Shown here: positions 1 to 64,000 of the stretch, piece after piece
Layout: every line of letters starts with the position of its first letter
How positions within the stretch are numbered: the first letter of the stretch is position 1
Assembly (NCBI RefSeq): GCF_947493565.1
Contig: NZ_CANLRG010000005.1
Location: 186,001-250,000 of the forward strand
Direction: 5' to 3'
Source of the DNA: an uncultured Lutibacter sp.
GTDB taxonomy: Bacteria > Bacteroidota > Bacteroidia > Flavobacteriales > Flavobacteriaceae
DNA length: 64,000 bases
Program-made: the position numbers and the translations under genes
The notes under the pieces: model-generated
The model's input: the letters and a program-made list of their open reading frames with translations, nothing else
Database searches by the model: none
Told to the model about the DNA's origin: nothing

Positions 1-2
1 AT

Positions 3-857
3 TCAGATAAAGAGATAGTTGCAGTTAAAAAAGGAGGGCACCCATTAGTAAATACATTTGTTGATTCGCTTGGAAATGCTTTTTTAATTGGAAAGAGAGA
101 TGGAGAGTTGCACCCTTTAAATCCACAATCAGAGGTTTGTTCAAGAGATAATGCACATAAAAATGTAAGTTGTGCAACTTGCCATTCTTCTTGGACTACA
201 CGTTGTATAGGCTGCCATAATGAATATGATAAAAACGAACCACGAGCTTTTGACTTGTTAGATAGAAAGTATGGCAAAGGACAATGGAAAGAATTTGTAG
301 CAGAGTTTTCATCATCATTACCAGCTATGGGAGTTCGAGAAAATTCGGAAGTCATACATATTGAACCTGCCGTTCCTGGAATGATTTTAACGATTGATAA
401 GGGTAGTTATTCTGGAAAAGAGTTAGGAGAAGATGTTTCTTTTCATAGATTATATGCACCAAACTCGCCTCATACAACTACTGCTAAAGTTAGAGATTGT
501 AAAAGTTGTCATACCAACCCAGCTACTTTAGGTTATGGTAATGGTGAATTAATTTATAAAATTAGTGAAGGTGTTGGAACATGGAGTTTTACTCCAGCCT
601 ATGAATTAAATCCAAATGATGGTTTACCTGAAGATGCTTGGATTCCTTTTTTAAAAGAAGTGGATAAAAATGTGGTTAATTCTACTAGAACAGATTTTAG
701 ACCATTTACTGTAAAAGAGCAACAAGAATTGTTGTTAGTTGGAGCTTGTTTACAATGTCATAAAGAAGACTCTAAGGAGATGAAACAAAGTTTAATTACT
801 GGTATTCAGCCATTATTGAAAAAATTAGATAAAAGTTGTATATTGCCAACATGGTAA
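3..857 (+). CDS. Multihaem cytochrome c, 3' part (5' end outside window)
   Basis: The reading frame is open from base 3 to the stop at 855-857, so about 284 residues of a longer protein are visible; a TTG at 108 is only an internal codon. Four CxxCH haem-binding motifs are present (CATCH, CIGCH, CKSCH, CLQCH), so this is a periplasmic multihaem c-type cytochrome. More haems probably lie upstream. The motifs form a close pair near the start, then single motifs separated by about 90-100 residues, which suggests a large multidomain cytochrome rather than a small tetrahaem protein. The partner enzyme would lie left of the window and cannot be named. The family is known for electron transfer between quinol and periplasmic or extracellular acceptors. 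The C-terminus ends shortly after the last haem motif. Confidence 0.85.
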   Translation, partial: SDKEIVAVKKGGHPLVNTFVDSLGNAFLIGKRDGELHPLNPQSEVCSRDNAHKNVSCATCHSSWTTRCIGCHNEYDKNEPRAFDLLDRKYGKGQWKEFVAEFSSSLPAMGVRENSEVIHIEPAVPGMILTIDKGSYSGKELGEDVSFHRLYAPNSPHTTTAKVRDCKSCHTNPATLGYGNGELIYKISEGVGTWSFTPAYELNPNDGLPEDAWIPFLKEVDKNVVNSTRTDFRPFTVKEQQELLLVGACLQCHKEDSKEMKQSLITGIQPLLKKLDKSCILPTW

Positions 858-872
858 TAATTGCTTTAGATT

Positions 873-1550
873 ATGATTAAAAAAATAGCTCTAATTGGAT
901 TTCTGCTAGTTTCAATTTTAGATATTATTGGAATCGCTTTTAAAATAGAAAGTTTAATTTTCTTATTTAAACCTTTGATACTTTTATCTCTATTGTTTTT
1001 ATATTCAAATTCTGTGGTAGATAGAAACAAATGGTATTCAACTGCGTTAGTTTTTTCTTTTTTTGGAGATGTGTTTTTAATTTATTCAGGAGATTTTACT
1101 TTTAAAGCAGGTTTAATTTCATTTTTAGTTGCACATATATTATTTATAAGTATTGTTATTAAAAGAATACAAAAAGCGTCTTTTTTAAAAGCTTTACTAG
1201 CAGCTATTCCATTTTTTATTGTGTTAACAGGCTTAATTTTTTTAATTAAAAATGCTTTAAATGAATTGTTAGTTCCCGTTGTAATTTATGGAATAACTAT
1301 TTCAATTTTTGGAATGGTATCTTTCTTAGACTATAGTACTAAAAAAACGAAAGAATCTTTATGGATGTTATTTGGAGCTATTGTTTTTATGATTTCTGAC
1401 TCTATATTAGCCATCAATAAATTTTATGAATCTTCATTATTTTTTGAAATAATTGTAATGATTACGTATGTTTCGGCACAATATTTAATTTATAAATCAA
1501 TGGTTTGCGAACAGGTAGAGGAGGCTGAACTAAAAAGTTTTGCCAATTAA
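873..1550 (+). CDS. YhhN/TMEM86-family integral membrane protein (lysoplasmalogenase-like)
   Basis: A 225-residue, highly hydrophobic protein with about seven to eight membrane segments. Visible family signatures are FKP in the second segment, FSFFGDVFL, a GLISFLVAH stretch, and an acidic SDS motif near the end (MISDSILA). Together these match the YhhN/TMEM86 family, whose animal members hydrolyse the vinyl-ether bond of lysoplasmalogens; the bacterial substrate is often unknown. It starts 15 bases after the cytochrome stop and could be co-transcribed with it, although a functional link is not evident. Its last 21 bases overlap the end of the convergent doxX gene. Family assignment is fairly secure; the enzymatic role is inferred. 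Confidence 0.75.
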   Translation: MIKKIALIGFLLVSILDIIGIAFKIESLIFLFKPLILLSLLFLYSNSVVDRNKWYSTALVFSFFGDVFLIYSGDFTFKAGLISFLVAHILFISIVIKRIQKASFLKALLAAIPFFIVLTGLIFLIKNALNELLVPVVIYGITISIFGMVSFLDYSTKKTKESLWMLFGAIVFMISDSILAINKFYESSLFFEIIVMITYVSAQYLIYKSMVCEQVEEAELKSFAN

Positions 1551-1916
1551 TGGCAAATTTTTACGTTCATTCCATAAAACAATACTACTTAATATAAAGG
1601 TACTTATAGCCATAAAAAAGAGGGTGCCTCCATCATTATTAACTTCAATTCCAAGTAGGGTAAAGTGTATAAATATTGCACCACTGATAACACTTAAGAT
1701 TAATATTGCTCCAACCCAAACAGTTTTTGGGATTAAAATGAGTATGGCTCCTATTAATTCTAAAATACCTATACCTATTCTTCCATAAGGTTCCATACCT
1801 GCCTTTGAAAAAATATAAACACTATCGGGATGTGCAGTAAATTTAAAGCGAAGAGTTTGGATTAAAATAACAGCAATTATAATTCTTATGGTAACTAATA
1901 GGTGTTTTTTCATCAT
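1530..1916 (-). CDS. DoxX-like family membrane protein
   Basis: A 128-residue protein with four predicted membrane segments and the DoxX-type layout: an arginine in the first helix, then AGMEPYGRIGIGILELIGAI. This G(I/L)xELxGAxxL segment is the most recognisable part of the family. DoxX proteins are small quinone-associated or redox-related membrane proteins, and the exact role of most bacterial members is unknown. The gene reads leftward and converges with the YhhN gene, overlapping its last 21 bases. A hairpin just upstream (1921-1946) separates it from guaC, so it is probably transcribed separately or by read-through. Confidence 0.75.
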   Translation of the reverse strand: MMKKHLLVTIRIIIAVILIQTLRFKFTAHPDSVYIFSKAGMEPYGRIGIGILELIGAILILIPKTVWVGAILILSVISGAIFIHFTLLGIEVNNDGGTLFFMAISTFILSSIVLWNERKNLPLIGKTF

Positions 1917-1948
1917 AAAAAACTTTCTCGTTTAGACGAAAAAGTTTT
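1915..1948 (-). terminator. Intrinsic terminator after guaC
   Basis: A hairpin with ten-base arms (AACTTTTTCG / CGAGAAAGTT on the minus strand, one G-T pair) and a six-base loop, followed on the minus strand by a run of T. It lies between the guaC stop and the doxX start and is oriented to end guaC transcription. Confidence 0.6.
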
Positions 1949-1973
1949 AAATAATTACAATAAAGCTTTCTTT

Positions 1974-3014
1974 TTATTTAGAAAAAACTTCGTTATGCTG
2001 TTCTTGTACTTTTATAAAAGTAGTTCTTTTAGTGAGTTCTTTTAACTTACTAGCTCCAACATAAGTGCAAGTAGAGCGTAAACCACCTAAAAAATCTTGA
2101 ACAGTATTTTCAACGGTTCCTCTATAAGGAATTTCTACTGTTTTTCCTTCAGAAGCTCTATAGTTGGCTACGCTACCTGCATGTTTTTTCATAGCGGTTT
2201 CAGAACTCATACCATAAAACTGTTTATACTTTGTTCCATCAATTTCAATAGTCTTACCACCACTTTCAGTATGTCCAGCTAACATACCTCCTAACATAAC
2301 AAAATCAGCACCGCCACCAAAAGCTTTGGCAATATCACCAGGTATTTTACATCCGCCATCAGATACAATTTGACCACCTAACCCGTGTGCTGCATCTGCA
2401 CATTCAATAATTGCAGATAATTGTGGATAGCCAACGCCGGTTTTAACACGAGTTGTACATACAGATCCAGGACCAATACCTACTTTAATAATGTCGGCTC
2501 CAGCAAGTAATAATTCTTCTACCATTTCACCAGTAACTACATTTCCAGCCATGATAACTTTATCAGGATATTGTTTTCTTGTTTTTTTTACAAAGTTTAC
2601 AAAGTGTTCAGAATAGCCATTAGCCACATCAATACAAATAAATTTAATTTGTGGATGCTGACTAAATATGTTGGTTAATTTTTTTGAGTCTGCTGTGCCA
2701 GTTCCAGTACTTACAGCAAAATAATCAATCATTTCATCAGGAACACTATTCATAAAGTGTTTCCATTCATCTAACGTATAATGTTTATGTATTGCAGTAA
2801 ATATTTTATGTTTGGCTAATGCCTTAACCATTTCAAAAGTACCAACGGTATCCATATTTGCTGCCATAATTGGTACACCTTTCCATTGGTAATTACTATG
2901 TAAAAATGTAAAATTTCTTTCTAAGGTTACTTGTGCTCTTGAGTTTAATGTAGATCTTTTTGGACGAATCATTACATCTTTAAAGCCTAATTTTAAATCT
3001 GATTCTATACGCAT
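1974..3014 (-). CDS. guaC: GMP reductase
   Basis: Converts GMP to IMP with NADPH and release of ammonia, part of purine salvage in the cytoplasm. The 346-residue length and the whole-protein pattern match eukaryote/E. coli-type GuaC. The catalytic loop GPGSVCTTR places the nucleophile at Cys186, and the phosphate-binding region [26 protein letters not shown] follows. There is no CBS insert, which separates it from IMP dehydrogenase, and the segment after [12 protein letters not shown] with [20 protein letters not shown] is GMP-reductase-like. The start is the first ATG after a spacer from the upstream nucleotidase gene (14 bases), so the two purine-related genes are probably in one transcript. 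Confidence 0.93.
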
Positions 3015-3028
3015 TTTAATAATTTGAG

Positions 3029-3940
3029 TTATACAATGATGCTTTTTCCTTTACTTGCTTTATTTTGATCGGCGTCAAAATAAAAATCAATTCTACCCAC
3101 ATTTAAACCATAGCAACCTACTTGATTTACCAATACATTTTCTCCAATGCTATTTTTTGTAATGGTAGGTTTAGGTAGAAAAGTGTGTGTGTGGCCCCCA
3201 ATAATTAAATCGATATCTTTTGTTTTGGAAGCCAAAACTAAATCGCTAATTTTTGCTTCGTTTTTGTAGTGATATCCTAAATGTGATAAACAAATTACTA
3301 AATCACATTTTTTATCTTCTTTTAAAATTCGACTCATATCTTGAGCAATTTCAATAGGGTTTAGATACACTGTTTCTTTGTACATTCTTGGGTCAACTAA
3401 TCCTTCCAATTCTATACCTAAACCAAATACACCAATTTTAATTCCATCTTTTTCAAAAACTTTATATGGTTTTACATGGGTGTTTAAAATAGTGTTTTTA
3501 AAATCGTAATTAGCTATTAAAAAATCAAATTTAGCGTTTGGTAGTTGCTTGTATAATCCATCAATACTATTATCAAAATCGTGATTGCCAATAGTTGCAG
3601 CATCATATTTAAGCATGCTCATAAGCTTGAATTCCAATTCGCCTCCATAAAAATTAAAATATGGTGTTCCTTGAAAGATATCACCAGCATCTAATAATAA
3701 TGTGTTAGGATTTTCTTGTCTTATACTATCAATTAAAGTAGCACGTCTTGCAACACCCCCTTGATTTGGACTTTTATAATGATCATTAGGAAATGGTTCA
3801 ATATGACTATGCGTGTCGTTTGTATGTAAAATAGTAATATGTTTTTTATTCTCTTTTGCAAATGATTGAAGGGATAAACCACCTAATGTTACAAAAGCTG
3901 TAGCAGCCGTTGATTGTTTTATAAAATTTCTTCTTTCCAT
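3029..3940 (-). CDS. 5'-nucleotidase/metallophosphatase, catalytic domain (UshA-type N-terminal half)
   Basis: A 303-residue exported calcineurin-like phosphoesterase that probably hydrolyses nucleoside 5'-phosphates in the periplasm. The N-terminus ERRNFIKQS followed by a hydrophobic stretch is a Tat-type signal. Metal-binding motifs appear in family order: [32 protein letters not shown] and GGHTHTF. The protein ends at the close of this domain; the C-terminal substrate-binding domain is supplied by the gene 5 bases upstream (3946-4698). Neighbouring guaC fits a nucleotide-scavenging theme. The split into two polypeptides, as opposed to one UshA chain of about 550 residues, recurs in Bacteroidota (family knowledge). 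Confidence 0.88.
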
Positions 3941-3945
3941 AATTT

Positions 3946-4698
3946 TTAAATCTCTTTTCTAAATCTTCCGTCTAATTTAACTTTTACAGTATCAATTTCT
4001 TTAAAATAATCAATAATTGCATTTCTTACTTTGTAATCTAATTTATGAAGTGTAACAGGTTCTTTAAAGAAAACCATATTGTCTCCACCGTTTTGTAAAT
4101 AATCTGATGTTAACACAAAGTAAGTTTTATTTTTTTCAATTGTTTTATGATTGATTTTTAAATCAAAACCATCTTTGGTAACTACTAAATTAACTTGTTT
4201 TGAAATTGGATGCGCTCTTTTACCATTGATTAAATATTGAGCTAATTCATTTATTTTCTCATAAGTTAATTCAGTAACAACTAAACTGTTTTCAAAAGGC
4301 ATTAAATTAAAAGCATTTTCGGTAGTTATATTTCCTTTAGTAATTCCTGCTCTAATTCCACCATAGTTAAACATAGCAAAATCGATATTTTTTCCAGTTC
4401 TTGAGTTAAAAACGGGGTTGGCTCTTTCAAAGCATAAATCTGCCATTAAATTTCCTAAGCTGCTTTCTAGTTGACTATCTGTTCTAACTAAATCTGTTTT
4501 AGTATAGGAAAGAACAGTATTCATTTCTTTTTCGACTTTCTCTTTATAAGGTTGAATAAAAACTTCAATTTCTTTAACAGATTCTAATTTTTCATTAACA
4601 GGAAGTAATTTTCCTTCAATTTTAACCAAATGTTGAGGTTCATTTTTACAGCTAATTACAAGTAAAAGTGTAAAAAATGAAATAATAAATTTTTTCAT
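3946..4698 (-). CDS. 5'-nucleotidase C-terminal domain lipoprotein (UshA-type C-terminal half)
   Basis: A 250-residue lipoprotein whose signal ends in LLLVISC, so Cys17 is the likely lipidated residue. The body matches the 5'-nucleotidase C-terminal domain: NYGGIRAGI forms the base/sugar-binding loop and SDYLQNGGDNM the second conserved loop. It contains no metal-binding motifs, so it cannot act alone. It lies 5 bases upstream of the catalytic-domain gene on the same strand, and the two are expected to assemble at the membrane as a two-chain enzyme. It is the first gene of the nucleotidase-guaC group; the divergent gene starts about 50 bases away, so the promoters share this gap. Confidence 0.85.
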   Translation of the reverse strand: MKKFIISFFTLLLVISCKNEPQHLVKIEGKLLPVNEKLESVKEIEVFIQPYKEKVEKEMNTVLSYTKTDLVRTDSQLESSLGNLMADLCFERANPVFNSRTGKNIDFAMFNYGGIRAGITKGNITTENAFNLMPFENSLVVTELTYEKINELAQYLINGKRAHPISKQVNLVVTKDGFDLKINHKTIEKNKTYFVLTSDYLQNGGDNMVFFKEPVTLHKLDYKVRNAIIDYFKEIDTVKVKLDGRFRKEI

Positions 4699-4750
4699 TG
4701 TTGAAATACTAATGATTTTAATTAATTTTGTGAATCAACCGTAAATATAG

Positions 4751-5272
4751 ATGATTTTTACAGGATTCAAACGAAAAACCAATCAAATATTTTTCAACAA
4801 AAGAATAGCAGAATTAACAGAAAATTCAACTAAAACAACTTCAAATAAAGTAAAAAATATTATGGTTGTTATTGATGATTCTTCTTTGAAAGATGCCGTT
4901 GTAAATGAATTGTCACAACTTTTTTCTATTTCAAAAGATAGTATTGAAATACTTGTTGTTAAATCAAAAAAGGCTAAAAGTGAAGTTGTAGAAAATAGTA
5001 TATCCCCAAAAGATTTTGGCTGGTATGGAAAAATTAAAACCGAATGGCTAAAAGAAATTTTAACAAAAAAATACGATTTGTTAATAAACTATAGTAAAGT
5101 TGAAAACTTATATACCAACTTATTATTATTGCATTGTAAAGTAATATTTAAAGTTGGTTTTGCACATCTAGATAATAGATTTTACGATTTAATAATTAAA
5201 TGCGAACCAACTGAAATTACCTTATTTAATAAAGAGTTAAAGAAGTATTTAGAGATTTTAAATAAAATATAA
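4751..5272 (+). CDS. DUF6913-family protein
   Basis: A 173-residue soluble protein of unknown function. It has a basic N-terminus, a central [12 protein letters not shown] segment and a predicted alternating alpha/beta pattern. It resembles the uncharacterised DUF6913 family that sits directly before dapA in Flavobacteria. Its stop codon overlaps the dapA start by one base (TAATG), so translation of the two is probably coupled. No catalytic motif is recognisable. The family call rests on context as well as sequence, so function is left open. Confidence 0.7.
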
Positions 5273-6147
5273 TGAAAGAATTGTTAGGGACCGGAGTAGC
5301 TTTAGTAACACCTTTTAATGAAGATAAATCGGTAGACTATAACGCGTTAGAGCGTTTAGTAAACCATCAGATTGACAATGGTATTAATTATTTAGTTGTT
5401 TTAGGAACTACAGGTGAGCCAGCAACTTTAACAGCTGAAGAAAAGGAACAAGTTAAAAATACTATTATTAGAGTTAATAATGGAAGACTGCCATTAGTAT
5501 TAGGCATTGGAGGAAATAATACACTGGCTGTTGCTAATGAAATTAAAACAACAGATTTAACTGCATTTTTAGCAATACTCTCAGTTTCTCCATATTATAA
5601 TAAACCAACACAAGAAGGTGTTTACCAGCACTTTAAAGCAATATCTGAGGCTAGTCCATTACCAATTATTTTATATAATGTGCCTAGTAGAACAGGTAAA
5701 AATGTTGAACCAGCTACAATTATTAGACTGGCAAATGACTTTGAAAATATAGTAGCTGTTAAAGAAGCTGCAGGAGATATCGTTCAAGCAATGCGTTTAA
5801 TTCAACATAAACCAAAAGAATTTATGGTGATTTCAGGAGATGATATGATTGCTTTACCTATGACTTTAGCTGGAGGATCAGGTGTTATTTCAGTCATTGG
5901 ACAAGGGCTTCCAAAAGATTTTTCAGAAATGATACAGCTTGGTTTACAGGGAAATGTAGGTGAAGCTAATAAATTGCACTATAAAATTATGGATAGTATA
6001 GATTATATTTTTGAAGAAGGAAACCCGGCTGGTATAAAGGCATTATTGCAAAAAATTTCAATTTGTTCAGAAAATGTGCGTTTACCTTTAGTAAATGCAA
6101 CTTCAAAATTACACCAAAAATTAGCAAATTTTATAGATAATTATTAG
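5272..6147 (+). CDS. dapA: 4-hydroxy-tetrahydrodipicolinate synthase
   Basis: Condenses pyruvate with aspartate semialdehyde, the committed step of lysine and diaminopimelate synthesis. The 291-residue length is normal. The family's residues are all visible: the GTTGE(P)ATL pyruvate-binding loop near residue 45, Tyr135 in [10 protein letters not shown], and the Schiff-base Lys164 in VAVKEAAGD. The protein is a cytoplasmic TIM barrel. It overlaps the preceding DUF6913 gene by one base and is followed 48 bases later by ferritin, which is probably a separate unit. Confidence 0.96.
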
Positions 6148-6195
6148 TATTTTTACAGTTCTAAATTTCAAGTAGAATAAATAAAAAATAAGATT

Positions 6196-6717
6196 ATGTT
6201 ATCAGAAAAAATGCAAACAGCTTTAAATAATCAAATTAGAATTGAAGCTGAATCTTCACAAATATATTTAGCAATGGCTTCTTGGGCTGAAGTAAAAGGT
6301 TTAGAAGGAGTTTCTGAATTTATGTACAATCAGTCTGATGAAGAACGCCAACACATGTTAAAATTCTTTAAATATATTAATGAACGTGGAGGTCATGCAA
6401 TTGTTTCTGAATTAAGTGCCCCAGCTGTCGAGTTTGGTTCTATTAAAGAAATGTTTGAAACGTTATTTAAACATGAGGTTTTTGTTTCACAAAGTATAAA
6501 TGAATTGGTTCATATTTCATTAGAAGAAAAAGATTATGCGACACATAATTTCTTACAATGGTATGTGGCTGAACAAATTGAAGAAGAAGCTCAAGCTCGA
6601 ACAATTTTAGATAAAATTAATTTAATTGGTGACGATAAAGGAGGCTTATACTTATTTGATAATGACATTAAACAGCTTTCAGTAGTTAGTTCAGTAGCTC
6701 CTCCACCTGCTCAATAA
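6196..6717 (+). CDS. Ferritin (non-haem, bacterial FtnA type)
   Basis: A 173-residue four-helix iron-storage protein. The ferroxidase ligands are present: an early Glu in RIEAESSQIYLAMASWAE, the E-E-R-Q-H cluster of SDEERQHMLKFF, and the C-terminal helix with QWYVAEQIEEEAQA. The length and the absence of a haem-ligand pattern fit ferritin rather than bacterioferritin. It oxidises and stores iron in the cytoplasm and limits Fenton chemistry. It is flanked by gaps of 48 and 117 bases, so it may be transcribed alone. Confidence 0.93.
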   Translation: MLSEKMQTALNNQIRIEAESSQIYLAMASWAEVKGLEGVSEFMYNQSDEERQHMLKFFKYINERGGHAIVSELSAPAVEFGSIKEMFETLFKHEVFVSQSINELVHISLEEKDYATHNFLQWYVAEQIEEEAQARTILDKINLIGDDKGGLYLFDNDIKQLSVVSSVAPPPAQ

Positions 6718-6834
6718 TTAACAAACAATTAAGATTGTTAAGCAATATTTATTGTAAAAGCTAGTTATTTTTGTGGTAGAACATACTAAAAAAAATCATT
6801 TTAATAATCCATAATAAATAACTAATTTTGCCAA

Positions 6835-7653
6835 ATGCAAAAAAATAAAATATACATATTCATTTTATTGATAAGTATTGGTGTTTCATCTTGTGGTGAA
6901 TATCAAAAAGTATTGAATAAAGGTACCGTTCAAGAACAGTATCAAATGGCTACCAAAGTGTATGAAGAACAAAAGTATAATAAAGCCATACAATTGTTTG
7001 AGAAAATTACACCAAGTTACCGAGGAAAACCTCAAATGGAACGCATTCAATATATGGTCGCACAATCTCACTACAATACAAAACTATATAGCTTAGCAGC
7101 CTATTATTTTGATAAGTTTGTTAAAAATTACCCTAAAAGTTCTAAAGTAGAAGAAGCAGCATATTTATCAGCTCATAGTTACTATTTAGCTTCTCCAGTA
7201 TATAGTTTGGATCAAAAAGATACTCAAGAAGCCATAACAGCTTTGCAAAATTTTATATTTAAATATCCAGAGTCTGACAAAGTAATTGAAGCAAATAAAA
7301 ATATTAAAGAGCTTACTTTTAAATTAGAAAAAAAATCTTTTGAAATAGCTAAGCAGTATTATCATACAACTGATTATATAGCGGCTATAGTAGCTTTTGA
7401 CAATTTATTGTCAGATTATTTAGGAACTTCTTTTAGAGAAGAAGCGATGTATTACAAATTTAAATCGGCTTACGAATTAGGTATTAATAGTTTTATTGCT
7501 AAAAAAGAAGATAGAATTAAAGATGCTTTAAAATCGCATGAAAGATTTAAGCGTAATTACCCAAAGTCAGATTATTTAAATGAAACTGAAAAATTAGTAA
7601 ACAACTTAACTGAAGAATTAAACTCTTTATTAGCACTAAAAACTGAAAACTGA
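6835..7653 (+). CDS. bamD: Outer membrane assembly lipoprotein BamD
   Basis: A 272-residue TPR lipoprotein of the BAM complex that inserts beta-barrel proteins in the outer membrane. The signal peptide ends in GVSSC, giving a lipidated Cys20. Repeated helix pairs with spacing typical of BamD/YfiO follow (EQYQMATKVYEEQKYNKAIQ..., YYFDKFVKNYPKSSKVEEA...). It begins a closely packed operon bamD-rpoZ-coaBC-porD-recN: its TGA overlaps the ATG of the next gene by one base. A TAnnTTTG-type element (TAATTTTG, 6823-6830) lies immediately before the start and another (TATTTTTG) at 6766-6773. Confidence 0.92.
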   Translation: MQKNKIYIFILLISIGVSSCGEYQKVLNKGTVQEQYQMATKVYEEQKYNKAIQLFEKITPSYRGKPQMERIQYMVAQSHYNTKLYSLAAYYFDKFVKNYPKSSKVEEAAYLSAHSYYLASPVYSLDQKDTQEAITALQNFIFKYPESDKVIEANKNIKELTFKLEKKSFEIAKQYYHTTDYIAAIVAFDNLLSDYLGTSFREEAMYYKFKSAYELGINSFIAKKEDRIKDALKSHERFKRNYPKSDYLNETEKLVNNLTEELNSLLALKTEN

Positions 7654-7976
7654 TGGATTATAAAAACACAAAGGCAGCTTCTACTACTGTAACGTATGAT
7701 AAAACTAAAATAGAAGAGCCAACCAATAACATTTACGAAGCTATTACAATAATAGCAAAAAGAGCACAGCAAGTTAACGGAGATTTAAAAAACGAACTAA
7801 TTGAAAAGTTAGAAGAATTTGCAACTTATACTGATAGTTTAGACGAGGTTTTTGAAAATAAGGAACAAATAGAAGTTTCTAAATTTTATGAAAAATTACC
7901 AAAACCAACTGCAATTGCAGTAGAAGAATGGTTAGAAGGTAAAATTTATTACAGAAACCCAGAAGAAACTAAATAA
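7653..7976 (+). CDS. rpoZ: RNA polymerase omega subunit (Bacteroidota RpoZ)
   Basis: A 107-residue acidic protein with the Bacteroidota omega pattern: NIYEAITIIAKRAQQVNG aligns with the helix that wraps the beta' C-terminus, where the family reads (N/R)xYExxxxxxxRAxQ. Omega helps RNA polymerase assembly. The gene lies between bamD (one-base overlap) and coaBC (3-base gap), the usual place in Flavobacteria and parallel to the rpoZ-coaBC linkage in other bacteria. Confidence 0.88.
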   Translation: MDYKNTKAASTTVTYDKTKIEEPTNNIYEAITIIAKRAQQVNGDLKNELIEKLEEFATYTDSLDEVFENKEQIEVSKFYEKLPKPTAIAVEEWLEGKIYYRNPEETK

Positions 7977-7979
7977 CAC

Positions 7980-9194
7980 ATGTCTATTTTAAGCGGTAAA
8001 AAAATTCTTTTAGGTGTTACAGCCGGTATTGCTGCTTATAAAACGGCACATTTAGTGCGACTTTTTATAAAATCGGGAGCAGAAGTTAAAGTTGTTATGA
8101 CTCCTGCTTCAGTTGATTTTGTAACCCCATTAACCCTTTCAACCCTTTCACAAAATCCAGTTTATACTTCTTTTTATGATAAAGGAGAAGAAGAAACGGA
8201 AGAATGGAACAGCCATGTAGATTTAGGTCTTTGGGCAGACTATATGATAATAGCTCCTGCTACAGCAAATACCTTGTCTAAAATGGCAAACGGTGTTTGC
8301 GACAATCTGTTGTTAGCTGTGTATTTATCCGCCAAGTGTAAAGTCTTTTTTGCACCTGCAATGGATTTGGATATGTATAAGCATCCAACAACAAAAAAAA
8401 GCATTGAAAAATTACAGAGCTACGGAAATATTTTTATTCCTCCATCTACAGGATTTTTAGCAAGTGGATTAGAAGGTGAAGGCAGAATGGAAGAACCAGA
8501 AAATATTGTATCTTTTATTGAGAATGATATTGTTACAAAATTACCATTATACAATAAAAAAGTACTAATTACAGCTGGACCAACTTATGAAGCAATTGAT
8601 CCAGTTAGATTTATTGGAAATCATTCTTCAGGAAAAATGGGTTTTGAATTAGCTAAATCAGCAGCCAACTTAGGAGCTACGGTGTATTTAATTTCAGGAC
8701 CTTCTAATGAAAAAATTACACATTCTTTAGTGTATAGATATAATGTTGTAAGTGCTGAAGAAATGTATCAAGAAGCTCACAAACATTATCAATCTGTTGA
8801 TATTGCAATACTATCTGCAGCTGTTGCAGACTATAAACCTAAAGAAATTTCTGCAACAAAAATCAAAAAATCTTCTGATTGTATGACAATTGAAATGGTG
8901 CAAACAAAAGATATTTTAGCTTCATTAGGAAAACAAAAAGAAAATCAATTTTTAGTAGGTTTTGCTCTTGAAACCAATAATGAAATTGAAAATGCGACCA
9001 TAAAACTTCAAAAGAAAAACCTAGACTTAATTGTGTTAAATTCTTTACAAGATAAAGGCGCAGGTTTTAAAAATGAAACAAATAAAGTAACAATCATTGA
9101 TAAATTCGAAAAAATTTCAGAATTTAGTCTAAAATCTAAGGCTGAAGTAGCTGAGGATATTTTTAAAGAAATTTTGAACAGAATTTATGTATAA
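7980..9194 (+). CDS. coaBC: Bifunctional phosphopantothenoylcysteine decarboxylase / phosphopantothenate-cysteine ligase
   Basis: Carries out two steps of coenzyme A synthesis. The N-terminal half (about residues 1-190) is the flavin-dependent CoaC domain with the catalytic His in WNSHVDLGLWAD, the APATANTLSKMANG loop and FAPAMDLDMY, the family's PxMNxxM-like motif. The C-terminal half is CoaB, with ITAGPTYEAIDPVRFIGNHSSGKMG and AAVADYKP. The 404-residue length is standard. The end overlaps the start of the porD-like gene by 8 bases, so the genes are translationally linked. Confidence 0.95.
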   Translation: MSILSGKKILLGVTAGIAAYKTAHLVRLFIKSGAEVKVVMTPASVDFVTPLTLSTLSQNPVYTSFYDKGEEETEEWNSHVDLGLWADYMIIAPATANTLSKMANGVCDNLLLAVYLSAKCKVFFAPAMDLDMYKHPTTKKSIEKLQSYGNIFIPPSTGFLASGLEGEGRMEEPENIVSFIENDIVTKLPLYNKKVLITAGPTYEAIDPVRFIGNHSSGKMGFELAKSAANLGATVYLISGPSNEKITHSLVYRYNVVSAEEMYQEAHKHYQSVDIAILSAAVADYKPKEISATKIKKSSDCMTIEMVQTKDILASLGKQKENQFLVGFALETNNEIENATIKLQKKNLDLIVLNSLQDKGAGFKNETNKVTIIDKFEKISEFSLKSKAEVAEDIFKEILNRIYV

Positions 9195-10074
9195 AATAAT
9201 TAGAATATTTTTTTTGTTAACATTTATAACTCAATTAAGTGCTCAAGAGTTAGATTGTACAATTACAGTAAATGCAGACAAAATTCCTGGTTCTAACAAG
9301 CAAGTTTTTTCAACCTTAGAAAGTTCCTTAAATGAATTTGTAAACCAAAAGCGTTGGACAAATTTTAATTATAAAGCACAAGAACGAATAAGTTGTAATT
9401 TAACATTAACTATTTTAGAGCAAACAGGAAACGACTTTAAAGGTCATATTCAAATACAATCGTCTCGCCCAGTATTCAATTCTACCTATTTAACACCAGT
9501 TTTTAATTTTAAAGATGATAATTTTTCATTTCAATATACTGAGTTTGAACCTTTGCAATATAATGAGAATACTTTTGAGTCTAATCTAGTATCTGTAGTA
9601 ACATTTTATGTGTATACTATTTTAGGAATGGATGCAGATACTTTTGCTTTAGAAGGTGGATCACCGTTTTACACACAAGCACAAAATGTTTTAGTACAGG
9701 CGCAACAAAGTGGTTACAAAGGCTGGAACCAAAACGACGGTACAAAATCTAGATTTACATTAATAGACAATCTTTTATCGCCAACCTACACTATGTTTCG
9801 TACTTCATTGTATGAATATCATTTAAAAGGTTTAGATGTAATGAGTACCAATAGTAAAAATGGGAAAAAGACCATTGCAGAAACTATTTTAAAACTTAAA
9901 TCAATTTATGATTCTAGACCCAATGCATTTTTATTACGTGTATTTATGGATTCAAAAGCAGATGAAATAGTTTCCATATTTTCAGATGGACCACGTTATG
10001 ATACGTTTAAATTAAAAGAAGATTTACTGAAAATTTCTCCAATTAATGCGGCGAAATGGAATAAAATAAAGTAA
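9187..10074 (+). CDS. porD: DUF4835 / PorD-like exported protein
   Basis: A 295-residue secreted protein with a clear signal peptide ending in LSAQE. The sequence after it (LDCTITVNADKIPGSNKQVF) is the usual opening of the DUF4835 family. This family includes Porphyromonas PorD, a protein needed for type IX secretion and gingipain export. The role in other species is less certain, and no enzymatic motif is present. It is conserved next to coaBC and recN in Flavobacteria and here overlaps coaBC by 8 bases. Envelope location (periplasm or inner face of the outer membrane) is inferred from the signal peptide. Confidence 0.85.
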   Translation: MYKIIRIFFLLTFITQLSAQELDCTITVNADKIPGSNKQVFSTLESSLNEFVNQKRWTNFNYKAQERISCNLTLTILEQTGNDFKGHIQIQSSRPVFNSTYLTPVFNFKDDNFSFQYTEFEPLQYNENTFESNLVSVVTFYVYTILGMDADTFALEGGSPFYTQAQNVLVQAQQSGYKGWNQNDGTKSRFTLIDNLLSPTYTMFRTSLYEYHLKGLDVMSTNSKNGKKTIAETILKLKSIYDSRPNAFLLRVFMDSKADEIVSIFSDGPRYDTFKLKEDLLKISPINAAKWNKIK

Positions 10075-10098
10075 TATTCTTAATCCTAATTAATTAGA

Positions 10099-11751
10099 AT
10101 GCTTACAAATCTTTCCATAAAAAATTATGCTTTAATAGAACAATTAAAGGTTAGTTTTAAAGATAATTTATCAATAATTACAGGTGAAACAGGTGCAGGA
10201 AAATCTATTTTATTGGGTGCCTTAGGCTTGGTTTTAGGGAAAAGAGCAGACTCTTCAACGCTAAAAGATACAACAAGTAAATGCATAATTGAAGCTCAGT
10301 TTTCAATTAAAAATTATAGATTAGAACCTTTTTTTGAAGAAAATGATATAGATTTTGATCAAGAAACGATTATTCGTAGAGAAATTTTACCAAGTGGAAA
10401 ATCGCGTGCATTTATAAATGATACCCCAACAACATTACAAGTTTTACAGCTATTAAGTGAAAAATTGATTGATATTCATTCTCAACACCAAACCTTACAG
10501 TTATCTGACGTTAATTTTCAATTTGAAATTATTGATAGTTTGGCTAACAATTCAGCTAAAATTGAATCTTATAAAAGAGGATTATCAGTTTTTAATAAAT
10601 TAACTAAAGAGCTAAAAAAAATAAAAGAACATCAGGCAGTTGCAAATGAACAATATGAATATAATTTACATTTGTTTGAAGAATTAGAAAAAGCCAATTT
10701 AAAACCTGATGAGCAAGCTATTTTAGAGCAACAATTAGATAAAGAAAATAACATAGAAGAAATTAAATTAAATTTAACAGAAGCACAAGCTTTGGCGCTC
10801 AATGAAGAAATTGGGATACAGGCATTGTTGAGTTCTTTTACATCTAATTTAAATAAAATTAAATCTTATGCTCTAGAGTATAAAGAGTTGTATGAAAGGT
10901 CTTTAAGTTTAAAAATTGAGTTAGATGACATAACTAATGAATTAGAAAACTTAAATGAAACTATAGAGTTTGACCCTTTAGAATTGGAAAAACTTAATGA
11001 TAGATTGCAACTCATTTATAATTTGCAAAAAAAACATGCTGTAAATTCAATTTCAGAATTGATAAGTATCAAAGAAAATCTTTCTATTAAAGTAGAAGCT
11101 GTTGAAAATTCTGCAACTTTGATCAATGAAAAAGAGAAGGAAATAAAAGTAGTTGCTGAAAAAATAGACAAATTAGCATTCTCTATATATAACGAAAGAA
11201 AAAATGCAATTCCTATTTTAATTCAAAAATTAGAAACGGTACTTACTAATTTAGGAATGGAAAATACCCGATTTAAGTTTGAAATTACTCATAGTACAAG
11301 TTATTTTACAAACGGTAAAGATGAATTGAGCTTACTTATTTCAGCAAATAAAGGAGCTAATTTTGGAACGTTAAAAAAAACAGCATCAGGTGGAGAAATG
11401 TCTAGAATAATGTTAGCTGTAAAAGCTATTTTATCTGAGTATTCCAATTTACCAACCATTATTTTTGATGAAATTGATACAGGGGTTTCTGGTGATGTTT
11501 CACAAAAAATAGCAGACATTATGCAACAAATGAGTGCTAATATGCAAGTAATTACGATTACTCACTTACCGCAGATTGCCGCTAAAGGCAAACAGCATTA
11601 TAAAGTTTATAAACAAGATTTAGATAACAATATAGTTACAAAATTAATGCAGTTAAATGAACATGAACGAGTTAATGAAATTGCAGAAATGCTCAGCGGT
11701 AAAAACTTTTCAGAAACAGCCGTTGAACATGCAAAACAGCTGTTAAATTAA
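10099..11751 (+). CDS. recN: DNA repair protein RecN
   Basis: A 550-residue SMC-like ATPase for recombinational repair of double-strand breaks. Walker A GETGAGKS lies near residue 32, followed by a long coiled-coil middle (about 150-360). The signature motif TASGGEMSRIMLAVK precedes Walker B IIFDEIDTGVSG and a conserved ITHLPQIAAKG. Length and order match RecN and exclude RecF or SMC. It is the last gene of the bamD operon, 24 bases after porD; the following fabI has its own probable promoter. Confidence 0.95.
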   Translation: MLTNLSIKNYALIEQLKVSFKDNLSIITGETGAGKSILLGALGLVLGKRADSSTLKDTTSKCIIEAQFSIKNYRLEPFFEENDIDFDQETIIRREILPSGKSRAFINDTPTTLQVLQLLSEKLIDIHSQHQTLQLSDVNFQFEIIDSLANNSAKIESYKRGLSVFNKLTKELKKIKEHQAVANEQYEYNLHLFEELEKANLKPDEQAILEQQLDKENNIEEIKLNLTEAQALALNEEIGIQALLSSFTSNLNKIKSYALEYKELYERSLSLKIELDDITNELENLNETIEFDPLELEKLNDRLQLIYNLQKKHAVNSISELISIKENLSIKVEAVENSATLINEKEKEIKVVAEKIDKLAFSIYNERKNAIPILIQKLETVLTNLGMENTRFKFEITHSTSYFTNGKDELSLLISANKGANFGTLKKTASGGEMSRIMLAVKAILSEYSNLPTIIFDEIDTGVSGDVSQKIADIMQQMSANMQVITITHLPQIAAKGKQHYKVYKQDLDNNIVTKLMQLNEHERVNEIAEMLSGKNFSETAVEHAKQLLN

Positions 11752-11759
11752 GAATTTAC

Positions 11760-11767
11760 TATATTTG
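11760..11767 (+). promoter_or_regulatory. Candidate fabI promoter, -7 element TATATTTG
   Basis: A match to the Bacteroidota -7 consensus TAnnTTTG in the 54-base gap between recN and fabI, giving a leader of about 30 bases. No convincing TTG -33 element was seen at the expected 17-23 base spacing, so the call is tentative. Confidence 0.35.
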
Positions 11768-11805
11768 CAGCCAATTACACTAAAATCGAAAACAAAATTA
11801 GAACT

Positions 11806-12651
11806 ATGCATAATTTATTAAAAGGTAAAAGAGGTATTATTTTTGGAGCATTAGATTCAAAATCAATAGCTTGGAAAGTAGCTGAAAGAGCACATGAAGA
11901 AGGAGCAACATTTGTTTTAACCAATGCTCCAGTTGCATTGCGTTTAGGAACTATTTCAGAACTAGCTGAAAAAACAGGGTCGCAAGTAATACCTGCTGAT
12001 GCAACTTCCATGATGGATTTAGAAGATTTGATTGATAAATCAATGGAAATTTTAGGGGGTAAAATAGATTTCGTATTACACTCAATTGGAATGTCGGTTA
12101 ATGTAAGAAGAGGAAATCATTATACCAATCAAGATTATAATTTTACAAAAACTGGTTTTGATGTGTCAGCACTTTCATTTCATAGAGTAATGAGTATGTT
12201 ATACAAAAAAGACGCAATGAATGAATGGGGAAGTATAGTAGCACTATCATATATGGCTGCTCAACGTGTTTTTCCAGATTATAATGATATGGCTGATAAC
12301 AAAGCTTATTTAGAATCTGTTGCGCGTAGTTTTGGTTACTTCTTTGGACGTGATAAAAAAGTTAGAGTAAATACAATTTCTCAATCTCCAACACCAACAA
12401 CTGCTGGTAGCGGTGTAAAAGGTTTTGATGGTTTTATTGCTTATGCTGAAAAAATGTCTCCTTTAGGGAATGCAACAGCGTTAGAATGTGCTGACTATAC
12501 AATCAGTCTATTTTCAGATCTTACAAAAAAAGTAACACTGCAAAATTTATATCATGATGGAGGTTTTTCTAATATGGGAGTTAGCACTGCTATAATGGAA
12601 GAGTTTATGAAAGACAACCAGTCTGAAGAACAAGTAGTATCAAAAGAATAA
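11806..12651 (+). CDS. fabI: Enoyl-[acyl-carrier-protein] reductase (NADH), FabI type
   Basis: Last reductive step of fatty-acid elongation. It is a 281-residue short-chain dehydrogenase with the FabI hallmarks: GALDSKSIAW as the modified cofactor-binding loop, LHSIG, and the catalytic Tyr159-(six residues)-Lys166, the spacing that distinguishes FabI from ordinary SDRs. SQSPTPTTAGSG corresponds to the substrate loop. A strong terminator follows 30 bases later. FabI is the triclosan/isoniazid-class target enzyme in other bacteria; resistance changes were not assessed. Confidence 0.94.
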   Translation: MHNLLKGKRGIIFGALDSKSIAWKVAERAHEEGATFVLTNAPVALRLGTISELAEKTGSQVIPADATSMMDLEDLIDKSMEILGGKIDFVLHSIGMSVNVRRGNHYTNQDYNFTKTGFDVSALSFHRVMSMLYKKDAMNEWGSIVALSYMAAQRVFPDYNDMADNKAYLESVARSFGYFFGRDKKVRVNTISQSPTPTTAGSGVKGFDGFIAYAEKMSPLGNATALECADYTISLFSDLTKKVTLQNLYHDGGFSNMGVSTAIMEEFMKDNQSEEQVVSKE

Positions 12652-12681
12652 AATAAAAATAAGTTTAGAGTTTATTAAACA

Positions 12682-12724
12682 CAAAAAAAGCGATGATTTT
12701 TAAATCATCGCTTTTTTTGTGTTT
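12682..12724 (+). terminator. Intrinsic terminator after fabI
   Basis: A perfect inverted repeat (AAAAAAAGCGATGATTT / AAATCATCGCTTTTTTT, minimal loop) ends in a T run. It ends fabI transcription and, being A/T-flanked on both sides, could act in both directions. The next 115 bases up to etfB are an A+T-rich leader. Confidence 0.85.
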
Positions 12725-12839
12725 TTACAGAAATAGTATGGATATCTAAAAATATGTGAAGTATGAGTATTATCACGTTTTTCCCCAATTAAAAACTTTA
12801 ATTTTGAGAGAAATAAACATAAATTTTTAAAATAATACT

Positions 12840-13715
12840 ATGAGACCACTTAAAATTGTAGTACTAGCTAAACAAGTTCCAGATACGAGACACGTAGGAC
12901 CGGATGCTATGAAACCAGATGGTACTGTAAATAGAGGTAAACTTTCCACTGTATTTAACCCAGACGATTTACATGCGTTAGAGTTGGCATTAAATATCAA
13001 AGATAGAATTCCAGGAACAACTGTTACTTTATTAACAATGGGACCACCAAAAGCGGCTGATATCATTCGAGAAGGATATTATAGAGGTGCTGATTTTGGT
13101 GTAATGATTTCAGACAGAAGATTTGGAGGTGCTGACACCTTGGCGACAAGCTATACTTTAGTTAAAGGAATAAAAAAGTTAGCTCCTTATGATTTAGTTT
13201 TAAGTGGAAGACAAGCCATAGATGGAGATACAGCTCAAGTAGGACCACAATGTGCAGATAAATTAAATATTCCTCAAGTAACTTATGTTGAAGAGGTGGT
13301 ACAAATAACAAATGATAAAATTATTGTTAGAAGACGTTTGTCTAAAGGAGTTGAAACAATTTCTTCTCCATTCCCTTGTTTAATGACGGTTCATGGCTCA
13401 TCTCCAACTTGTAGATCAAGGCATGCTAAAAAAATGATGCAATACAAATATGCTCGCACCAAAACAGAGTTGCGTTCAGCAGATGAAATGTTACTTTCAT
13501 TACATCAAAAAAGACCCTATTTAACAATTCCAGAGTGGAGTGTTGAAGACATTGAAGCAAATATGGAAAAAATTGGGTTAAATGGCTCACCAACAAAGGT
13601 AAAAAGTGTAGAAAACATTGTTTTAACAGCAAATGAAGCTAAATTTTTAACAGAATCTGATGCTGATATTGAAATGATGATAAAAGAATTAATAGAACAT
13701 CATACCATAGGGTAA
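12840..13715 (+). CDS. etfB: Electron transfer flavoprotein beta subunit
   Basis: Small subunit of ETF, which accepts electrons from acyl-CoA dehydrogenases and passes them to ETF-quinone oxidoreductase. KIVVLAKQVPDT at the N-terminus and the signature DLVLSGRQAIDGDTAQVGPQ, which binds AMP/FAD phosphate, are typical. At 291 residues it is longer than the classical EtfB of about 250; the extra C-terminal helix is in the group of EtfB found with large acyl-CoA dehydrogenases. It is first in the operon etfB-etfA-acyl-CoA dehydrogenase. Confidence 0.93.
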   Translation: MRPLKIVVLAKQVPDTRHVGPDAMKPDGTVNRGKLSTVFNPDDLHALELALNIKDRIPGTTVTLLTMGPPKAADIIREGYYRGADFGVMISDRRFGGADTLATSYTLVKGIKKLAPYDLVLSGRQAIDGDTAQVGPQCADKLNIPQVTYVEEVVQITNDKIIVRRRLSKGVETISSPFPCLMTVHGSSPTCRSRHAKKMMQYKYARTKTELRSADEMLLSLHQKRPYLTIPEWSVEDIEANMEKIGLNGSPTKVKSVENIVLTANEAKFLTESDADIEMMIKELIEHHTIG

Positions 13716-13730
13716 TTTAAAACTTTTAAA

Positions 13731-14759
13731 ATGGAAAAAATAAAAAGTGTCTTAGTCTATTGTGAAGTTGAAAATCAAAAAGTAGCAGATATAAGTCAAG
13801 AGTTATTATCAGCAGGTAAACGATTAGCGGAAAAATTAGGAAGCCCTTTAGAAGCTATGATTTTTGGTTCTGATTTACATGGAATTGAAAGTCAAATTGC
13901 TCCTTTTGGTGTAGATAGATTATTTGTTGGAAATAGTTTGAGGCTAGAACCTTATAGAACTTTACCTCATGCTGCGTTAGCTGCACATATATTAAAGGAA
14001 GAAGATCCGCAAATTGTATTGTTTGGAGCCACTTCAGTTGGAAGAGATTTAGCTCCAAGGCTAGCTTCAAAATTAAACTGCGGACTTACAGCTGATTGTA
14101 CAATATTAGATATTGGAGATCATTTTGTAAAAAAGGAAAAGAAAGAATATAAAGATTTATTATACGCAATTCGCCCAGCTTTTGGAGGTAGTATTATGGC
14201 TAATATTATCAATTGGGATATGCATCCTCAAATGGCAACTGTGAGGGAAGGTGTTATGAAAAAGGAAATTTTTGATGAACATTACAACACAGAAATTGTT
14301 GAAGTAGATGTGCATTCAATTGTAAATGAAGAAGATTTTGTAGTTGAAATTATAGATCGTCAAATTAAAGAATCTGGTGTCAATTTAAAAGAAGCACCAA
14401 TTATTGTAGCAGGAGGGTACGGAGTAGGCTCTAAAGAAAATTTTGATTATTTAAAAGAATTGGCAGAATTGTTGGGAGGAGAAGTTGGTGGTTCAAGAGC
14501 AGCTGTTGATGCAGGTTTTATTGAGCACGATCGTCAAATTGGCCAAACAGGAACAACTGTTCGTCCTAAATTGTATATCGCAGCGGGTATTTCAGGAGCC
14601 ATTCAACATACAGCAGGAATGCAAGATGCCTCTATGATTATTTCTATAAATAATGATCCAGAAGCACCTATAAATAAATTAGCAGATTACGTAATACATG
14701 GAGATTTAGGAGTAGTTGTTCCTAAAATGATTAAGTACTACAAACAAAATGCAAAATAA
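13731..14759 (+). CDS. etfA: Electron transfer flavoprotein alpha subunit
   Basis: Large ETF subunit, which holds the redox-active FAD. The C-terminal FAD domain is clear: VAGGYGVGSKENF, GGEVGGSRAAVDAGF, QIGQTGTTVRPKLYIAAGISGAIQH and INNDPEAPI. The N-terminal domain is more variable. Length is 342 residues. It begins 15 bases after etfB and is followed 53 bases later by an acyl-CoA dehydrogenase, its probable electron donor. No extra ferredoxin domain is present, so it looks like a standard oxidative ETF rather than a bifurcating one, although that distinction cannot be settled from motifs alone. Confidence 0.94.
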   Translation: MEKIKSVLVYCEVENQKVADISQELLSAGKRLAEKLGSPLEAMIFGSDLHGIESQIAPFGVDRLFVGNSLRLEPYRTLPHAALAAHILKEEDPQIVLFGATSVGRDLAPRLASKLNCGLTADCTILDIGDHFVKKEKKEYKDLLYAIRPAFGGSIMANIINWDMHPQMATVREGVMKKEIFDEHYNTEIVEVDVHSIVNEEDFVVEIIDRQIKESGVNLKEAPIIVAGGYGVGSKENFDYLKELAELLGGEVGGSRAAVDAGFIEHDRQIGQTGTTVRPKLYIAAGISGAIQHTAGMQDASMIISINNDPEAPINKLADYVIHGDLGVVVPKMIKYYKQNAK

Positions 14760-14812
14760 TAAGCAATAATATTAAAAGAGTTATAAAACTCAAACTATAA
14801 AAATATATAAAA

Positions 14813-16546
14813 ATGGATAATTTTTTTAAAGATACTCCAGATTTTAAATTTCATTTAGAGCATCCTATCATGAAAAAGATAGTTGCTTTAAAAGAACGCA
14901 ATTTTTCAGAATCAGAAAAATATGATTATGCTCCAATTAATCATGAAGATGCTATTGATACTTATGAAAAGATATTAGAAATTGTTGGGGAAATTTGTGC
15001 AGATACCATTTCAAAAAATGCTGAAGGAGTCGATGTTGAAGGACCTCATATTGAAAATAACAAAGTAGTTTATGCAAAAGGTACTACAGCAGATTACAAA
15101 GCATTGTATGAAGCAGGTTTAATTGGTATGTCTTTGCCTAGAAAATATGAAGGATTAAACTTCCCGTTATTGCCTTATGTAATGGCAGCCGAAATGGTGG
15201 CGAGAGCCGACGCTGGTTTTGCTAACATTTGGGGGTTGCAAGATTGTGCAGAAACCATCTATGAATTTGGTTCCGAAGAGCAACGTGAAAAATACTTGCC
15301 AAGGTTTAATAGAGATGGGGCAACAGCAGCAATGGTTTTAACGGAACCAGATGCGGGGTCAGATTTACAATCAGTAAAACTAAAAGCAACCTTTAATGAA
15401 GAAGATAAAAAGTGGTATTTGAATGGGGTTAAACGTTTTATAACCAACGGTGATGCCGATATTTCATTGGTTTTAGCACGTTCAGAAGAAGGAACTACGG
15501 ATGCTCGTGGATTATCTATGTTTATATATGATAGAAATGATCACGCTGTCCAAGTTCGTCATTTAGAAAAAAAACTAGGCATTAAAGGTTCTCCTACTTG
15601 CGAATTAGTATTTAAAAATGCTCCTGCAGAATTAGTGGGTAAAGAACGATTTGGATTGATTAAGTATGTAATGGCTTTAATGAATTCTGCACGTTTAGGA
15701 GTTGGAGCACAATCTGTTGGTATTGCTGATGCAGCTTACAGAGAGGCATTGAAATACGCAGAAGAAAGAGCACAATTTGGAAAAGTAATTATTAATTTCC
15801 CTGCTGTTTATGAGATGATTACAAATATGAAAGTACGCATTGATGCTTTACGATCATTGTTATATGAAACTACACGATTTGTTGATCTCACCAAAGTTTA
15901 TGAAGATGTAATGCAAGAAAGACCTTTGGAAAAAGAGGAGCGTATGGAGATGAAGGGTTATGCCAAATTAGCCAATGTTTTTACACCTCTTCTAAAATTA
16001 ATGGCTAGTGAAGCATGCAATGTTATTGCTTATGACTCATTACAAATTCATGGTGGAACTGGATTTATGAAAGATTTTCCAATTGAACGCATTTATAGAG
16101 ATGCCAGAATTACTTCAATTTATGAAGGAACAACTCAATTGCAAGCAGTGGCTGCAATTAAAGGTGTAACAACTGGAGTATTTTTAGAACAAATTAAAAA
16201 TTACGAAGCAAAAGTTTTTGAAGAAAATGTAACTTTAAAAACGAAACTTCAAGAAATGACTGTTTCATTTGAAGAAATTACTCAACAAGTAATTGATACT
16301 CATCATACAGAATTATTAGATTTTCATTCAAGAAGATTGGTTGAAATGGCTGGTAATATAATTATGGGATATTTATTGTTATTGAATAGTCAGAGAGATG
16401 AAAAATTTAATAAATCAGCTAAATTATTTATCAATTTGGTCAGTTCAGAAAATAAAGAGAAGTTTGATTATATCAATAATTTTAATATTGAAAATTTAGA
16501 TTTATACAAGTTAGTGCCAACTGAATTATTAGAACCTCAAGTTTAA
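14813..16546 (+). CDS. Acyl-CoA dehydrogenase, large (about 600-residue) type
   Basis: A 577-residue FAD enzyme that forms the alpha,beta double bond in acyl-CoA. TEPDAGSDLQSVK and the FITNGDADISLVLARS segment form the FAD/substrate region. RLGVGAQSVGIADAAYREALKYAEERAQFG and IHGGTGFMKDFPIERIYRDARI are the C-terminal family signatures, and YEGTTQLQ contains the likely catalytic Glu. An extra C-terminal domain of about 110 residues places it in the long subfamily. It lies directly downstream of its electron acceptor ETF, and a terminator follows at 16569. Chain-length specificity cannot be read from the sequence. Confidence 0.92.
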   Translation: MDNFFKDTPDFKFHLEHPIMKKIVALKERNFSESEKYDYAPINHEDAIDTYEKILEIVGEICADTISKNAEGVDVEGPHIENNKVVYAKGTTADYKALYEAGLIGMSLPRKYEGLNFPLLPYVMAAEMVARADAGFANIWGLQDCAETIYEFGSEEQREKYLPRFNRDGATAAMVLTEPDAGSDLQSVKLKATFNEEDKKWYLNGVKRFITNGDADISLVLARSEEGTTDARGLSMFIYDRNDHAVQVRHLEKKLGIKGSPTCELVFKNAPAELVGKERFGLIKYVMALMNSARLGVGAQSVGIADAAYREALKYAEERAQFGKVIINFPAVYEMITNMKVRIDALRSLLYETTRFVDLTKVYEDVMQERPLEKEERMEMKGYAKLANVFTPLLKLMASEACNVIAYDSLQIHGGTGFMKDFPIERIYRDARITSIYEGTTQLQAVAAIKGVTTGVFLEQIKNYEAKVFEENVTLKTKLQEMTVSFEEITQQVIDTHHTELLDFHSRRLVEMAGNIIMGYLLLLNSQRDEKFNKSAKLFINLVSSENKEKFDYINNFNIENLDLYKLVPTELLEPQV

Positions 16547-16568
16547 TTACTTTTAATAATTAAAAGCA

Positions 16569-16602
16569 AGCCTACTTTTAAACTTAAAAGTGGGCTTTTT
16601 TT
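16569..16602 (+). terminator. Intrinsic terminator after the acyl-CoA dehydrogenase gene
   Basis: Thirteen-base arms (AGCCTACTTTTAA / TTAAAAGTGGGCT with one G-T pair), a two-base loop and a following run of seven T. It ends the etf-acyl-CoA dehydrogenase operon. Confidence 0.85.
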
Positions 16603-16635
16603 GTGCCATAATTTATAGTTTCTTTTAAAAAACAC

Positions 16636-16643
16636 TAAATTTG
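16636..16643 (+). promoter_or_regulatory. Candidate promoter -7 element (TAAATTTG)
   Basis: A TAnnTTTG match between the acyl-CoA dehydrogenase terminator and the GTG start of the glycosyltransferase gene, 20 bases upstream of that start. A -33 TTG at the expected spacing was not obvious. Confidence 0.35.
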
Positions 16644-16663
16644 AATTCCTAAAAAATTAATTT

Positions 16664-17617
16664 GTGGAATTGCAATTTTCAATCATTGTTCCAGTGTATA
16701 ACCGTCCTCAAGAAATTGAAGAATTACTTTATAGCCTAACAAAACAAACATATAACAAAAGCTTTGAAATACTTGTAATTGAAGATGGTTCTAGTTTAAA
16801 AGCTGATGAAGTTGTAAAGAAGTTTTGTAAAAAATTAGACGTAACATATTTTTATAAAACCAACAGTGGAGCAGGAGATAGCAGGAATTTTGGAATGAGA
16901 AAAGCTTTAGGTAATTACTTTATTATTTTTGATTCAGATTGTATAATTCCGCCAAATTATTTAGTTGAAGTTGAAAAAGCTTTGCGTAAAAATTATACAG
17001 ATGCTTATGGAGGAGCAGATGCTGCACATCAATCGTTTTCAACCATTCAAAAAGCAATAAATTACAGTATGACTTCTTTTTTTACAACAGGAGGAATTCG
17101 GGGTAATAAAAAATCTGTAGGTAAATTTCAACCAAGAAGCTTCAATTTGGGGATTTCAAAAAAGGCTTTTGAAATAACTAAAGGTTTTAGTAAAATGAAA
17201 ATTGGAGAAGATATAGATTTAACATTTAGACTTTGGGCGTGTAATTTTGAAACACAATTTATTGAAAATGCTTTTGTATACCATAAAAGAAGATCCACCT
17301 TTTTACAATTTTTTAAACAAACTTTTGCTTTTGGAAAAGGACGACCTTTTTTAAATAAAAAATATCCTGAAACTGCAAAAATTACCTATTGGTTTCCAAC
17401 ATTATTTATAATGTTATTAGGTTTATCAATTGTATTTTTATTTTTAAAAATTTGGATATTTGTAGTATTTTTTGGCATCTATTTTGTTATTTTATTTTTT
17501 GATTCATTTATAAAAAACAAAAAAATATCCGTAGCTTTTACAAGTGTACTAACAACTTTAACACAATTTTTAGGCTACGGACTAGGCTTTTTAAAAGGGC
17601 AGCTTTTTAAAAATTAA
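16664..17617 (+). CDS. Glycosyltransferase family 2 membrane protein
   Basis: A 317-residue inverting glycosyltransferase with a GT-A fold. FSIIVPVYNRPQEIEELLYSL opens the nucleotide-sugar domain, VIEDGSS and the metal-binding DSD (IIFDSDCIIP) follow, and GEDIDLTFRLW is the ED(x)DL catalytic-base region. Two C-terminal membrane segments (about residues 240-285) anchor it. It starts with GTG; there is no upstream ATG in frame close by. It probably elongates a surface polysaccharide or glycolipid, with unknown donor and acceptor. It stands alone on the plus strand and overlaps the convergent thioredoxin gene by 4 bases. Confidence 0.9.
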   Translation: MELQFSIIVPVYNRPQEIEELLYSLTKQTYNKSFEILVIEDGSSLKADEVVKKFCKKLDVTYFYKTNSGAGDSRNFGMRKALGNYFIIFDSDCIIPPNYLVEVEKALRKNYTDAYGGADAAHQSFSTIQKAINYSMTSFFTTGGIRGNKKSVGKFQPRSFNLGISKKAFEITKGFSKMKIGEDIDLTFRLWACNFETQFIENAFVYHKRRSTFLQFFKQTFAFGKGRPFLNKKYPETAKITYWFPTLFIMLLGLSIVFLFLKIWIFVVFFGIYFVILFFDSFIKNKKISVAFTSVLTTLTQFLGYGLGFLKGQLFKN

Positions 17618-18171
17618 TGAGAGCTATTTTGTCTAAATCTTTTAGAAATAATTTTAAGTTCTTCATTTGTTAATGTCGAAGTTTCTTTTAATTTGTATAT
17701 AAAAGCATCAACTTCTTCTTGTGTACCTGGGCAACCAATATTATTTCCTTTTTCTTTTAAAACAAGTTCGCCTTCAACCATTTTAGAATCGGCTAAAAGA
17801 TTTCCATTAGGATCAAAAATTAGCCAATAGGGAATACCACTTTTATCGCCTCCATATTTTGATAAAATTTCATCTGCTCCTAGATTTTCAAGATTCTTTT
17901 TATTTGTGGCTTCTTTTACAACTAGGTGTTCAATAACATAGTTTTTATCAAATAAATTTTTTGTTGTTTCATCTTTTATAGAGGCATCCATTTTTTTACA
18001 CCAACCACACCAAGATGCTTTAAACATAACAAAAACATTTTTGTTTGTTTTTTTAGCTTGGTCAAAAGCATTAGATAAAACTTCTTTAGCAGGTTCTGGT
18101 TTTTCTTGTGCTGATGTTATATTAAAAAAAAGGATGGTTAGGGTTAAAATTGTGATTGATTTGATATTCAT
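17614..18171 (-). CDS. Exported thioredoxin-family protein
   Basis: A 185-residue periplasmic thiol-disulfide protein. A signal peptide of about 21 residues ends in TSAQ. The redox motif is WCGWCKK, typical of the thioredoxin_7/DUF255-like group that reduces or isomerises disulfides in the envelope. A cis-proline-like IPYWLIFDP segment follows. The C-terminus has an extra helical tail with a further Cys (NNIGCPG). Its end overlaps the end of the convergent glycosyltransferase by 4 bases. The gene upstream is a small membrane protein 20 bases away, probably in the same transcript. Confidence 0.85.
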   Translation of the reverse strand: MNIKSITILTLTILFFNITSAQEKPEPAKEVLSNAFDQAKKTNKNVFVMFKASWCGWCKKMDASIKDETTKNLFDKNYVIEHLVVKEATNKKNLENLGADEILSKYGGDKSGIPYWLIFDPNGNLLADSKMVEGELVLKEKGNNIGCPGTQEEVDAFIYKLKETSTLTNEELKIISKRFRQNSSH

Positions 18172-18190
18172 TTTAAATATTGTTAAGGGT

Positions 18191-18550
18191 TTATTTAATA
18201 GTTTTTAAAGGTGTAATTTCAATAAAATAATATACAATTGAAGCTACTGTTCCACCAAAAATAAGAATTAATGTCCACATGATTTTTTTATTGGTATCAT
18301 TTGTTGGATTGTTATTAGTGTGAACAATATAATATATTTTAATACCTATACTTACTAAAGCTGTTAAAATAATTAAAATAAAGAATCCGATAAAAGATTG
18401 AATTAATTCTATAGGAAATTCTTTTTGATGAGTTTCTAATGCTATTATATTTTCTAGAAAAGTGGAAAAGAAAAAAATAAAAATTAAAATGATGAAAACA
18501 ATAGGTAAAAAAGTGAAAATTGTAAGCCAAAATTTTGTAGAAAATTTCAT
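18191..18550 (-). CDS. Small membrane protein, unknown function
   Basis: A 119-residue hydrophobic protein with about three membrane segments (near 10-35, 50-75 and 90-110). I choose the ATG at 18550 (MKFSTKFWL). The frame stays open to an upstream ATG at 18625, but that extension runs through the clpC terminator at 18601-18640 and would have to be translated from terminator sequence. No family is recognised. It lies between clpC and the thioredoxin-like gene on the minus strand, and may be co-transcribed with the latter. Confidence 0.6.
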   Translation of the reverse strand: MKFSTKFWLTIFTFLPIVFIILIFIFFFSTFLENIIALETHQKEFPIELIQSFIGFFILIILTALVSIGIKIYYIVHTNNNPTNDTNKKIMWTLILIFGGTVASIVYYFIEITPLKTIK

Positions 18551-18600
18551 GATGATGAATTTATAGATGTACCTTTTTAAAGGTATAATATTTAAAGCAA

Positions 18601-18640
18601 AAAAAATCCAGAATTTATTTAACAAATTCTGGATTTTTTT
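18601..18640 (-). terminator. Intrinsic terminator after clpC
   Basis: Arms AAAAAATCCAGAATTT and AAATTCTGGATTTTTT around a seven-base loop, with A/T runs on both sides. It sits 16 bases beyond the clpC stop and is oriented to end clpC transcription leftward; it could also work in the other direction. Confidence 0.85.
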
Positions 18641-18655
18641 ATGAGTTAATATACG

Positions 18656-21196
18656 TTATTCTACTTTGTCTTTTCCTTTTCCTTTGGTAATTTTTATGGT
18701 TAATTCATTGGTTTTTTTGTTTAAATCCATAAAAATTGTATCGCCTTCATTTAATTTAGAATTTACAATTTCTTCGGCCAAAGCATCTTCAATATATTTT
18801 TGAATTGCACGTTTTAGGGGTCTTGCACCATATTGTTTATCAAAACCTTTATCTGCAATATAATCTTTAGCTTCTTCTGTTAAATTAAGTTGGTAGCCTA
18901 AATCTTCAATTCGTTTAATTAATTTGCTTAATTCAATATCAATAATAGAATGAATATCTTCTCTCTCTAAAGCGTTAAATACAATAACATCATCAATCCT
19001 ATTTAAAAACTCTGGTGCAAAAGATTTTTTTAAGGCATTTTCAATAACACTTTTGGCATTTGCATCAGCTTGTGCAACTTTTGCAGCTGTACCAAAACCT
19101 ACACCTGCACCAAAATCTTTTAATTGACGAGAACCAATATTAGAAGTCATGATAATTATGGTATTTCTAAAGTCAATTCTTCTTCCAAGACTATCAGTAA
19201 TATGACCATCATCTAAAATTTGAAGTAGCATATTAAAAACATCAGGGTGTGCTTTTTCAATTTCATCAAACAATACCACTGCGTATGGTTTACGTCTAAT
19301 TTTTTCAGTAAGTTGCCCTCCTTCTTCATAACCAACATAACCAGGAGGCGCTCCAATTAAACGAGATACCGCAAATTTTTCCATATATTCACTCATATCT
19401 ATTCTAATCAAAGCATCTTCACTGTCAAAAAGTTCGGTAGCTAACACCTTGGCTAGTTGTGTTTTACCAACACCTGTTTGACCTAAAAAGATAAATGAGC
19501 CAATAGGTTTATTAGGATCTTTAAGTCCAACTCTATTGCGTTGAATGGCTTTGACAACTTTAGATACAGCTTCATCTTGCCCAATTACTTTTCCTTTAAT
19601 TAAATTTGGAAGTTCATGTAATCTATGGCTTTCAGCTTCAGCAACTCTGTTTACAGGGATGCCAGTCATCATTGAAACTACTTCAGCAACATTATCTTCT
19701 GTAACAATTTCACGGTGTAATTTTGAAGCCTCTTCCCATTTTATTTGTTCTGCTAAAAGCAATCCTTCAACACGTTTTTCATCGTCTCTTAAGCGTGCGG
19801 CTTCTTCATATTTTTGACCGTTTACAGCAGCAGTTTTATCTTCTTTAATTTTTTCAAGTTGAGCTTCTAACTGTAAAACTTCTTTTGGAACTACAATATT
19901 TGTGATATGAATACGAGAACCAGCTTCGTCTAAAGCATCAATTGCTTTATCTGGTAAATAGCGGTCTGTCATGTATCTGTTGGTTAATTTAACACAAGCT
20001 TCAATGGCTTCATCTGTAAAATCAACGTTATGATGTTCTTCGTATTTTTCTTTTATATTATTTAATATTTGAATAGTTTCTTCAACAGAGGTTGGTTCTA
20101 CAATTACCTTTTGAAAACGACGTTCTAAAGCACCGTCTTTTTCAATATTGGTTCTAAACTCATCTAGAGTTGTAGCTCCAATACATTGAATTTCACCACG
20201 TGCTAATGCTGGTTTTAACATGTTTGAAGCATCTAAAGAACCTGTTGCTCCTCCAGCTCCAACAATGGTATGAATTTCATCAATAAAAAGAATGATATCA
20301 TCATTTTTTTCAAGTTCATTTACCAAGGCTTTCATGCGTTCTTCAAATTGTCCTCGGTATTTAGTTCCTGCAACTAAACTTGCTAAATCTAAAGAAACAA
20401 TTCGTTTGTTGAATAAAATTCTGGATACTTTACGTTGATTTATTCTTAAAGCTAAACCTTCAGCAATAGCAGACTTTCCAACTCCAGGTTCACCAATTAA
20501 AATTGGATTATTCTTTTTTCTTCGACTTAAAATTTGTGAAACGCGTTCTATTTCTTTTTTTCTTCCTACAACAGGGTCTAACTTACCTTCTTCAGCTAAG
20601 CGTGTTAAATCTCTTCCAAAATTATCTAAAACAGGTGTTTTAGACTTCTTAGGGGGTGTTTGACCTGACTTAGGTTGTTCAAAAGGATTTGGCTTTGATG
20701 TATCAAAATCGTCATCCGATGTGTTTTCAGCTTTTGGTAAATCAATTTCTTCATCCATAAATAATAATTTAAATTCAGCTTTAACATTTTCATAAGTTGC
20801 ATCAAAATTATTAAGCAACTTAGTTGTAGGATCATTTTCATTACGTAAAATACATAAAAGTAAATGTGCTGTATTTACAGATGCACTTCTATATAATTTA
20901 GCTTCTAAAAAAGTAGTTTTCAAAGCTTTTTCGGCTTGTCTTGTTAAATGTAAATTTTTCTTTTCATTGGTAAAAAAAGTAGCAGAGTTTAAAGGACTTA
21001 AACCTTCAATTTTTTTGCGTAAATGATCAAGATTTATATCTAATGAATTTAAAATTTCTATAGCTTTTCCATCTCCTTTACGCAACAACCCCAACATGAG
21101 GTGTTCCGTACCAATAAAATCATGTCCTAAACGTAAAGCTTCTTCTTTACTATAGGCTATTACATCTTTAACTTTTGGTGAAAAATTATCGTCCAT
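18656..21196 (-). CDS. clpC: ATP-dependent Clp protease ATP-binding subunit ClpC
   Basis: An AAA+ unfoldase that feeds substrates to ClpP. The order is two Clp-N repeats (about 1-145), a first AAA module with Walker A GEPGVGKS, a UVR domain (LEKIKEDKTAAVNGQKYEEAARLRDDE), then a second AAA module with GQTGVGKTQLAK and the C-terminal D2-small domain. The UVR motif and the absence of a long ClpB middle coil identify ClpC. I start at 21196 (MDDNFSPKVKDVIAYSKEEA); an upstream in-frame ATG at 21247 adds 17 low-complexity residues not found in the family. It is divergent from gyrA across a 259-base gap, a frequent flavobacterial arrangement. Confidence 0.95.
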   Translation of the reverse strand: MDDNFSPKVKDVIAYSKEEALRLGHDFIGTEHLMLGLLRKGDGKAIEILNSLDINLDHLRKKIEGLSPLNSATFFTNEKKNLHLTRQAEKALKTTFLEAKLYRSASVNTAHLLLCILRNENDPTTKLLNNFDATYENVKAEFKLLFMDEEIDLPKAENTSDDDFDTSKPNPFEQPKSGQTPPKKSKTPVLDNFGRDLTRLAEEGKLDPVVGRKKEIERVSQILSRRKKNNPILIGEPGVGKSAIAEGLALRINQRKVSRILFNKRIVSLDLASLVAGTKYRGQFEERMKALVNELEKNDDIILFIDEIHTIVGAGGATGSLDASNMLKPALARGEIQCIGATTLDEFRTNIEKDGALERRFQKVIVEPTSVEETIQILNNIKEKYEEHHNVDFTDEAIEACVKLTNRYMTDRYLPDKAIDALDEAGSRIHITNIVVPKEVLQLEAQLEKIKEDKTAAVNGQKYEEAARLRDDEKRVEGLLLAEQIKWEEASKLHREIVTEDNVAEVVSMMTGIPVNRVAEAESHRLHELPNLIKGKVIGQDEAVSKVVKAIQRNRVGLKDPNKPIGSFIFLGQTGVGKTQLAKVLATELFDSEDALIRIDMSEYMEKFAVSRLIGAPPGYVGYEEGGQLTEKIRRKPYAVVLFDEIEKAHPDVFNMLLQILDDGHITDSLGRRIDFRNTIIIMTSNIGSRQLKDFGAGVGFGTAAKVAQADANAKSVIENALKKSFAPEFLNRIDDVIVFNALEREDIHSIIDIELSKLIKRIEDLGYQLNLTEEAKDYIADKGFDKQYGARPLKRAIQKYIEDALAEEIVNSKLNEGDTIFMDLNKKTNELTIKITKGKGKDKVE

Positions 21197-21455
21197 TTCT
21201 ATGAGTTTAATATGTAAATTTAACTGATTTTTTTCTTTTTGATGCACAAAAACAAGACCACTTTTTTATAAATCAGTAAAATTGTCATATATGATAGCTT
21301 AAAATTATTGAATACCAGTCATTTACAGTTGTTTGGTGTGTGTGTATTATTGTTAATAAAAAATATAAAAACTACCTGACAAATAGGTTGTAAAAAAGTG
21401 AAAAATTGTATATTGCTTTGTTAAAAAAAGACAACTAAAATAAATTAAAAAACAT

Positions 21456-23969
21456 ATGGCAGACGGAGAAAAACTGATACCAATTAACATTGAAGATGAA
21501 ATGAAATCTGCATACATTGATTATTCAATGTCAGTAATTGTTTCAAGAGCATTACCAGATGTACGTGATGGTTTAAAACCAGTACATAGAAGAGTATTAT
21601 ATGGAATGCATGAATTAGGAATAAAAGCAACAGGATCTTATAAAAAATCGGCTAGAGTAGTTGGGGAAGTTTTAGGTAAGTACCATCCACATGGTGATAC
21701 TTCAGTATATGATTCTATGGTACGAATGGCTCAGGATTGGAGCGTACGCTATATGATGGTAGATGGTCAAGGAAACTTTGGTTCTGTTGATGGTGATAGC
21801 CCTGCAGCAATGCGTTATACAGAGGTACGTATGCAAAAAATATCAGAAGAAATGTTATCTGATATTGAAAAGGATACCGTAGATCATAAATTAAATTTTG
21901 ACGATACCTTAAATGAACCTACTGTTTTACCAACAAGAATTCCTAACTTATTAGTAAACGGAGCTTCAGGTATTGCAGTTGGAATGGCTACAAATATGGC
22001 TCCCCATAATTTAACTGAAGTTATAAATGGAACTTTAGCCTATATTGATAATAAAGAAATTGAAATTTCTGAATTAATGCAGTACATCAAAGCCCCAGAT
22101 TTTCCAACAGGAGGAATCATTTATGGCTATGATGGAGTAAAAGAAGCCTTTGAAACAGGTAGAGGTCGAATAGTGATGAGAGCTAAAGCGACCATTGAGG
22201 AAGTAAATGGGCGCGAGTGTATTATTGTAACCGAAATTCCATATCAAGTTAACAAAGCAGAAATGATTAAAAAAACTGCTGAACTTGTAAATGAAAAAAA
22301 ATTAGAAGGCATTGCCAATATTAGAGATGAATCGGATAGAAATGGAATGCGTGTTGTATATGTACTTAAGCGTGACGCCATACCTAATATTGTTTTAAAT
22401 AAATTATACAAATACACAGCACTACAAACCTCTTTTAGTGTTAATAATATTGCTTTAGTTAATGGTCGTCCACAACAATTAAACCTAAAACAACTAATTC
22501 ATTACTTTGTTGAACACAGACATGAAGTAATTGTAAGAAGAACTGAATTTGAGCTTAAAAAAGCAGAAGCAAGAGCACATATTTTAGAAGGATTAATAAT
22601 TGCAAGTGACAATATTGATGAAGTAATTAAAATTATCAGAGCATCTTCCAATGCTGATGAAGCAAGAGATAGTTTAATAACTCGTTTTGAATTAACTGAA
22701 ATTCAGGCAAAAGCAATTGTAGAAATGCGTTTGCGTCAGTTAACAGGATTAGAGCAAGACAAATTAAGAGCTGAATACGATGAAATCATAAAATTAATTG
22801 CCGATTTAAAAGATATCCTAGGTGATGAATCAAGACGTTATCAAATTATTAAAGATGAATTAATTGCAATTAAAGATAAGTATGGTGATGAAAGAAGATC
22901 TGTTATAGAATACGCAGGTGGAGATTTATCTATTGAAGATATGATTCCTAACTCTCAAGTAGTAGTTACCATTTCACATGCTGGATATGTTAAACGTACC
23001 AACTTAGATGAATATAAAGTTCAAAATAGAGGAGGTAGAGGTCAAAAAGGAGCTACCACTAGAAATGAAGATTTTCTAGAACATTTATTTGTTGGAACCA
23101 ACCATCAATATATGTTATTCTTTACTCAGAAAGGAAAAGTGTTTTGGATGCGTGTTTATGAAATTCCTGAAGGAGGTAAAAATTCTAAAGGAAGAGCCAT
23201 TCAAAACCTTATCAATATAGAACAAGATGATAAAGTAAAAGCTTTCTTAGTTACTGAAGATTTGAAAGATGAAGACTATATAAATAACCATTATATTATT
23301 ATGGCAACTAAAGGAGGTCAAGTTAAAAAAACTTCTTTAGAACAATATTCTCGTCCTAGAACAAATGGTATTAATGCAATTACTATTAAAGATAATGATG
23401 AATTACTTGAAGCTAAATTAACAACAGGAAATAGTCAAGTAATGTTAGCATTAAAGTCTGGTAAAGCTATTCGATTTGAAGAAAGCAAAACTAGACCAAT
23501 GGGAAGAAATGCTTCAGGTGTAAGAGGTATTACCTTAGGAAGTGACAATGATGAAGTGATTGGAATGATTGCTGTTGATGATAATGAAAGTAATATTTTG
23601 GTAGTTTCTGAAAATGGGTATGGAAAGCGTTCAAGCCTAGAGGATTATAGAATTACAAATAGAGGTGGTAAAGGAGTAAAAACAATTAATATTACTGAAA
23701 AAACAGGTGATTTAGTTGCTATAAAAAATGTTACAGATGATGACGATTTAATGATTATAAACAAATCTGGAATTGCAATTAGATTGGCTGTGTCAGATTT
23801 ACGTATTATGGGAAGAGCAACTCAAGGAGTTAAACTTATTAATATAAAAGATAATGATTCTATTGCAGCTGTAGCAAAAGTAATGCACGAAGACGAAGAA
23901 GAATTTGATGAAACTGAAAATGGCACGGAAATTGAAAATAATAATGAAGAGAATACAAATCAAGAATAA
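21456..23969 (+). CDS. gyrA: DNA gyrase subunit A
   Basis: Breakage-reunion subunit of gyrase, which introduces negative supercoils. The active-site tyrosine is Tyr121 (AAMRYTEV). The quinolone-determining region reads [17 protein letters not shown], with the wild-type acidic residue retained at the Asp87-equivalent position. Six C-terminal beta-pinwheel repeats follow; [15 protein letters not shown] corresponds to the GyrA-box. The length of 837 residues and this box mark GyrA rather than ParC. The acidic tail ([13 protein letters not shown]...) is common in the family. A TPR protein starts 10 bases after the stop. Confidence 0.96.
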
Positions 23970-23979
23970 AATAAATAAA

Positions 23980-25260
23980 ATGAAGAAACAAATATTAATA
24001 CTGTCTGCTTTTTTATTAAGTATGACTGTTTTCGGACAAAAGAATGAACTTAAAACTGCAGAAAAGGCAATTAAATCAAATGACTTTACTGCTGCTATGT
24101 CGGCTATAAATCAAGCTGAAGGGTTGATTGCCAATGCTGATGAAAAAACTAAAGCAAAATACTATTATTTAAGAGGTTTAGCATTGTACCAAAATGGTTC
24201 AAATCAAGCTGATTATGAAAAAGTAGGAGCTGCTTTTAATAAGTTAATTAGTTATGAAAAAGAAATTAACAAAGCAAAATATACCAACGAAGTTGCTGGT
24301 TTAATCAATACCTTAACATCTAATATTGCTACAGCAGCATCGTCAGATTATCAAAACGCTGTTACTACCAAGGCTCCTGAAGACTATTTAAAAGCTGCAA
24401 AAGGATTTGCTCAAGTATATGCATTAAGTCCAAATGATACCGTATTTTTAGATAACGCGGCACTACTTTACTATTTTGGGGAAGATTATGATACTTCTAT
24501 AAAATCGTATCAAAAACTTTTAGATTTAAATTACACAGGTATTGCTACAGAGTATATTGCAACTAACAAGTCTGATGGTAAAGACGTTACATATGCAGAT
24601 AAAAAAGCAATGGATTTGCAAGTAAAATTAGGTTTAGCTGAAAATCCAAGAGAGGAGAAAAAAGAATCTAAAAGAGATATGATGTTTAAATATTTATCTC
24701 AAAATTATGTAAAATTAGGAGACACAGACAAAGCTCTTGAAATTATTGCCAAAGGAAGAGAAGAATTTCCAAGTAGTTACTCTTTATTAATTGATGAAGC
24801 TAACATTCATTATCAAAAAGGAGATGAAGAAATGTTTAAGCAACGTTTAGAGGAAGCTATTGAGCTAAACCCAACTGAACCTACATTATATTACAACGTT
24901 GGTGTAATGAATATGAATCAGAAAAAAGTAGATGAGGCGATTAAATATTTTGAAAAAGCAATTGAATTAAAACCTGATTATGCTGATGCTTACAATAATA
25001 TTGGAGCAGCTATTATTGATAAAGCTAATCCAATTATTGAAGAAATGAATAAAAGTTTATCCGACTTTGCTAAATATGATAAATTACAAGCAGAACAATT
25101 AGAGATATATAAGAAAGCAGTTCCTTATTATGAAAAAGCTTTTGAATTGAATAAAACTAATATTGGAGTTGTTACAACATTAATGGGTTTATATGAAAAC
25201 CTTGAAATGACGGATAAACTAAATGAAATTAGACCAGTTTATGAAGAATTGAAGCAATAA
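23980..25260 (+). CDS. Exported TPR-repeat protein
   Basis: A 426-residue secreted protein with a signal peptide (MKKQILILSAFLLSMTVFGQ) and tetratricopeptide repeats, the clearest being PTLYYNVGVMNMNQKKVDEAI and PDYADAYNNIGAAIIDKAN in the C-terminal half. I use the ATG at 23980; the open frame extends upstream through the end of gyrA in another frame, which is not coding. It is adjacent to gyrA in many Flavobacteria, so co-transcription is likely. Function is unknown; such proteins act as periplasmic protein-interaction scaffolds. A strong palindromic terminator follows. Confidence 0.85.
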   Translation: MKKQILILSAFLLSMTVFGQKNELKTAEKAIKSNDFTAAMSAINQAEGLIANADEKTKAKYYYLRGLALYQNGSNQADYEKVGAAFNKLISYEKEINKAKYTNEVAGLINTLTSNIATAASSDYQNAVTTKAPEDYLKAAKGFAQVYALSPNDTVFLDNAALLYYFGEDYDTSIKSYQKLLDLNYTGIATEYIATNKSDGKDVTYADKKAMDLQVKLGLAENPREEKKESKRDMMFKYLSQNYVKLGDTDKALEIIAKGREEFPSSYSLLIDEANIHYQKGDEEMFKQRLEEAIELNPTEPTLYYNVGVMNMNQKKVDEAIKYFEKAIELKPDYADAYNNIGAAIIDKANPIIEEMNKSLSDFAKYDKLQAEQLEIYKKAVPYYEKAFELNKTNIGVVTTLMGLYENLEMTDKLNEIRPVYEELKQ

Positions 25261-25271
25261 ACTTAATATTG

Positions 25272-25320
25272 TTATATAATAAAAAAGCTCACTTTTAAGT
25301 GAGCTTTTTTATTATATAAT
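25272..25320. terminator. Bidirectional intrinsic terminator
   Basis: A near-perfect palindrome with the core arms AAGCTCACTT / AAGTGAGCTT flanked by A and T runs on both sides. It ends both the gyrA-TPR transcript and the convergent NlpC/P60 transcript; the stop codon of the latter lies inside the stem. Confidence 0.88.
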
Positions 25321-26082
25321 CTTTTTTATAACTCTTAATTTATGAGTATGTCTTTTTGTGTCAATATTAAAAATACCGCTATGATCTATTCTATCAATTC
25401 GAACTTTTCCATATGCATGAATGATATAATTATCTTTCATAATAATTCCAACATGAGTAATAATACCTTCATTGTTATCAAAAAAAGCTAAATCACCTGG
25501 TTCACTTTCTTCAATAAAGCTTAAAACTTCGCCTTGAGTAGCTTGTTGCGATGCTTCACGTAGTAATTTATATCCACAAAGTTTATAAACCATTTGTGTA
25601 AATCCGGAGCAATCAATTCCAAAAGGAGTTTTACCACCCCATAAATAAGGGGTATTTATATATTTTTGGGCAAATTTAACAATGTTTTCTTTGGCTTTTT
25701 TCTTAGAATGAACACAACCTTCATAAATAAAATTAGATTGATTAATTTGTAATTTTTGATTAGAGTAAAAAGGTAGGTTAGATCCTAAAATTACTGTAGA
25801 AAAATGATGGTTTTCATCTGTTGCAAAATCAATTAATTCACCAGCTAAAACAGTAGGCTCTTTCGCTATATTATTAAATGTCTCTTCAGAAATTTCTTGA
25901 TATTGTTTATGATCAATCCATCCTTCATATTTATCAAAAGTAAGACGTATTTTACTCCAATGTTTACGTATTTCTAAAATTTTAAAATAATCACCAAATA
26001 AAACCTGTGAAATCATTTCACTTGTATCGTCGGGGTCTATTCTAAGAGGCACAATACTTAAATTACAAATTCCGTAATTCAT
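25312..26082 (-). CDS. C40-family (NlpC/P60) cell-wall peptidase
   Basis: A 256-residue enzyme that cleaves peptidoglycan stem peptides, probably between gamma-D-Glu and the diamino acid. N-terminal SH3-like segments (about 1-125) precede the catalytic domain. The nucleophile is in FGIDCSGFTQMVY, the catalytic His in THVGIIM, and the third residue in IIHAYGKVRID. No signal peptide is visible, which is usual for this YkfC-like recycling type and suggests a cytoplasmic role on imported muropeptides. It is followed across 16 bases upstream by the thiolase gene on the same strand. Confidence 0.88.
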   Translation of the reverse strand: MNYGICNLSIVPLRIDPDDTSEMISQVLFGDYFKILEIRKHWSKIRLTFDKYEGWIDHKQYQEISEETFNNIAKEPTVLAGELIDFATDENHHFSTVILGSNLPFYSNQKLQINQSNFIYEGCVHSKKKAKENIVKFAQKYINTPYLWGGKTPFGIDCSGFTQMVYKLCGYKLLREASQQATQGEVLSFIEESEPGDLAFFDNNEGIITHVGIIMKDNYIIHAYGKVRIDRIDHSGIFNIDTKRHTHKLRVIKKII

Positions 26083-26098
26083 TTAAAATGTATTAAAA

Positions 26099-27277
26099 TT
26101 ATGAAATTCGTTCAATCACAATAGCACTTGCTCCACCGCCACCATTACAAATACCAGCAGCACCATATTTGGCATTATTTTGTTCTAAAATTGAAGTTAA
26201 AGCAATTACAATTCTTGCTCCAGACATCCCTAAAGGATGACCTAATGATACGGCTCCTCCATTAACATTTACTTTTTCAGGGTTCAATCCTAAGATTTTA
26301 ATATTCGCTAATCCTACTACAGAAAAAGCTTCATTTAATTCAAAATAATCCACTTCATTTTGTGAGATTCCAGCTTTAGCTAATGCTTTTGGTAATGCCT
26401 TAGCAGGTGCCGTTGTAAACCATTCAGGTTCTTGAGCAGCATCTGCATATCCTTTAATTTTAGCTAATGGTTTTAAATTTAATTCGTTTGCTTTTTCTAA
26501 GCTCATAAGTACTAATGCTGCAGCTCCATCGTTCAAAGTAGAAGCATTTGCAGCTGTTACAGTACCTTCTTTATTAAAAGCTGGACGTAAAGTAGGAATT
26601 TTTTCTAAAATTACATTTTTATATTCTTCATCTTCAGAAAAGATTATTGGATCTCCTTTTCTTTGAGGGATTTCTACGGGTACTACTTCATTATTAAAGC
26701 TTCCTTTTGCCCAAGCATTAGCTGACCGTGTGTAAGATTCAATTGCAAAATTATCTTGATCTTCTCTAGTGAAATTGTACTCAGAAGCACATAAATCACC
26801 ACAAGTTCCCATATGTTTTTTGTCGTATGCATCTGTTAAGCCATCAATTAATAAACCATCAACAACATTAATGTTTCCAAATTTGGTTGCTTTTCTTCCA
26901 GCAATATAGTGTGGAATGCTACTCATGTTTTCCATACCGCCAGCAACAACAATTTCAGCATCACCACTTTTAATCGCTTGAGCTGCAAACATAATAGCTT
27001 TCATTCCCGAAGAACAAACTTTGTTGATAGTTGTACATGGAACCGTTTTAGGAATTCCAGCAAAAATTGCAGCTTGTCGAGCAGGTGCTTGACCTAAACC
27101 AGCAGAAACAACATTTCCCATAAATACTTCATCAACAAGTTTTGTGTCTAAGTTTATTTTATCTAACGCCCCTTTTATAGCTATTGCTCCTAATTTTGGA
27201 GCCGAAATATTGGATAAACTTCCTAAAAAACTTCCTATAGGTGTTCTTGCTACAGAAACAATGACAACTTCTTTCAT
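26099..27277 (-). CDS. Acetyl-CoA C-acetyltransferase (thiolase)
   Basis: A 392-residue thiolase that condenses or cleaves acetoacetyl-CoA/3-ketoacyl-CoA. The acyl-enzyme nucleophile is Cys88 ([11 protein letters not shown]), the catalytic His is in [16 protein letters not shown], and the second Cys is in [13 protein letters not shown] start at [15 protein letters not shown] (27277); an upstream ATG at 27316 adds 13 residues that are not part of the family. No partner dehydrogenase is adjacent, so degradation versus ketone-body use cannot be decided here. Confidence 0.93.
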
Positions 27278-27426
27278 AATTTTATAAACTGTTTTTTCAA
27301 ATGCGAATTTAGGCATTTTTAGACAATTTTTTAGTTTTTAAAATAGAGTTTATTATTTGTAATAATTATTACTTTCAAAAGCTAAAGGTTTTATAATTTT
27401 CATGAACTATTCAAAATCTGATTATT

Positions 27427-28824
27427 ATGATTGAAAATGGCACATTTAAAAAACATTATATAGCAGTTATTGGAGGGTCAATTTCTGGTTCTGAAGCAGC
27501 AAGTTTGTTGGCTAAAAATGGGTTTAGAGTGGTTGTTTTTGAAATGAATAAATTACCGTATGGTAAAATTGAGGATGGTTTGCCAAATTGGCATTTTAAG
27601 TTAAGAGATAGGCAAATTGAAGAAATTGATAAGAAACTTAACCACCCAAACATCAGGTTTGTTCCAAATACAAAAATTGGAGATGATATTGATTTTTTAG
27701 ATTTGGTAAACAACTGGGGTTTTTCTGCAATAATTTTAGCAAATGGTGCTTGGGTAGATAGGAAATTTCCTGTTAAAAATATGGAGAGATTTAGAGATAG
27801 AGAACTAATTTATCAAAATTCATTGATTAATTGGTTTAACCATAAACACGAGAGAAACTATTTAGGGAAAAATTATTTCATAAAAAATAATACAGTGGTT
27901 GTTGGTGGAGGCTTAGCTTCATTAGATGTAGTTAAAATTGTAATGATTGAATTGGTAAAAAAACAATTATACCTGAAAAAAGGAATTGATGTTGATTTAT
28001 TTACCATAGAAAAAAAAGGAATTGATAGCGTTTTAAAAGAATATAATATTGACTTTGAGGAACTCAATATTGGTAAAGCCAAATTAGTATACAGAAGAAC
28101 GGCAAGGGAAATGCCTTTAAAATCGTCAAATAGTGATAGTTTAGAAAGTATAGAGGCGGCTAAAAAAGTATCAGAAAAGTTGCTTAACAAATATGTTGAA
28201 AAATATTTATTTGAGTTTATTCCATTAAGTATTCCTTATGGTTTTACAGAAGAAAATGATAAATTAACAGATGTAATTTTTCAAAAAGTGAAGCTTAATA
28301 ATCATAAAATTGTCCCAATTGAAAATAATTTTTTTGAAATAAAAACCAATTTGTTAATTTCATCAATAGGAAGTATTCCAGAGCAGATAAGTGGGTTAGA
28401 GTACGAGTATTCTTCATTAAAAATGAAGGGAAACGGAGATTACCATGTAGCAGGATTTGATAATGTATTTGCCATAGGAAACGCAGTAACTGGTAGAGGA
28501 AATATACAAGAATCTAAACTACATGGAAAGCATATGACTGAAGTAATTATAGACAAACATTTAACAGAAGATAAATTTGAAGAGTGGTTGATAAATCATA
28601 ACAATCAAATAAAGGCAAAGGTGAAAGAACAACTAGCCTCTATTGTATTAGAAGTTAATGACTTTAAAATTCAACCAAAATCAATTATTCAACAAATTTT
28701 AAACAAAACCTCTCAAATACACAAAGCTCAAAGATATACTACTTATAAAGATTGGGTTAAAAAAAATATACCTATTAGGTTGGAAGAAACTTTAAAAAAT
28801 ACTTATTCTTGCAAACACTTATAA
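27427..28824 (+). CDS. FAD/NAD(P)-dependent oxidoreductase, ferredoxin-NADP reductase / glutamate synthase small-subunit type
   Basis: A 465-residue two-nucleotide flavoprotein. The N-terminal FAD loop is IAVIGGSISGSEAASLLAKNGFRVVVFE and the NAD(P) loop is VVVGGGLASLDVVKI near residue 160. A C-terminal FAD-closing motif (NVFAIGNAVTGRGN) is present. Order and spacing match the adrenodoxin-reductase-like/GltD superfamily. No iron-sulfur domain and no partner subunit gene are adjacent, so the electron acceptor is unknown. The first glycine loop is GGSISG, a variant of the usual GxGxxG. It is divergent from the thiolase gene, and the pgpH-like gene starts 38 bases after its stop. Confidence 0.78.
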   Translation: MIENGTFKKHYIAVIGGSISGSEAASLLAKNGFRVVVFEMNKLPYGKIEDGLPNWHFKLRDRQIEEIDKKLNHPNIRFVPNTKIGDDIDFLDLVNNWGFSAIILANGAWVDRKFPVKNMERFRDRELIYQNSLINWFNHKHERNYLGKNYFIKNNTVVVGGGLASLDVVKIVMIELVKKQLYLKKGIDVDLFTIEKKGIDSVLKEYNIDFEELNIGKAKLVYRRTAREMPLKSSNSDSLESIEAAKKVSEKLLNKYVEKYLFEFIPLSIPYGFTEENDKLTDVIFQKVKLNNHKIVPIENNFFEIKTNLLISSIGSIPEQISGLEYEYSSLKMKGNGDYHVAGFDNVFAIGNAVTGRGNIQESKLHGKHMTEVIIDKHLTEDKFEEWLINHNNQIKAKVKEQLASIVLEVNDFKIQPKSIIQQILNKTSQIHKAQRYTTYKDWVKKNIPIRLEETLKNTYSCKHL

Positions 28825-28862
28825 AATAATATTGTTATTTTTGAATTGCAAATAACAACTTC

Positions 28863-30917
28863 GTGAAAAAACTCATCAATAAATTACTTGTAAATCATTC
28901 CTTAATTTATAAGTTGTTTTTATACATAGCAACCATCATACTGGTAGTTTACTTATTTCCTAAAGGAGGTCAGTTTAAATATGAATTTCAAAAAGGAAAA
29001 CCTTGGCAGTATGAAAATTACTATGCACCTTTTGATTTTGCAATCCAAAAAACGGAGACTGAAATAGAGAATGAAAAGCAGCAAATCACTCAAAATTCAA
29101 AACATTTTTTTGAATATAACGAAGAAATTGTTGAACGTGTAAAAAATGAAGTCACCCAAAAATCAACCGAAGTTTTTCAAAACTCAGAATTATCACAAGA
29201 AGAAAAACTTGATTTAAACACTAGAATAACAACAATACTTGCAACAATATACCAATATGGCTATATAGAAGCTTCAAGTGAATCGAAAATAGAGAAAGCA
29301 GCAATTACCTTACGCAAAGGAAATAAAATTGAGGAAATTCAGCCATATAAACTTTTTACTTCCTCACAAATATTAAATTTTCTGAATTCTAAAATTGGAA
29401 CTCAACCCTATACTGAAGCGCAAAACCAGCTTCTCAATATTTTATATGATGCTATAAAGCCAAATGTAAGTTTTGATGAAGTTTTTACGCAAAAAACACT
29501 CGAAGAAAATTTAAATAAAATTTCATATACTAAAGGTTTGGTTTCAGAAAATGAACGAATTATTTTAAAAGGTGATATTGTAGAGGGTGAAAATTTAAGA
29601 GTATTAAATTCAATAAAAAATGAATTTGAATCTCAAATATGGAGTAAATCTAATTACAACTGGATTGTTTTTGGATACACTATTTTGGTTGCTCTCGCAT
29701 TTTTAATGTTGTTTTTATTTTTAAGAAAATATAGGTTAGATATTTTTGAAAATAATAATAAAGTAACGTTTATTTTTTTCAATATTATTTTAATAGTTCT
29801 TTTAATAACCATTATTGTAAAATATGATGCACAATACGTATATGTAGCTCCAATTGTGATATTACCGCTAGTTTTAAAAGCTTTTTTTGATGCCCGTTTA
29901 GGACTGTTTTCACATGTTTTAACCGTGCTTTTGCTTGGGTTTATTGTACCTAATAGTTTTGAATTTATTTTTCTTCAAATTATAGCTGGTATTGTAACCA
30001 TTTTAACCATTTCAGAATTGTACAAAAGAGCTAATTTATTTATTTCGGTATTACAAATTACCTTTGTGTATTTTATAGCTTATTTTGCTTTTTCAATAAT
30101 TCAAGAAGGTAATGCAAGTAATTTAAATTGGGAGAAATTTTTATACTTTGCTTTAAATGGAGCTGCTACTTTATTTGTTTTACCTTTAATTTATATATTT
30201 GAAAGATTATTTGGATTAATTTCTGATGAATCATTAAAAGAGTTATCAAATACCAATTCTAAATTATTAAGAGAATTGGCAGAAAAAGCTCCTGGAACAT
30301 TTCAACATTCATTACAAGTTGCCAATTTAGCTGAAGCATCCGCAAATGAGATCCATGCCAATGCCATGTTGGTTAGAACAGGAGCCTTATATCATGACAT
30401 AGGAAAAATGGATAATCCTATGTACTTTACAGAAAATCAATCTACTAATGTAAATCCTCATAATGAACTAACGCCTAGAGACAGTGCTCATATAATTATA
30501 AACCATATTATAAAGGGAGTTGAATTAGCTAAAAAACATCATTTACCAGATAGAATTATTGACTTTATTAGAACCCACCATGGAACCTCGTTAGTTTATT
30601 ATTTTTATAAAAAGGAAGAAGAATATACTGGAGAAGATGTAGATGAATCTTATTTTCAATATCCAGGTCCAATTCCTTTTTCAAAGGAAACAGCTATTTT
30701 AATGATGTGTGATGCTGTAGAAGCCGCTTCTAAAAGCATTAAAGAGCCAACAGCACAAGCATTTGATGCTTTAGTGGAAAAAATCGTAAATAAACAAATG
30801 GAAGATGGGCAATTTATGAATGCAGATATTACATTTAAGGAACTACAAATAATTAAAAAGGTGTTAAAGAAGAAGTTAAAGAATATTTATCATTTACGAA
30901 TTGAATATCCTGAATAA
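28863..30917 (+). CDS. 7TM-HD phosphohydrolase (PgpH-like, cyclic-di-AMP phosphodiesterase)
   Basis: A 684-residue membrane enzyme. After an N-terminal membrane segment there is a large extracytoplasmic domain (about 35-275), then the seven-helix 7TMR-HD block (about 280-465) and a cytoplasmic HD domain. HD ligands are visible in GTFQHSLQVANLAE, GALYHDIGKMDNP and IRTHHGTSLVYYFY. This domain order is that of PgpH, which hydrolyses cyclic-di-AMP in Gram-positive bacteria and is conserved in Bacteroidota. The start is GTG at 28863. The tRNA cluster follows about 100 bases downstream. Confidence 0.88.
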   Translation: MKKLINKLLVNHSLIYKLFLYIATIILVVYLFPKGGQFKYEFQKGKPWQYENYYAPFDFAIQKTETEIENEKQQITQNSKHFFEYNEEIVERVKNEVTQKSTEVFQNSELSQEEKLDLNTRITTILATIYQYGYIEASSESKIEKAAITLRKGNKIEEIQPYKLFTSSQILNFLNSKIGTQPYTEAQNQLLNILYDAIKPNVSFDEVFTQKTLEENLNKISYTKGLVSENERIILKGDIVEGENLRVLNSIKNEFESQIWSKSNYNWIVFGYTILVALAFLMLFLFLRKYRLDIFENNNKVTFIFFNIILIVLLITIIVKYDAQYVYVAPIVILPLVLKAFFDARLGLFSHVLTVLLLGFIVPNSFEFIFLQIIAGIVTILTISELYKRANLFISVLQITFVYFIAYFAFSIIQEGNASNLNWEKFLYFALNGAATLFVLPLIYIFERLFGLISDESLKELSNTNSKLLRELAEKAPGTFQHSLQVANLAEASANEIHANAMLVRTGALYHDIGKMDNPMYFTENQSTNVNPHNELTPRDSAHIIINHIIKGVELAKKHHLPDRIIDFIRTHHGTSLVYYFYKKEEEYTGEDVDESYFQYPGPIPFSKETAILMMCDAVEAASKSIKEPTAQAFDALVEKIVNKQMEDGQFMNADITFKELQIIKKVLKKKLKNIYHLRIEYPE

Positions 30918-30954
30918 AATTGTATAAAATTTATGTAAAAAAAGTAAAAAAATG

Positions 30955-30985
30955 TTGTTTAAATGTAATTGTAATGTTACATTTG
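30955..30985 (+). promoter_or_regulatory. Promoter of the tRNA cluster (TTG - 20 bases - TACATTTG)
   Basis: A TTG -33 element at 30955-30957 and a full TAnnTTTG -7 element at 30978-30985 are separated by 20 bases, the optimal arrangement for the primary Bacteroidota sigma factor. Transcription would begin near 30992, some 27 bases before tRNA-Ser. Confidence 0.7.
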
Positions 30986-31018
30986 CACTCGCAAAAATAA
31001 GTTCATACACATATTTTA

Positions 31019-31102
31019 GGAGAGGTGCCAGAGTGGTAATGGAGCAGATTGCTAATCTGTCAACGCGTAAGTGTTGCCAGGGTTCGAATCCCTGTCTCTC
31101 CG
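31019..31102 (+). tRNA. tRNA-Ser (GCU)
   Basis: An 84-base class II tRNA with a seven-base acceptor stem (GGAGAGG / TCTCTCC, last pair G-T), anticodon loop TTGCTAA, a long variable arm and the GGTTCGAATCC T-arm. The discriminator is G; CCA is not encoded (the next bases are CAA). First gene of a three-tRNA transcript. Confidence 0.96.
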
Positions 31103-31123
31103 CAAAAATTTAAAGAAATACTT

Positions 31124-31198
31124 CGGGGTGTAGCGTAGCCCGGTTATCGCGCCGCGTTTGGGACGCGGAGGTCGCAGGTTCGAATCCTGCCACCCCGA
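31124..31198 (+). tRNA. tRNA-Pro (UGG)
   Basis: A 75-base cloverleaf: acceptor CGGGGTG / CACCCCG, anticodon arm CCGCG-TTTGGGA-CGCGG giving UGG, T-arm GGTTCGAATCC, discriminator A, no encoded CCA. It lies 21 bases after tRNA-Ser. Confidence 0.96.
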
Positions 31199-31240
31199 CT
31201 ACTTTAAATTTTAATATTTAAGAATTTAACTAATTCTGAT

Positions 31241-31314
31241 GGTCGCGTAGCTCAGCTGGATAGAGCATCTGCCTTCTAAGCAGACGGTCACAGGTTCGAA
31301 TCCTGTCGCGATCA
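31241..31314 (+). tRNA. tRNA-Arg (UCU)
   Basis: A 74-base cloverleaf: acceptor GGTCGCG / CGCGATC (one G-T pair), anticodon arm TCTGC-CTTCTAA-GCAGA giving UCU, T-arm GGTTCGAATCC, discriminator A, no encoded CCA. Last gene of the cluster; a terminator begins within a few bases. Confidence 0.96.
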
Positions 31315-31316
31315 CA

Positions 31317-31354
31317 AAAAACCTTTATAATCAATTGATTTTAAAGGTTTTTTT
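31317..31354 (+). terminator. Intrinsic terminator of the tRNA cluster
   Basis: Arms AACCTTTATAATCA / TGATTTTAAAGGTT (one mismatch), a two-base loop and a run of seven T directly after tRNA-Arg. Confidence 0.8.
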
Positions 31355-31547
31355 GTTTATTAAGGAACAGTTTTGGGGACTTAATATTTTTGATATTTAT
31401 ATCAATTCTAAATAACCATTTAGTTTTTTTCTTTCTGATATTCGTTATTTTTCAGAATAATAAAACCTTCTTTTAACTTATTTATTTTTTATACGTATTT
31501 ACATATAATTTATTATACTTGTTTAATATTATATTTAATTGCATATA

Positions 31548-31781
31548 ATGAAATCATTACAAGAGTTTGTTAAAGAGCGTAGGAAAGAAGTTCACTTGAC
31601 TCAAGAAGAGTTTGCAGAAAGGGCAGGAGTTGCCTTAACGGTTGTTCGGAAAATAGAACAAGGGAAAAACAATTTAAATTTAGAAAAAGTAAATTTAGTA
31701 TTAAAAATGTTCGGGCATGTATTAACTCTGGTAGATGAGCGCTTACTTAATTCAAATATAGGTTATGATGAGAAAAGCTAA
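31548..31781 (+). CDS. HipB-like XRE-family transcriptional regulator (antitoxin)
   Basis: A 77-residue helix-turn-helix protein. The DNA-binding segment is LTQEEFAERAGVALTVVRKIEQGKNNLNLEKVNLVLKMFG, a HipB/XRE pattern. I start at the ATG at 31548 (MKSLQEFVK). In complete loci HipB represses its own operon and neutralises the HipA/HipT kinase. Here it overlaps by 17 bases the 77-residue hipA-N/hipS-like gene, and no kinase gene follows. Copies of CATATAAT at 31502 and 31542 around the start may belong to its operator. The toxin is missing, so the pair is an orphan remnant. Confidence 0.8.
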   Translation: MKSLQEFVKERRKEVHLTQEEFAERAGVALTVVRKIEQGKNNLNLEKVNLVLKMFGHVLTLVDERLLNSNIGYDEKS

Positions 31782-31998
31782 AATCTATTATAATAACATT
31801 TTGGCAGGAGTTTTAACAGAAACCAATGATGGTGATTATACTTTTCAATATGATACAAATTATATAAGTAAGTACCCCAATCAATTTATCACATTTACAA
31901 TGCCGATCAGTGATAAAGTATATAGAGACAAAAGGCTATTTCCTTTTTTTGAGGGGTTAATTCCAGAAGGTTACCCATTGTCGCGATTAGAAATTTAA
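31765..31998 (+). pseudogene. Truncated HipA N-subdomain-1 / HipS-like gene
   Basis: A 77-residue frame that overlaps hipB and reads as the first N-terminal subdomain of HipA (KIYYNNILAGVLTET..., FTMPISDKVYRDKRLFPFFEGLIPEGY). In split HipBST systems this domain is a separate protein, HipS, of about 100 residues, followed by the kinase HipT. After GLIPEGY (about base 31973) the similarity stops and the sequence changes to island DNA that is a minus-strand copy of another gene's tail (see the tail remnant at 31971). The final six codons and the stop are therefore fortuitous. The kinase part was not found anywhere in the window. Confidence 0.72.
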
Positions 31999-32140
31999 TT
32001 CCACGATTACTTTTTGATACGGGTTCCACGGTTGTAGAAACTGCAATTCCCTTTAAAACATTACAGACAAGTTGACGCATTGCAGCTGTAAGTTGTTCAT
32101 CCATTTTACCATTGATAACAAGATGATGGTTTCAGAGTCT
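31971..32140 (-). pseudogene. Tail remnant A: decayed C-terminus of a paralogue of the 1021-residue VWA protein
   Basis: On the minus strand the segment reads KMDEQLTAAMRQLVCNVLKG and, further on, FLIATMGN. It parallels the C-terminal tail of the 34652-37717 gene (MDEKINEALGALACDVYKEI) and closely matches remnant C at 33824. The reading frame shifts just before the MDE motif, and the copy is cut after MGN where it joins the hipS-like gene; remnant C continues six more residues to its stop. It is a gene fragment without a start. Confidence 0.6.
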
Positions 32141-32164
32141 TTAAACTCAAGGGATTGGTAGGGG

Positions 32165-32283
32165 AGCAGTTTATAGGTCGCCAAGGGTGGCTGTGAGGTG
32201 TACAGGAGTCTACAGAAACGAAAATATAGGTACTATTACAGTTTCTACATATGTAATGCTTTGGCTGGACTCATGAACCGACA
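32165..32283 (+). pseudogene. Probable decayed 23S rRNA 3'-end fragment
   Basis: The stretch ending TAATGCTTTGGCTGGACTCATGAACCG resembles the last bases of 23S rRNA, which read (T/A)ATG...GCCGAG...GTACTAATAACC(C/G) in Bacteroidota and TACTAATGAACCG in E. coli. It directly precedes a 5S-like sequence on the same strand, the expected gene order. The match is patchy and the 5' limit uncertain. The gene-free interval 31999-32450 holds only this, tail remnant A, the 5S-like sequence and a terminator. Confidence 0.4.
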
Positions 32284-32296
32284 ATACAATATTGAA

Positions 32297-32412
32297 GATT
32301 TAGGTGACCATAGCGACGGGGGCACATCTCTTTCCATTCCGAATAGGGAAGTTTAAGCCTGTTTGCACCGATGGTACTACCACACCAGGTAGGGAGCCTA
32401 GACACTGCCTTC
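32297..32412 (+). rRNA. 5S rRNA-like sequence, probably decayed
   Basis: About 116 bases follow the 5S pattern: TAGGTGACCATAGCGACGGGG at the 5' side, CCATTCCGAATAGGGAAGTT in the loop B/C region, CACCGATGGTACT in loop E, and GACACTGCCTTCC closing the terminal stem. Deviations from conserved positions (an extra T in AGTTTAAGCC, GGAGCC for GGAGAG, ATAG for ACAG) point to relaxed selection. No 16S or intact 23S precedes it; only a probable 23S end does. A terminator follows directly. An overlapping 79-codon frame is spurious. Confidence 0.6.
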
Positions 32413-32416
32413 CTCG

Positions 32417-32446
32417 AAGCCCGATACATCAGTATCGGGCTTTTTT
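32417..32446 (+). terminator. Terminator of the 5S-like remnant
   Basis: Perfect ten-base arms AGCCCGATAC / GTATCGGGCT, a four-base loop and six T on the plus strand. It directly follows the 5S-like sequence. A near-copy lies at 34067-34098. Confidence 0.8.
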
Positions 32447-32450
32447 ATTC

Positions 32451-33392
32451 CTACATGTCATAGGCCCTGAAATAATAGATTGCATCCGAAGGAAGGGAAG
32501 AAATTACCGTATGTCTGTGGTTTTTGAACCAAGAAACATCTAAGCCCCTTTCATGTTCCAAGGGATATTTTCCAATTACTTCGGTTTTGACCAAGTTCCA
32601 ACCAGGTTTAAAATGTAGATCATAGTTCACGTTGGTTTTAACATCAAGTGAGTTTGTCCCATCTTTATAAACTTTTCCACTCCATTCTTGATCCATGACC
32701 AATGCACAATTTTCATTGGCATATGCCCAATACAAAATATAGCCTTCGTCACCGGAATCGATACCACTTTGAGTAGTCAGGTTTTTGGTCACCCTAACCG
32801 AATTCCCTATGGTTAAGTTGCCTAGTGTTTTCCCATCTTTCATGATCAATAAAGCTGTATTGGTTATAAACCCTGTTTTCTTATTGGTATAATTAATGGG
32901 GCTGTTCCCATAAATGTCAAAAAACAGGCCCTGAGGTCCCATTTGTCTTTCAAATGTGGTTTTTGTGTTGACCGAAGAAGGTAAATTGAATATAATGCTC
33001 CCATCTTCCTTAATGGAACCAATTTTGAAAGTCTGCAACCTTACACCTTTATACGTCATCACAATATCTACAACACCTCTGGACCAACCGTTGAACTTTC
33101 CTTGGGTACTTGCCAGAGTGTTTTGCCAATACCAATCGTCCGCGTTGTTTTTATTTGAGGTTGACTTGGTTTCATTCGCGGTTGCATATTTGGCATTCAT
33201 GGAATCTTACATTTTTTGCATCTCCTGTATTTTCTGCATCATTTCCTTCATTTGAGGTGAATTCATGACGCTGTCCTGTTTGCGCATTAATTCTTCCATC
33301 TGTTTTTTCTGTTTTTTGGGCGTTTGGGCAGTACCCATATATCCAATAAAGGAAATGGATACTAAGACTATTGTTTTAATAAAAATTTTCAT
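32451..33392 (-). pseudogene. Secreted protein gene interrupted by one in-frame TAA (61 + 249 residues)
   Basis: Two frames lie in the same phase and are separated by a single TAA at 33207-33209. The first (33207-33392) has a signal peptide (MKIFIKTIVLVSISFIGYMGTAQ) and a Met/Lys/Gln-rich segment. The second (to 32451) is a 249-residue beta-rich protein without a signal, ending in VSWFKNHRHTVISSLPSD... Reading through gives ...QEMQKM-stop-DSMNAKYAT..., a smooth continuation, so this looks like one exported protein of about 312 residues with a nonsense mutation. Re-initiation at the ATG 9 bases past the stop is possible but would give an unexported product. No family recognised. Confidence 0.65.
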
Positions 33393-33516
33393 AATCTGTT
33401 GTTTAGTTTTTACTTCCAATGTTATTATATAAGGTTGTAATTGATTTTGTGTGAAATTAATTTTCATAGTTTTAGTGTTTAATAGTTAATATTTATTCAT
33501 TAATTGATTCGACAAT

Positions 33517-33770
33517 AGGTTTGGAATGAGCTTTTAATATTCAGGAACAAGAAACTGAAAATCCTGCGATAAGTTTTTCAATGGTGCTGTTCCACGGAGA
33601 AGCTGCATTGATATTTTCAAGAGTACTTATGGCAGTGCCGATTCTCCCCATGCTGGAATAAAGGATTTCTTTGTAAACATCGCATGCTAAAGCTCTCAGG
33701 GCTTCGTTTATTTTTTCATCCATACCACCCGCATCCATTATTATGAGGGCTTGTGAGGCCAAAACAGATA
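33517..33770 (-). repeat. Tail remnant B: near-identical duplicate of the VWA-protein C-terminus
   Basis: From about 33538 to 33763 the minus strand repeats 34649-34874, the last 70 codons of the large gene, with about three base differences by eye (two change Gly to Trp and Gly to Arg). Similarity continues more weakly through the spacer to 33467, matching the spacer before the 34137-34577 gene. No start codon or upstream coding exists; before LASQALII the frame reaches a stop within about ten codons. It is a recent duplication relic, not a functional gene. Confidence 0.85.
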
Positions 33771-33823
33771 ATTTTTTTAGTCAAATCAGTAAAAAATGTA
33801 ATATAAATAAAGTTGTTGCCGGG

Positions 33824-34016
33824 TTAATTACAAACAGGCGCATTATTGCCCATAGCCGCGATTAGAAATTGAATTCCACCATTGCCTTTGGACAAGGACT
33901 TTTTTGCTCTGGAAACCATTATCGTCTTTAAAACATTACAGGCAAGTTGTTGCATTGCAGCTGTAAGTTGTTCGTCCATTTTTTCTGTTGACATCAAGAT
34001 GATGTTTTCAGAGGCT
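33824..34016 (-). pseudogene. Tail remnant C: C-terminus of a divergent VWA-protein paralogue
   Basis: The minus-strand frame reads ASENIILMSTEKMDEQLTAA, then LACNVLK, and ends FLIAAMGN and APVCN before a stop at 33824. It aligns with the large protein's tail ASQALIIMDAGGMDEKINEA, LACDVYK, KLIAGF, VSCS, keeping both cysteines. The frame is intact but short (56 codons from its first ATG). Upstream it runs into 5S-like and terminator sequence, so it is the stranded end of a lost paralogue. Together with remnant B and the terminator at 34067, it accounts for the 33763-34136 interval. Confidence 0.65.
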
Positions 34017-34026
34017 ATGGCTTATA

Positions 34027-34066
34027 ACCGTACCAAGGTAAAACTATAGGCATCACCTTCCTTGAA
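34027..34066 (+). pseudogene. Decayed 5S rRNA 3'-end fragment
   Basis: The 40 bases before the terminator at 34067 (CCGTACC ... CACCTTCCTTGAAAGCCC) parallel the 3' end of the 5S-like sequence at 32370-32420 (GGTACTACC ... CTGCCTTCCTCGAAGCCC). Only the 3' end is left. Alone it would not be recognised; the pairing with a similar terminator supports the call. Confidence 0.4.
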
Positions 34067-34098
34067 AGCCCGACACCTATCGTATCGGGCTTTTTTTT
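34067..34098 (+). terminator. Terminator-like hairpin, second copy
   Basis: Arms AGCCCGACAC / GTATCGGGCT with one mismatch, a five-base loop and a run of eight T. It is a divergent copy of the hairpin at 32417-32446, in the same plus orientation. Confidence 0.7.
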
Positions 34099-34136
34099 GT
34101 AATGACTAAGATTATTATAGACCGTATAAGGGTAGG

Positions 34137-34577
34137 TTATTTTAACTTTAATACCACTTGCTGGCTTTTTTTATCAAACATTATAACAAATTGATCACCA
34201 GGAATGAATGAATCACCTGGAATGAATGTATCTCCCGGAATATAGGGTTTTTTTACATTGGCTGTAATAAGGGCATTCTGTAAGTCTATATTAAAACTCC
34301 GTGCACCTTTAAGCGGTAAAGATTTTGTCTTCCTTGTTGATCTTGCGCCATTCTTATATAGTTTACCGGAATAAAAGGTACTTTTTGGATATTTCCTTGC
34401 TAAGTTTTTAGCATTGCTTTTATCAAAAGGTATAATGTCCGTCAATTTTTTATTGGAATTATCTACTACCAACAATACGTCTTTTCCATTGGAAAGTTTG
34501 GTTTGGGCGTTAGCATTTGGGTTTACAGCCCATACCAATAGAATCAAAAAAATCATTGTTTTCATCGGTGTTTTCAT
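34137..34577 (-). CDS. Small secreted protein with IPGD repeats, unknown function
   Basis: A 146-residue protein with a signal peptide ending in NANAQ. No known domain is recognised. The middle is basic (ARSTRKTKSLPLKGARSF). Near the C-terminus three back-to-back copies of a six-residue motif appear, (Y/F)IPGD(T/S/Q). It lies 74 bases downstream of the large VWA gene on the same strand, after a spacer that is repeated before the interrupted gene at 33392, so it sits in the first of two duplicated tail-plus-gene units. Likely periplasmic or surface-exposed. Confidence 0.65.
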   Translation of the reverse strand: MKTPMKTMIFLILLVWAVNPNANAQTKLSNGKDVLLVVDNSNKKLTDIIPFDKSNAKNLARKYPKSTFYSGKLYKNGARSTRKTKSLPLKGARSFNIDLQNALITANVKKPYIPGDTFIPGDSFIPGDQFVIMFDKKSQQVVLKLK

Positions 34578-34651
34578 AATTATATTATTTAAAAGTTAAT
34601 ATTTATTCATTATTAGGTTCAACATCAATTTTAGAATTGGACTTTTAATAT

Positions 34652-37600
34652 TCAGGAACATGAAACTGAAAATCCTGCGATAAGTTTTTCAATGGTGCTG
34701 TTCCCCGGAGAAGCTGCATTGATATTTTCAAGAGTACTTATGGCAGTGCCGATTCTCCCCATGCTGGAATAAAGGATTTCTTTGTAAACATCGCATGCTA
34801 AAGCTCCCAGGGCTTCGTTTATTTTTTCATCCATACCACCCGCATCCATTATTATGAGGGCTTGTGAGGCCAAAGCATATAACTTGACAAGGGTAATACT
34901 ATATGTAGCAACTATTCCAATGGGCATGGTGCCAATTCCCGTCATCGTCATACCAAGGTTCATTCTGGCAACCAATTTTGAATATTCCTGTACAACGACC
35001 TGTAACGCCTTCAGCTGTTCTTCTGTAGTGCTGCCTCCTCCTCCCGTTTCGTCGGGCAATATGCCATAGAGTTCTCCATTCGTACGGTCTATCTTCCAAA
35101 TAGATTTTGTCTGTAGTGTGGTATCTACAAATTTCAATTCCGAACGGCCCAGTAGAATAGAGTAATAGTGAAGAAAGTTTTCCTTATAGGCCTTTTTTAC
35201 AAATTGTTCATCACTTCCGCTATCCATGTTCAATAGTAAGGGTTTTCCTTTCAAATGGGAATAAGCACTATCATCAAACATATGACCCTCCAAAATGGCC
35301 AGTTGTGCCGTTTTTTTAAGGGTTTCCCTAAAACCTCCCTCTCCACTCCGTGTTACCGAGAGATATTCTGAGGTGGGCAGATAATCGAAGGATATTCTAG
35401 TTTTTTTATTGTAATAGCCCGGTATGACCTTTATAATGCATGTTCTAAATCCTTTGGGGTAGGTAATGGCTTTTTCTGTGACCTGATCTTGTAAAGGCTG
35501 CATCATGGACAATAGAATCTGAGGATAACTTAAAGTACCCTTGCTCAATTCCTCCAGAGCCTTGGGTATGTTGTTGTCCTGATATGCCTCAAACCATCCC
35601 CGATTACTCATCAATGTCTGTAAGTATTCGGTAAGTTGGAGCGAAAGGGTGGGAGCTTCCCGTTCAAAGGACATGACTAGACCGCCTAACAACGTTTCGT
35701 GCACTTCATGTATCATTTGACGGTTAGGTTTTATGTGGGCTCCGTTGCGGTCCAAATGGGGTTCATACCCGGCCAACACTCTTTTAATTGTACCCATACC
35801 TTTTCCCTTGATGGTCAGGTAGAGCCCGATCATACGGTTTCCCAGAACATTATCGTTCATAGGGAAGTTATAAGGAAGTTCAATCTGGTGCTCGGTCCCT
35901 TTGATTTTTACGATGAGCTTGTGATCTTTATCCTCTTCAAAAGAATTGTAGGTGAGTACATAAGTGGGAAAACTTAACTGATCTACGTATTTTTTAATTT
36001 CTGCAATGGTCGTTTCCTGATCATCCGCAGCTATTTCCGTAAAGTCTATATTTTCCCTTAAACGCTTATAATGTATTTCTTTGTTATATACATTCAGCAG
36101 GATGGCTGGTGGTCCGGCATTATATATGGACTCATATGAGGCATCGTACTCATCACTGTTCTCTCCGTCCGTAGCATAAAGAATCAAATCAGCATCAAAT
36201 TGCTTTCCATTTAATAAGGAGGTATAGAGTGTTGAATCTGTTTCTTGTAGGAATACTTGGGCCGAAGGGTAAGCTTCCCGTATCATCCCCTCGGTTTGTG
36301 TCAAAAACTCCTTGATGCCATCTCCCCGATATGCTTTAGGCATACTACCGGAGGTATCGTACATCAAAAGTATTTTTGGTGAAATGGAGTTTTGTTTCAT
36401 CCAACCTACAATGGGTTGCCCATTGTCCACAAGCTCAAAATTGCCTATGGAAAGCCCCCCGACAATATTTCCCTCGGCATCTTTTGGTTCCAGCTCCAGT
36501 CTCACCTTTGGAAAAGCTTGCGGATAAACCTTTCCTTCCAATGAACGAATATTGTTTAAGGCCACCGTCAACTCCTCTTCGGACTGTACGATCGGTGTGT
36601 AGCGTTCCAATACTTTTTCGCCCTCCAAAGTAATGGGCTCGCCCAAAAAGGAGCGTTTCTCTACATAGCTAACATCTTTATGGATATCCTGAAGAGCCAA
36701 ACACGGGGTAAAATTGGATATTTGGGAAACTGATTTTGTGGCCTGGTCCCCGAACGTCATATTGTTCAGAAATTGTACCTGTAGCTGATTGCCCAATAAT
36801 TCTGATAATTTCCAAGTTCCTGAAACCAATGTGGTTTCGTTCCATTTATCCATAACGTTCCTGCAAGAGAGGGTAGCTGTAATGTCCTGTTCTTTAGGTT
36901 CCTTAAATTCCCTGGCGTCTTTGATCTCTTTATTTTCATTGGTAGGGTGCAGCTGGCCAAAGGGGACTTCGGGGTCAAATATGTGCGCATATTTTTCTTC
37001 TTCGTTTTCATAAAAGACCACCGAAGGAATGCCTTTTTCATCAAATCCTTGTTCGGTTGGTTTCTCACGGATATATTCTTCCTTGATCTGCCCCAATAGG
37101 TCATTGGCCAATGCCTCCGTTTTTTGTTGAAAATCCGGGATGGTTTCAAAGCTCCTGTTTGTTTCCGTAACGCCCAAAGCTTTATGCCATTTACGCATTT
37201 TACGGTTGGAAATGGGCGGGTCAAATTCCGGGATGTATTGTCTAAAAGTAATGTCCTTGACCTTGTCCAACGAAATAGTGGTGGTTTCCCAAACCACTTT
37301 GGCCTCAAAACCGGCTTCTACCAACATGTTTTTCAATATTTCGGCCTTTTCCCTAGGTGTGGCGAGTCCACAACGCAAAGCCATCTCGGTACCATACTGG
37401 GTTTCGGTAGCGATGTATTTATAAAAATCACGTTTGGATGGCAGTATTTGGAAACTGTCCCTTACGAATTCCGTCATGGCCTTAGGGTTTTTGGAGGCTA
37501 CAAGCACTTTGCGCCGGCCGACCAAGTGATCCGGACTCTGCTCCAACATTTTGATCATATCTTCCCAAACCCCAAAGGGAGGTCTGCCCAAATCTTCGGT

Positions 37601-37717
37601 ATTGCAGCTTTGAAAGAGCAAGGGCGATAGGTACAGTCCTGAACCGGCCAATACCAATTGTTTGAAAAAATCCCTGCGGGAGGCATTGGAAACGAATGGT
37701 GTACTATGGTCTTTCAT
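34652..37717 (-). CDS. Tat-exported protein with transglutaminase-like and von Willebrand A domains
   Basis: A 1021-residue protein. The N-terminus SRRDFFKQLVLAGSGLYLS is a Tat signal, followed by LLFQSC, which could be a lipobox. Residues about 85-140 (ALRCGLATPREKAEILKNML, then AGFEAKVVW) resemble a transglutaminase-like/BtlCP fold. A VWA domain starts near residue 445 with the MIDAS motif DTSGS and a later YATDGEN. The rest is unassigned. The last 70 residues (MDEKINEA..., ending FSVSCS) form a tail of which three remnants lie downstream. It is the fourth gene of a minus-strand set with spacings of 14-29 bases (19 bases from the lipoprotein gene). G+C content is clearly above the flanking chromosome. 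Function unknown; a surface adhesion or processing role is speculation. Confidence 0.75.
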   Translation of the reverse strand: MKDHSTPFVSNASRRDFFKQLVLAGSGLYLSPLLFQSCNTEDLGRPPFGVWEDMIKMLEQSPDHLVGRRKVLVASKNPKAMTEFVRDSFQILPSKRDFYKYIATETQYGTEMALRCGLATPREKAEILKNMLVEAGFEAKVVWETTTISLDKVKDITFRQYIPEFDPPISNRKMRKWHKALGVTETNRSFETIPDFQQKTEALANDLLGQIKEEYIREKPTEQGFDEKGIPSVVFYENEEEKYAHIFDPEVPFGQLHPTNENKEIKDAREFKEPKEQDITATLSCRNVMDKWNETTLVSGTWKLSELLGNQLQVQFLNNMTFGDQATKSVSQISNFTPCLALQDIHKDVSYVEKRSFLGEPITLEGEKVLERYTPIVQSEEELTVALNNIRSLEGKVYPQAFPKVRLELEPKDAEGNIVGGLSIGNFELVDNGQPIVGWMKQNSISPKILLMYDTSGSMPKAYRGDGIKEFLTQTEGMIREAYPSAQVFLQETDSTLYTSLLNGKQFDADLILYATDGENSDEYDASYESIYNAGPPAILLNVYNKEIHYKRLRENIDFTEIAADDQETTIAEIKKYVDQLSFPTYVLTYNSFEEDKDHKLIVKIKGTEHQIELPYNFPMNDNVLGNRMIGLYLTIKGKGMGTIKRVLAGYEPHLDRNGAHIKPNRQMIHEVHETLLGGLVMSFEREAPTLSLQLTEYLQTLMSNRGWFEAYQDNNIPKALEELSKGTLSYPQILLSMMQPLQDQVTEKAITYPKGFRTCIIKVIPGYYNKKTRISFDYLPTSEYLSVTRSGEGGFRETLKKTAQLAILEGHMFDDSAYSHLKGKPLLLNMDSGSDEQFVKKAYKENFLHYYSILLGRSELKFVDTTLQTKSIWKIDRTNGELYGILPDETGGGGSTTEEQLKALQVVVQEYSKLVARMNLGMTMTGIGTMPIGIVATYSITLVKLYALASQALIIMDAGGMDEKINEALGALACDVYKEILYSSMGRIGTAISTLENINAASPGNSTIEKLIAGFSVSCS

Positions 37718-37736
37718 ACAGATAAGGTTGGTTGGA

Positions 37737-38321
37737 TTAGTGAAGTTGTTCTAAATTCAAATCCTTTACGATTTGCTCCAATTCATCATGGCTCACTTCA
37801 TAGGTTTCCACATCAACGGCAAATCGGTTGTTATAGAACATGGACAAGCTAAATTTACCGCTCTTAAGGGCGGATTCCTTTACTTTGAGTCCATTGAGAG
37901 TTGTGGTCTTGGTAGTGCCCCAGGAACCTTTTTCATCGTATTCTCTAGTGCTGGAAAACCGGTAGGTGCTCACGGCGTTGTTTCCCTTTTCGCCAGCGCC
38001 ATCAATGACCATTACCCTTACCCTTCTATTGTTTACACTGTAGGTACCACCACAGGAACCCATTCCCGAAATCACGTTAATGGCGGAAGAGGTCAAGGGC
38101 ATGCCCAACACCGTTTTGGGCATCCAAGCTTCAAACTGTTCTTTGGTAAGCGGTGTTTTATGAACCAGTGTTCTCTTATTGTCTTGGATGTCCTCAACTG
38201 TTTTGACCAAATCATTGGTGCTAGAGGTTTTTGGTTCTGTTTTATTATCTTCTTTACTCCCACAAGAAATAATTAGAAGCAAGACCATTGGAATAATGAA
38301 TGATGATATAATGATTTTCAT
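37737..38321 (-). CDS. Lipoprotein of a Bacteroidota family of unknown function
   Basis: A 194-residue lipoprotein; the signal ends in LLIISC, so Cys20 is probably lipidated. I start at 38321 (MKIIISSFI), because the upstream ATG at 38351 lies within the end of the preceding gene and adds non-signal residues. The body (LTKEQFEAWMPKTVLGMP, VMVIDGAGEKGN, GRF-like NNRFAVDVE) resembles a family I have seen in Bacteroidota lipoproteins, whose role is not known. It is 19 bases upstream of the VWA gene and 14 bases downstream of the 254-residue protein gene, clearly one operon. Confidence 0.7.
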   Translation of the reverse strand: MKIIISSFIIPMVLLLIISCGSKEDNKTEPKTSSTNDLVKTVEDIQDNKRTLVHKTPLTKEQFEAWMPKTVLGMPLTSSAINVISGMGSCGGTYSVNNRRVRVMVIDGAGEKGNNAVSTYRFSSTREYDEKGSWGTTKTTTLNGLKVKESALKSGKFSLSMFYNNRFAVDVETYEVSHDELEQIVKDLNLEQLH

Positions 38322-38335
38322 GGTAGTTGAAATTT

Positions 38336-39100
38336 TTATCCTTTGCTGCATGGTAAAGCGCTCATTGTATTACCGATATCCACACTTTCTTTTATGATGG
38401 CTAATGGGTGAAAATATGTGTTAAGCAAATACGAAATACGCTCGTGAGCACGAATCATATGTTTTCTTTTGTTTTTTTCTTTATCATTGGAAACGGTTAA
38501 ACTCTCTTCGGCAAAAAGAAATTCGCGCAAGGTTTTCTGAAAATCTTCGTGTAGTTGGTTGTATCTTTTTCCATATTTGGGACTATTATTTAGACCATAT
38601 TTTCGATCATCATGATCACTAATTAAATCATAATAATCCCCCAATACGATAACATATTCAGGACTATCGAAAATTGAACCTCCTAGGTTACCATCTCCAA
38701 GTATCAGATTGTACAGGCCTTCAGTACAGTATATTATGGTAGTTGATGAGGCAATAGCCATGAGTTGCATACCATACAAATCGTATTTTATTAGACAATC
38801 ATCTGTCTTGTTGGTTTCCTTTTTCAGTTTCACGAAGTTTTCCTCATATTTGATCATCAGATAGATGCATTTTAATTCGGGAGAGTACATATCCAACGAA
38901 CTTAAATCCGTTGCTAGATTTTTAAACTTCTTCTTGAGGTCATCTATGGCTTTATCGTCCGCCGCATGCTTGGCCTTATCCTTCGCCTCTCCAAAAAATT
39001 CCTGCGCTTCGCCCATGATGTCACCGAGGTTAAGTTCTTGTGCCTTTGTTCCGGTACTTATAAGCAGAAAGAGTATGGTGTAAACTAATATTTTTTTCAT
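38336..39100 (-). CDS. Secreted helical protein, unknown function
   Basis: A 254-residue exported protein with signal peptide MKKILVYTILFLLISTGTKAQ. The mature part is predicted helical, with a charged segment (EFFGEAKDKAKHAADDKAIDDLKKKFK) and no recognised domain. Four scattered cysteines are present. It is placed in the regulator-led island operon between the DUF4412 protein (29-base gap) and the lipoprotein. The envelope location is inferred from the signal peptide. Confidence 0.65.
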   Translation of the reverse strand: MKKILVYTILFLLISTGTKAQELNLGDIMGEAQEFFGEAKDKAKHAADDKAIDDLKKKFKNLATDLSSLDMYSPELKCIYLMIKYEENFVKLKKETNKTDDCLIKYDLYGMQLMAIASSTTIIYCTEGLYNLILGDGNLGGSIFDSPEYVIVLGDYYDLISDHDDRKYGLNNSPKYGKRYNQLHEDFQKTLREFLFAEESLTVSNDKEKNKRKHMIRAHERISYLLNTYFHPLAIIKESVDIGNTMSALPCSKG

Positions 39101-39129
39101 GTGTTACATTTTATAATGGTTCAATTTTA

Positions 39130-40092
39130 TTAAAACCCACCCATGGTGGTGTATTCTTCTTTCTTTATGGTCATACCTTCTTCCTTGAGTTCGATGCATA
39201 CCATACTAAAGTTGTCCTTTTTCTTCTTGGCAGACTCAAAATGCATTTCCATGAACATGGTGTTCTCACCAAGCGGCAATATACTAGATGGAAGATTCTC
39301 GGCATTGGCTATGCCGCCTAAATACCCCACCGGGGTATCATTGGTAATCCATACTTTGGAGATGCCATCTTTACTGGTAATCTGATAGCCTTTGCATACG
39401 TAGCCCAAAATAACCTTATCGGCAATGGGGGTAATCTTAATGTCCTCCATGGCTTTTTGGTTTTTTTCCTCCATTTTTTTGGTCAGTTTTTCAATCATTT
39501 TTTTACTGGAAGGAATTTTCATGGCGGTCTTGCGTTTCCCATCGTCGTTGAACATGACCATGGCTTGGTTTTCCAAGTCCATAACGGCAATGCTATTGGT
39601 CTGGCCCTGATCGTACTTGTTGCCAAAATAACGTTGGCCTGGTTCCATCCAATATTGGATTTCTGTCTCCTCTTTTAGGGAGGTGATTTTCATGGTGGCC
39701 CTATAGGAGAATTCATAAACATCGGGAATTCCTTTTAATCCAGAAGCACCTGCAAGCATACCTGTCATTTTTTTCTGAATAGCAGCTTCTTTAGCCTTAT
39801 TTTGCTTTTGCTTATCTAGGTTTTTTTCGGTCTCGCCTATGTTCTTGGAGGTGTTTCCGCCTATAGTGCTCCCTGTGGTTTTGTTCTTAGTTGTTTTGTT
39901 CCCTTTTTTTCCTTGGGTAATGGAGTCTATGGCCTTGTCCGTTCCTTTTGAAACCTCTTCATCCGTACGGTTTAAGATGGTCCGCTCAACTGCTTCCTTT
40001 GCCTTTTTCTTCAATTTCTTCAGAAACTGAGCCTCTGCTGAATAAGATACTGCAAGTCCACATATCATCAGTAATAAAAATCTTTTTTTCAT
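39130..40092 (-). CDS. DUF4412-family exported protein
   Basis: A 320-residue protein with a signal peptide ending in SAEAQ, followed by a strongly basic helix (FLKKLKKKAKEAVERTI) and a Lys/Thr-rich low-complexity linker (about 55-95). The C-terminal part (YRATMKITSLKEETEIQYWM..., GYVCKGYQITSKDG, VWITND) matches DUF4412 proteins common in Bacteroidota, which have a beta-sandwich of the outer-membrane lipoprotein-carrier type. Function is not established. It is the first gene of the tightly spaced exported-protein set below the hybrid regulator. Confidence 0.78.
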   Translation of the reverse strand: MKKRFLLLMICGLAVSYSAEAQFLKKLKKKAKEAVERTILNRTDEEVSKGTDKAIDSITQGKKGNKTTKNKTTGSTIGGNTSKNIGETEKNLDKQKQNKAKEAAIQKKMTGMLAGASGLKGIPDVYEFSYRATMKITSLKEETEIQYWMEPGQRYFGNKYDQGQTNSIAVMDLENQAMVMFNDDGKRKTAMKIPSSKKMIEKLTKKMEEKNQKAMEDIKITPIADKVILGYVCKGYQITSKDGISKVWITNDTPVGYLGGIANAENLPSSILPLGENTMFMEMHFESAKKKKDNFSMVCIELKEEGMTIKKEEYTTMGGF

Positions 40093-40160
40093 AATAGTAG
40101 TATTAATTGTTCTTTATATTTCATTGAGATAACAGACTGAGAAGGGGCTGTGTCTTTCCC

Positions 40161-40295
40161 TTACATTTTTGATGAGATATTTTCTTCTTTATTGATTACT
40201 AAGGTCTGTACAACTTTGTTTTCCAATAGAATGTTGAGTTGGTATTTCCCATTTTTCAGATGGTCTATACTCATATAAATCTTATCGTGTTCCAT
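40161..40295 (-). CDS. Small conserved-looking 44-residue protein
   Basis: A short frame: KIYMSIDHLKNGKYQLNILL followed by NKVVQTLVINK. The pattern (three beta strands with a DHL-NG turn) resembles a family of short Bacteroidota proteins that I recall only as hypothetical. It starts with ATG at 40295, 150 bases below the hybrid regulator's stop and 68 bases above the DUF4412 gene, on the same strand. It could also be a fragment of a longer protein. The rest of the interval (40093-40160 and 40296-40445) holds nothing recognisable. Confidence 0.45.
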   Translation of the reverse strand: MEHDKIYMSIDHLKNGKYQLNILLENKVVQTLVINKEENISSKM

Positions 40296-40445
40296 TCTCT
40301 TGTCTCTTGTTTATGTTCTTTAGGAATATCCTAAGTTGATGTGATCATTTAATGGAATACTAAATTAGAACGGAAAATACTTTATGGATAGAATATATGT
40401 TTTCAATGATAGAACATATGTTTACAACAGTTTTAAACCATTTAT

Positions 40446-43400
40446 TTACTGTGGTTTACAAATATATTCATTAGGAGTGCAGCCTTCTATTTCCTTAAAA
40501 CATTTGTTGAAGTAGGAAGGCGTGTTGAATCCAACCTGATAAGCAATTTCAGAAATGGAGGCATCAGATTTGCGTAATAGTTCCTTAGCTAGGTTAATGC
40601 GCTGCATCCGAACAAATTCCGTGGTCGACATTCCTGTAATAGCACTAAGTTTTTTGTGTAATTGAGAGCGGCTTATGTGCATGAGTTTAGAGAACCTTTC
40701 GCTCGTAAATTCAGGAGAAGTAATGTGTTTATCCAAAACCTGCTGGAGACGTGTTAAAAATTCGGCTTCTATTTTTGTGGGAACAAGTCCGGGGTCTACC
40801 TTAAAAGTTTTGGAGTAATGCTCCCGAAGCCGTCTTCTGTTCTCCAAAAGCTTTTCCACCCGAACCTTTAAAATATTAGGATTAAAGGGCTTTGTTACAT
40901 AGGCATCAGCACCAGTTTCAAGACCCTTCAACTGGTTTTCTTCACTGGCTTTTGCAGTCAGTAATAATACAGGTACATGACTGGTTAATTGATTACCCTT
41001 TATTTGTTTGCAGAATTCAATACCATTTTGCACGGGCATCATGACATCGCTTATAATGAGGTCGGGAAGGTTCTTCAAAGCCATTTCAAAACCTTCTTTT
41101 CCATTTCTGGCCTTCATGACCTTATAATCATCATTAAAAATAGACATGGTATATTTTAAAACATCCTTATCGTCTTCTACAATAAGTAAAGAAGCTTTTT
41201 GGGCTGGCTGCAATATGGCTTCGACGGAGTCTACGGGGTCACTATCCGGTATAGAGAAATGTTTTAATGTATTTGTATCATAGCTCTCCTGGGTAATGGG
41301 TATGGTAAGGGTAAACTGGATTTTGTCTTCTCCAATATTGTTTGCAATAATACTTCCCATAGACAGGGCCACGAGTTCCCTGACCAAAGCCAGACCCACC
41401 CCGACTCCTTCGGCTGACTCATTGTTCTGGTAAAAACGTTGGAACAGTTTGCTCAAATCTTCAATTTCCATCTCGTTGGTGGAATTCAGAATGGAAAAAA
41501 CAAAACTGTCCTCTGTCCGCTCCGCGTTCACTAGGACTTCACTATTCTTCGGAGCGTATTTTACGGCATTGGACAATAGATTGGATATTATTTTTTCAAT
41601 CACGTCCCTATCAAACCAAGCATTGTCAATCTTTTTGAAGCTGTAGGTAATGGTGATGTGTTTTTCCTTGGCGATATATCTAAAAGCTTCTATCAGCTGT
41701 ACCAACAGTCCCCTTAGATCTCCCTTGGCAACATTGAGCTGTAGATGGCCAGAATCTATCATGGATAGGTCCAACATTTGATTGACCAGCCCTAGTAGTC
41801 TTTGGGCATTGTTTTTAATGAGGGAAAGTTCTTTTTCATCTTCATCGGAAAGATCTGTTCGGCTCAATTGATGCTCTATTGGCCCCGAAATAAGGGTGAG
41901 TGGGGTTCGTATTTCATGGGAAATATCCGTGTAGAGTTTTGTCTTTAGTTCATCAAGCTTTTGAAATCTGTTTTTTTCCATTTCAATATGGTAAAATTTG
42001 TGGCCCAGTCCCATGGAAAATACAAGTAGTTCCAAGAAAACTCCTAATTGGGAAATATTGAAACTATAAAAGCCAAAAACGTTGTTGGATTCCACACCCC
42101 CTGAAAATGTATCCTGATTCCCTAAATTTAAAGCAACCATGCTAAATCCTATAAGGAAAAAATTTCCAAGGAAAATATAATACCGTAATGGAGATTTTAC
42201 CACAATGAAGGCTCTGATCACGGCATAAATTCCATATAAATGTAAGGGTAGTAAAAGCAAGTTTAAGTGTCTTTTTACCAATAAAAAATCTTTGGTCAGG
42301 AGTACATAAAGGAATATAGAAATTGCAGCTACATAGGTGGCAATGGAAAACCACTTGAGTTCTCGTGAAAATTTGGCATGATGTTCCCGAATTTCCGCAA
42401 ATGAGTCTACAAAAGCAATAAAAATTCCTGATATTAAAAATAACAGTGGAGCCAAAAAATAATAGGTGGTATTATAATTTTTAAAAAACAGCTGCAATTC
42501 TAATTTAAGGTCTATTCTTAAAAAGAAATAGGTGGCAAATATCAAAATATAAACACTGTACAATACATAATCCTGCTTCCTTAATCTAAAATACAGCAGT
42601 AGCATAAAAATACCAATGGCAATAAAGCACCCTTGGAAGATAAATGTGATAAATACGGCCACAGCCATATTTGTAAAGTGCCACGGCTGTTCAATTTCAA
42701 AATCATAGACAGCAGGTACATTACCCCAAACCCCATCATAGTTACTAGAAATCACTTGAAAATTATATTTGCCGGGGGGTAGATTGGTATAGCGTACCTC
42801 ATTGTTGTTCCCCGCATAAACCCAGCCTTCATCATGGCCTGCTAAACGGTATTTATACTCATTCAATTTGGGTTGAGAAAACTGCAGAGATGAAAAGGTG
42901 AAGGTGATAGTGTTTTGCGTGTGCTTTAAAGGAACATTTTCTGTAAGGTTACGACTTGTATTGAAAACCTTTACATTGGTGATTACAGTTTTGGGTTTGA
43001 AAGGATTGGTCTTCAGTTGCTCCGGCTTGAACCAGTTTAGCCCTTCCAGTCCACCGAAGTAGAGTGTGCCATCGCTTCCTTTAAAGTAGGCTCCGGTATT
43101 GAATTCATAGGATTGCAGGCCATCATAATTTTCATAATTCTCAATAGAGGGTTTCCCGTTTATACTGGAAAATTTAGAAATCCCCTTATTGGTGCTCAAC
43201 CATAAATTATTTCCTATATCCGGTAGAATACCATATATGACATTATTAGGGAGGCCGTCCCGAGTGGTAAAGTGCTGTATGTTCCCATTGGATGGGACAT
43301 AAGATTTCAGTCCGTTCCCATTAGTGCCTATCCAAAGGGTATCTGCTTTATAATACAGAGATTTAATTTTATCAGGCACCGATTTGATTTCAGTAATGAT

Positions 43401-44963
43401 ATGGGTTGTCATATCCAAAGAAAAGAGGCCGTTTTGTTCGGTTCCTATCCAGAGGATATTCTGCTTTCCGGGTTCGGCGGTTCGTATATTGTTAGATGTC
43501 AGTGTTGAGTTATGCGTGGTATATTGGATCGTTTTTCCTTTCGATTTGTCATAGAGAATTAATCCCTGATTACGGGTACATAACCATAAGCGATCTTTTG
43601 GGGCATTTAGAATTTTCCAAATGGTCATGTTTTGCGTTTCAGGGGTAGTGGTTATCCTACCGTCGGAATCCATCATTTGCAAACCATAACCCTGATGACC
43701 GATCCAAAGAGTCTTACCATCGTAATAGAGGGACATAATCCGATTTCCCAATAAATTGGAGGTTTCAGCTTTGATGGTTTTGTATTCCCGGGTATCCAAA
43801 CGGGCTTTTGTTAACCCCTTTCCCGATGTTCCTAGCCAGATAGTACCATTCTCCTCTGCAATAGCCCTGATAACATCCACATGGATATCTTGTGGGAGTT
43901 GTTTACTGATAAGCGTGTTAAATTTTGTAAGGTATTGGTCAAAATAGCTTAGACCTGCCCCGTCTGTACCCAGCCAAACTGTTCCTGAATTATCTTCAAA
44001 TAAGGATAGTATGTCGTTATAGTGAATGGCGTTCGGGTTATTCTTGTTTGCCATAAAATGGCTGATACTTTCTGAAGAGAAATCAATAATGTACAGTCCT
44101 TGACCATAGGTGGCTACCCAAAGCCTACTATTTTTATCCACCAATAGATCCAGGATGACTAAATCTTTTGGGAATATTTCCTGACCGAACCCCTTGAACT
44201 GTTCCAGACCATCATCATATGAGGACATAAAGAGTCCATTTCCATAGCTTCCCACATAGATTTTATCGTCTTTTTGACTAAAGGAACTAAAATTGATTCC
44301 AGACATGCTATGAACCTTGTCCAAGGTGTTTTCTTTTGTATTCAACTTGAACACCCCTCCCGAAGCGGCGATCCAAATGTCTTTTTTGTATTCTATGAGG
44401 TCATAAATACTCAGACTTTGGTCTACTTTATCCAAAACCTGTAAAGTGTCCTCTACATTATAGGGTATCCTGTAAAGGCCATTTCCAAAAGTGCCCACAT
44501 AAAGACTTTTCTCAGCATCTTCATAGATGATACTGGCACTATCAATGGCCTGCACTTTTTGAAACTTCTCATTTCTTGAATCATAAAATTGTAAGACTCC
44601 AGGGTTGGTAATGGTCCACAAGGTGTTTTTTTTATCAATGTAGACTTTGCCCAGTTTACTATACGAAGGTCTGGTTACGTCTTCGAATTGTTCTTGGAAA
44701 ATTTTGAATTCCCTACCGTCATATTGATTGAGTCCGTCCTGTGTGGCAAACCAAAGAAATCCGGTAGTGTCTTGGGCTATGCTAACCACACTGTTTTGGG
44801 AAAGACCATCGTTTACTGTAAGATCGTTAAATGAGAACCTATCTTGAATTATTGATGAATTTTGTGCATTACCCGATATATAATTCCCAATATAGAGAAT
44901 CATGATTATTATCTTAAAAGGGACAGACAGGACATGATATTTATGGTCGCAAATAATATGCAA
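40446..44963 (-). CDS. Hybrid two-component sensor kinase/response regulator (HTCS) with a 7TM segment and AraC output domain
   Basis: A 1505-residue single-chain two-component system. From the N-terminus: signal/anchor (1-34), a beta-propeller of Reg_prop repeats (about 45-690; TTGFLWFATQDGLNQYDG, GTVWLGTDGAGLSYFD, ILWIGTEQNGLF), a Y_Y_Y domain (about 690-758), about seven membrane helices (about 765-985), HisKA with the phospho-acceptor in DISHEIRTPLTLI (about 1015), HATPase, receiver with DVMMPVQNG (Asp near 1306) and an AraC-type DNA-binding domain (about 1390-1500). Standard HTCS proteins have a single membrane helix after Y_Y_Y. Such regulators often sense glycans and switch on adjacent loci; the exported-protein set lies directly downstream. 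The ligand is unknown. Confidence 0.9.
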   Translation of the reverse strand: MHIICDHKYHVLSVPFKIIIMILYIGNYISGNAQNSSIIQDRFSFNDLTVNDGLSQNSVVSIAQDTTGFLWFATQDGLNQYDGREFKIFQEQFEDVTRPSYSKLGKVYIDKKNTLWTITNPGVLQFYDSRNEKFQKVQAIDSASIIYEDAEKSLYVGTFGNGLYRIPYNVEDTLQVLDKVDQSLSIYDLIEYKKDIWIAASGGVFKLNTKENTLDKVHSMSGINFSSFSQKDDKIYVGSYGNGLFMSSYDDGLEQFKGFGQEIFPKDLVILDLLVDKNSRLWVATYGQGLYIIDFSSESISHFMANKNNPNAIHYNDILSLFEDNSGTVWLGTDGAGLSYFDQYLTKFNTLISKQLPQDIHVDVIRAIAEENGTIWLGTSGKGLTKARLDTREYKTIKAETSNLLGNRIMSLYYDGKTLWIGHQGYGLQMMDSDGRITTTPETQNMTIWKILNAPKDRLWLCTRNQGLILYDKSKGKTIQYTTHNSTLTSNNIRTAEPGKQNILWIGTEQNGLFSLDMTTHIITEIKSVPDKIKSLYYKADTLWIGTNGNGLKSYVPSNGNIQHFTTRDGLPNNVIYGILPDIGNNLWLSTNKGISKFSSINGKPSIENYENYDGLQSYEFNTGAYFKGSDGTLYFGGLEGLNWFKPEQLKTNPFKPKTVITNVKVFNTSRNLTENVPLKHTQNTITFTFSSLQFSQPKLNEYKYRLAGHDEGWVYAGNNNEVRYTNLPPGKYNFQVISSNYDGVWGNVPAVYDFEIEQPWHFTNMAVAVFITFIFQGCFIAIGIFMLLLYFRLRKQDYVLYSVYILIFATYFFLRIDLKLELQLFFKNYNTTYYFLAPLLFLISGIFIAFVDSFAEIREHHAKFSRELKWFSIATYVAAISIFLYVLLTKDFLLVKRHLNLLLLPLHLYGIYAVIRAFIVVKSPLRYYIFLGNFFLIGFSMVALNLGNQDTFSGGVESNNVFGFYSFNISQLGVFLELLVFSMGLGHKFYHIEMEKNRFQKLDELKTKLYTDISHEIRTPLTLISGPIEHQLSRTDLSDEDEKELSLIKNNAQRLLGLVNQMLDLSMIDSGHLQLNVAKGDLRGLLVQLIEAFRYIAKEKHITITYSFKKIDNAWFDRDVIEKIISNLLSNAVKYAPKNSEVLVNAERTEDSFVFSILNSTNEMEIEDLSKLFQRFYQNNESAEGVGVGLALVRELVALSMGSIIANNIGEDKIQFTLTIPITQESYDTNTLKHFSIPDSDPVDSVEAILQPAQKASLLIVEDDKDVLKYTMSIFNDDYKVMKARNGKEGFEMALKNLPDLIISDVMMPVQNGIEFCKQIKGNQLTSHVPVLLLTAKASEENQLKGLETGADAYVTKPFNPNILKVRVEKLLENRRRLREHYSKTFKVDPGLVPTKIEAEFLTRLQQVLDKHITSPEFTSERFSKLMHISRSQLHKKLSAITGMSTTEFVRMQRINLAKELLRKSDASISEIAYQVGFNTPSYFNKCFKEIEGCTPNEYICKPQ

Positions 44964-45008
44964 TGCTCTTAACGATTAAGGTTTAGTCTTTACAATATAC
45001 TCTTTTTT

Positions 45009-46349
45009 TGGACTTGCAACAAAAAACTGAACAATTAGTTGAATGACTATGTTGCTAGTTTGAGGTTATACATATCTAATTCAAATTCTCTTATAGTTCT
45101 ATTCCCTAAAAAGGAATGTCATCTTTTATTGTTGTACCAAGTTTCTATACATCCAAAGATGGATAACTCCGTTTCAGATCTCAATTTATAATTGTGCCTA
45201 TAAACCCATTCTACCTTTAATGATTTAAAGAAGGATTCTGCAATAGCATAATCCCAGCAATTACCTTTTACTCATTACATTTTATTTTTAATTAAGGTAT
45301 TCGTGATGTGCTTCGAAGTTCTACTCATTGATTGGTTTACTAAACCATTGTAACTTTTAATTAAAGAGGTAAACTTATGGCTGGCATATTGTATGCCTCG
45401 ATCGGAATGAAAAATTAAAGGCTGGGTTAAGGTTGTTTTCTTTATAGCCATATACCAAGCTTTAATAATAGTATCCTCTGTGCTCAGATTGTCACTTAGA
45501 GCCTATCCAACAACTTTGCGGTTAAACAAATCAATAATGACAGTAAGGTATAACCAGCCTTATTTGGTTTTTATATAGGTAATATCACTTACCCAAACTT
45601 GATTCTGCCTGCTTACTTCAAAATTTTGGTTTAATAAATTAGTTGCTATTGGGTAATTATGCTTATTATCGGTGGTTGCTTTAAACTTACGTTTTCGTTT
45701 TGCAAACAAATAATTAGTACTCATAATACGAGCCACTCTAGGCTTTGATATTTTATAACCTAATGACTCCAGCTCTGTTTTTATTTTGGGTGAACCATAG
45801 CTTTGAAAACTATCTTTAAATATAGATTTAATAAGCGTAGTTATTTTTTGATTTTCTAACCATAATTTACTTGCTCCTGATTGTAACCAATGGTAGGTAA
45901 TAACCGCTTTTGCTTACTTTTAATATTTGACACATCGTCTCGATAGGAAATCTCATAAGAGGTTGTTTTATAAACCTGTATTTTTCTTGTCGCTCGCAGA
46001 GAATATGCTGATTGCCTTTTTTAAGATGTCACGTTCTAACTCGGCTTCTTTTAAATCCTTTTTTAATCGAGCTATCTCTTTTTCTTCATCGGTCATTTTA
46101 GGATTACCACGGCCTGGAAAACTGTTCTTACCGTAATCTTTTAATTCTCAACGCCAACGGTAAAATACTGATGGAAATATGTCCAAGTCTTCACATACTT
46201 GTTTTACATTGCCTTTGGCATAACTAACTCGACTGCTTTTTGTTTAAATTCTAAAGTGTAATGTTTAGATTTTCTTCTCATAATTGCTAAGATAAAAACT
46301 AACTAACATATTCTCTCATCTTTATGTCCAGTCTAATATAGGAAGTCCA
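45009..46349 (-). mobile_element. Decayed IS3-family insertion sequence
   Basis: The element runs from TGGACTT (45009) to AAGTCCA (46349), about 1341 bp, which is normal for IS3. The ends are imperfect inverted repeats: TTGGACTT, then ACTG-ACA about ten bases in, at both ends. Flanking bases show no clear target duplication. The transposase reads on the minus strand and has several stops and frameshifts. The left end is 45 bases from the ATG of the hybrid regulator. Confidence 0.8.
45047..46281 (-). pseudogene. IS3-family transposase (orfA + orfB), inactivated
   Basis: OrfA starts at 46281 (MRRKSKHYTLEFKQKAVEL), shifts frame after about 18 codons, continues SYAKGNVKQVCEDLDIFPS, meets a TGA after VFYRWR, and resumes LKDYGKNSFPGRGNPKMTDE... 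OrfB keeps the DDE catalytic landmarks (VWVSDITYI, FHSDRGIQYA, FFKSLKVEWVY) but contains stops, for example after YIKTK and VVG, and a frameshift around GYY/HWLQSG. The last traceable residues end at the TAG at 45047. No active transposase can be made. Confidence 0.85.
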
Positions 46350-46700
46350 ATCTTAAAATAATCTTTTTCAAAAGACAGATGATTAAGTTACTACAAGAGC
46401 TATTCCGAATATAGTAGTTGTCTATATAAATTTGTAGAGTAAAGTTAATTAAGGGTTATTGTACTAGAAATTATTTATAAATACAAATGCTAAACATCGC
46501 AATACTTACAATTATGAATAAAATTTTTAAAAAAACAATTCTTTGATTTATAGTATTTATTTGTTTTAAATAGTTGTTGAGCTTAATTTCTATTAAATTG
46601 TTTGAATATGCGCTATTTTTTAATTCCAAATTTCCAATTTACTTTGATTATTATTTTATAAATATAATTTGGGGTTTTCTAGGGGGTAATTTTCAGGTAT
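46350..46700. other. Gene-free A+T-rich interval
   Basis: Low-G+C sequence where core-like composition resumes after the IS. On the minus strand a frame without a start codon (about 46608-46471) reads KLNNYLKQINTINQRIVFLK followed by a membrane-like stretch; it may be the decayed end of a membrane protein. Nothing else is recognised, and the missing hipT/hipA kinase part is not here. Confidence 0.5.
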
Positions 46701-47204
46701 TTAATCATTAAACTTTTTTGGGAACTTCATTTTTTGATCCATCTCTTTTTTTAAGTCCATTGCTTTAATGTATAGCGACATTTTACTTCGAATAAAATAT
46801 AGAATGGCAATAATTATTGCTGCAATAGGTATAGTATAAATAAATTCTACAGTATCAACATACTGTATGCTATCATTAATAACCGCAATTAACTGAAATA
46901 AGTATACTGAAATTGGAATTAAAATTGCATGAACCCACCAATGCTTATTTGTAATGAACCAGATAAAAAGTAGTAGTAATGGTACAAATTTTGAAAAAAA
47001 GTAGTAGATGTAGTTTTGAGCCTTTACATAATGCCCTCCCTTAATTACACCTATAATTGTATTCCAGTCTTCAGGTTGATAAGGGTCATCTGGAAATAAT
47101 ACAGGGACAGATTGGTAAAAGTATAATAAGTAAGGTGTAATAACGATTAAAAATATTATAATGCTTCCAATAAATAGCGATGATCTTTTATTATTTTTAA
47201 ACAT
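46701..47204 (-). CDS. Small integral membrane protein, unknown function
   Basis: A 167-residue protein with four predicted membrane segments (about 10-30, 65-85, 90-110 and 115-140), an extracytoplasmic loop DDPYQPEDWNTIIGVIKGGH, and a charged C-terminal tail (MDLKKEMDQKMKFPKK). No family is recognised. It stands alone on the minus strand between the IS remnant and the 43-residue gene; composition is core-like. Confidence 0.65.
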   Translation of the reverse strand: MFKNNKRSSLFIGSIIIFLIVITPYLLYFYQSVPVLFPDDPYQPEDWNTIIGVIKGGHYVKAQNYIYYFFSKFVPLLLLFIWFITNKHWWVHAILIPISVYLFQLIAVINDSIQYVDTVEFIYTIPIAAIIIAILYFIRSKMSLYIKAMDLKKEMDQKMKFPKKFND

Positions 47205-47336
47205 GCCTTGTATAACTAATTTTGCCTAACAAATATAGTTAAATTATTAAAATCACAAAATGAAAAACACAAAAACCACAATAATGTGATACTATTGTGG
47301 TATTTTAGATGTTAAATCTAAATATTTAAATAAAGA

Positions 47337-47468
47337 CTAGCCTCTTGTTGGTAAAAACATTTGACCAGACTTTTTAATAGCTTGGCTGTCTGAAGTTGAA
47401 CTTAAAACAATTGTTGCAAAAAATCCTGCTACAAGTAGCAATCCGAAAATTAATTTTAATTTTTTCAT
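47337..47468 (-). CDS. Putative 43-residue secreted or membrane-anchored peptide
   Basis: ATG at 47468, stop TAG at 47337. The sequence has a signal-like start (MKKLKLIFGLLLVAGFFATI) followed by a short polar tail (SSTSDSQAIKKSGQMFLPTRG). The basic N-terminus, hydrophobic core and the purine-rich leader with AAAAATG context make it a plausible small gene; no homologue is recognised. It is too short to be certain. Confidence 0.45.
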   Translation of the reverse strand: MKKLKLIFGLLLVAGFFATIVLSSTSDSQAIKKSGQMFLPTRG

Positions 47469-47901
47469 TTTTAGTAAGAATTAAATGATTAGTAAGAACA
47501 TCAAATATAACTAAAAACTTATGTATAAACAAAGGAATTCCTGCATTATTTTTGTAGTTTTTAAAAAATAACGAGGCTGAATAGTATTAAATTTCTATAA
47601 TTTACAAGGCTTTAGCTTGATTTTATAAAAATTAAAATATTCTTAAAATTTTTAATAAAATTTCTATTTTGGAGATGTTTAAAAGCTCAAAAATCAATTT
47701 TTAATAGATAAAATTGGGTGATTTTATCTTAAAAACGATTGAATTACAAATCCTCTCCGTAAAAATTTGCAATATATAGGGACGCTCTTATAGAGCAAAT
47801 GTAAAAAATAATATTGATATTTGCAAGTAAAATATTAAAAATAATACCATTTATTGATAAAATCACGTATTTTATATGGTAAAATATGTTTTTTATTAAA
47901 T
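47469..47901. other. Gene-free interval before fdhD
   Basis: About 430 bases of very A+T-rich sequence between the 43-residue peptide gene and the fdhD stop. No reading frame, RNA structure or clear hairpin terminator stands out. It contains several TAAAATTT-like runs, and the upstream promoter of the peptide gene probably lies here. Confidence 0.5.
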
Positions 47902-48681
47902 TTAGTTATTGGAATATATTGTAGCTTTTTTTCCTCTTGAGAATCCTATTAGGCAAATTCCAAATTCTTTTGCAAAATCAACTGCTAAGCTTGAGCAGGC
48001 TGAAACTGCAATTACGAAAGGAATTTTTGCAATAAATGCTTTTGAGATAATTTCGTACGAAACTCTACCACTTACTAACATACAATTTACTTTATCTAAT
48101 GTTTTATTTTGTAATAGTTCTCCTATAACTTTGTCAACAGCATTATGTCGGCCAATATCTTCTTTAATACTTAAAATTTGATAGTTGCTATTAAATAAGG
48201 CAGCTGCATGTGATCCACCAGATATTTCGAAAGTGTCTTGTTGTTCTTTCATTTTAGAAAACATGTTTTCTATTCGGTTAAAATCAAAATCAAAATTATT
48301 ATTTAGCTTAATTCCATTGACCGAGATATCATCTAATTTTTGTTTGCCACAAATCCCACATGAAGATACAGATAGTAGTGTTCTTTTATTTAAGTAACCT
48401 TTTCCTAACTTGGTTTTAGGAATAATTGTATTAATTATAGAAAAGCCATTTTCTCTCTTTTCAATCAATTCAAAATTTACGTTGTCTTTTTCTTTATAAA
48501 TATCTTCAGCATATAATAATCCACGTATTAATTCTATATCATCACCAGGAGTTCTCATAACTACTGTATAGGGCTCGCTATTGATATTTATTTGAAGAGC
48601 TGCTTCAACAACAAGTGCATCTTTTACTTTTTTTAGTGTTCCTTTTTTTATTTGTAAACCTTCGTAGGTTAGTGTTTGCAT
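47902..48681 (-). CDS. fdhD: Formate dehydrogenase accessory sulfurtransferase FdhD
   Basis: Transfers sulfur from a cysteine desulfurase to the molybdenum/tungsten bis-MGD cofactor, which formate dehydrogenase needs for activity. The 259-residue protein has the family landmarks: RTPGDDIELIRGLLY, the essential CxxC in VSSCGICGKQKL, GGSHAAALF, KEDIGRHNAVDKVIG and LVSGRVSYEIISKAF. It is the last gene of the minus-strand operon, 10 bases after the catalytic subunit gene. Confidence 0.93.
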   Translation of the reverse strand: MQTLTYEGLQIKKGTLKKVKDALVVEAALQININSEPYTVVMRTPGDDIELIRGLLYAEDIYKEKDNVNFELIEKRENGFSIINTIIPKTKLGKGYLNKRTLLSVSSCGICGKQKLDDISVNGIKLNNNFDFDFNRIENMFSKMKEQQDTFEISGGSHAAALFNSNYQILSIKEDIGRHNAVDKVIGELLQNKTLDKVNCMLVSGRVSYEIISKAFIAKIPFVIAVSACSSLAVDFAKEFGICLIGFSRGKKATIYSNN

Positions 48682-48691
48682 AAATTAATAA

Positions 48692-51406
48692 TTAAAGACG
48701 TTCAAAATCAACCGCTACAACTTTGTACTCTGGAGTTAAAGTTTCTTTATCTCCAACACTTCCTGTAATAATATTAATAAATACCTCAGGTTGATGAAAA
48801 GTAGTTCTTAAAACCCCTCTTTTTACGTTTTTAGAATATTTAATAGGAATAACAACGCTTCCTCTGTCAGAAATTACTCTAACGGTTTCATTATCATTGA
48901 TTCCTTTGCTTATAGCATCTTTAGGGTGAACTTCTAATACATCTTCGGAAAGGATTGTTTGGTTATCAGTTCTTCTAGTCATGGTTCCAGAATTGTAATG
49001 TTCTAATTCTCTTCCTGTTGTTAAAATAAAAGGATATTTTTTGCCATGTGAAACAATCTCTGGAGATTCTTCGAAATCAAATGAATGAAAAGTTCCTATT
49101 CCTTTTTTAAAATTTCCATTAATATGTAACATAGGTGTATCGGTACCATCTTCAAGAATTGGCCATTGTAAGCCATTTTCTCCCAAGCGTTCCCAAGTTA
49201 GACCTTTCATAAAAGGAATAACATCAGCAATTTCTTTAATTACATTTTTAGCATCATAAGTTAAGCCTGTTGGCTGTTGATACCCTAAACGACTCATAAG
49301 GTCTATAATAATTTGTCCATCAGGTTTTGTATTTCCAATAGGTTCAATTACTTTATTAACACGTTGTATTCTTCTTTCTCCGTTGGTAAATGTTCCATTT
49401 TTTTCAAAATAAGAGGAAGCAGGTAATACTACATCTGCCATTTCGGAAGTAGCGGTCATAAATAATTCTTGGACAACAATTAATTCTAAATTTTCAAAGG
49501 CTTTAATACTATGGTTTGTGTTTGGGTCTGTCATTATGGTGTCTTCACCCATAATATATAAGGCTTTTAATTTTCCATTTATTGCAGCATTTAACATTTG
49601 AGGTATTTTTAAACCTTCATGTTCGGGCATTTTATCAACTCCATATTTTTCTGCATAATATTGTTGAATTTTAGGATCGTTAATATCTAAATACCCAGCA
49701 CCTTGGTGAGGTTGTACCCCCATATCAGCAGCACCTTGTACATTATTTTGTCCTCGTAAAGGATTTAATCCAACTCCTTTTCTACCAATATTTCCAGTCA
49801 TCATTGCTAAATTGGAAAGAAGCATTACAGTTTTACTTCCTTGAAAGTGTTCGGTAACCCCTAAACCGTGAAATTCCATAGCTCTTTCAGCTTTTGCGTA
49901 AGCTATTGCGGCTTTTTGTGCTAATTCTTTTGAAACACCTGTTAGTTTTTCTAACTCATTAATGTCTAAATTATCAACATGTTCTTTAAATTCTTCATAT
50001 TTTTCAGTGTACGAATTGATAAAATGATGATTTACCAAGTCTTCTTTAATGATAAAATAGGCAAGCATATTTAAAATTGCAACATTGGTACCAGGTCTTA
50101 TTTGCAAATGATAATCAGCTAATTCAGCCAAAGATGTTTTAATAGGGTCAACTACTATTGAAGTGACCCCTTTCATAAAAGCTTGTTTTATTTTGGCTCC
50201 AGTTACAGGATGTCCTTTTACAGGGTTGGCTCCAAACAAGAAAATAGCATCGGTTTGTTTTAAATCTTCAATGGAATTTGTTGCGGCACCTGTACCAAAT
50301 GATTGCTGCATACCAAATGCTGTTGGTGCATGGCATACTCTAGCACAACCATCTATATTGTTTGTTCCAATAGCTACACGAATCATTTTTTGCATTAAAT
50401 AGTTTTCTTCATTTGTGGCTCTAGATGAAGAAAATCCGCCTATTGCATCTGCTCCGTAGTTGTTTTTAATTTCTTTTAATTTTTTAGCAATAAAATCATA
50501 AGCTTCATCCCAAGTAACAACTTCAAATTTTCCGTTTTTTTTAATCATAGGCTCTTTTAACCTATCAGGATGATTGTAAAATTGAAACGCAAAGCGACCT
50601 TTTAAGCAGGTATGACCTTCGTTGACTTCGGCAGTTTCTGGAGCTTGAATTCCTTTAATTTCTCCATTAATTACTGAAACATCTAACTGACAACCAACTC
50701 CACAATACGTACATGTTGTTCTTACAGTTTTATCGGCTTTTAATGTTTTGGTTTCAAATTTATCAGTTAAAGCTTCTGTTGGGCAAGTTTGTACGCAAGC
50801 ACCACAAGAAACACAAGCAGATAAATTAAAAGTAGTATCAAATCCTTTAATAATGTTAGTTGCAAAACCTCTGCCAGACATTCCTAAAATCATTTCTCCT
50901 TGAATTTCTTCACAGGCTCTTACACAACGAAAACAATTGATGCATTGAGATAAATCAGATTTTATATACGGATGCTCTCTGTCTGGTTGTATGTTTAAAT
51001 GGTTTTTACCTTGTGGATATCGAACATTAGGAATGCCAATTTGTGCAATTGTTTTTTGGAACGGAGTAGCACTTTTGTTATCAGAAGGAAAAACTTTGTC
51101 TGAAGGGTAATCTGTTAACACAAGTTCAACAATATTTTTACGTAATTTTTGAATGCGTTCTGTGTGAGGATAAATGTACAATCCTTCAGAAATAGGAGTG
51201 TGGCAAGAAGCCATAGTTTTGGTTACACCATCTTTTTCACGAGCTACTTCAACCGAACAAACTCTACAAGAACCAAAATTTTCCAAGCGATTATCCTGAC
51301 ACATCGTAGGAATTGCATTTTTATCTTGTTCAATTCTTCTAATGAACTCTAAAATAGTTTCACCTTGGTTAAATTCATATGCAATATTATTGATATAAGC
51401 TGTCAT
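48692..51406 (-). CDS. fdhF: NAD-type formate dehydrogenase catalytic subunit (Mo/W-bis-MGD)
   Basis: A 904-residue soluble molybdo- or tungsto-enzyme that interconverts formate and CO2. Domains: [2Fe-2S] ferredoxin (about 1-75; CQDNRLENFGSCRVC), a NuoG-like His-Cys [4Fe-4S] segment, a two-cluster ferredoxin domain (CINCFRCVRAC ... CVSCGACVQTC), the catalytic [4Fe-4S] motif CTYCGVGC ... CLKG, then the bis-MGD domains. The active-site residue is cysteine (RVCHAPTAFG), not selenocysteine. The C-terminal MopB domain includes TGRELEHYNSGTMTRR. Its partners are the diaphorase subunit upstream (6-base gap) and fdhD downstream. Confidence 0.92.
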   Translation of the reverse strand: MTAYINNIAYEFNQGETILEFIRRIEQDKNAIPTMCQDNRLENFGSCRVCSVEVAREKDGVTKTMASCHTPISEGLYIYPHTERIQKLRKNIVELVLTDYPSDKVFPSDNKSATPFQKTIAQIGIPNVRYPQGKNHLNIQPDREHPYIKSDLSQCINCFRCVRACEEIQGEMILGMSGRGFATNIIKGFDTTFNLSACVSCGACVQTCPTEALTDKFETKTLKADKTVRTTCTYCGVGCQLDVSVINGEIKGIQAPETAEVNEGHTCLKGRFAFQFYNHPDRLKEPMIKKNGKFEVVTWDEAYDFIAKKLKEIKNNYGADAIGGFSSSRATNEENYLMQKMIRVAIGTNNIDGCARVCHAPTAFGMQQSFGTGAATNSIEDLKQTDAIFLFGANPVKGHPVTGAKIKQAFMKGVTSIVVDPIKTSLAELADYHLQIRPGTNVAILNMLAYFIIKEDLVNHHFINSYTEKYEEFKEHVDNLDINELEKLTGVSKELAQKAAIAYAKAERAMEFHGLGVTEHFQGSKTVMLLSNLAMMTGNIGRKGVGLNPLRGQNNVQGAADMGVQPHQGAGYLDINDPKIQQYYAEKYGVDKMPEHEGLKIPQMLNAAINGKLKALYIMGEDTIMTDPNTNHSIKAFENLELIVVQELFMTATSEMADVVLPASSYFEKNGTFTNGERRIQRVNKVIEPIGNTKPDGQIIIDLMSRLGYQQPTGLTYDAKNVIKEIADVIPFMKGLTWERLGENGLQWPILEDGTDTPMLHINGNFKKGIGTFHSFDFEESPEIVSHGKKYPFILTTGRELEHYNSGTMTRRTDNQTILSEDVLEVHPKDAISKGINDNETVRVISDRGSVVIPIKYSKNVKRGVLRTTFHQPEVFINIITGSVGDKETLTPEYKVVAVDFERL

Positions 51407-51412
51407 AGTTGT

Positions 51413-53038
51413 TTATTTTGAAGTGAAATATTGGGATAATTCTTCAGAAAAATATTGAAGTGCATTTTTAACAGGTAAAGGAACTCCACCGCCTAATGCA
51501 CATAAAGAACCAATTTCTAAGGTTTCTAATAAATCATCAAATAATTGACGGTTTATTCGATAGTTTTCGTTTTGAGCTTTTTGAAGCATTTCCATTCCTC
51601 TAAATGAACCAATTCTACAAGGGTAACATTTGCCACAAGATTCATCAGCAGTAAACTCCATTAAGTGCTCTAAAAATTTTATCATTGGAAATTCTGATGG
51701 AATAGAAACTACACTAGCATGCCCCAGTAAGAACCCTTTTGTATTAAAACTCTCAAAATCGAGTGTTAATTCTCCTATTTTGTTCATTGGAACAATTCCG
51801 CCAAGTGGACCGCCAATTTGAAAAGCTTTAATAGTTTCTTTGAATCCATTTCCAAATTCATAAAAAATGGTATGCAAATCAGTCCCCATTTCAATTTCAT
51901 ATATTCCAGGGGTATTAAAAAAACTATCTAATGAAACTAATTTAGTGCCTGCTGATTGTTTAGTGCCAAGTTTTGAGTAACTGTCCCCTCCATTTTCTAA
52001 AATCCAATGAATATTTGCAAATGTTTCAACATTGCTTAAAACGGTTGGCTTGCCATATAAACCATATTGAGCAGGATATGGAGGGCGTACCCTAACTTCA
52101 GGTCTTAAGCCTTCAATGGAATTTAACAATGCAGTTTCTTCTCCACAAACGTAAGAACCTTGTCCTCTAATTATTTTAAATTTAAAATTGGTAATTAATT
52201 TTTTTTCGTTTAGTTCTTCAATTGCATATTGGATATTTCTAATAGAATCTGGATATTCACCTCTAATATATAAAACACCAGTATTAGCTCCTACAGTAAG
52301 TCCAGATACATACATTCCAAACAAAACTTTGTGAGGTTGATGCTCCATTAAATACATGTCTGAATACGCTCCAGGATCGCCTTCATCAGCATTACAAACA
52401 ATATATTTTTGGTTGTTATCTTCTTTAATAACTGCATCTAATTTAAACCAAAAAGGGAAACCAGCTCCTCCGCGTCCTCTTAAATTTGAAATTTTTAATT
52501 CTTGAATAACTTGTTTAGGATTGTTTTTATACTTTTTTACTAAAGCATAAAATTTAACAATATCTTCAACTTTTGAAGTTAAAATAGGGGTGGTGTTACA
52601 ATTAATATGGTAGTTGTTTGCTTGGTGATTGTTGTTAGAAATAATAGCTGATAACTCTTGTTTATTAGAAGTAGTATAGGTTTTGCCCTTATACATAAAT
52701 GCACTGTTGGTATGGCAACGCCCAACACAAGCCGCATGTCCAATTTCTTCTTTTTTAAAATGTTGTTCAATATGTTTTTGAAGACCTACTTGTGTTTTTG
52801 CAACCATACAAGCTGTTCCACTGCAAACATGTATTTTTTTATTTCGGTTTTCTTCTTTTGTAAAATCGTAAAAAGAAGAAGTTCCAAAAATTACAGAGTC
52901 ATCAACCATAAATCGTTTTGCTAATGCTTGAAACTCTTCTTTTGAAGCATCTCTATGCGATAAATCTGCAATATTTTCGAATAAATTATCATCCAATCCT
53001 TTTCTTGATGATAAAGAGCGTATATTTTTATTTGCCAT
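51413..53038 (-). CDS. Formate dehydrogenase NADH-oxidoreductase (diaphorase) subunit, NuoF-type with thioredoxin-like domain
   Basis: A 541-residue flavoprotein that carries electrons between the catalytic subunit and NAD+. An N-terminal thioredoxin-like [2Fe-2S] domain (VCSGTACMVAK ... AACVGRCHTNS, residues about 70-125) precedes the NuoF module: the FMN site GRGGAGFPFWFK, NADEGDPGAYSD, GEETALLNSIEG, and the [4Fe-4S] motif SCGKCYPCRIG with a later Cys (GSLCALGGG). The first 60 residues are a NuoE-like helical segment, so NuoE and NuoF functions appear in one chain. It heads the operon; the two genes after it encode FdhF and FdhD. Confidence 0.88.
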   Translation of the reverse strand: MANKNIRSLSSRKGLDDNLFENIADLSHRDASKEEFQALAKRFMVDDSVIFGTSSFYDFTKEENRNKKIHVCSGTACMVAKTQVGLQKHIEQHFKKEEIGHAACVGRCHTNSAFMYKGKTYTTSNKQELSAIISNNNHQANNYHINCNTTPILTSKVEDIVKFYALVKKYKNNPKQVIQELKISNLRGRGGAGFPFWFKLDAVIKEDNNQKYIVCNADEGDPGAYSDMYLMEHQPHKVLFGMYVSGLTVGANTGVLYIRGEYPDSIRNIQYAIEELNEKKLITNFKFKIIRGQGSYVCGEETALLNSIEGLRPEVRVRPPYPAQYGLYGKPTVLSNVETFANIHWILENGGDSYSKLGTKQSAGTKLVSLDSFFNTPGIYEIEMGTDLHTIFYEFGNGFKETIKAFQIGGPLGGIVPMNKIGELTLDFESFNTKGFLLGHASVVSIPSEFPMIKFLEHLMEFTADESCGKCYPCRIGSFRGMEMLQKAQNENYRINRQLFDDLLETLEIGSLCALGGGVPLPVKNALQYFSEELSQYFTSK

Positions 53039-53244
53039 TTTAATGTATCTAATAGGCTAAAAATACTAAAAAAAAATTGATGTATGCAAAAACTATTGTT
53101 ACACAGTATTTTACTTTGAAAATTGGGTTTTTCCCAAAAGTTAAATGATATTTTGTAAAAGGTAAAATTACTTAACAATCCTTAAAAATGATTATACTTT
53201 AAAAGCCTATTTACAAGGTGTATAGAAATGTGTTATTAAAATAA

Positions 53245-54429
53245 TTAAAGGACTTCTATTTTCTTACAGATCAATACAATTTTATGGTTATTTATATCAG
53301 TGGTGAAAAATAGATATTGATTACCACCGTCTTTTAACCCAGTTTTTTTTCTGATTTGAGCTACTGTTTCAGGAAAATTACGTGTTGTTATGTTTGCTTT
53401 TTTTGAAGGAATTAAATGTTTTAGTTGTTTTTTATTATAAGAAATACAATGCAAAATTTCGAAGCTTCTTCCTGGAAAATCAATTAGTAAATTGGAAGTG
53501 TATAGGTGAGAATGTTCGTGTAACTTATCAACTTTTAAAAATTCTGAAATTTGGTGAAATGCACCGGCTTTTAAAATAGCTGTATTGGGTTCGAACAAGT
53601 ATTTTTTAGGTTCTGAAAAAGTAGATTGAGCTTCTTTTTTATAGCTAAAATTAAATTGTTGAACATTATTTTTATTAAAATTTAAGGTTTGTGTGTTTAT
53701 AGTTTGATTGTAGTTTTTTTCTAATACAAATAATAATTCTTTTACTTCGTTATTAACTGCAATTATATGTATTTCTTTTACAAAAATTAATTCATTTATT
53801 GCACTTGAAATATCTAAAATTGGAGAAACTTTTAGTAAAATATGATCAGCTTTTTTAAATAAAATAGTTAAGTTATCAGGTATATTTGGCAAGCAATCTT
53901 TTAATAAAAATACTTTACCTTTAGTATCATTTCTTCGTGAGGGATCTGCATATATCCAATCGAAATTATTAGTTGAATTTTTTAGAAATTCAATGCCATT
54001 ACCTATATGAGTATAAATGTTTTGAGTGTTGAGTGATTGAAGGTTTTGAGAAACAATTTGAGATAATTCACTATTTATTTCATAATGGATTATATTTTTA
54101 ATTTTTTTTGAAAAATAATAAGCATCTACACCAAATCCTCCTGTAATATCAATTAAAGAATTTCCTGAAACTAATTTAGCTTTATAGGCTGCTGTTATTT
54201 CAGAAGAGGTTTGTTCAATATTTAATTTATTGGGATAATAGATGTTAGGTGAATTAAACCAAGTTGGTAATTTTTTTTGGCAGCGTTTTTTTGCTTCTAT
54301 TTGCTCAGCAATTTCTTGTATGGAAATAGTTTTAAACGGACTCCCTTTTAAAATTAATGAAGTTAGGTTAGTTTCTAGATTTTTATTGATAAAATCTTGA
54401 ACCTCTATATTTAAAATATCAATATTCAA
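53245..54429 (-). CDS. THUMP-like domain class I SAM-dependent methyltransferase
   Basis: A 394-residue putative RNA methyltransferase of the PG_1098/THUMP-like family in Bacteroidota. The SAM-binding core is visible as SLIDITGGFGVDAYYFS (motif I), HYEINSELSQI, and DWIYADPSRR (the DPxRR catalytic-type motif). The C-terminal ferredoxin-like/THUMP-like part (about 270-394) includes RNFPETVAQIRKKTGLKDGG. The RNA substrate is not established. The DUF1697 gene lies just 1 base upstream on the same strand, and a 205-base gap separates it from the formate dehydrogenase operon. Confidence 0.82.
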   Translation of the reverse strand: MNIDILNIEVQDFINKNLETNLTSLILKGSPFKTISIQEIAEQIEAKKRCQKKLPTWFNSPNIYYPNKLNIEQTSSEITAAYKAKLVSGNSLIDITGGFGVDAYYFSKKIKNIIHYEINSELSQIVSQNLQSLNTQNIYTHIGNGIEFLKNSTNNFDWIYADPSRRNDTKGKVFLLKDCLPNIPDNLTILFKKADHILLKVSPILDISSAINELIFVKEIHIIAVNNEVKELLFVLEKNYNQTINTQTLNFNKNNVQQFNFSYKKEAQSTFSEPKKYLFEPNTAILKAGAFHQISEFLKVDKLHEHSHLYTSNLLIDFPGRSFEILHCISYNKKQLKHLIPSKKANITTRNFPETVAQIRKKTGLKDGGNQYLFFTTDINNHKIVLICKKIEVL

Positions 54430-54430
54430 T

Positions 54431-54979
54431 TTACTGATTACTTAATTCTACAAGTTTTGTAATTGTTTTCCAGTTTCGTGTTGTAGCGTCAACTTTTAAT
54501 TTGTGTTCAAATAAATTATTGGTAAGTTTGGTTTTACCAAAACCACTTGGGCAATTCAAATAAATTTTTTTATCATCCAAAATAAACTCATCTTTTGAGT
54601 TTGCAGCTAGTTCTTTAATTGGAGCTAAATTATTAATAGTCGTTTTTTGACTTAGCATGGTAACGCACAACTTTGAAATGTCAATTTCAGTATTATTTTT
54701 TATAAAGGGATTGGATTTAAAAATACGTTCTAATTCATTTTTTGATATCACCAAAACTTTAACCTCATAATCAAACTTTTTTCTAATGGCATCAATTACA
54801 GTTTGTTCTATTTTTGATGTTGTTGTTTCACTTACATTAAAAATTACATTACCACTTTGAATATAGGTTGTAACTTTAGTAAATCCGCAATCGATAAATA
54901 ATTGTTTAAGCTCAACCATTTTTATAAGGTTTTTACCTGAAACATTTATACCACGTAAAAAAGCAATATAGGTTTTCAT
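54431..54979 (-). CDS. DUF1697-domain protein
   Basis: A 182-residue cytoplasmic protein of the DUF1697 family, recognisable from AFLRGINVSGKNLIKMVELKQ at the start, YIQSGNVIF, and NCPSGFGKTKLTNN near the C-terminus, with the closing TTRNWKTITKL. No function is assigned to the family; it has a ferredoxin-like fold. It lies between the AI-2E permease gene (3-base gap) and the methyltransferase gene (1-base gap) and is likely co-transcribed with them. Confidence 0.9.
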   Translation of the reverse strand: MKTYIAFLRGINVSGKNLIKMVELKQLFIDCGFTKVTTYIQSGNVIFNVSETTTSKIEQTVIDAIRKKFDYEVKVLVISKNELERIFKSNPFIKNNTEIDISKLCVTMLSQKTTINNLAPIKELAANSKDEFILDDKKIYLNCPSGFGKTKLTNNLFEHKLKVDATTRNWKTITKLVELSNQ

Positions 54980-54982
54980 AAA

Positions 54983-56065
54983 TTACAAATCTTTTGTTAA
55001 CGATTTTACTATTTTGTTTTCGGCTAAAAATGCTTTTAAAATTACTTTTATAGCTGTATATGTTGGAATTGCTACAATCATTCCTGTAACTCCAAATAAT
55101 ATTCCAGCAATCATAATTACCAAAAATATTTCAAGTGGATGAGATTTCACACTGTTTGAAAATATTAAAGGTTGACTTAAAAAATTATCAATTAGTTGCG
55201 CAATAATATAGCCAATCATTACATAAATTGTGGTTGGTAAAATTTCAGTTTGAAAATCTTGCCCTAAATTACTGCTCATAGTTAAAAATAGCATAATAAT
55301 ACCACCAATTAAAGGACCTATATAAGGAATAAGATTTAACAAAGCACATAAAAATGCGATGACAATAGTGTTTTCAATTCCAAAGATTGCTAATGTAATG
55401 CTATAAATAATAAACAAAATAGTGATTTGAACAACCAACCCTATAAAATAACGAGATAGTAAATGATTGATGGTTTTAAGAGATTTTCGTAATTTATTTT
55501 CACTTTTGTCATTCACTAAAACATACATAGAATTTTCCATAATATGGGTGTCTTTCATTAAGAAAAAAGTAATAAAAATTACAGAAAACAATCCAATACT
55601 TAAATTTCCTAAAGTACCAATTACCGAGTTTAGTAAGTTGGGTATTGCAGTCATATTTTGAAATAAATCAGCATGTTTTAATTCATCTAAAATATCTACT
55701 CCCTTTGCTAAAAAATAATCATTTATTTGAATTAGTAAATTTTGAATGTTAGATTGAAGTTGTTCAATGTTTAATAAAGATAAATTTTGACCCTGTTCAA
55801 TAATTAAAGGAATAAACATGCTTATTAAACCTGAAAAAATTCCAATAAAAATTAACATTGTTGAAATGACTGCCAAGGTGTTGGGAAATTTTAATCTGAG
55901 TTTTAAAAAACGAATTATAGGGCTTCCAATTAATGAAATAACTGCTGCAATTGCAATGTAAACGATTATTGATTGAATTTTATATAAGAAATATAAAAGG
56001 ATAAAAATACCAGTTAATATTGCAATGGCTTTAATGATTCCATTTGAAATAGTATTTGAATTCAT
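54983..56065 (-). CDS. AI-2E family transporter (PerM/YdiK type)
   Basis: A 360-residue permease with about eight membrane segments and the family's C-terminal signature: LNLIPYIGPLIGGIIML, then DNFLSQPLIFSNSVKSHPLEIF and AGILFGVTGMIVAIPTYTAI. The family is named for a proposed autoinducer-2 exporter, but many members act as small-molecule or Na+/H+ antiporters, so the substrate is open. It is preceded by ggt (18 bases) and followed by the DUF1697 gene (3 bases). Confidence 0.88.
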   Translation of the reverse strand: MNSNTISNGIIKAIAILTGIFILLYFLYKIQSIIVYIAIAAVISLIGSPIIRFLKLRLKFPNTLAVISTMLIFIGIFSGLISMFIPLIIEQGQNLSLLNIEQLQSNIQNLLIQINDYFLAKGVDILDELKHADLFQNMTAIPNLLNSVIGTLGNLSIGLFSVIFITFFLMKDTHIMENSMYVLVNDKSENKLRKSLKTINHLLSRYFIGLVVQITILFIIYSITLAIFGIENTIVIAFLCALLNLIPYIGPLIGGIIMLFLTMSSNLGQDFQTEILPTTIYVMIGYIIAQLIDNFLSQPLIFSNSVKSHPLEIFLVIMIAGILFGVTGMIVAIPTYTAIKVILKAFLAENKIVKSLTKDL

Positions 56066-56083
56066 TAGTTGTAATTTTAATAG

Positions 56084-57787
56084 TTAATACCCCGCTGCAC
56101 TATCATCTCCTCTCGGATCTGCACCTCCTTCTAATTTTCCGTTTGGAAGTACTAAAATAGCATCTACTTTTCCAATTACCAACGATTCTCTCTCTAAAAG
56201 TTGATATCCTAAACTTTTTAATTCGTTTTTTATTGAATTTTCAAAACCATTTGGCTCCATCCTAATGTTATCTGGTAACCATTGATGGTGAAAACGAGCT
56301 TTGTTCACAGATTCTTGCATTCCCATATTAAAATCGGTGATATTTAAAATATTTTGTAGAACTGAGGTAATGATAGTTGATCCTCCTGGGCTGCCAACCA
56401 CCATTTTTAGATTTCCGTTTTCAGCTACAATGGTAGGAGTCATGGAACTTAACATTCTTTTTTCTGGAGCTATTGAATTTGCTTCAGAGCCAACCAAGCC
56501 ATAAGAGTTTGGAACTCCTGGCTTAACACTAAAATCATCCATTTCATTATTTAAAAAGAAACCGGCTCCTTTAACATATACCTTAGAGCCATAACTTGTA
56601 TTTAAAGTAGTTGTTACTGCCACAGCATTGCCAAATTTATCAACAATAGAATAGTGTGTTGTTTCATCACTTTCATACGCATTTAATTTACCATAGGAAA
56701 TATCACTAGACTTGCTTGCTTTTTCCCAAGAAAAATTATTCATTCTGTGCTGGATATAATTTGAATTAATTAAGCTATCTATACTTACAGAAATAAAGTC
56801 TGGATCTCCCAAATAATGAGCTCTATCTGCATAAGCTCTTCTTTCAGCTTCTGTTAAAAGTTGTATGTATTTGGTTGAATTGTGTTGAAATTCTTTTATG
56901 TTATAAGGTTCAATAGCTTTTAATATTTGAGCTAAACAAATTCCGCCGCTTGACGGTAGAGTCATAGATGTAATTTCAAATGTTCGATAGCTAAATGTAA
57001 TAGGTGTTCTCCATTTTGCTTCATAAGAAGCTAAATCTTGTAAAGAAATAATTCCACCCATTTCTTGAAGATAATTAACTGTTAAATGTGCGGTTTCTCC
57101 TTTGTAAAATTCATCCTTCCCTTTAGTTTTAATTCTTTCTAAAGTTTTGGCTAATTCAATAAATTTTAAGGTATCACCAGCTTTCCAAAGAGTGTCTAAA
57201 TGTATTTTGAAATTGTTAGCTTTTTGAAATTTGTTGCGATTGGCGTTTAAAGATTTTGCCTGTTTTTTGGTGACTATAACTCCTTTTTTAGCTAACTCAA
57301 TTGCTGGTTGAATAAGTGTAGCCATTGGTAGTGATCCAAATTTTTTATGAGCCTCAAAAATACCCGCTATGGTGCCAGGAATACCAACAGCCATAGCACC
57401 AAGCGTACTTTTATTTTTTATAACATTGCCATTTTCATCCAAATACATATTTTTTGACGCCAAAATAGGGGCTTTTTCTCTATAATCTAAAGCACCAGTT
57501 TCGCCATTATGAAGCCTGTAAACCATAAATCCACCTCCTCCAATATTACCTGCAACTGGGTAAGACACTGCTAAAGCTAGTTCTGTTGCTACCATAGCAT
57601 CAAAAGCATTGCCTCCTTTTTTTAAAATGGAAACCCCAATTTTTGAAGCTTCTTCTCTAGCGCTAACTACCATAGCGCTATCTGCAAGTAATCCTATAGT
57701 TTTGTTTTGTTGAGTTGTATTTGTTGAATTGTTTTTACATTGAATTAGTAAAAAGGGTAGGAGTAAAATTAAAATATAGTTTTTCAT
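56084..57787 (-). CDS. ggt: Gamma-glutamyltransferase
   Basis: Periplasmic enzyme that cleaves gamma-glutamyl bonds such as in glutathione. A 567-residue precursor with a signal/lipobox LLIQC near residue 17. Autoprocessing at the conserved Thr in ESDETTHYSIVDKFGNAVAVTTTLN releases the large and small subunits. GIPGTIAG, GFMVYRL and PSSGGICLAQILKAIEP occur in the large subunit and GSPGGSTI and DPRGDDSAAGY in the small one. Its first 4 bases overlap the end of the ACP phosphodiesterase-like gene, so they are co-translated. Confidence 0.93.
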   Translation of the reverse strand: MKNYILILLLPFLLIQCKNNSTNTTQQNKTIGLLADSAMVVSAREEASKIGVSILKKGGNAFDAMVATELALAVSYPVAGNIGGGGFMVYRLHNGETGALDYREKAPILASKNMYLDENGNVIKNKSTLGAMAVGIPGTIAGIFEAHKKFGSLPMATLIQPAIELAKKGVIVTKKQAKSLNANRNKFQKANNFKIHLDTLWKAGDTLKFIELAKTLERIKTKGKDEFYKGETAHLTVNYLQEMGGIISLQDLASYEAKWRTPITFSYRTFEITSMTLPSSGGICLAQILKAIEPYNIKEFQHNSTKYIQLLTEAERRAYADRAHYLGDPDFISVSIDSLINSNYIQHRMNNFSWEKASKSSDISYGKLNAYESDETTHYSIVDKFGNAVAVTTTLNTSYGSKVYVKGAGFFLNNEMDDFSVKPGVPNSYGLVGSEANSIAPEKRMLSSMTPTIVAENGNLKMVVGSPGGSTIITSVLQNILNITDFNMGMQESVNKARFHHQWLPDNIRMEPNGFENSIKNELKSLGYQLLERESLVIGKVDAILVLPNGKLEGGADPRGDDSAAGY

Positions 57788-58377
57788 TTTGTTAATAAAA
57801 AAGTAGTTTTTTGATTGGTAAAGGCTATTAAATCTTCAAAAAATGCTGTAAAATCCTCTTCAAGCTCCTGATAATTAATTTTTAAATCTTCAATAGCTAA
57901 ATCCATTTGTGATACACCTTTGGTACGTTTATTCATTCCTTTTAAAATTTTTTCAATACCTTCAATTGAAGCATAGCTTACCAACCAATTATAGTTTATC
58001 ATAAAAGGAACTAAGTATTGAATTTTTTCAGGAAATGTTTCTATGTTTTTTTCTAAAAATTGATATATGTTTTCTGCGTATAGTTCTAAAGGAATTTCTG
58101 AATAGTTGTTCCAGTTTTTTGCTAAAAAATGATCATACAAAATATCTATAATCACTCCATCATAATGTCTATAACGTTCATTTAAACGATGCATACTTCT
58201 TTTAACAATTTTATGCGTATCGGTATAATTATCAATTTCTCTATGTAGTAGAATTCCTACTTTAATTTCTTTAGGGTACATTTTATATTTTTTGCCTTTT
58301 ACAGCATCGGCTATAAAATTTCCGATTAAAATATTAGTATTGTTTTTTGAGAGGTAGAGATGAGCTAAAAAGTTCAT
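57784..58377 (-). CDS. Acyl carrier protein phosphodiesterase-like protein (DUF479/AcpH family)
   Basis: A 197-residue protein of the AcpH/DUF479 HD-like family. The opening MNFLAHLYLS, then GNFIADAVKGKKY and LHREIDNYTDTHKIVKRS are the family landmarks and supply the metal ligands. AcpH removes the phosphopantetheine from ACP in E. coli; the physiological role elsewhere is uncertain. It overlaps ggt by 4 bases. dnaN lies 74 bases upstream and is separated by a terminator. Confidence 0.86.
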   Translation of the reverse strand: MNFLAHLYLSKNNTNILIGNFIADAVKGKKYKMYPKEIKVGILLHREIDNYTDTHKIVKRSMHRLNERYRHYDGVIIDILYDHFLAKNWNNYSEIPLELYAENIYQFLEKNIETFPEKIQYLVPFMINYNWLVSYASIEGIEKILKGMNKRTKGVSQMDLAIEDLKINYQELEEDFTAFFEDLIAFTNQKTTFLLTK

Positions 58378-58398
58378 AAAGTAATTTTAAACAATGAT

Positions 58399-58428
58399 AC
58401 AAAAAAAATCCGCTTTTAGCGGATTTTC
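58399..58428 (-). terminator. Intrinsic terminator after dnaN
   Basis: Perfect ten-base arms AAAATCCGCT / AGCGGATTTT with a three-base loop; on the minus strand a T run of eight follows. It separates dnaN from the ACP phosphodiesterase-like gene. Confidence 0.87.
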
Positions 58429-58451
58429 ACTTGGTATATTTTAGTTGGATT

Positions 58452-59570
58452 TTAGCTGTTTAACATAACTGGCATTACTAACATAGTAACAAACTCACCT
58501 TCATCTACACCGTCAATTGGAGTTAAAATACCTGCTCTGTTTGGTAAAGACATTTCTATTAAAACTTCGTTAGAGTTTAAATTGCTTAGCATTTCGGTTA
58601 AAAAACGTGAATTAAAACCTATTTGCATATCATCACCTTGGTAATCACATACCAAACGTTCTTCAGCTTTGTTCGAATAATCGATATCTTCAGCAGAAAT
58701 GTTAAGTTCTGTTCCTGCCATTTTTAAACGAATTTGGTGTGTAGTTTTGCTAGAAAAAATAGAAACACGTTTTACAGAGTTTAAAAAAGTTCCTCTATCT
58801 ACGGTTAATTTGTTTGGATTTTCTTTTGGAATTACTGCTTCATAATTTGGATATTTTCCATCTATTAACCTACAAACTAACACTACATTATCAAATGTAA
58901 ATTTGGCATTAGCATCATTGTATTCAATAGTTACATCGCTTTCATTTCCGCTTAAAATTCCCTTTAATAAATTTAAAGGTTTTTTAGGCATAATAAATTC
59001 CGCTGTATCATTAGAAGTAACATCAGTTCTAGAATATTTTACCAATTTATGAGCATCAGTTGCAACAAAAGTTAAGCTTTCAGAACTGAATTGAAAAAAT
59101 ACCCCACTCATAACTGGTCTTAAATCGTCATTACCAGCTGCAAAGATAGTTTTTGAAATTGCAGTAGCTAAAACTTCACCAGGAACTATTGTACTACTTG
59201 GAGATTCTATAGAAACTGCTTTAGGAAATTCGTTTCCATCAAAATAAGCCATGTCATATTTTCCATAACTTGAACTAATTTCAACAGTGTTGTTTTCTTC
59301 TGTTTTAAAAGTTAAAGGCTGATTTGGAAATGTTTTTAAGGTATCTAGTAAAAGACGCGCAGAAATAGCTACAGATCCTTCAGAGTCAGATTCAACTTCA
59401 ATGGTTGTACTCATAGTTGTTTCTAAATCCGAGGCAGAAATTTTTAATTCGTTTTCATTTAATTCGAACAAAAAATTATCTAAAATTGGTAAGGTATTGC
59501 TGCTGTTTATAACGCCTCCTAATACTTGAAGCTGTTTTAATAATTGGCTACTTGATACTATAAATTTCAT
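58452..59570 (-). CDS. dnaN: DNA polymerase III beta subunit (sliding clamp)
   Basis: The ring-shaped clamp that keeps DNA polymerase III on DNA. Length 372 residues, normal for DnaN. Three structurally equal domains are indicated by repeated SAxxL patterns; landmark segments are TLPILDNFLFEL in domain 1, PVMSGVFFQF in domain 2 and NSRFLTEMLSNL in domain 3, and the protein ends in VMPVMLNS. dnaA is not adjacent, so the window gives no evidence of the replication origin here. It diverges from the PIG-L gene across 234 bases. Confidence 0.96.
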   Translation of the reverse strand: MKFIVSSSQLLKQLQVLGGVINSSNTLPILDNFLFELNENELKISASDLETTMSTTIEVESDSEGSVAISARLLLDTLKTFPNQPLTFKTEENNTVEISSSYGKYDMAYFDGNEFPKAVSIESPSSTIVPGEVLATAISKTIFAAGNDDLRPVMSGVFFQFSSESLTFVATDAHKLVKYSRTDVTSNDTAEFIMPKKPLNLLKGILSGNESDVTIEYNDANAKFTFDNVVLVCRLIDGKYPNYEAVIPKENPNKLTVDRGTFLNSVKRVSIFSSKTTHQIRLKMAGTELNISAEDIDYSNKAEERLVCDYQGDDMQIGFNSRFLTEMLSNLNSNEVLIEMSLPNRAGILTPIDGVDEGEFVTMLVMPVMLNS

Positions 59571-59766
59571 TTACAATTAGTTTATATAGAATAATTCACA
59601 AATATATTCTAAAAATGTTGTTTTAAAAAAGTTATTTATTAACAGTTTAAATTCAATTTTTAACAGTTAAATTTAACATTTATAGTGTTTTATAAATGGT
59701 TTTTTAAAAATAGTTATAATTATGTTAATATACTGCTAATAAAATGAGATACTTTGAATTAAATTT

Positions 59767-59774
59767 TATATTTG
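59767..59774 (+). promoter_or_regulatory. Candidate promoter -7 element (TATATTTG) for the PIG-L gene
   Basis: A TAnnTTTG match 30 bases upstream of the PIG-L start in the divergent dnaN-PIG-L gap. A -33 TTG at ideal spacing is not obvious; a TTTG at 59753 is too close. Confidence 0.4.
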
Positions 59775-59804
59775 TTATCACTACTAAAATAATCAAACAC
59801 TTTT

Positions 59805-62318
59805 ATGAATAAAATAGTTTTTTCTCTATTTCTAACTTTTTTCTATTCAACTTTTATTTTTGCACAGACTCCTAAAAAATTAACTTCTGGAGAAATTTAT
59901 GAAGGTATTCAAAAATTAAATTTTTTGGGAAGTGTATTATACGTTGCAGCACATCCTGATGATGAAAATACACGGTTGATTTCTTATTTTGCTAATGATG
60001 TAAAAGCTCGAACAGCTTATTTAAGTTTAACAAGAGGTGATGGAGGACAAAATTTAATTGGTCCAGAATTACGTGAATTGTTAGGAGTTATTAGAACTCA
60101 AGAATTATTAGCCGCTAGAGGCATTGATGGAGGAGAACAGTTTTTTACTCGTGCCAACGATTTTGGTTATTCCAAACACCCAAATGAAACTTTACAAATT
60201 TGGAATAAAGAAGAAGTGTTAAATGATGTTGTAGCAATTATTCGAAAATTTAAACCCGATGTTATTGTAAATAGATTCAATCACAGAACACCGGGAACTA
60301 CACATGGACATCATACTTCCTCAGCAGTTTTAAGTGTTGAAGCTTTTGATTTGGCAGCTGATAAAAGCTACAAAACACATTTAAAAAATGATAAATTGTG
60401 GAAACCTCAAAGGCTATTTTTTAACACATCTTGGTGGTTTTATGGAAGTCAAGAAAATTTTGAAAAAGCTGATAAAACAAACTTGTTAAAGTTAAATATT
60501 GGTACATATTACGTTAATAAGGGTTTGTCTAACAGTGAAATAGCATCTTTAAGTAGAAGTCAGCATCAATCACAAGGTTTTGGAAGTACTGGAACTCGTG
60601 GAAGTCAAATAGAATATTTAGAATTTTTAAAAGGCGAATTTCCTAAGGCTAACAATGTTTTTGATGGAATAGATACTTCTTGGAATAGAGTTGAAGGTGG
60701 GAAAGCTATTGGAAACCTATTACAAAAAGTTGCGGACGAATATAATTTTAATAATCCTGCTGAAAGTATTCCTAATTTATTGGAAGCTTATAAATTGATT
60801 CAAAATTTAAAAGATACGCATTGGAAACCTATAAAAACGAAAGAAATTAAAACTATTATAGCAGCTTGTGCAGGATTGTATTTAGAAGTGGTAGCAAAAC
60901 AATCAACCACTGCTAGAGGGAGTAAAGTGCCAATAAGTATTGAAGCTATTAATAGAAGCAATTTTGAAATAAGTTTAAAATCGGTTGTAACATCAAATCA
61001 AACTCCAATAGTAAATTCGGTTATTTTAGAAAACAATAAAAGCTATCAAAAAGATTCAGAAATTATTATTCCATCTGAAGAAAACTTTACATCACCTTAT
61101 TGGCTTCTTAAAAAGGGAAGTTTAGGAATGTATCAAGTATCAAATAAAGAATACATAGGACTTCCTGAAACTCCACATTCATTAAATCTACAATTTAATG
61201 TTGATTTTAAAGAGGTGATTATCCCTTTTTACAAAACGATTATATATAAATACAATGATCCTGTAAAAGGTGAAGTATATAGACCCTTTGAAGTATTGCC
61301 AAAAATTTCAGCTTCTTTTAATGAAAAAGTATTCATATTTGCTGAAGATACTTCTCAAAAGATAAAAGTTAAAGTAAAGTCTAATGGCACCCATTTGAAT
61401 GGAAAACTTTCTTTAAGTATTCCTAAAAATTGGAAAATTTTTCCTGAATTTCAATATTTTAATGCTCTTCAAAAGAATGAAGAAAAAACTTTTGAGTTTG
61501 AAATTACTCCACCTAAAAATCATTCTGAAGGTTTAATTTCACCATTTATTGAAATAGGAAATCAATCATTTTCCAATCAATTGGTAGAAATAGAATATAA
61601 TCATATACCATATCAGTCTATTACAATGCCTTCGGAAGCAAAAGTTGTAAGGCTAAACATTCAAAAAAAAGGGCAACTAATAGGATATATCCAAGGAGCT
61701 GGAGATGTTATTCCAACAAGTTTAAGACAAATAGGGTATACTGTAGTGGAATTAAAAGATGATGATATTACATCTGAAAAATTAGTAAATTTTGATGCAG
61801 TTGTGTTAGGGATTCGAGCATACAATACAAATTACAGAGCTAAATTTTACCAAAAAAAATTATATAATTATGTAAAAAATGGAGGGACACTTATAACCCA
61901 ATATAATACTAATTTTAGGTTAAAAGTTGATAGTGTTGCACCATATCCACTTCAATTATCAAGAGATAGAGTTACCGATGAAAATGCGAAGGTTACCATT
62001 TTAAATCCAAATCACGAGATCTTAAACTATCCTAACAAAATTTATTCAAGTGATTTTGATGGTTGGACGCAAGAGCGAGGATTGTATTTTCCTAACGAAT
62101 GGGATTCAAATTTTGAAGCCATTTTAAGTATGAATGATGCAAATGAAACTCCTAAAAATGGAAGTTTACTCATTGCTAAATATGGTGAAGGTAATTTTAT
62201 CTATACAGGATTGAGTTTTTTTAGAGAATTACCAGCGGGTGTTTCTGGAGCATATAAACTGTTTGCTAATATGCTTTCAGTAGGTAAAAACAAAACAGAA
62301 CAATCCTTGAAAAATTAA
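59805..62318 (+). CDS. Large exported PIG-L family deacetylase
   Basis: An 837-residue secreted protein with signal peptide MNKIVFSLFLTFFYSTFIFAQ. The N-terminal PIG-L/LmbE domain (about 40-330) has the zinc motif VAAHPDDENTRL and the second His cluster in THGHHTSSAV. This domain removes N-acetyl groups from sugar derivatives. The C-terminal part has beta-rich, glucosidase-like or ThuA-like regions (RAYNTNYRAKFYQKKL..., FIYTGLSFFRELPAGVSG), presumably a carbohydrate-binding or class I glutamine amidotransferase-like fold. A 34-residue peptide gene and a solute symporter follow, suggesting glycan breakdown and uptake. Confidence 0.85.
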   Translation: MNKIVFSLFLTFFYSTFIFAQTPKKLTSGEIYEGIQKLNFLGSVLYVAAHPDDENTRLISYFANDVKARTAYLSLTRGDGGQNLIGPELRELLGVIRTQELLAARGIDGGEQFFTRANDFGYSKHPNETLQIWNKEEVLNDVVAIIRKFKPDVIVNRFNHRTPGTTHGHHTSSAVLSVEAFDLAADKSYKTHLKNDKLWKPQRLFFNTSWWFYGSQENFEKADKTNLLKLNIGTYYVNKGLSNSEIASLSRSQHQSQGFGSTGTRGSQIEYLEFLKGEFPKANNVFDGIDTSWNRVEGGKAIGNLLQKVADEYNFNNPAESIPNLLEAYKLIQNLKDTHWKPIKTKEIKTIIAACAGLYLEVVAKQSTTARGSKVPISIEAINRSNFEISLKSVVTSNQTPIVNSVILENNKSYQKDSEIIIPSEENFTSPYWLLKKGSLGMYQVSNKEYIGLPETPHSLNLQFNVDFKEVIIPFYKTIIYKYNDPVKGEVYRPFEVLPKISASFNEKVFIFAEDTSQKIKVKVKSNGTHLNGKLSLSIPKNWKIFPEFQYFNALQKNEEKTFEFEITPPKNHSEGLISPFIEIGNQSFSNQLVEIEYNHIPYQSITMPSEAKVVRLNIQKKGQLIGYIQGAGDVIPTSLRQIGYTVVELKDDDITSEKLVNFDAVVLGIRAYNTNYRAKFYQKKLYNYVKNGGTLITQYNTNFRLKVDSVAPYPLQLSRDRVTDENAKVTILNPNHEILNYPNKIYSSDFDGWTQERGLYFPNEWDSNFEAILSMNDANETPKNGSLLIAKYGEGNFIYTGLSFFRELPAGVSGAYKLFANMLSVGKNKTEQSLKN

Positions 62319-62320
62319 TT

Positions 62321-62425
62321 ATGGAAACTCCAAAATACAGTTGGAAAAAAGAATATACAGTTGTTTTAATTGCAAATGTAGTTTATATAGTGCTATTTTA
62401 TATTTTAATGAAAATACTTACATAA
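62321..62425 (+). CDS. 34-residue single-membrane-segment protein
   Basis: ATG at 62321, three bases after the PIG-L stop, and TAA at 62423. The sequence METPKYSWKKEYTVVLIANV continues as a membrane helix (VYIVLFYILMKILT). It lies 3 bases before the start of the sodium:solute symporter. Small one-helix proteins directly before SSS symporters recur in bacteria; here this is inferred from position and hydrophobicity. It is too short to be found by length-based gene calling. Confidence 0.65.
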   Translation: METPKYSWKKEYTVVLIANVVYIVLFYILMKILT

Positions 62426-62428
62426 ATT

Positions 62429-64000
62429 ATGCAGCAATTAGATTGGATTATACTTATTGGAACGCTTTTATTTATTGTTTCTTATGGAGCATATAAAACC
62501 AAAGGAAGTAAAAATGTAACCGATTATATAAAGGGTGGAAGTGAGGCAAAATGGTGGACCATAGGTTTATCTGTAATGGCTACACAAGCTAGTGCTATCA
62601 CATTTTTGTCAACTCCAGGACAAGCTTTTCATAGTGGAATGGGATTTGTTCAGTTTTATTTTGGATTGCCCATTGCTATGGTTATTATTTGTTTAGTCTT
62701 TATCCCAATTTATCATAAATTAAAAGTATTTACAGCTTATGAATATTTAGAAACTAGGTTCGATTTAAAAACTCGTAGTTTGGCAGCCATTTTATTTTTA
62801 ATTCAGCGTGGTTTGGCTGCTGGAATTACAATTTTTGCACCAGCAATTATTTTATCAGCTGTTCTAGGGTGGAATTTAACTACTTTAAATATTATTATTG
62901 GCGTTTTGGTAATAATTTATACTGTAACAGGAGGAACTAAAGCTGTAAGTGTTACGCAAAAACAACAAATGGCTGTAATTTTTGGAGGTATGTTTGTTGC
63001 ATTTTATTTAATAGTAAGTTATTTACCTGCAGATATTTCATTTTCTAAAGCATTAAAAATAGCAGGAGCAAGTGGCAAAATGAATGTGTTAGATTTTTCA
63101 TTTAATTTTGAAAATAGATACACTTTTTGGAGTGGAATTATTGGAGGAACGTTTTTAGCATTGTCTTATTTTGGAACCGATCAAAGTCAAGTTCAAAGAT
63201 ATTTGTCGGGTAAATCTGTAAAAGAAATGCAAATGGGGCTTGTTTTCAATGGCTTATTAAAAGTACCTATGCAATTTTTTATTTTATTGGTAGGTGTTAT
63301 GGTTTTTGTTTTTTATCAGTTTAATGCATCTCCTTTAAATTTTAATCCAGCTGCAAACGAAGCGGTTCAAAACTCTGTTTATGCAGAAGAGTACAAACAG
63401 TTAGAAATTAAACACTTAGAAATTGAAGAGCTAAAATCCAAGACTAATTTAAATTATGGAAGTAATCTTGATAATGAAGAATTAGTAGCTGATATTCAAA
63501 AGTTAAATGTTTTAGAGAATGAAAATAGAACAAAAGCAAAAGAAATTATAAAAAAGGCGGATGATTCAGTTGAAACCAATGATAAAGACTATGTGTTTAT
63601 TCATTTTATACTAAATAATTTGCCAAGAGGTTTAATAGGTTTGTTATTGGCTGTGATTTTATCTGCAGCTATGTCAAGTACTGCTTCAGAACTAAATGCA
63701 TTGGCAAGCACTACAGCAATGGATTTATATAAAAGAAATATAACTGTTGACAAAACAGACCAGCATTTTGTGAAAGCCTCTAAATGGTTTACACTTGGAT
63801 GGGGACTAATTGCAATTTTAGTAGCTTGTTTTGCCAATTTATTTGATAATTTAATTCAATTAGTAAATATTATTGGATCTATATTTTATGGAAATGTGTT
63901 AGGAATTTTTCTAATAGCATTTTTCATAAAATTTGTTAAAAGTAATGCTGTATTTTTAGCAGCAGTAATAACACAAGCTATAGTAATTGTTGGGTGGTAT
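62429..64000 (+). CDS. Sodium:solute symporter, SSS family (3' end outside window)
   Basis: The frame from ATG 62429 is open to the window end, giving 524 visible residues. Hallmarks of SSS transporters: NVTDYIKGG and KWWTIGLSVMATQASAITFLSTPGQAF in the first helices, YEYLETRFDLKTRSLAAILF, YTVTGGTKAVSVTQKQQ, and SYFGTDQSQVQRYLSGKS. About 11 helices are visible. A long charged insert (about 315-390, EEYKQLEIKHLEIEELKSK...) lies between two of them. It is the third gene after PIG-L and the 34-residue peptide, so it probably imports a product of that exported deacetylase, but the substrate cannot be named. Confidence 0.88.
   Translation, partial: MQQLDWIILIGTLLFIVSYGAYKTKGSKNVTDYIKGGSEAKWWTIGLSVMATQASAITFLSTPGQAFHSGMGFVQFYFGLPIAMVIICLVFIPIYHKLKVFTAYEYLETRFDLKTRSLAAILFLIQRGLAAGITIFAPAIILSAVLGWNLTTLNIIIGVLVIIYTVTGGTKAVSVTQKQQMAVIFGGMFVAFYLIVSYLPADISFSKALKIAGASGKMNVLDFSFNFENRYTFWSGIIGGTFLALSYFGTDQSQVQRYLSGKSVKEMQMGLVFNGLLKVPMQFFILLVGVMVFVFYQFNASPLNFNPAANEAVQNSVYAEEYKQLEIKHLEIEELKSKTNLNYGSNLDNEELVADIQKLNVLENENRTKAKEIIKKADDSVETNDKDYVFIHFILNNLPRGLIGLLLAVILSAAMSSTASELNALASTTAMDLYKRNITVDKTDQHFVKASKWFTLGWGLIAILVACFANLFDNLIQLVNIIGSIFYGNVLGIFLIAFFIKFVKSNAVFLAAVITQAIVIVGWY

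Follow-up and report, generated by a model that had tools for sequence, protein, structure and literature searches.

The locus analyzed here raises the question of what a set of genes does when it is headed by a hybrid two-component system (HTCS) regulator and codes largely for exported proteins, yet contains no recognizable gene of a polysaccharide-utilization locus (PUL). The window, meaning the whole stretch of 64,000 nucleotides from an uncultured Lutibacter sp. that was analyzed, has seven ORFs between 34137 and 44963, all on the minus strand and with intergenic gaps of 14 to 150 bases. We propose, with a probability of about one half, that they are a mosaic copy, acquired from elsewhere, of an envelope operon conserved in flavobacteria, with a signal-controlled binding lipoprotein. 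The features are given in gene order from the HTCS.

40446..44963, minus: HTCS regulator, 1505 aa, with a 7TMR-DISM membrane part (ORF and domain scan)
40161..40295, minus: G7, small protein of 44 residues, without a signal peptide by eye (ORF and comparison with relatives)
39130..40092, minus: exported DUF4412 protein, 320 aa (Pfam DUF4412, E 3.3e-08)
38336..39100, minus: helical exported protein, 254 aa (ORF and family comparison)
37737..38321, minus: LipoA, lipoprotein of the LipoAB family (start ATG at 38321)
34652..37717, minus: large Tat-signal lipoprotein, 1021 residues, here the VWA protein (ORF, fold and residue comparison)
34137..34577, minus: G3, small exported protein of 146 residues with C-terminal IPGD-type repeats (ORF and comparison)
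34060..34095, minus: terminator-like hairpin and T-run 3' of the G3 gene (by eye)

A preliminary description had proposed a hybrid regulator and at least five exported products on one strand with these spacings. The layout was confirmed, but the exported-looking products number five and not six, since the 44-residue protein, described as exported, has no signal peptide by eye. The regulator and DUF4412 assignments were borne out; the domain scan found Reg_prop, Y_Y_Y, 7TMR-DISM, HisKA, HATPase, receiver and AraC domains in the HTCS, and thus sensor, kinase, receiver and AraC domain in a single polypeptide. Also upheld was the statement that the locus is not a standard PUL: no SusC, SusD, glycoside hydrolase or sulfatase was found among the 9 window ORFs scanned, and no SusC/SusD or carbohydrate-active enzyme in 30 proteins of related loci. 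The same description had asked whether the genes co-occur elsewhere. They do: the set recurs in Allomuricauda/Flagellimonas-type genomes, and of 25 flavobacterial loci, 8, counting that of the window, have the HTCS, small protein, DUF4412, helical, LipoAB and VWA proteins together.

Individual partners are more widespread, with DUF4412-profile matches at 20 of the 25 flavobacterial loci and LipoAB at 19 (it is absent at the other 6). LipoAB is present in 16 of 18 VWA-positive genomes, compared with 47 of 379 others (Fisher 3e-12), and in 5 of those 16 genomes LipoAB matches lie away from the VWA gene. The window DUF4412 protein scores 80% to that of relative L018 (L numbers denote loci of relatives), and for G7 the identity in relatives reaches 89% over 37 residues. 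At the 8 non-flavobacterial loci the profiles detected no family besides that of the large protein, which can therefore do without the partners. We found no literature on DUF4412, and searches that paired HTCS with either DUF4412 or von Willebrand yielded nothing relevant, only one unrelated review. Among the matches listed, 7TMR-DISM was absent from the HTCS literature and no title described the gene set.

Domains of the 1021-residue protein

No Pfam or NCBIfam model matched the 1021-residue protein, and sequence searches gave no convincing solved homologue. Its family comprises 32 proteins from Flavobacteriaceae, Rhodothermota-type bacteria, haloarchaea, one Myxococcales MAG and one Woeseiaceae MAG. 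The domain plan consists of a pseudo-transglutaminase domain (44-275), a VWA domain with MIDAS (445-582) and a hydrophobic helical tail (896-1021). Computed structural comparison of residues 445-582 with 9t5w gave a VWA fold (Z 12.3, rmsd 2.6, 131 aligned). The MIDAS motif, which the preliminary description had noted, is intact throughout the family: D454, S456, S458 and D517 (D-x-S-x-S and D) are conserved in 32/32 proteins, and T499 in 27/32. The domain resembles integrin-type VWA/I domains in fold and metal-site residues, but it sits in a 1000-residue Tat-signal lipoprotein, behind a pseudo-transglutaminase. Mfa5, the VWA fimbrial tip protein of Porphyromonas gingivalis, is a Bacteroidota surface protein that also has a VWA domain; as described (PMC7835359), however, it is coded for in a fimbrial operon, whereas no fimbrial family was found among the window ORFs scanned.

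The region called transglutaminase-like has the fold but not the catalytic residue. By VIA re-alignment, on which the fold assignment rests, the N-terminal domain matched LapG (Z 9.9, rmsd 3.9, 138 aligned), TglA (Z 9.8) and PeiW (Z 9.5), followed by transglutaminases; Foldseek alone gave no match under E 0.001. A weaker sign is Pfam Transglut_core, with matches in 5 of 15 family members and a best E of 0.033. No transglutaminase was found in the window's own genome, and those of relatives were therefore used for comparison. The profile match to true transglutaminases (E 5.6e-4) places a Pro at the Cys position. The domain is like the transglutaminase/LapG superfamily in fold and in the helix-strand register of the core, but differs from it in having Pro at the catalytic Cys position in 28/32 proteins and Cys in 0/32, and in the lack, by eye, of a His at the usual place. 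The domain is probably inactive, judging from these residues.

The Tat assignment was confirmed and extended, in that the twin-Arg motif RRDFFK is followed by a lipobox, FQSC, the pattern of a Tat-signal lipoprotein. The second arginine, R15, is found in 32/32 family proteins, and loose patterns detected a twin-Arg motif in 29/32 and a lipobox in 25/32. Acidic residues follow the lipobox Cys by eye, which for surface exposure is suggestive only.

The island and its remnants

The preliminary description did not include the island nature of the region, the three remnant tails and broken gene at 31970-34051, or the IS3-like remnant. These features are as follows.

31019..31315, plus: tRNA-Ser(gct), tRNA-Pro(tgg) and tRNA-Arg(tct), the conserved left flank of an insertion hotspot (ARAGORN)
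31365..46712, no strand: genomic island, absent from relative L111 (blastn empty site and GC shift)
31539..31998, plus: HTH (HipB-like) gene and shortened HipA N-terminal fragment (Pfam HTH_3, Couple_hipA)
31970..32140, minus: VWA-tail remnant, type A-like (67% over 46 aa, 77% nt to tail A of L007)
32451..33467, minus: gene Y, coding for an exported protein and interrupted by an in-frame TAA (ORFs 33207-33467 and 32451-33200)
33544..33780, minus: tail B of the VWA gene, displaced copy (94% over 79 aa)
33827..34051, minus: displaced tail A copy with an internal stop (against the in-frame L007 tail, 93% over 75 aa)
45009..46349, minus: decayed IS3-like element with ends TGGACTT/AAGTCCA (rve E 7.5e-05, below Pfam's cut-off)

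The same three tRNAs are present in 5/5 relatives compared. In L111, a member of the same genus, the site is empty: window positions 28809-31364 and 46713-48686 match L111 4581-2014 and 1982-67 by blastn, and the two matches are 31 bases apart. The island has a GC content of 38-44%, against about 30%. From this sequence evidence, the gene set lies in an imported, mosaic island inserted 3' of the tRNA-Ser/Pro/Arg cluster. No integrase was found among the island ORFs scanned. A direct repeat of the tRNA end as att site was considered and rejected, the tRNA-Arg end being present once in the window. The search for a viral origin found no relative in viral_contigs or phage records, and PADLOC assigned none of 7 proteins to a defense system. 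Gene Y has no Pfam match; by eye it is similar to proteins that adjoin the VWA gene at three loci, L046, L050 and L054.

The island might be a decaying passenger with no present function in this strain. The three remnant tails, the broken gene Y, the cut HipA and the decayed IS, which ends 45 bases 5' of the HTCS start codon, would fit such a view, as would the absence of two members of the canonical operon, G8 and LipoB, and the detection of the VWA gene in 0 of 99 relatives at E 0.001. However, all seven genes of the set are still open, and the VWA body compared with that of L007 has a dN/dS of 0.14, indicating purifying selection, although this selection may be older than the transfer. On balance we regard a functionless passenger as unlikely.

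Regulatory neighbors of the operon

Regulatory neighbors vary among the loci. PUL-type HTCS genes are present at 10 of the 25 flavobacterial loci. Such regulators usually respond to ligands, not to damage. At 6 of the 25, genes for a sigma-70-like protein and a TPR protein lie near the operon, in 5 cases with a CHAT or CHAT-clustered protein, and in some relatives this set adjoins the operon in place of the HTCS. A sigma factor, an inhibitor and a TPR-CHAT protease form a signalling logic known from CASP (Csx29 TPR-CHAT/Csx30/sigma), as outlined in PMC10028731. The relatives' set is similar in that a CHAT-TPR protein, a sigma factor and a third protein are grouped beside the operon; it differs in that the neighbors scanned are not Cas genes and the set adjoins an exported-protein operon, and proteolysis there is putative.

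These loci bear on a second explanation, a module for envelope stress or quality control. In this view the operon would be the output of envelope-damage sensors, and the large lipoprotein and its partners a chaperone-like periplasmic scaffold rather than a surface receptor. The sigma/TPR/CHAT neighbors and their known logic favor it, and the DUF4412 and LipoAB products appear periplasmic or lipidated by eye. The ligand-type HTCS regulators argue against it, and an anti-sigma role for the TPR protein is a guess from the layout. We consider this module rather improbable.

The HTCS itself could instead suggest a glycan sensing or capture locus related to PULs. It shares with PUL-type regulators a propeller, Y_Y_Y, kinase, receiver and AraC domain in one chain, the Reg_prop/Y_Y_Y architecture being that of PUL regulators (PMC3243724). 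However, it has a 7TMR-DISM membrane part, and the absence of SusC/SusD and carbohydrate enzymes from the ORFs scanned makes glycan capture distinctly doubtful.

The C-terminal tail and a proposed function

The window protein and that of L007 have bodies that are 97% identical but tails of only 41% identity. The tail and body trees, which cover 16 of the 32 rows, conflict; long branches are flagged in them, and the clades were named when the identities were already known. When all 32 tails were checked, displaced tail pieces were found 3' of the VWA gene at three loci, those of the window, L007 and L008; the one small ORF that L012 shares with L008 proved, in L008, to be a tail remnant read in a different frame. 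From the tree conflict and the displaced pieces, the tail appears to behave as an exchangeable module in one clade (window, L007, L008, L020, L043 and L044). Frequent exchange across the family is unsupported, as in 13/13 pairs whose bodies share 75-91% identity the tail is at least as similar as the body. Outside the window's clade, the single pair L054/L055 has a tail less similar than the body (44% against 61%).

A conserved body, a swapped C-terminal module and displaced pieces downstream recall the tip exchange of polymorphic toxins (PMC3482391), and in 31/32 proteins the 19-residue stretch of highest hydrophobicity beyond residue 60 lies in the tail, but a swappable toxic or membrane-inserting tip is very improbable, since the tails are homologous to one another, the VWA gene is last in canonical loci with no common gene after it and no immunity gene, and Pfam, NCBIfam and PADLOC gave no toxin family for the window protein, nor for the family at E 0.1.

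The function that we infer as most likely is that of a regulated, metal-dependent envelope-binding lipoprotein with accessory exported proteins. The operon would be switched on by a signal bound at the HTCS propeller or, in relatives, by the sigma/TPR/CHAT set. The large lipoprotein would fold ahead of Tat export and then be anchored in the envelope, where the VWA-MIDAS would hold a partner or ligand and the pseudo-transglutaminase would provide a binding platform. Tail specificity would be altered by recombination, and the LipoAB, DUF4412, helical and G3 proteins may be accessory or assembly partners. A surface complex under the control of a sensed signal is plausible, though the Tat lipoprotein could face the periplasm instead. 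A tentative extension, possible but not our expectation, is diversification by recombination: an integrin-like Tat lipoprotein would act as an envelope receptor whose helical C-terminal module is exchanged for that of other tails, so that displaced cassettes are left downstream, with the same output operon under either a propeller HTCS or a sigma/TPR/CHAT protease switch.

These results outline a protein family common to Flavobacteriaceae, Rhodothermota-type bacteria and haloarchaea, which now has a domain plan and testable residues. They also place an HTCS at the head of an operon that lacks glycan genes, and they indicate that one output operon can have different regulatory neighbors. If the tail exchange is functional, these bacteria would vary envelope receptors without a toxin or an immunity gene.

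Organisation and fold of the operon

The operon in the window comprises seven ORFs, whose coordinates and common strand agree with the preliminary description:

40446-44963, minus, hybrid two-component system regulator (HTCS)
40161-40295, minus, G7, a 44-residue protein
39130-40092, minus, DUF4412 protein
38336-39100, minus, helical protein
37737-38321, minus, lipoprotein
34652-37717, minus, VWA protein, 1021 residues
34137-34577, minus, G3, an exported protein of 146 residues

From HTCS to G3 the successive gaps are 150, 68, 29, 14, 19 and 74 bases. The HTCS contains Reg_prop, Y_Y_Y, 7TMR-DISM, HisKA, HATPase, receiver and AraC domains. G7 had been counted among the exported products, but by eye it has no signal peptide, so five operon products look exported. 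G3 proteins, compared between the window (34137-34577) and loci L008, L018, L020 and L049 of other genomes, carry serial IPGD-type hexapeptide repeats at the C-terminal end, and the repeat number differs among genomes.

The VWA protein matched no Pfam or NCBIfam model; among 18 aligned relatives, VWA (E 0.02) and Transglut_core (E 0.032) were each found in one member. A structure model of all 1021 residues (mean pLDDT 76.6, pTM 0.74) places a VWA/integrin I-type domain at residues 445-582 (Z 12.3, rmsd 2.6, 131 aligned). The MIDAS motif proposed earlier is borne out, with D454, S456, S458 and D517 identical in 32/32 proteins and T499 in 27/32. Residues 44-275, modelled alone (pLDDT 76.0), best match LapG (Z 9.9, rmsd 3.9, 138 aligned), followed by TglA, PeiW and transglutaminases; Foldseek alone gave nothing under E 0.001 for these residues. 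Transglut_core matched this N-domain weakly (5/15 members, best E 0.033), and against eleven true transglutaminase stretches its profile gave E 5.6e-4 at a probability of only 29.7%, with Pro121 aligned opposite the catalytic Cys. This position is Pro in 28 of the 32 proteins, Phe, Ala, Val or Leu in four, and Cys in none. The transglutaminase-like region of the preliminary description is thus confirmed as a fold and is probably inactive; the pseudo-transglutaminase N-domain most likely serves in binding.

Of the twin arginines, the first is conserved in 31/32 proteins and the second in 32/32; by loose patterns, 29/32 have the twin-Arg motif and 25/32 a lipobox downstream of it. Long helices, modelled with modest confidence, make up the C-terminal 126 residues. 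This tail holds the most hydrophobic 19-residue stretch past residue 60 in 31/32 proteins, and its two cysteines are kept in 30/32 and 31/32.

Recurrence of the gene set and its regulators

The operon is a conserved gene set. Among 25 flavobacterial loci compared (two of which, L007 and L018, belong to one MAG), the HTCS, counted at a profile score of at least 700, was found in 10, LipoAB-family lipoproteins in 19, and a DUF4412-profile match in 20, part of these matching the N-terminal part only. The full set of HTCS, G7, DUF4412, helical protein, LipoAB and VWA recurs in 8/25, the window included and L018 counted with a VWA gene that runs past the contig end. The canonical order is HTCS, G7, DUF4412, helical, LipoA, G3, G8, LipoB (or G13), VWA, and individual loci lack some members. 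With the window's own genome counted in both samples, the VWA protein occurs in 2/395 genomes of a phylum sample and 18/397 of a family sample, one being a contig-end fragment; a genome collection search gave 16 loci. LipoAB is present in 16/18 VWA-positive genomes versus 47/379 others (Fisher p 3e-12, kinship ignored), a count that treats two 397-genome samples as identical and uses a profile derived from VWA-linked loci; in 5 of the 16 (G494, G516, G670, G724, G812) the matches lie away from the VWA gene.

Eight further loci are non-flavobacterial: four of Rhodothermota type, two haloarchaeal, one from a Myxococcales MAG and one from a Woeseiaceae MAG. None of the other profiled families was found in these eight (L016 spans just 3.4 kb). 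The haloarchaeal copies (L005, L006) lie on large plasmids of Natrononativus and Haladaptatus pallidirubidus, the latter copy truncated, and from them we note a spread of the VWA family between domains of life.

L055 (10078-11988) encodes, amid VWA/LipoAB genes, a protein that matches thiol-activated cytolysin (E 3e-08); L011 (6787-9909) has, immediately 5' of the VWA gene, a gene for a protein of 1040 residues that combines a beta-lactamase-family domain with BTRD1 repeats; and in L010 (7832-16084) three copies of an outer-membrane beta-barrel gene and two of a small gene flank the VWA gene on both sides.

In 6/25 loci (L049, L050, L051, L052, L054, L057), the DUF4412-profile gene is adjoined by genes for a sigma-70-like protein and a TPR protein. 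Five of these six also have a CHAT-TPR or clustered protein, that of L057 being shorter and sited beyond the VWA gene; the L052 sequence ends too early to show one. The L049 trio and the CHAT protein of L054 were examined with Pfam; the other assignments rest on clustering. L049 (10070-14270) carries a sigma-70-like gene, a TPR protein laid out like an anti-sigma factor, and a CHAT-TPR protein. In the CASP system (PMC10028731), an inhibitor of a sigma factor is cut by a TPR-CHAT protease. The set beside the VWA operon is a candidate sigma/CHAT switch which, judging by gene position, would control that operon.

A genomic island at an insertion hotspot

The operon region is a genomic island, with GC rising from about 30% to 38-44% across 32-44 kb of the window. 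The VWA gene had no match at E 0.001 in any of 99 relatives, including 37 from the window's own genus. In L111, a relative from that genus, the matches left of window position 31364 and right of 46713 are separated by 31 bases. The flanking genes lie close together on one contig in 5/21 relatives with a match for the right-hand gene; in the remainder they are on different contigs or far apart, or one is absent. The interval between them is 1.6 (L111), 3.3, 4.8, 13.8 and 14.9 kb in the five relatives and 17 kb in the window, a variation that marks the place as a hotspot in this genus. tRNA-Ser/Pro/Arg genes are present in all five relatives whose region was examined. In the window (30917-47902) and the relatives' copies (L111-L115), content differs between the gene left of these tRNA genes and the gene at 47902. 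A search for the tRNA-Arg end as a direct repeat found none, and the island ORFs scanned included no integrase.

The operon is mosaic. From 38278 to 35004 the window has 95.4% DNA identity to L007, which falls to only 69% over the DUF4412 stretch and so places a recombination breakpoint near the lipoprotein gene start; 44891-38972 shares 72% identity with L018, an operon of the canonical kind. Compared with the canonical gene order, the window lacks G8 and LipoB. The HTCS start codon lies 45 bases downstream of the end of a decayed IS3-like remnant (45009-46349). This remnant borders a block that by eye seems conserved in four relatives, and expression of the operon in the window strain may therefore be altered. 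Against L007, dN/dS over codons 1-890 of the VWA gene is 0.14. That the island is a decaying passenger is unlikely.

Tail exchange and the putative receptor complex

The VWA bodies of the window and L007 (an Algicola MAG) share 97% identity, their tails 41%. In L007 the body runs into tail A, followed after about 45 bases by a displaced piece of the second tail type (tail B) and then by G3. In the window the body continues into tail B; next come G3, a terminator-like hairpin, a displaced tail A piece, a spacer as in L007, a displaced tail B piece, a broken exported-protein gene (gene Y) and a third tail piece, tail A-like but more diverged. L008 (Allomuricauda aurea) has at 13082-13162, about 60 bases past the VWA stop, a displaced tail end of L009/L012 type (27 residues, 89% to L012). 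Displaced tails thus occur in 3/32 loci, and the third raised, from about one in five to about one in four, the odds of a reading in which recombination diversifies the tail of an envelope receptor whose operon is wired to either an HTCS or a sigma/TPR/CHAT switch.

In trees built from 16/32 proteins, the bodies of the window, L007, L008 and L020 group together (99/97), whereas the tail of L008 goes with L043 (98/93) and L044 (100/99) and the tail of L007, whose branch is flagged as long, joins the L009-L013 group (91/98). With groups chosen after identities had been seen, the AU test rejected the four-member group for tails (p 0.0013) and the pairing of L008 and L043 for bodies (p 0.006); holding window and L007 together in the tail tree was not rejected (p 0.09). 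Tail exchange in the window/L007/L008 clade is well supported by these sequence comparisons. As a general family trait it is unsupported: in 13/13 other close pairs (bodies 75-91% identical) the tail is at least as similar as the body.

Anatomy, conservation, transfer and tail exchange are supported by the analyses. A periplasmic stress module is an improbable account of the operon, and a toxin-like device a very improbable one. We take the operon product to be a putative regulated envelope receptor complex, for which we infer location, ligand, regulation and tail role. The Tat-signal lipoprotein would bind a ligand or partner via its VWA metal site, the pseudo-transglutaminase domain and exchangeable tail would provide extra contacts, and the smaller exported proteins may serve in assembly or extension of the complex.
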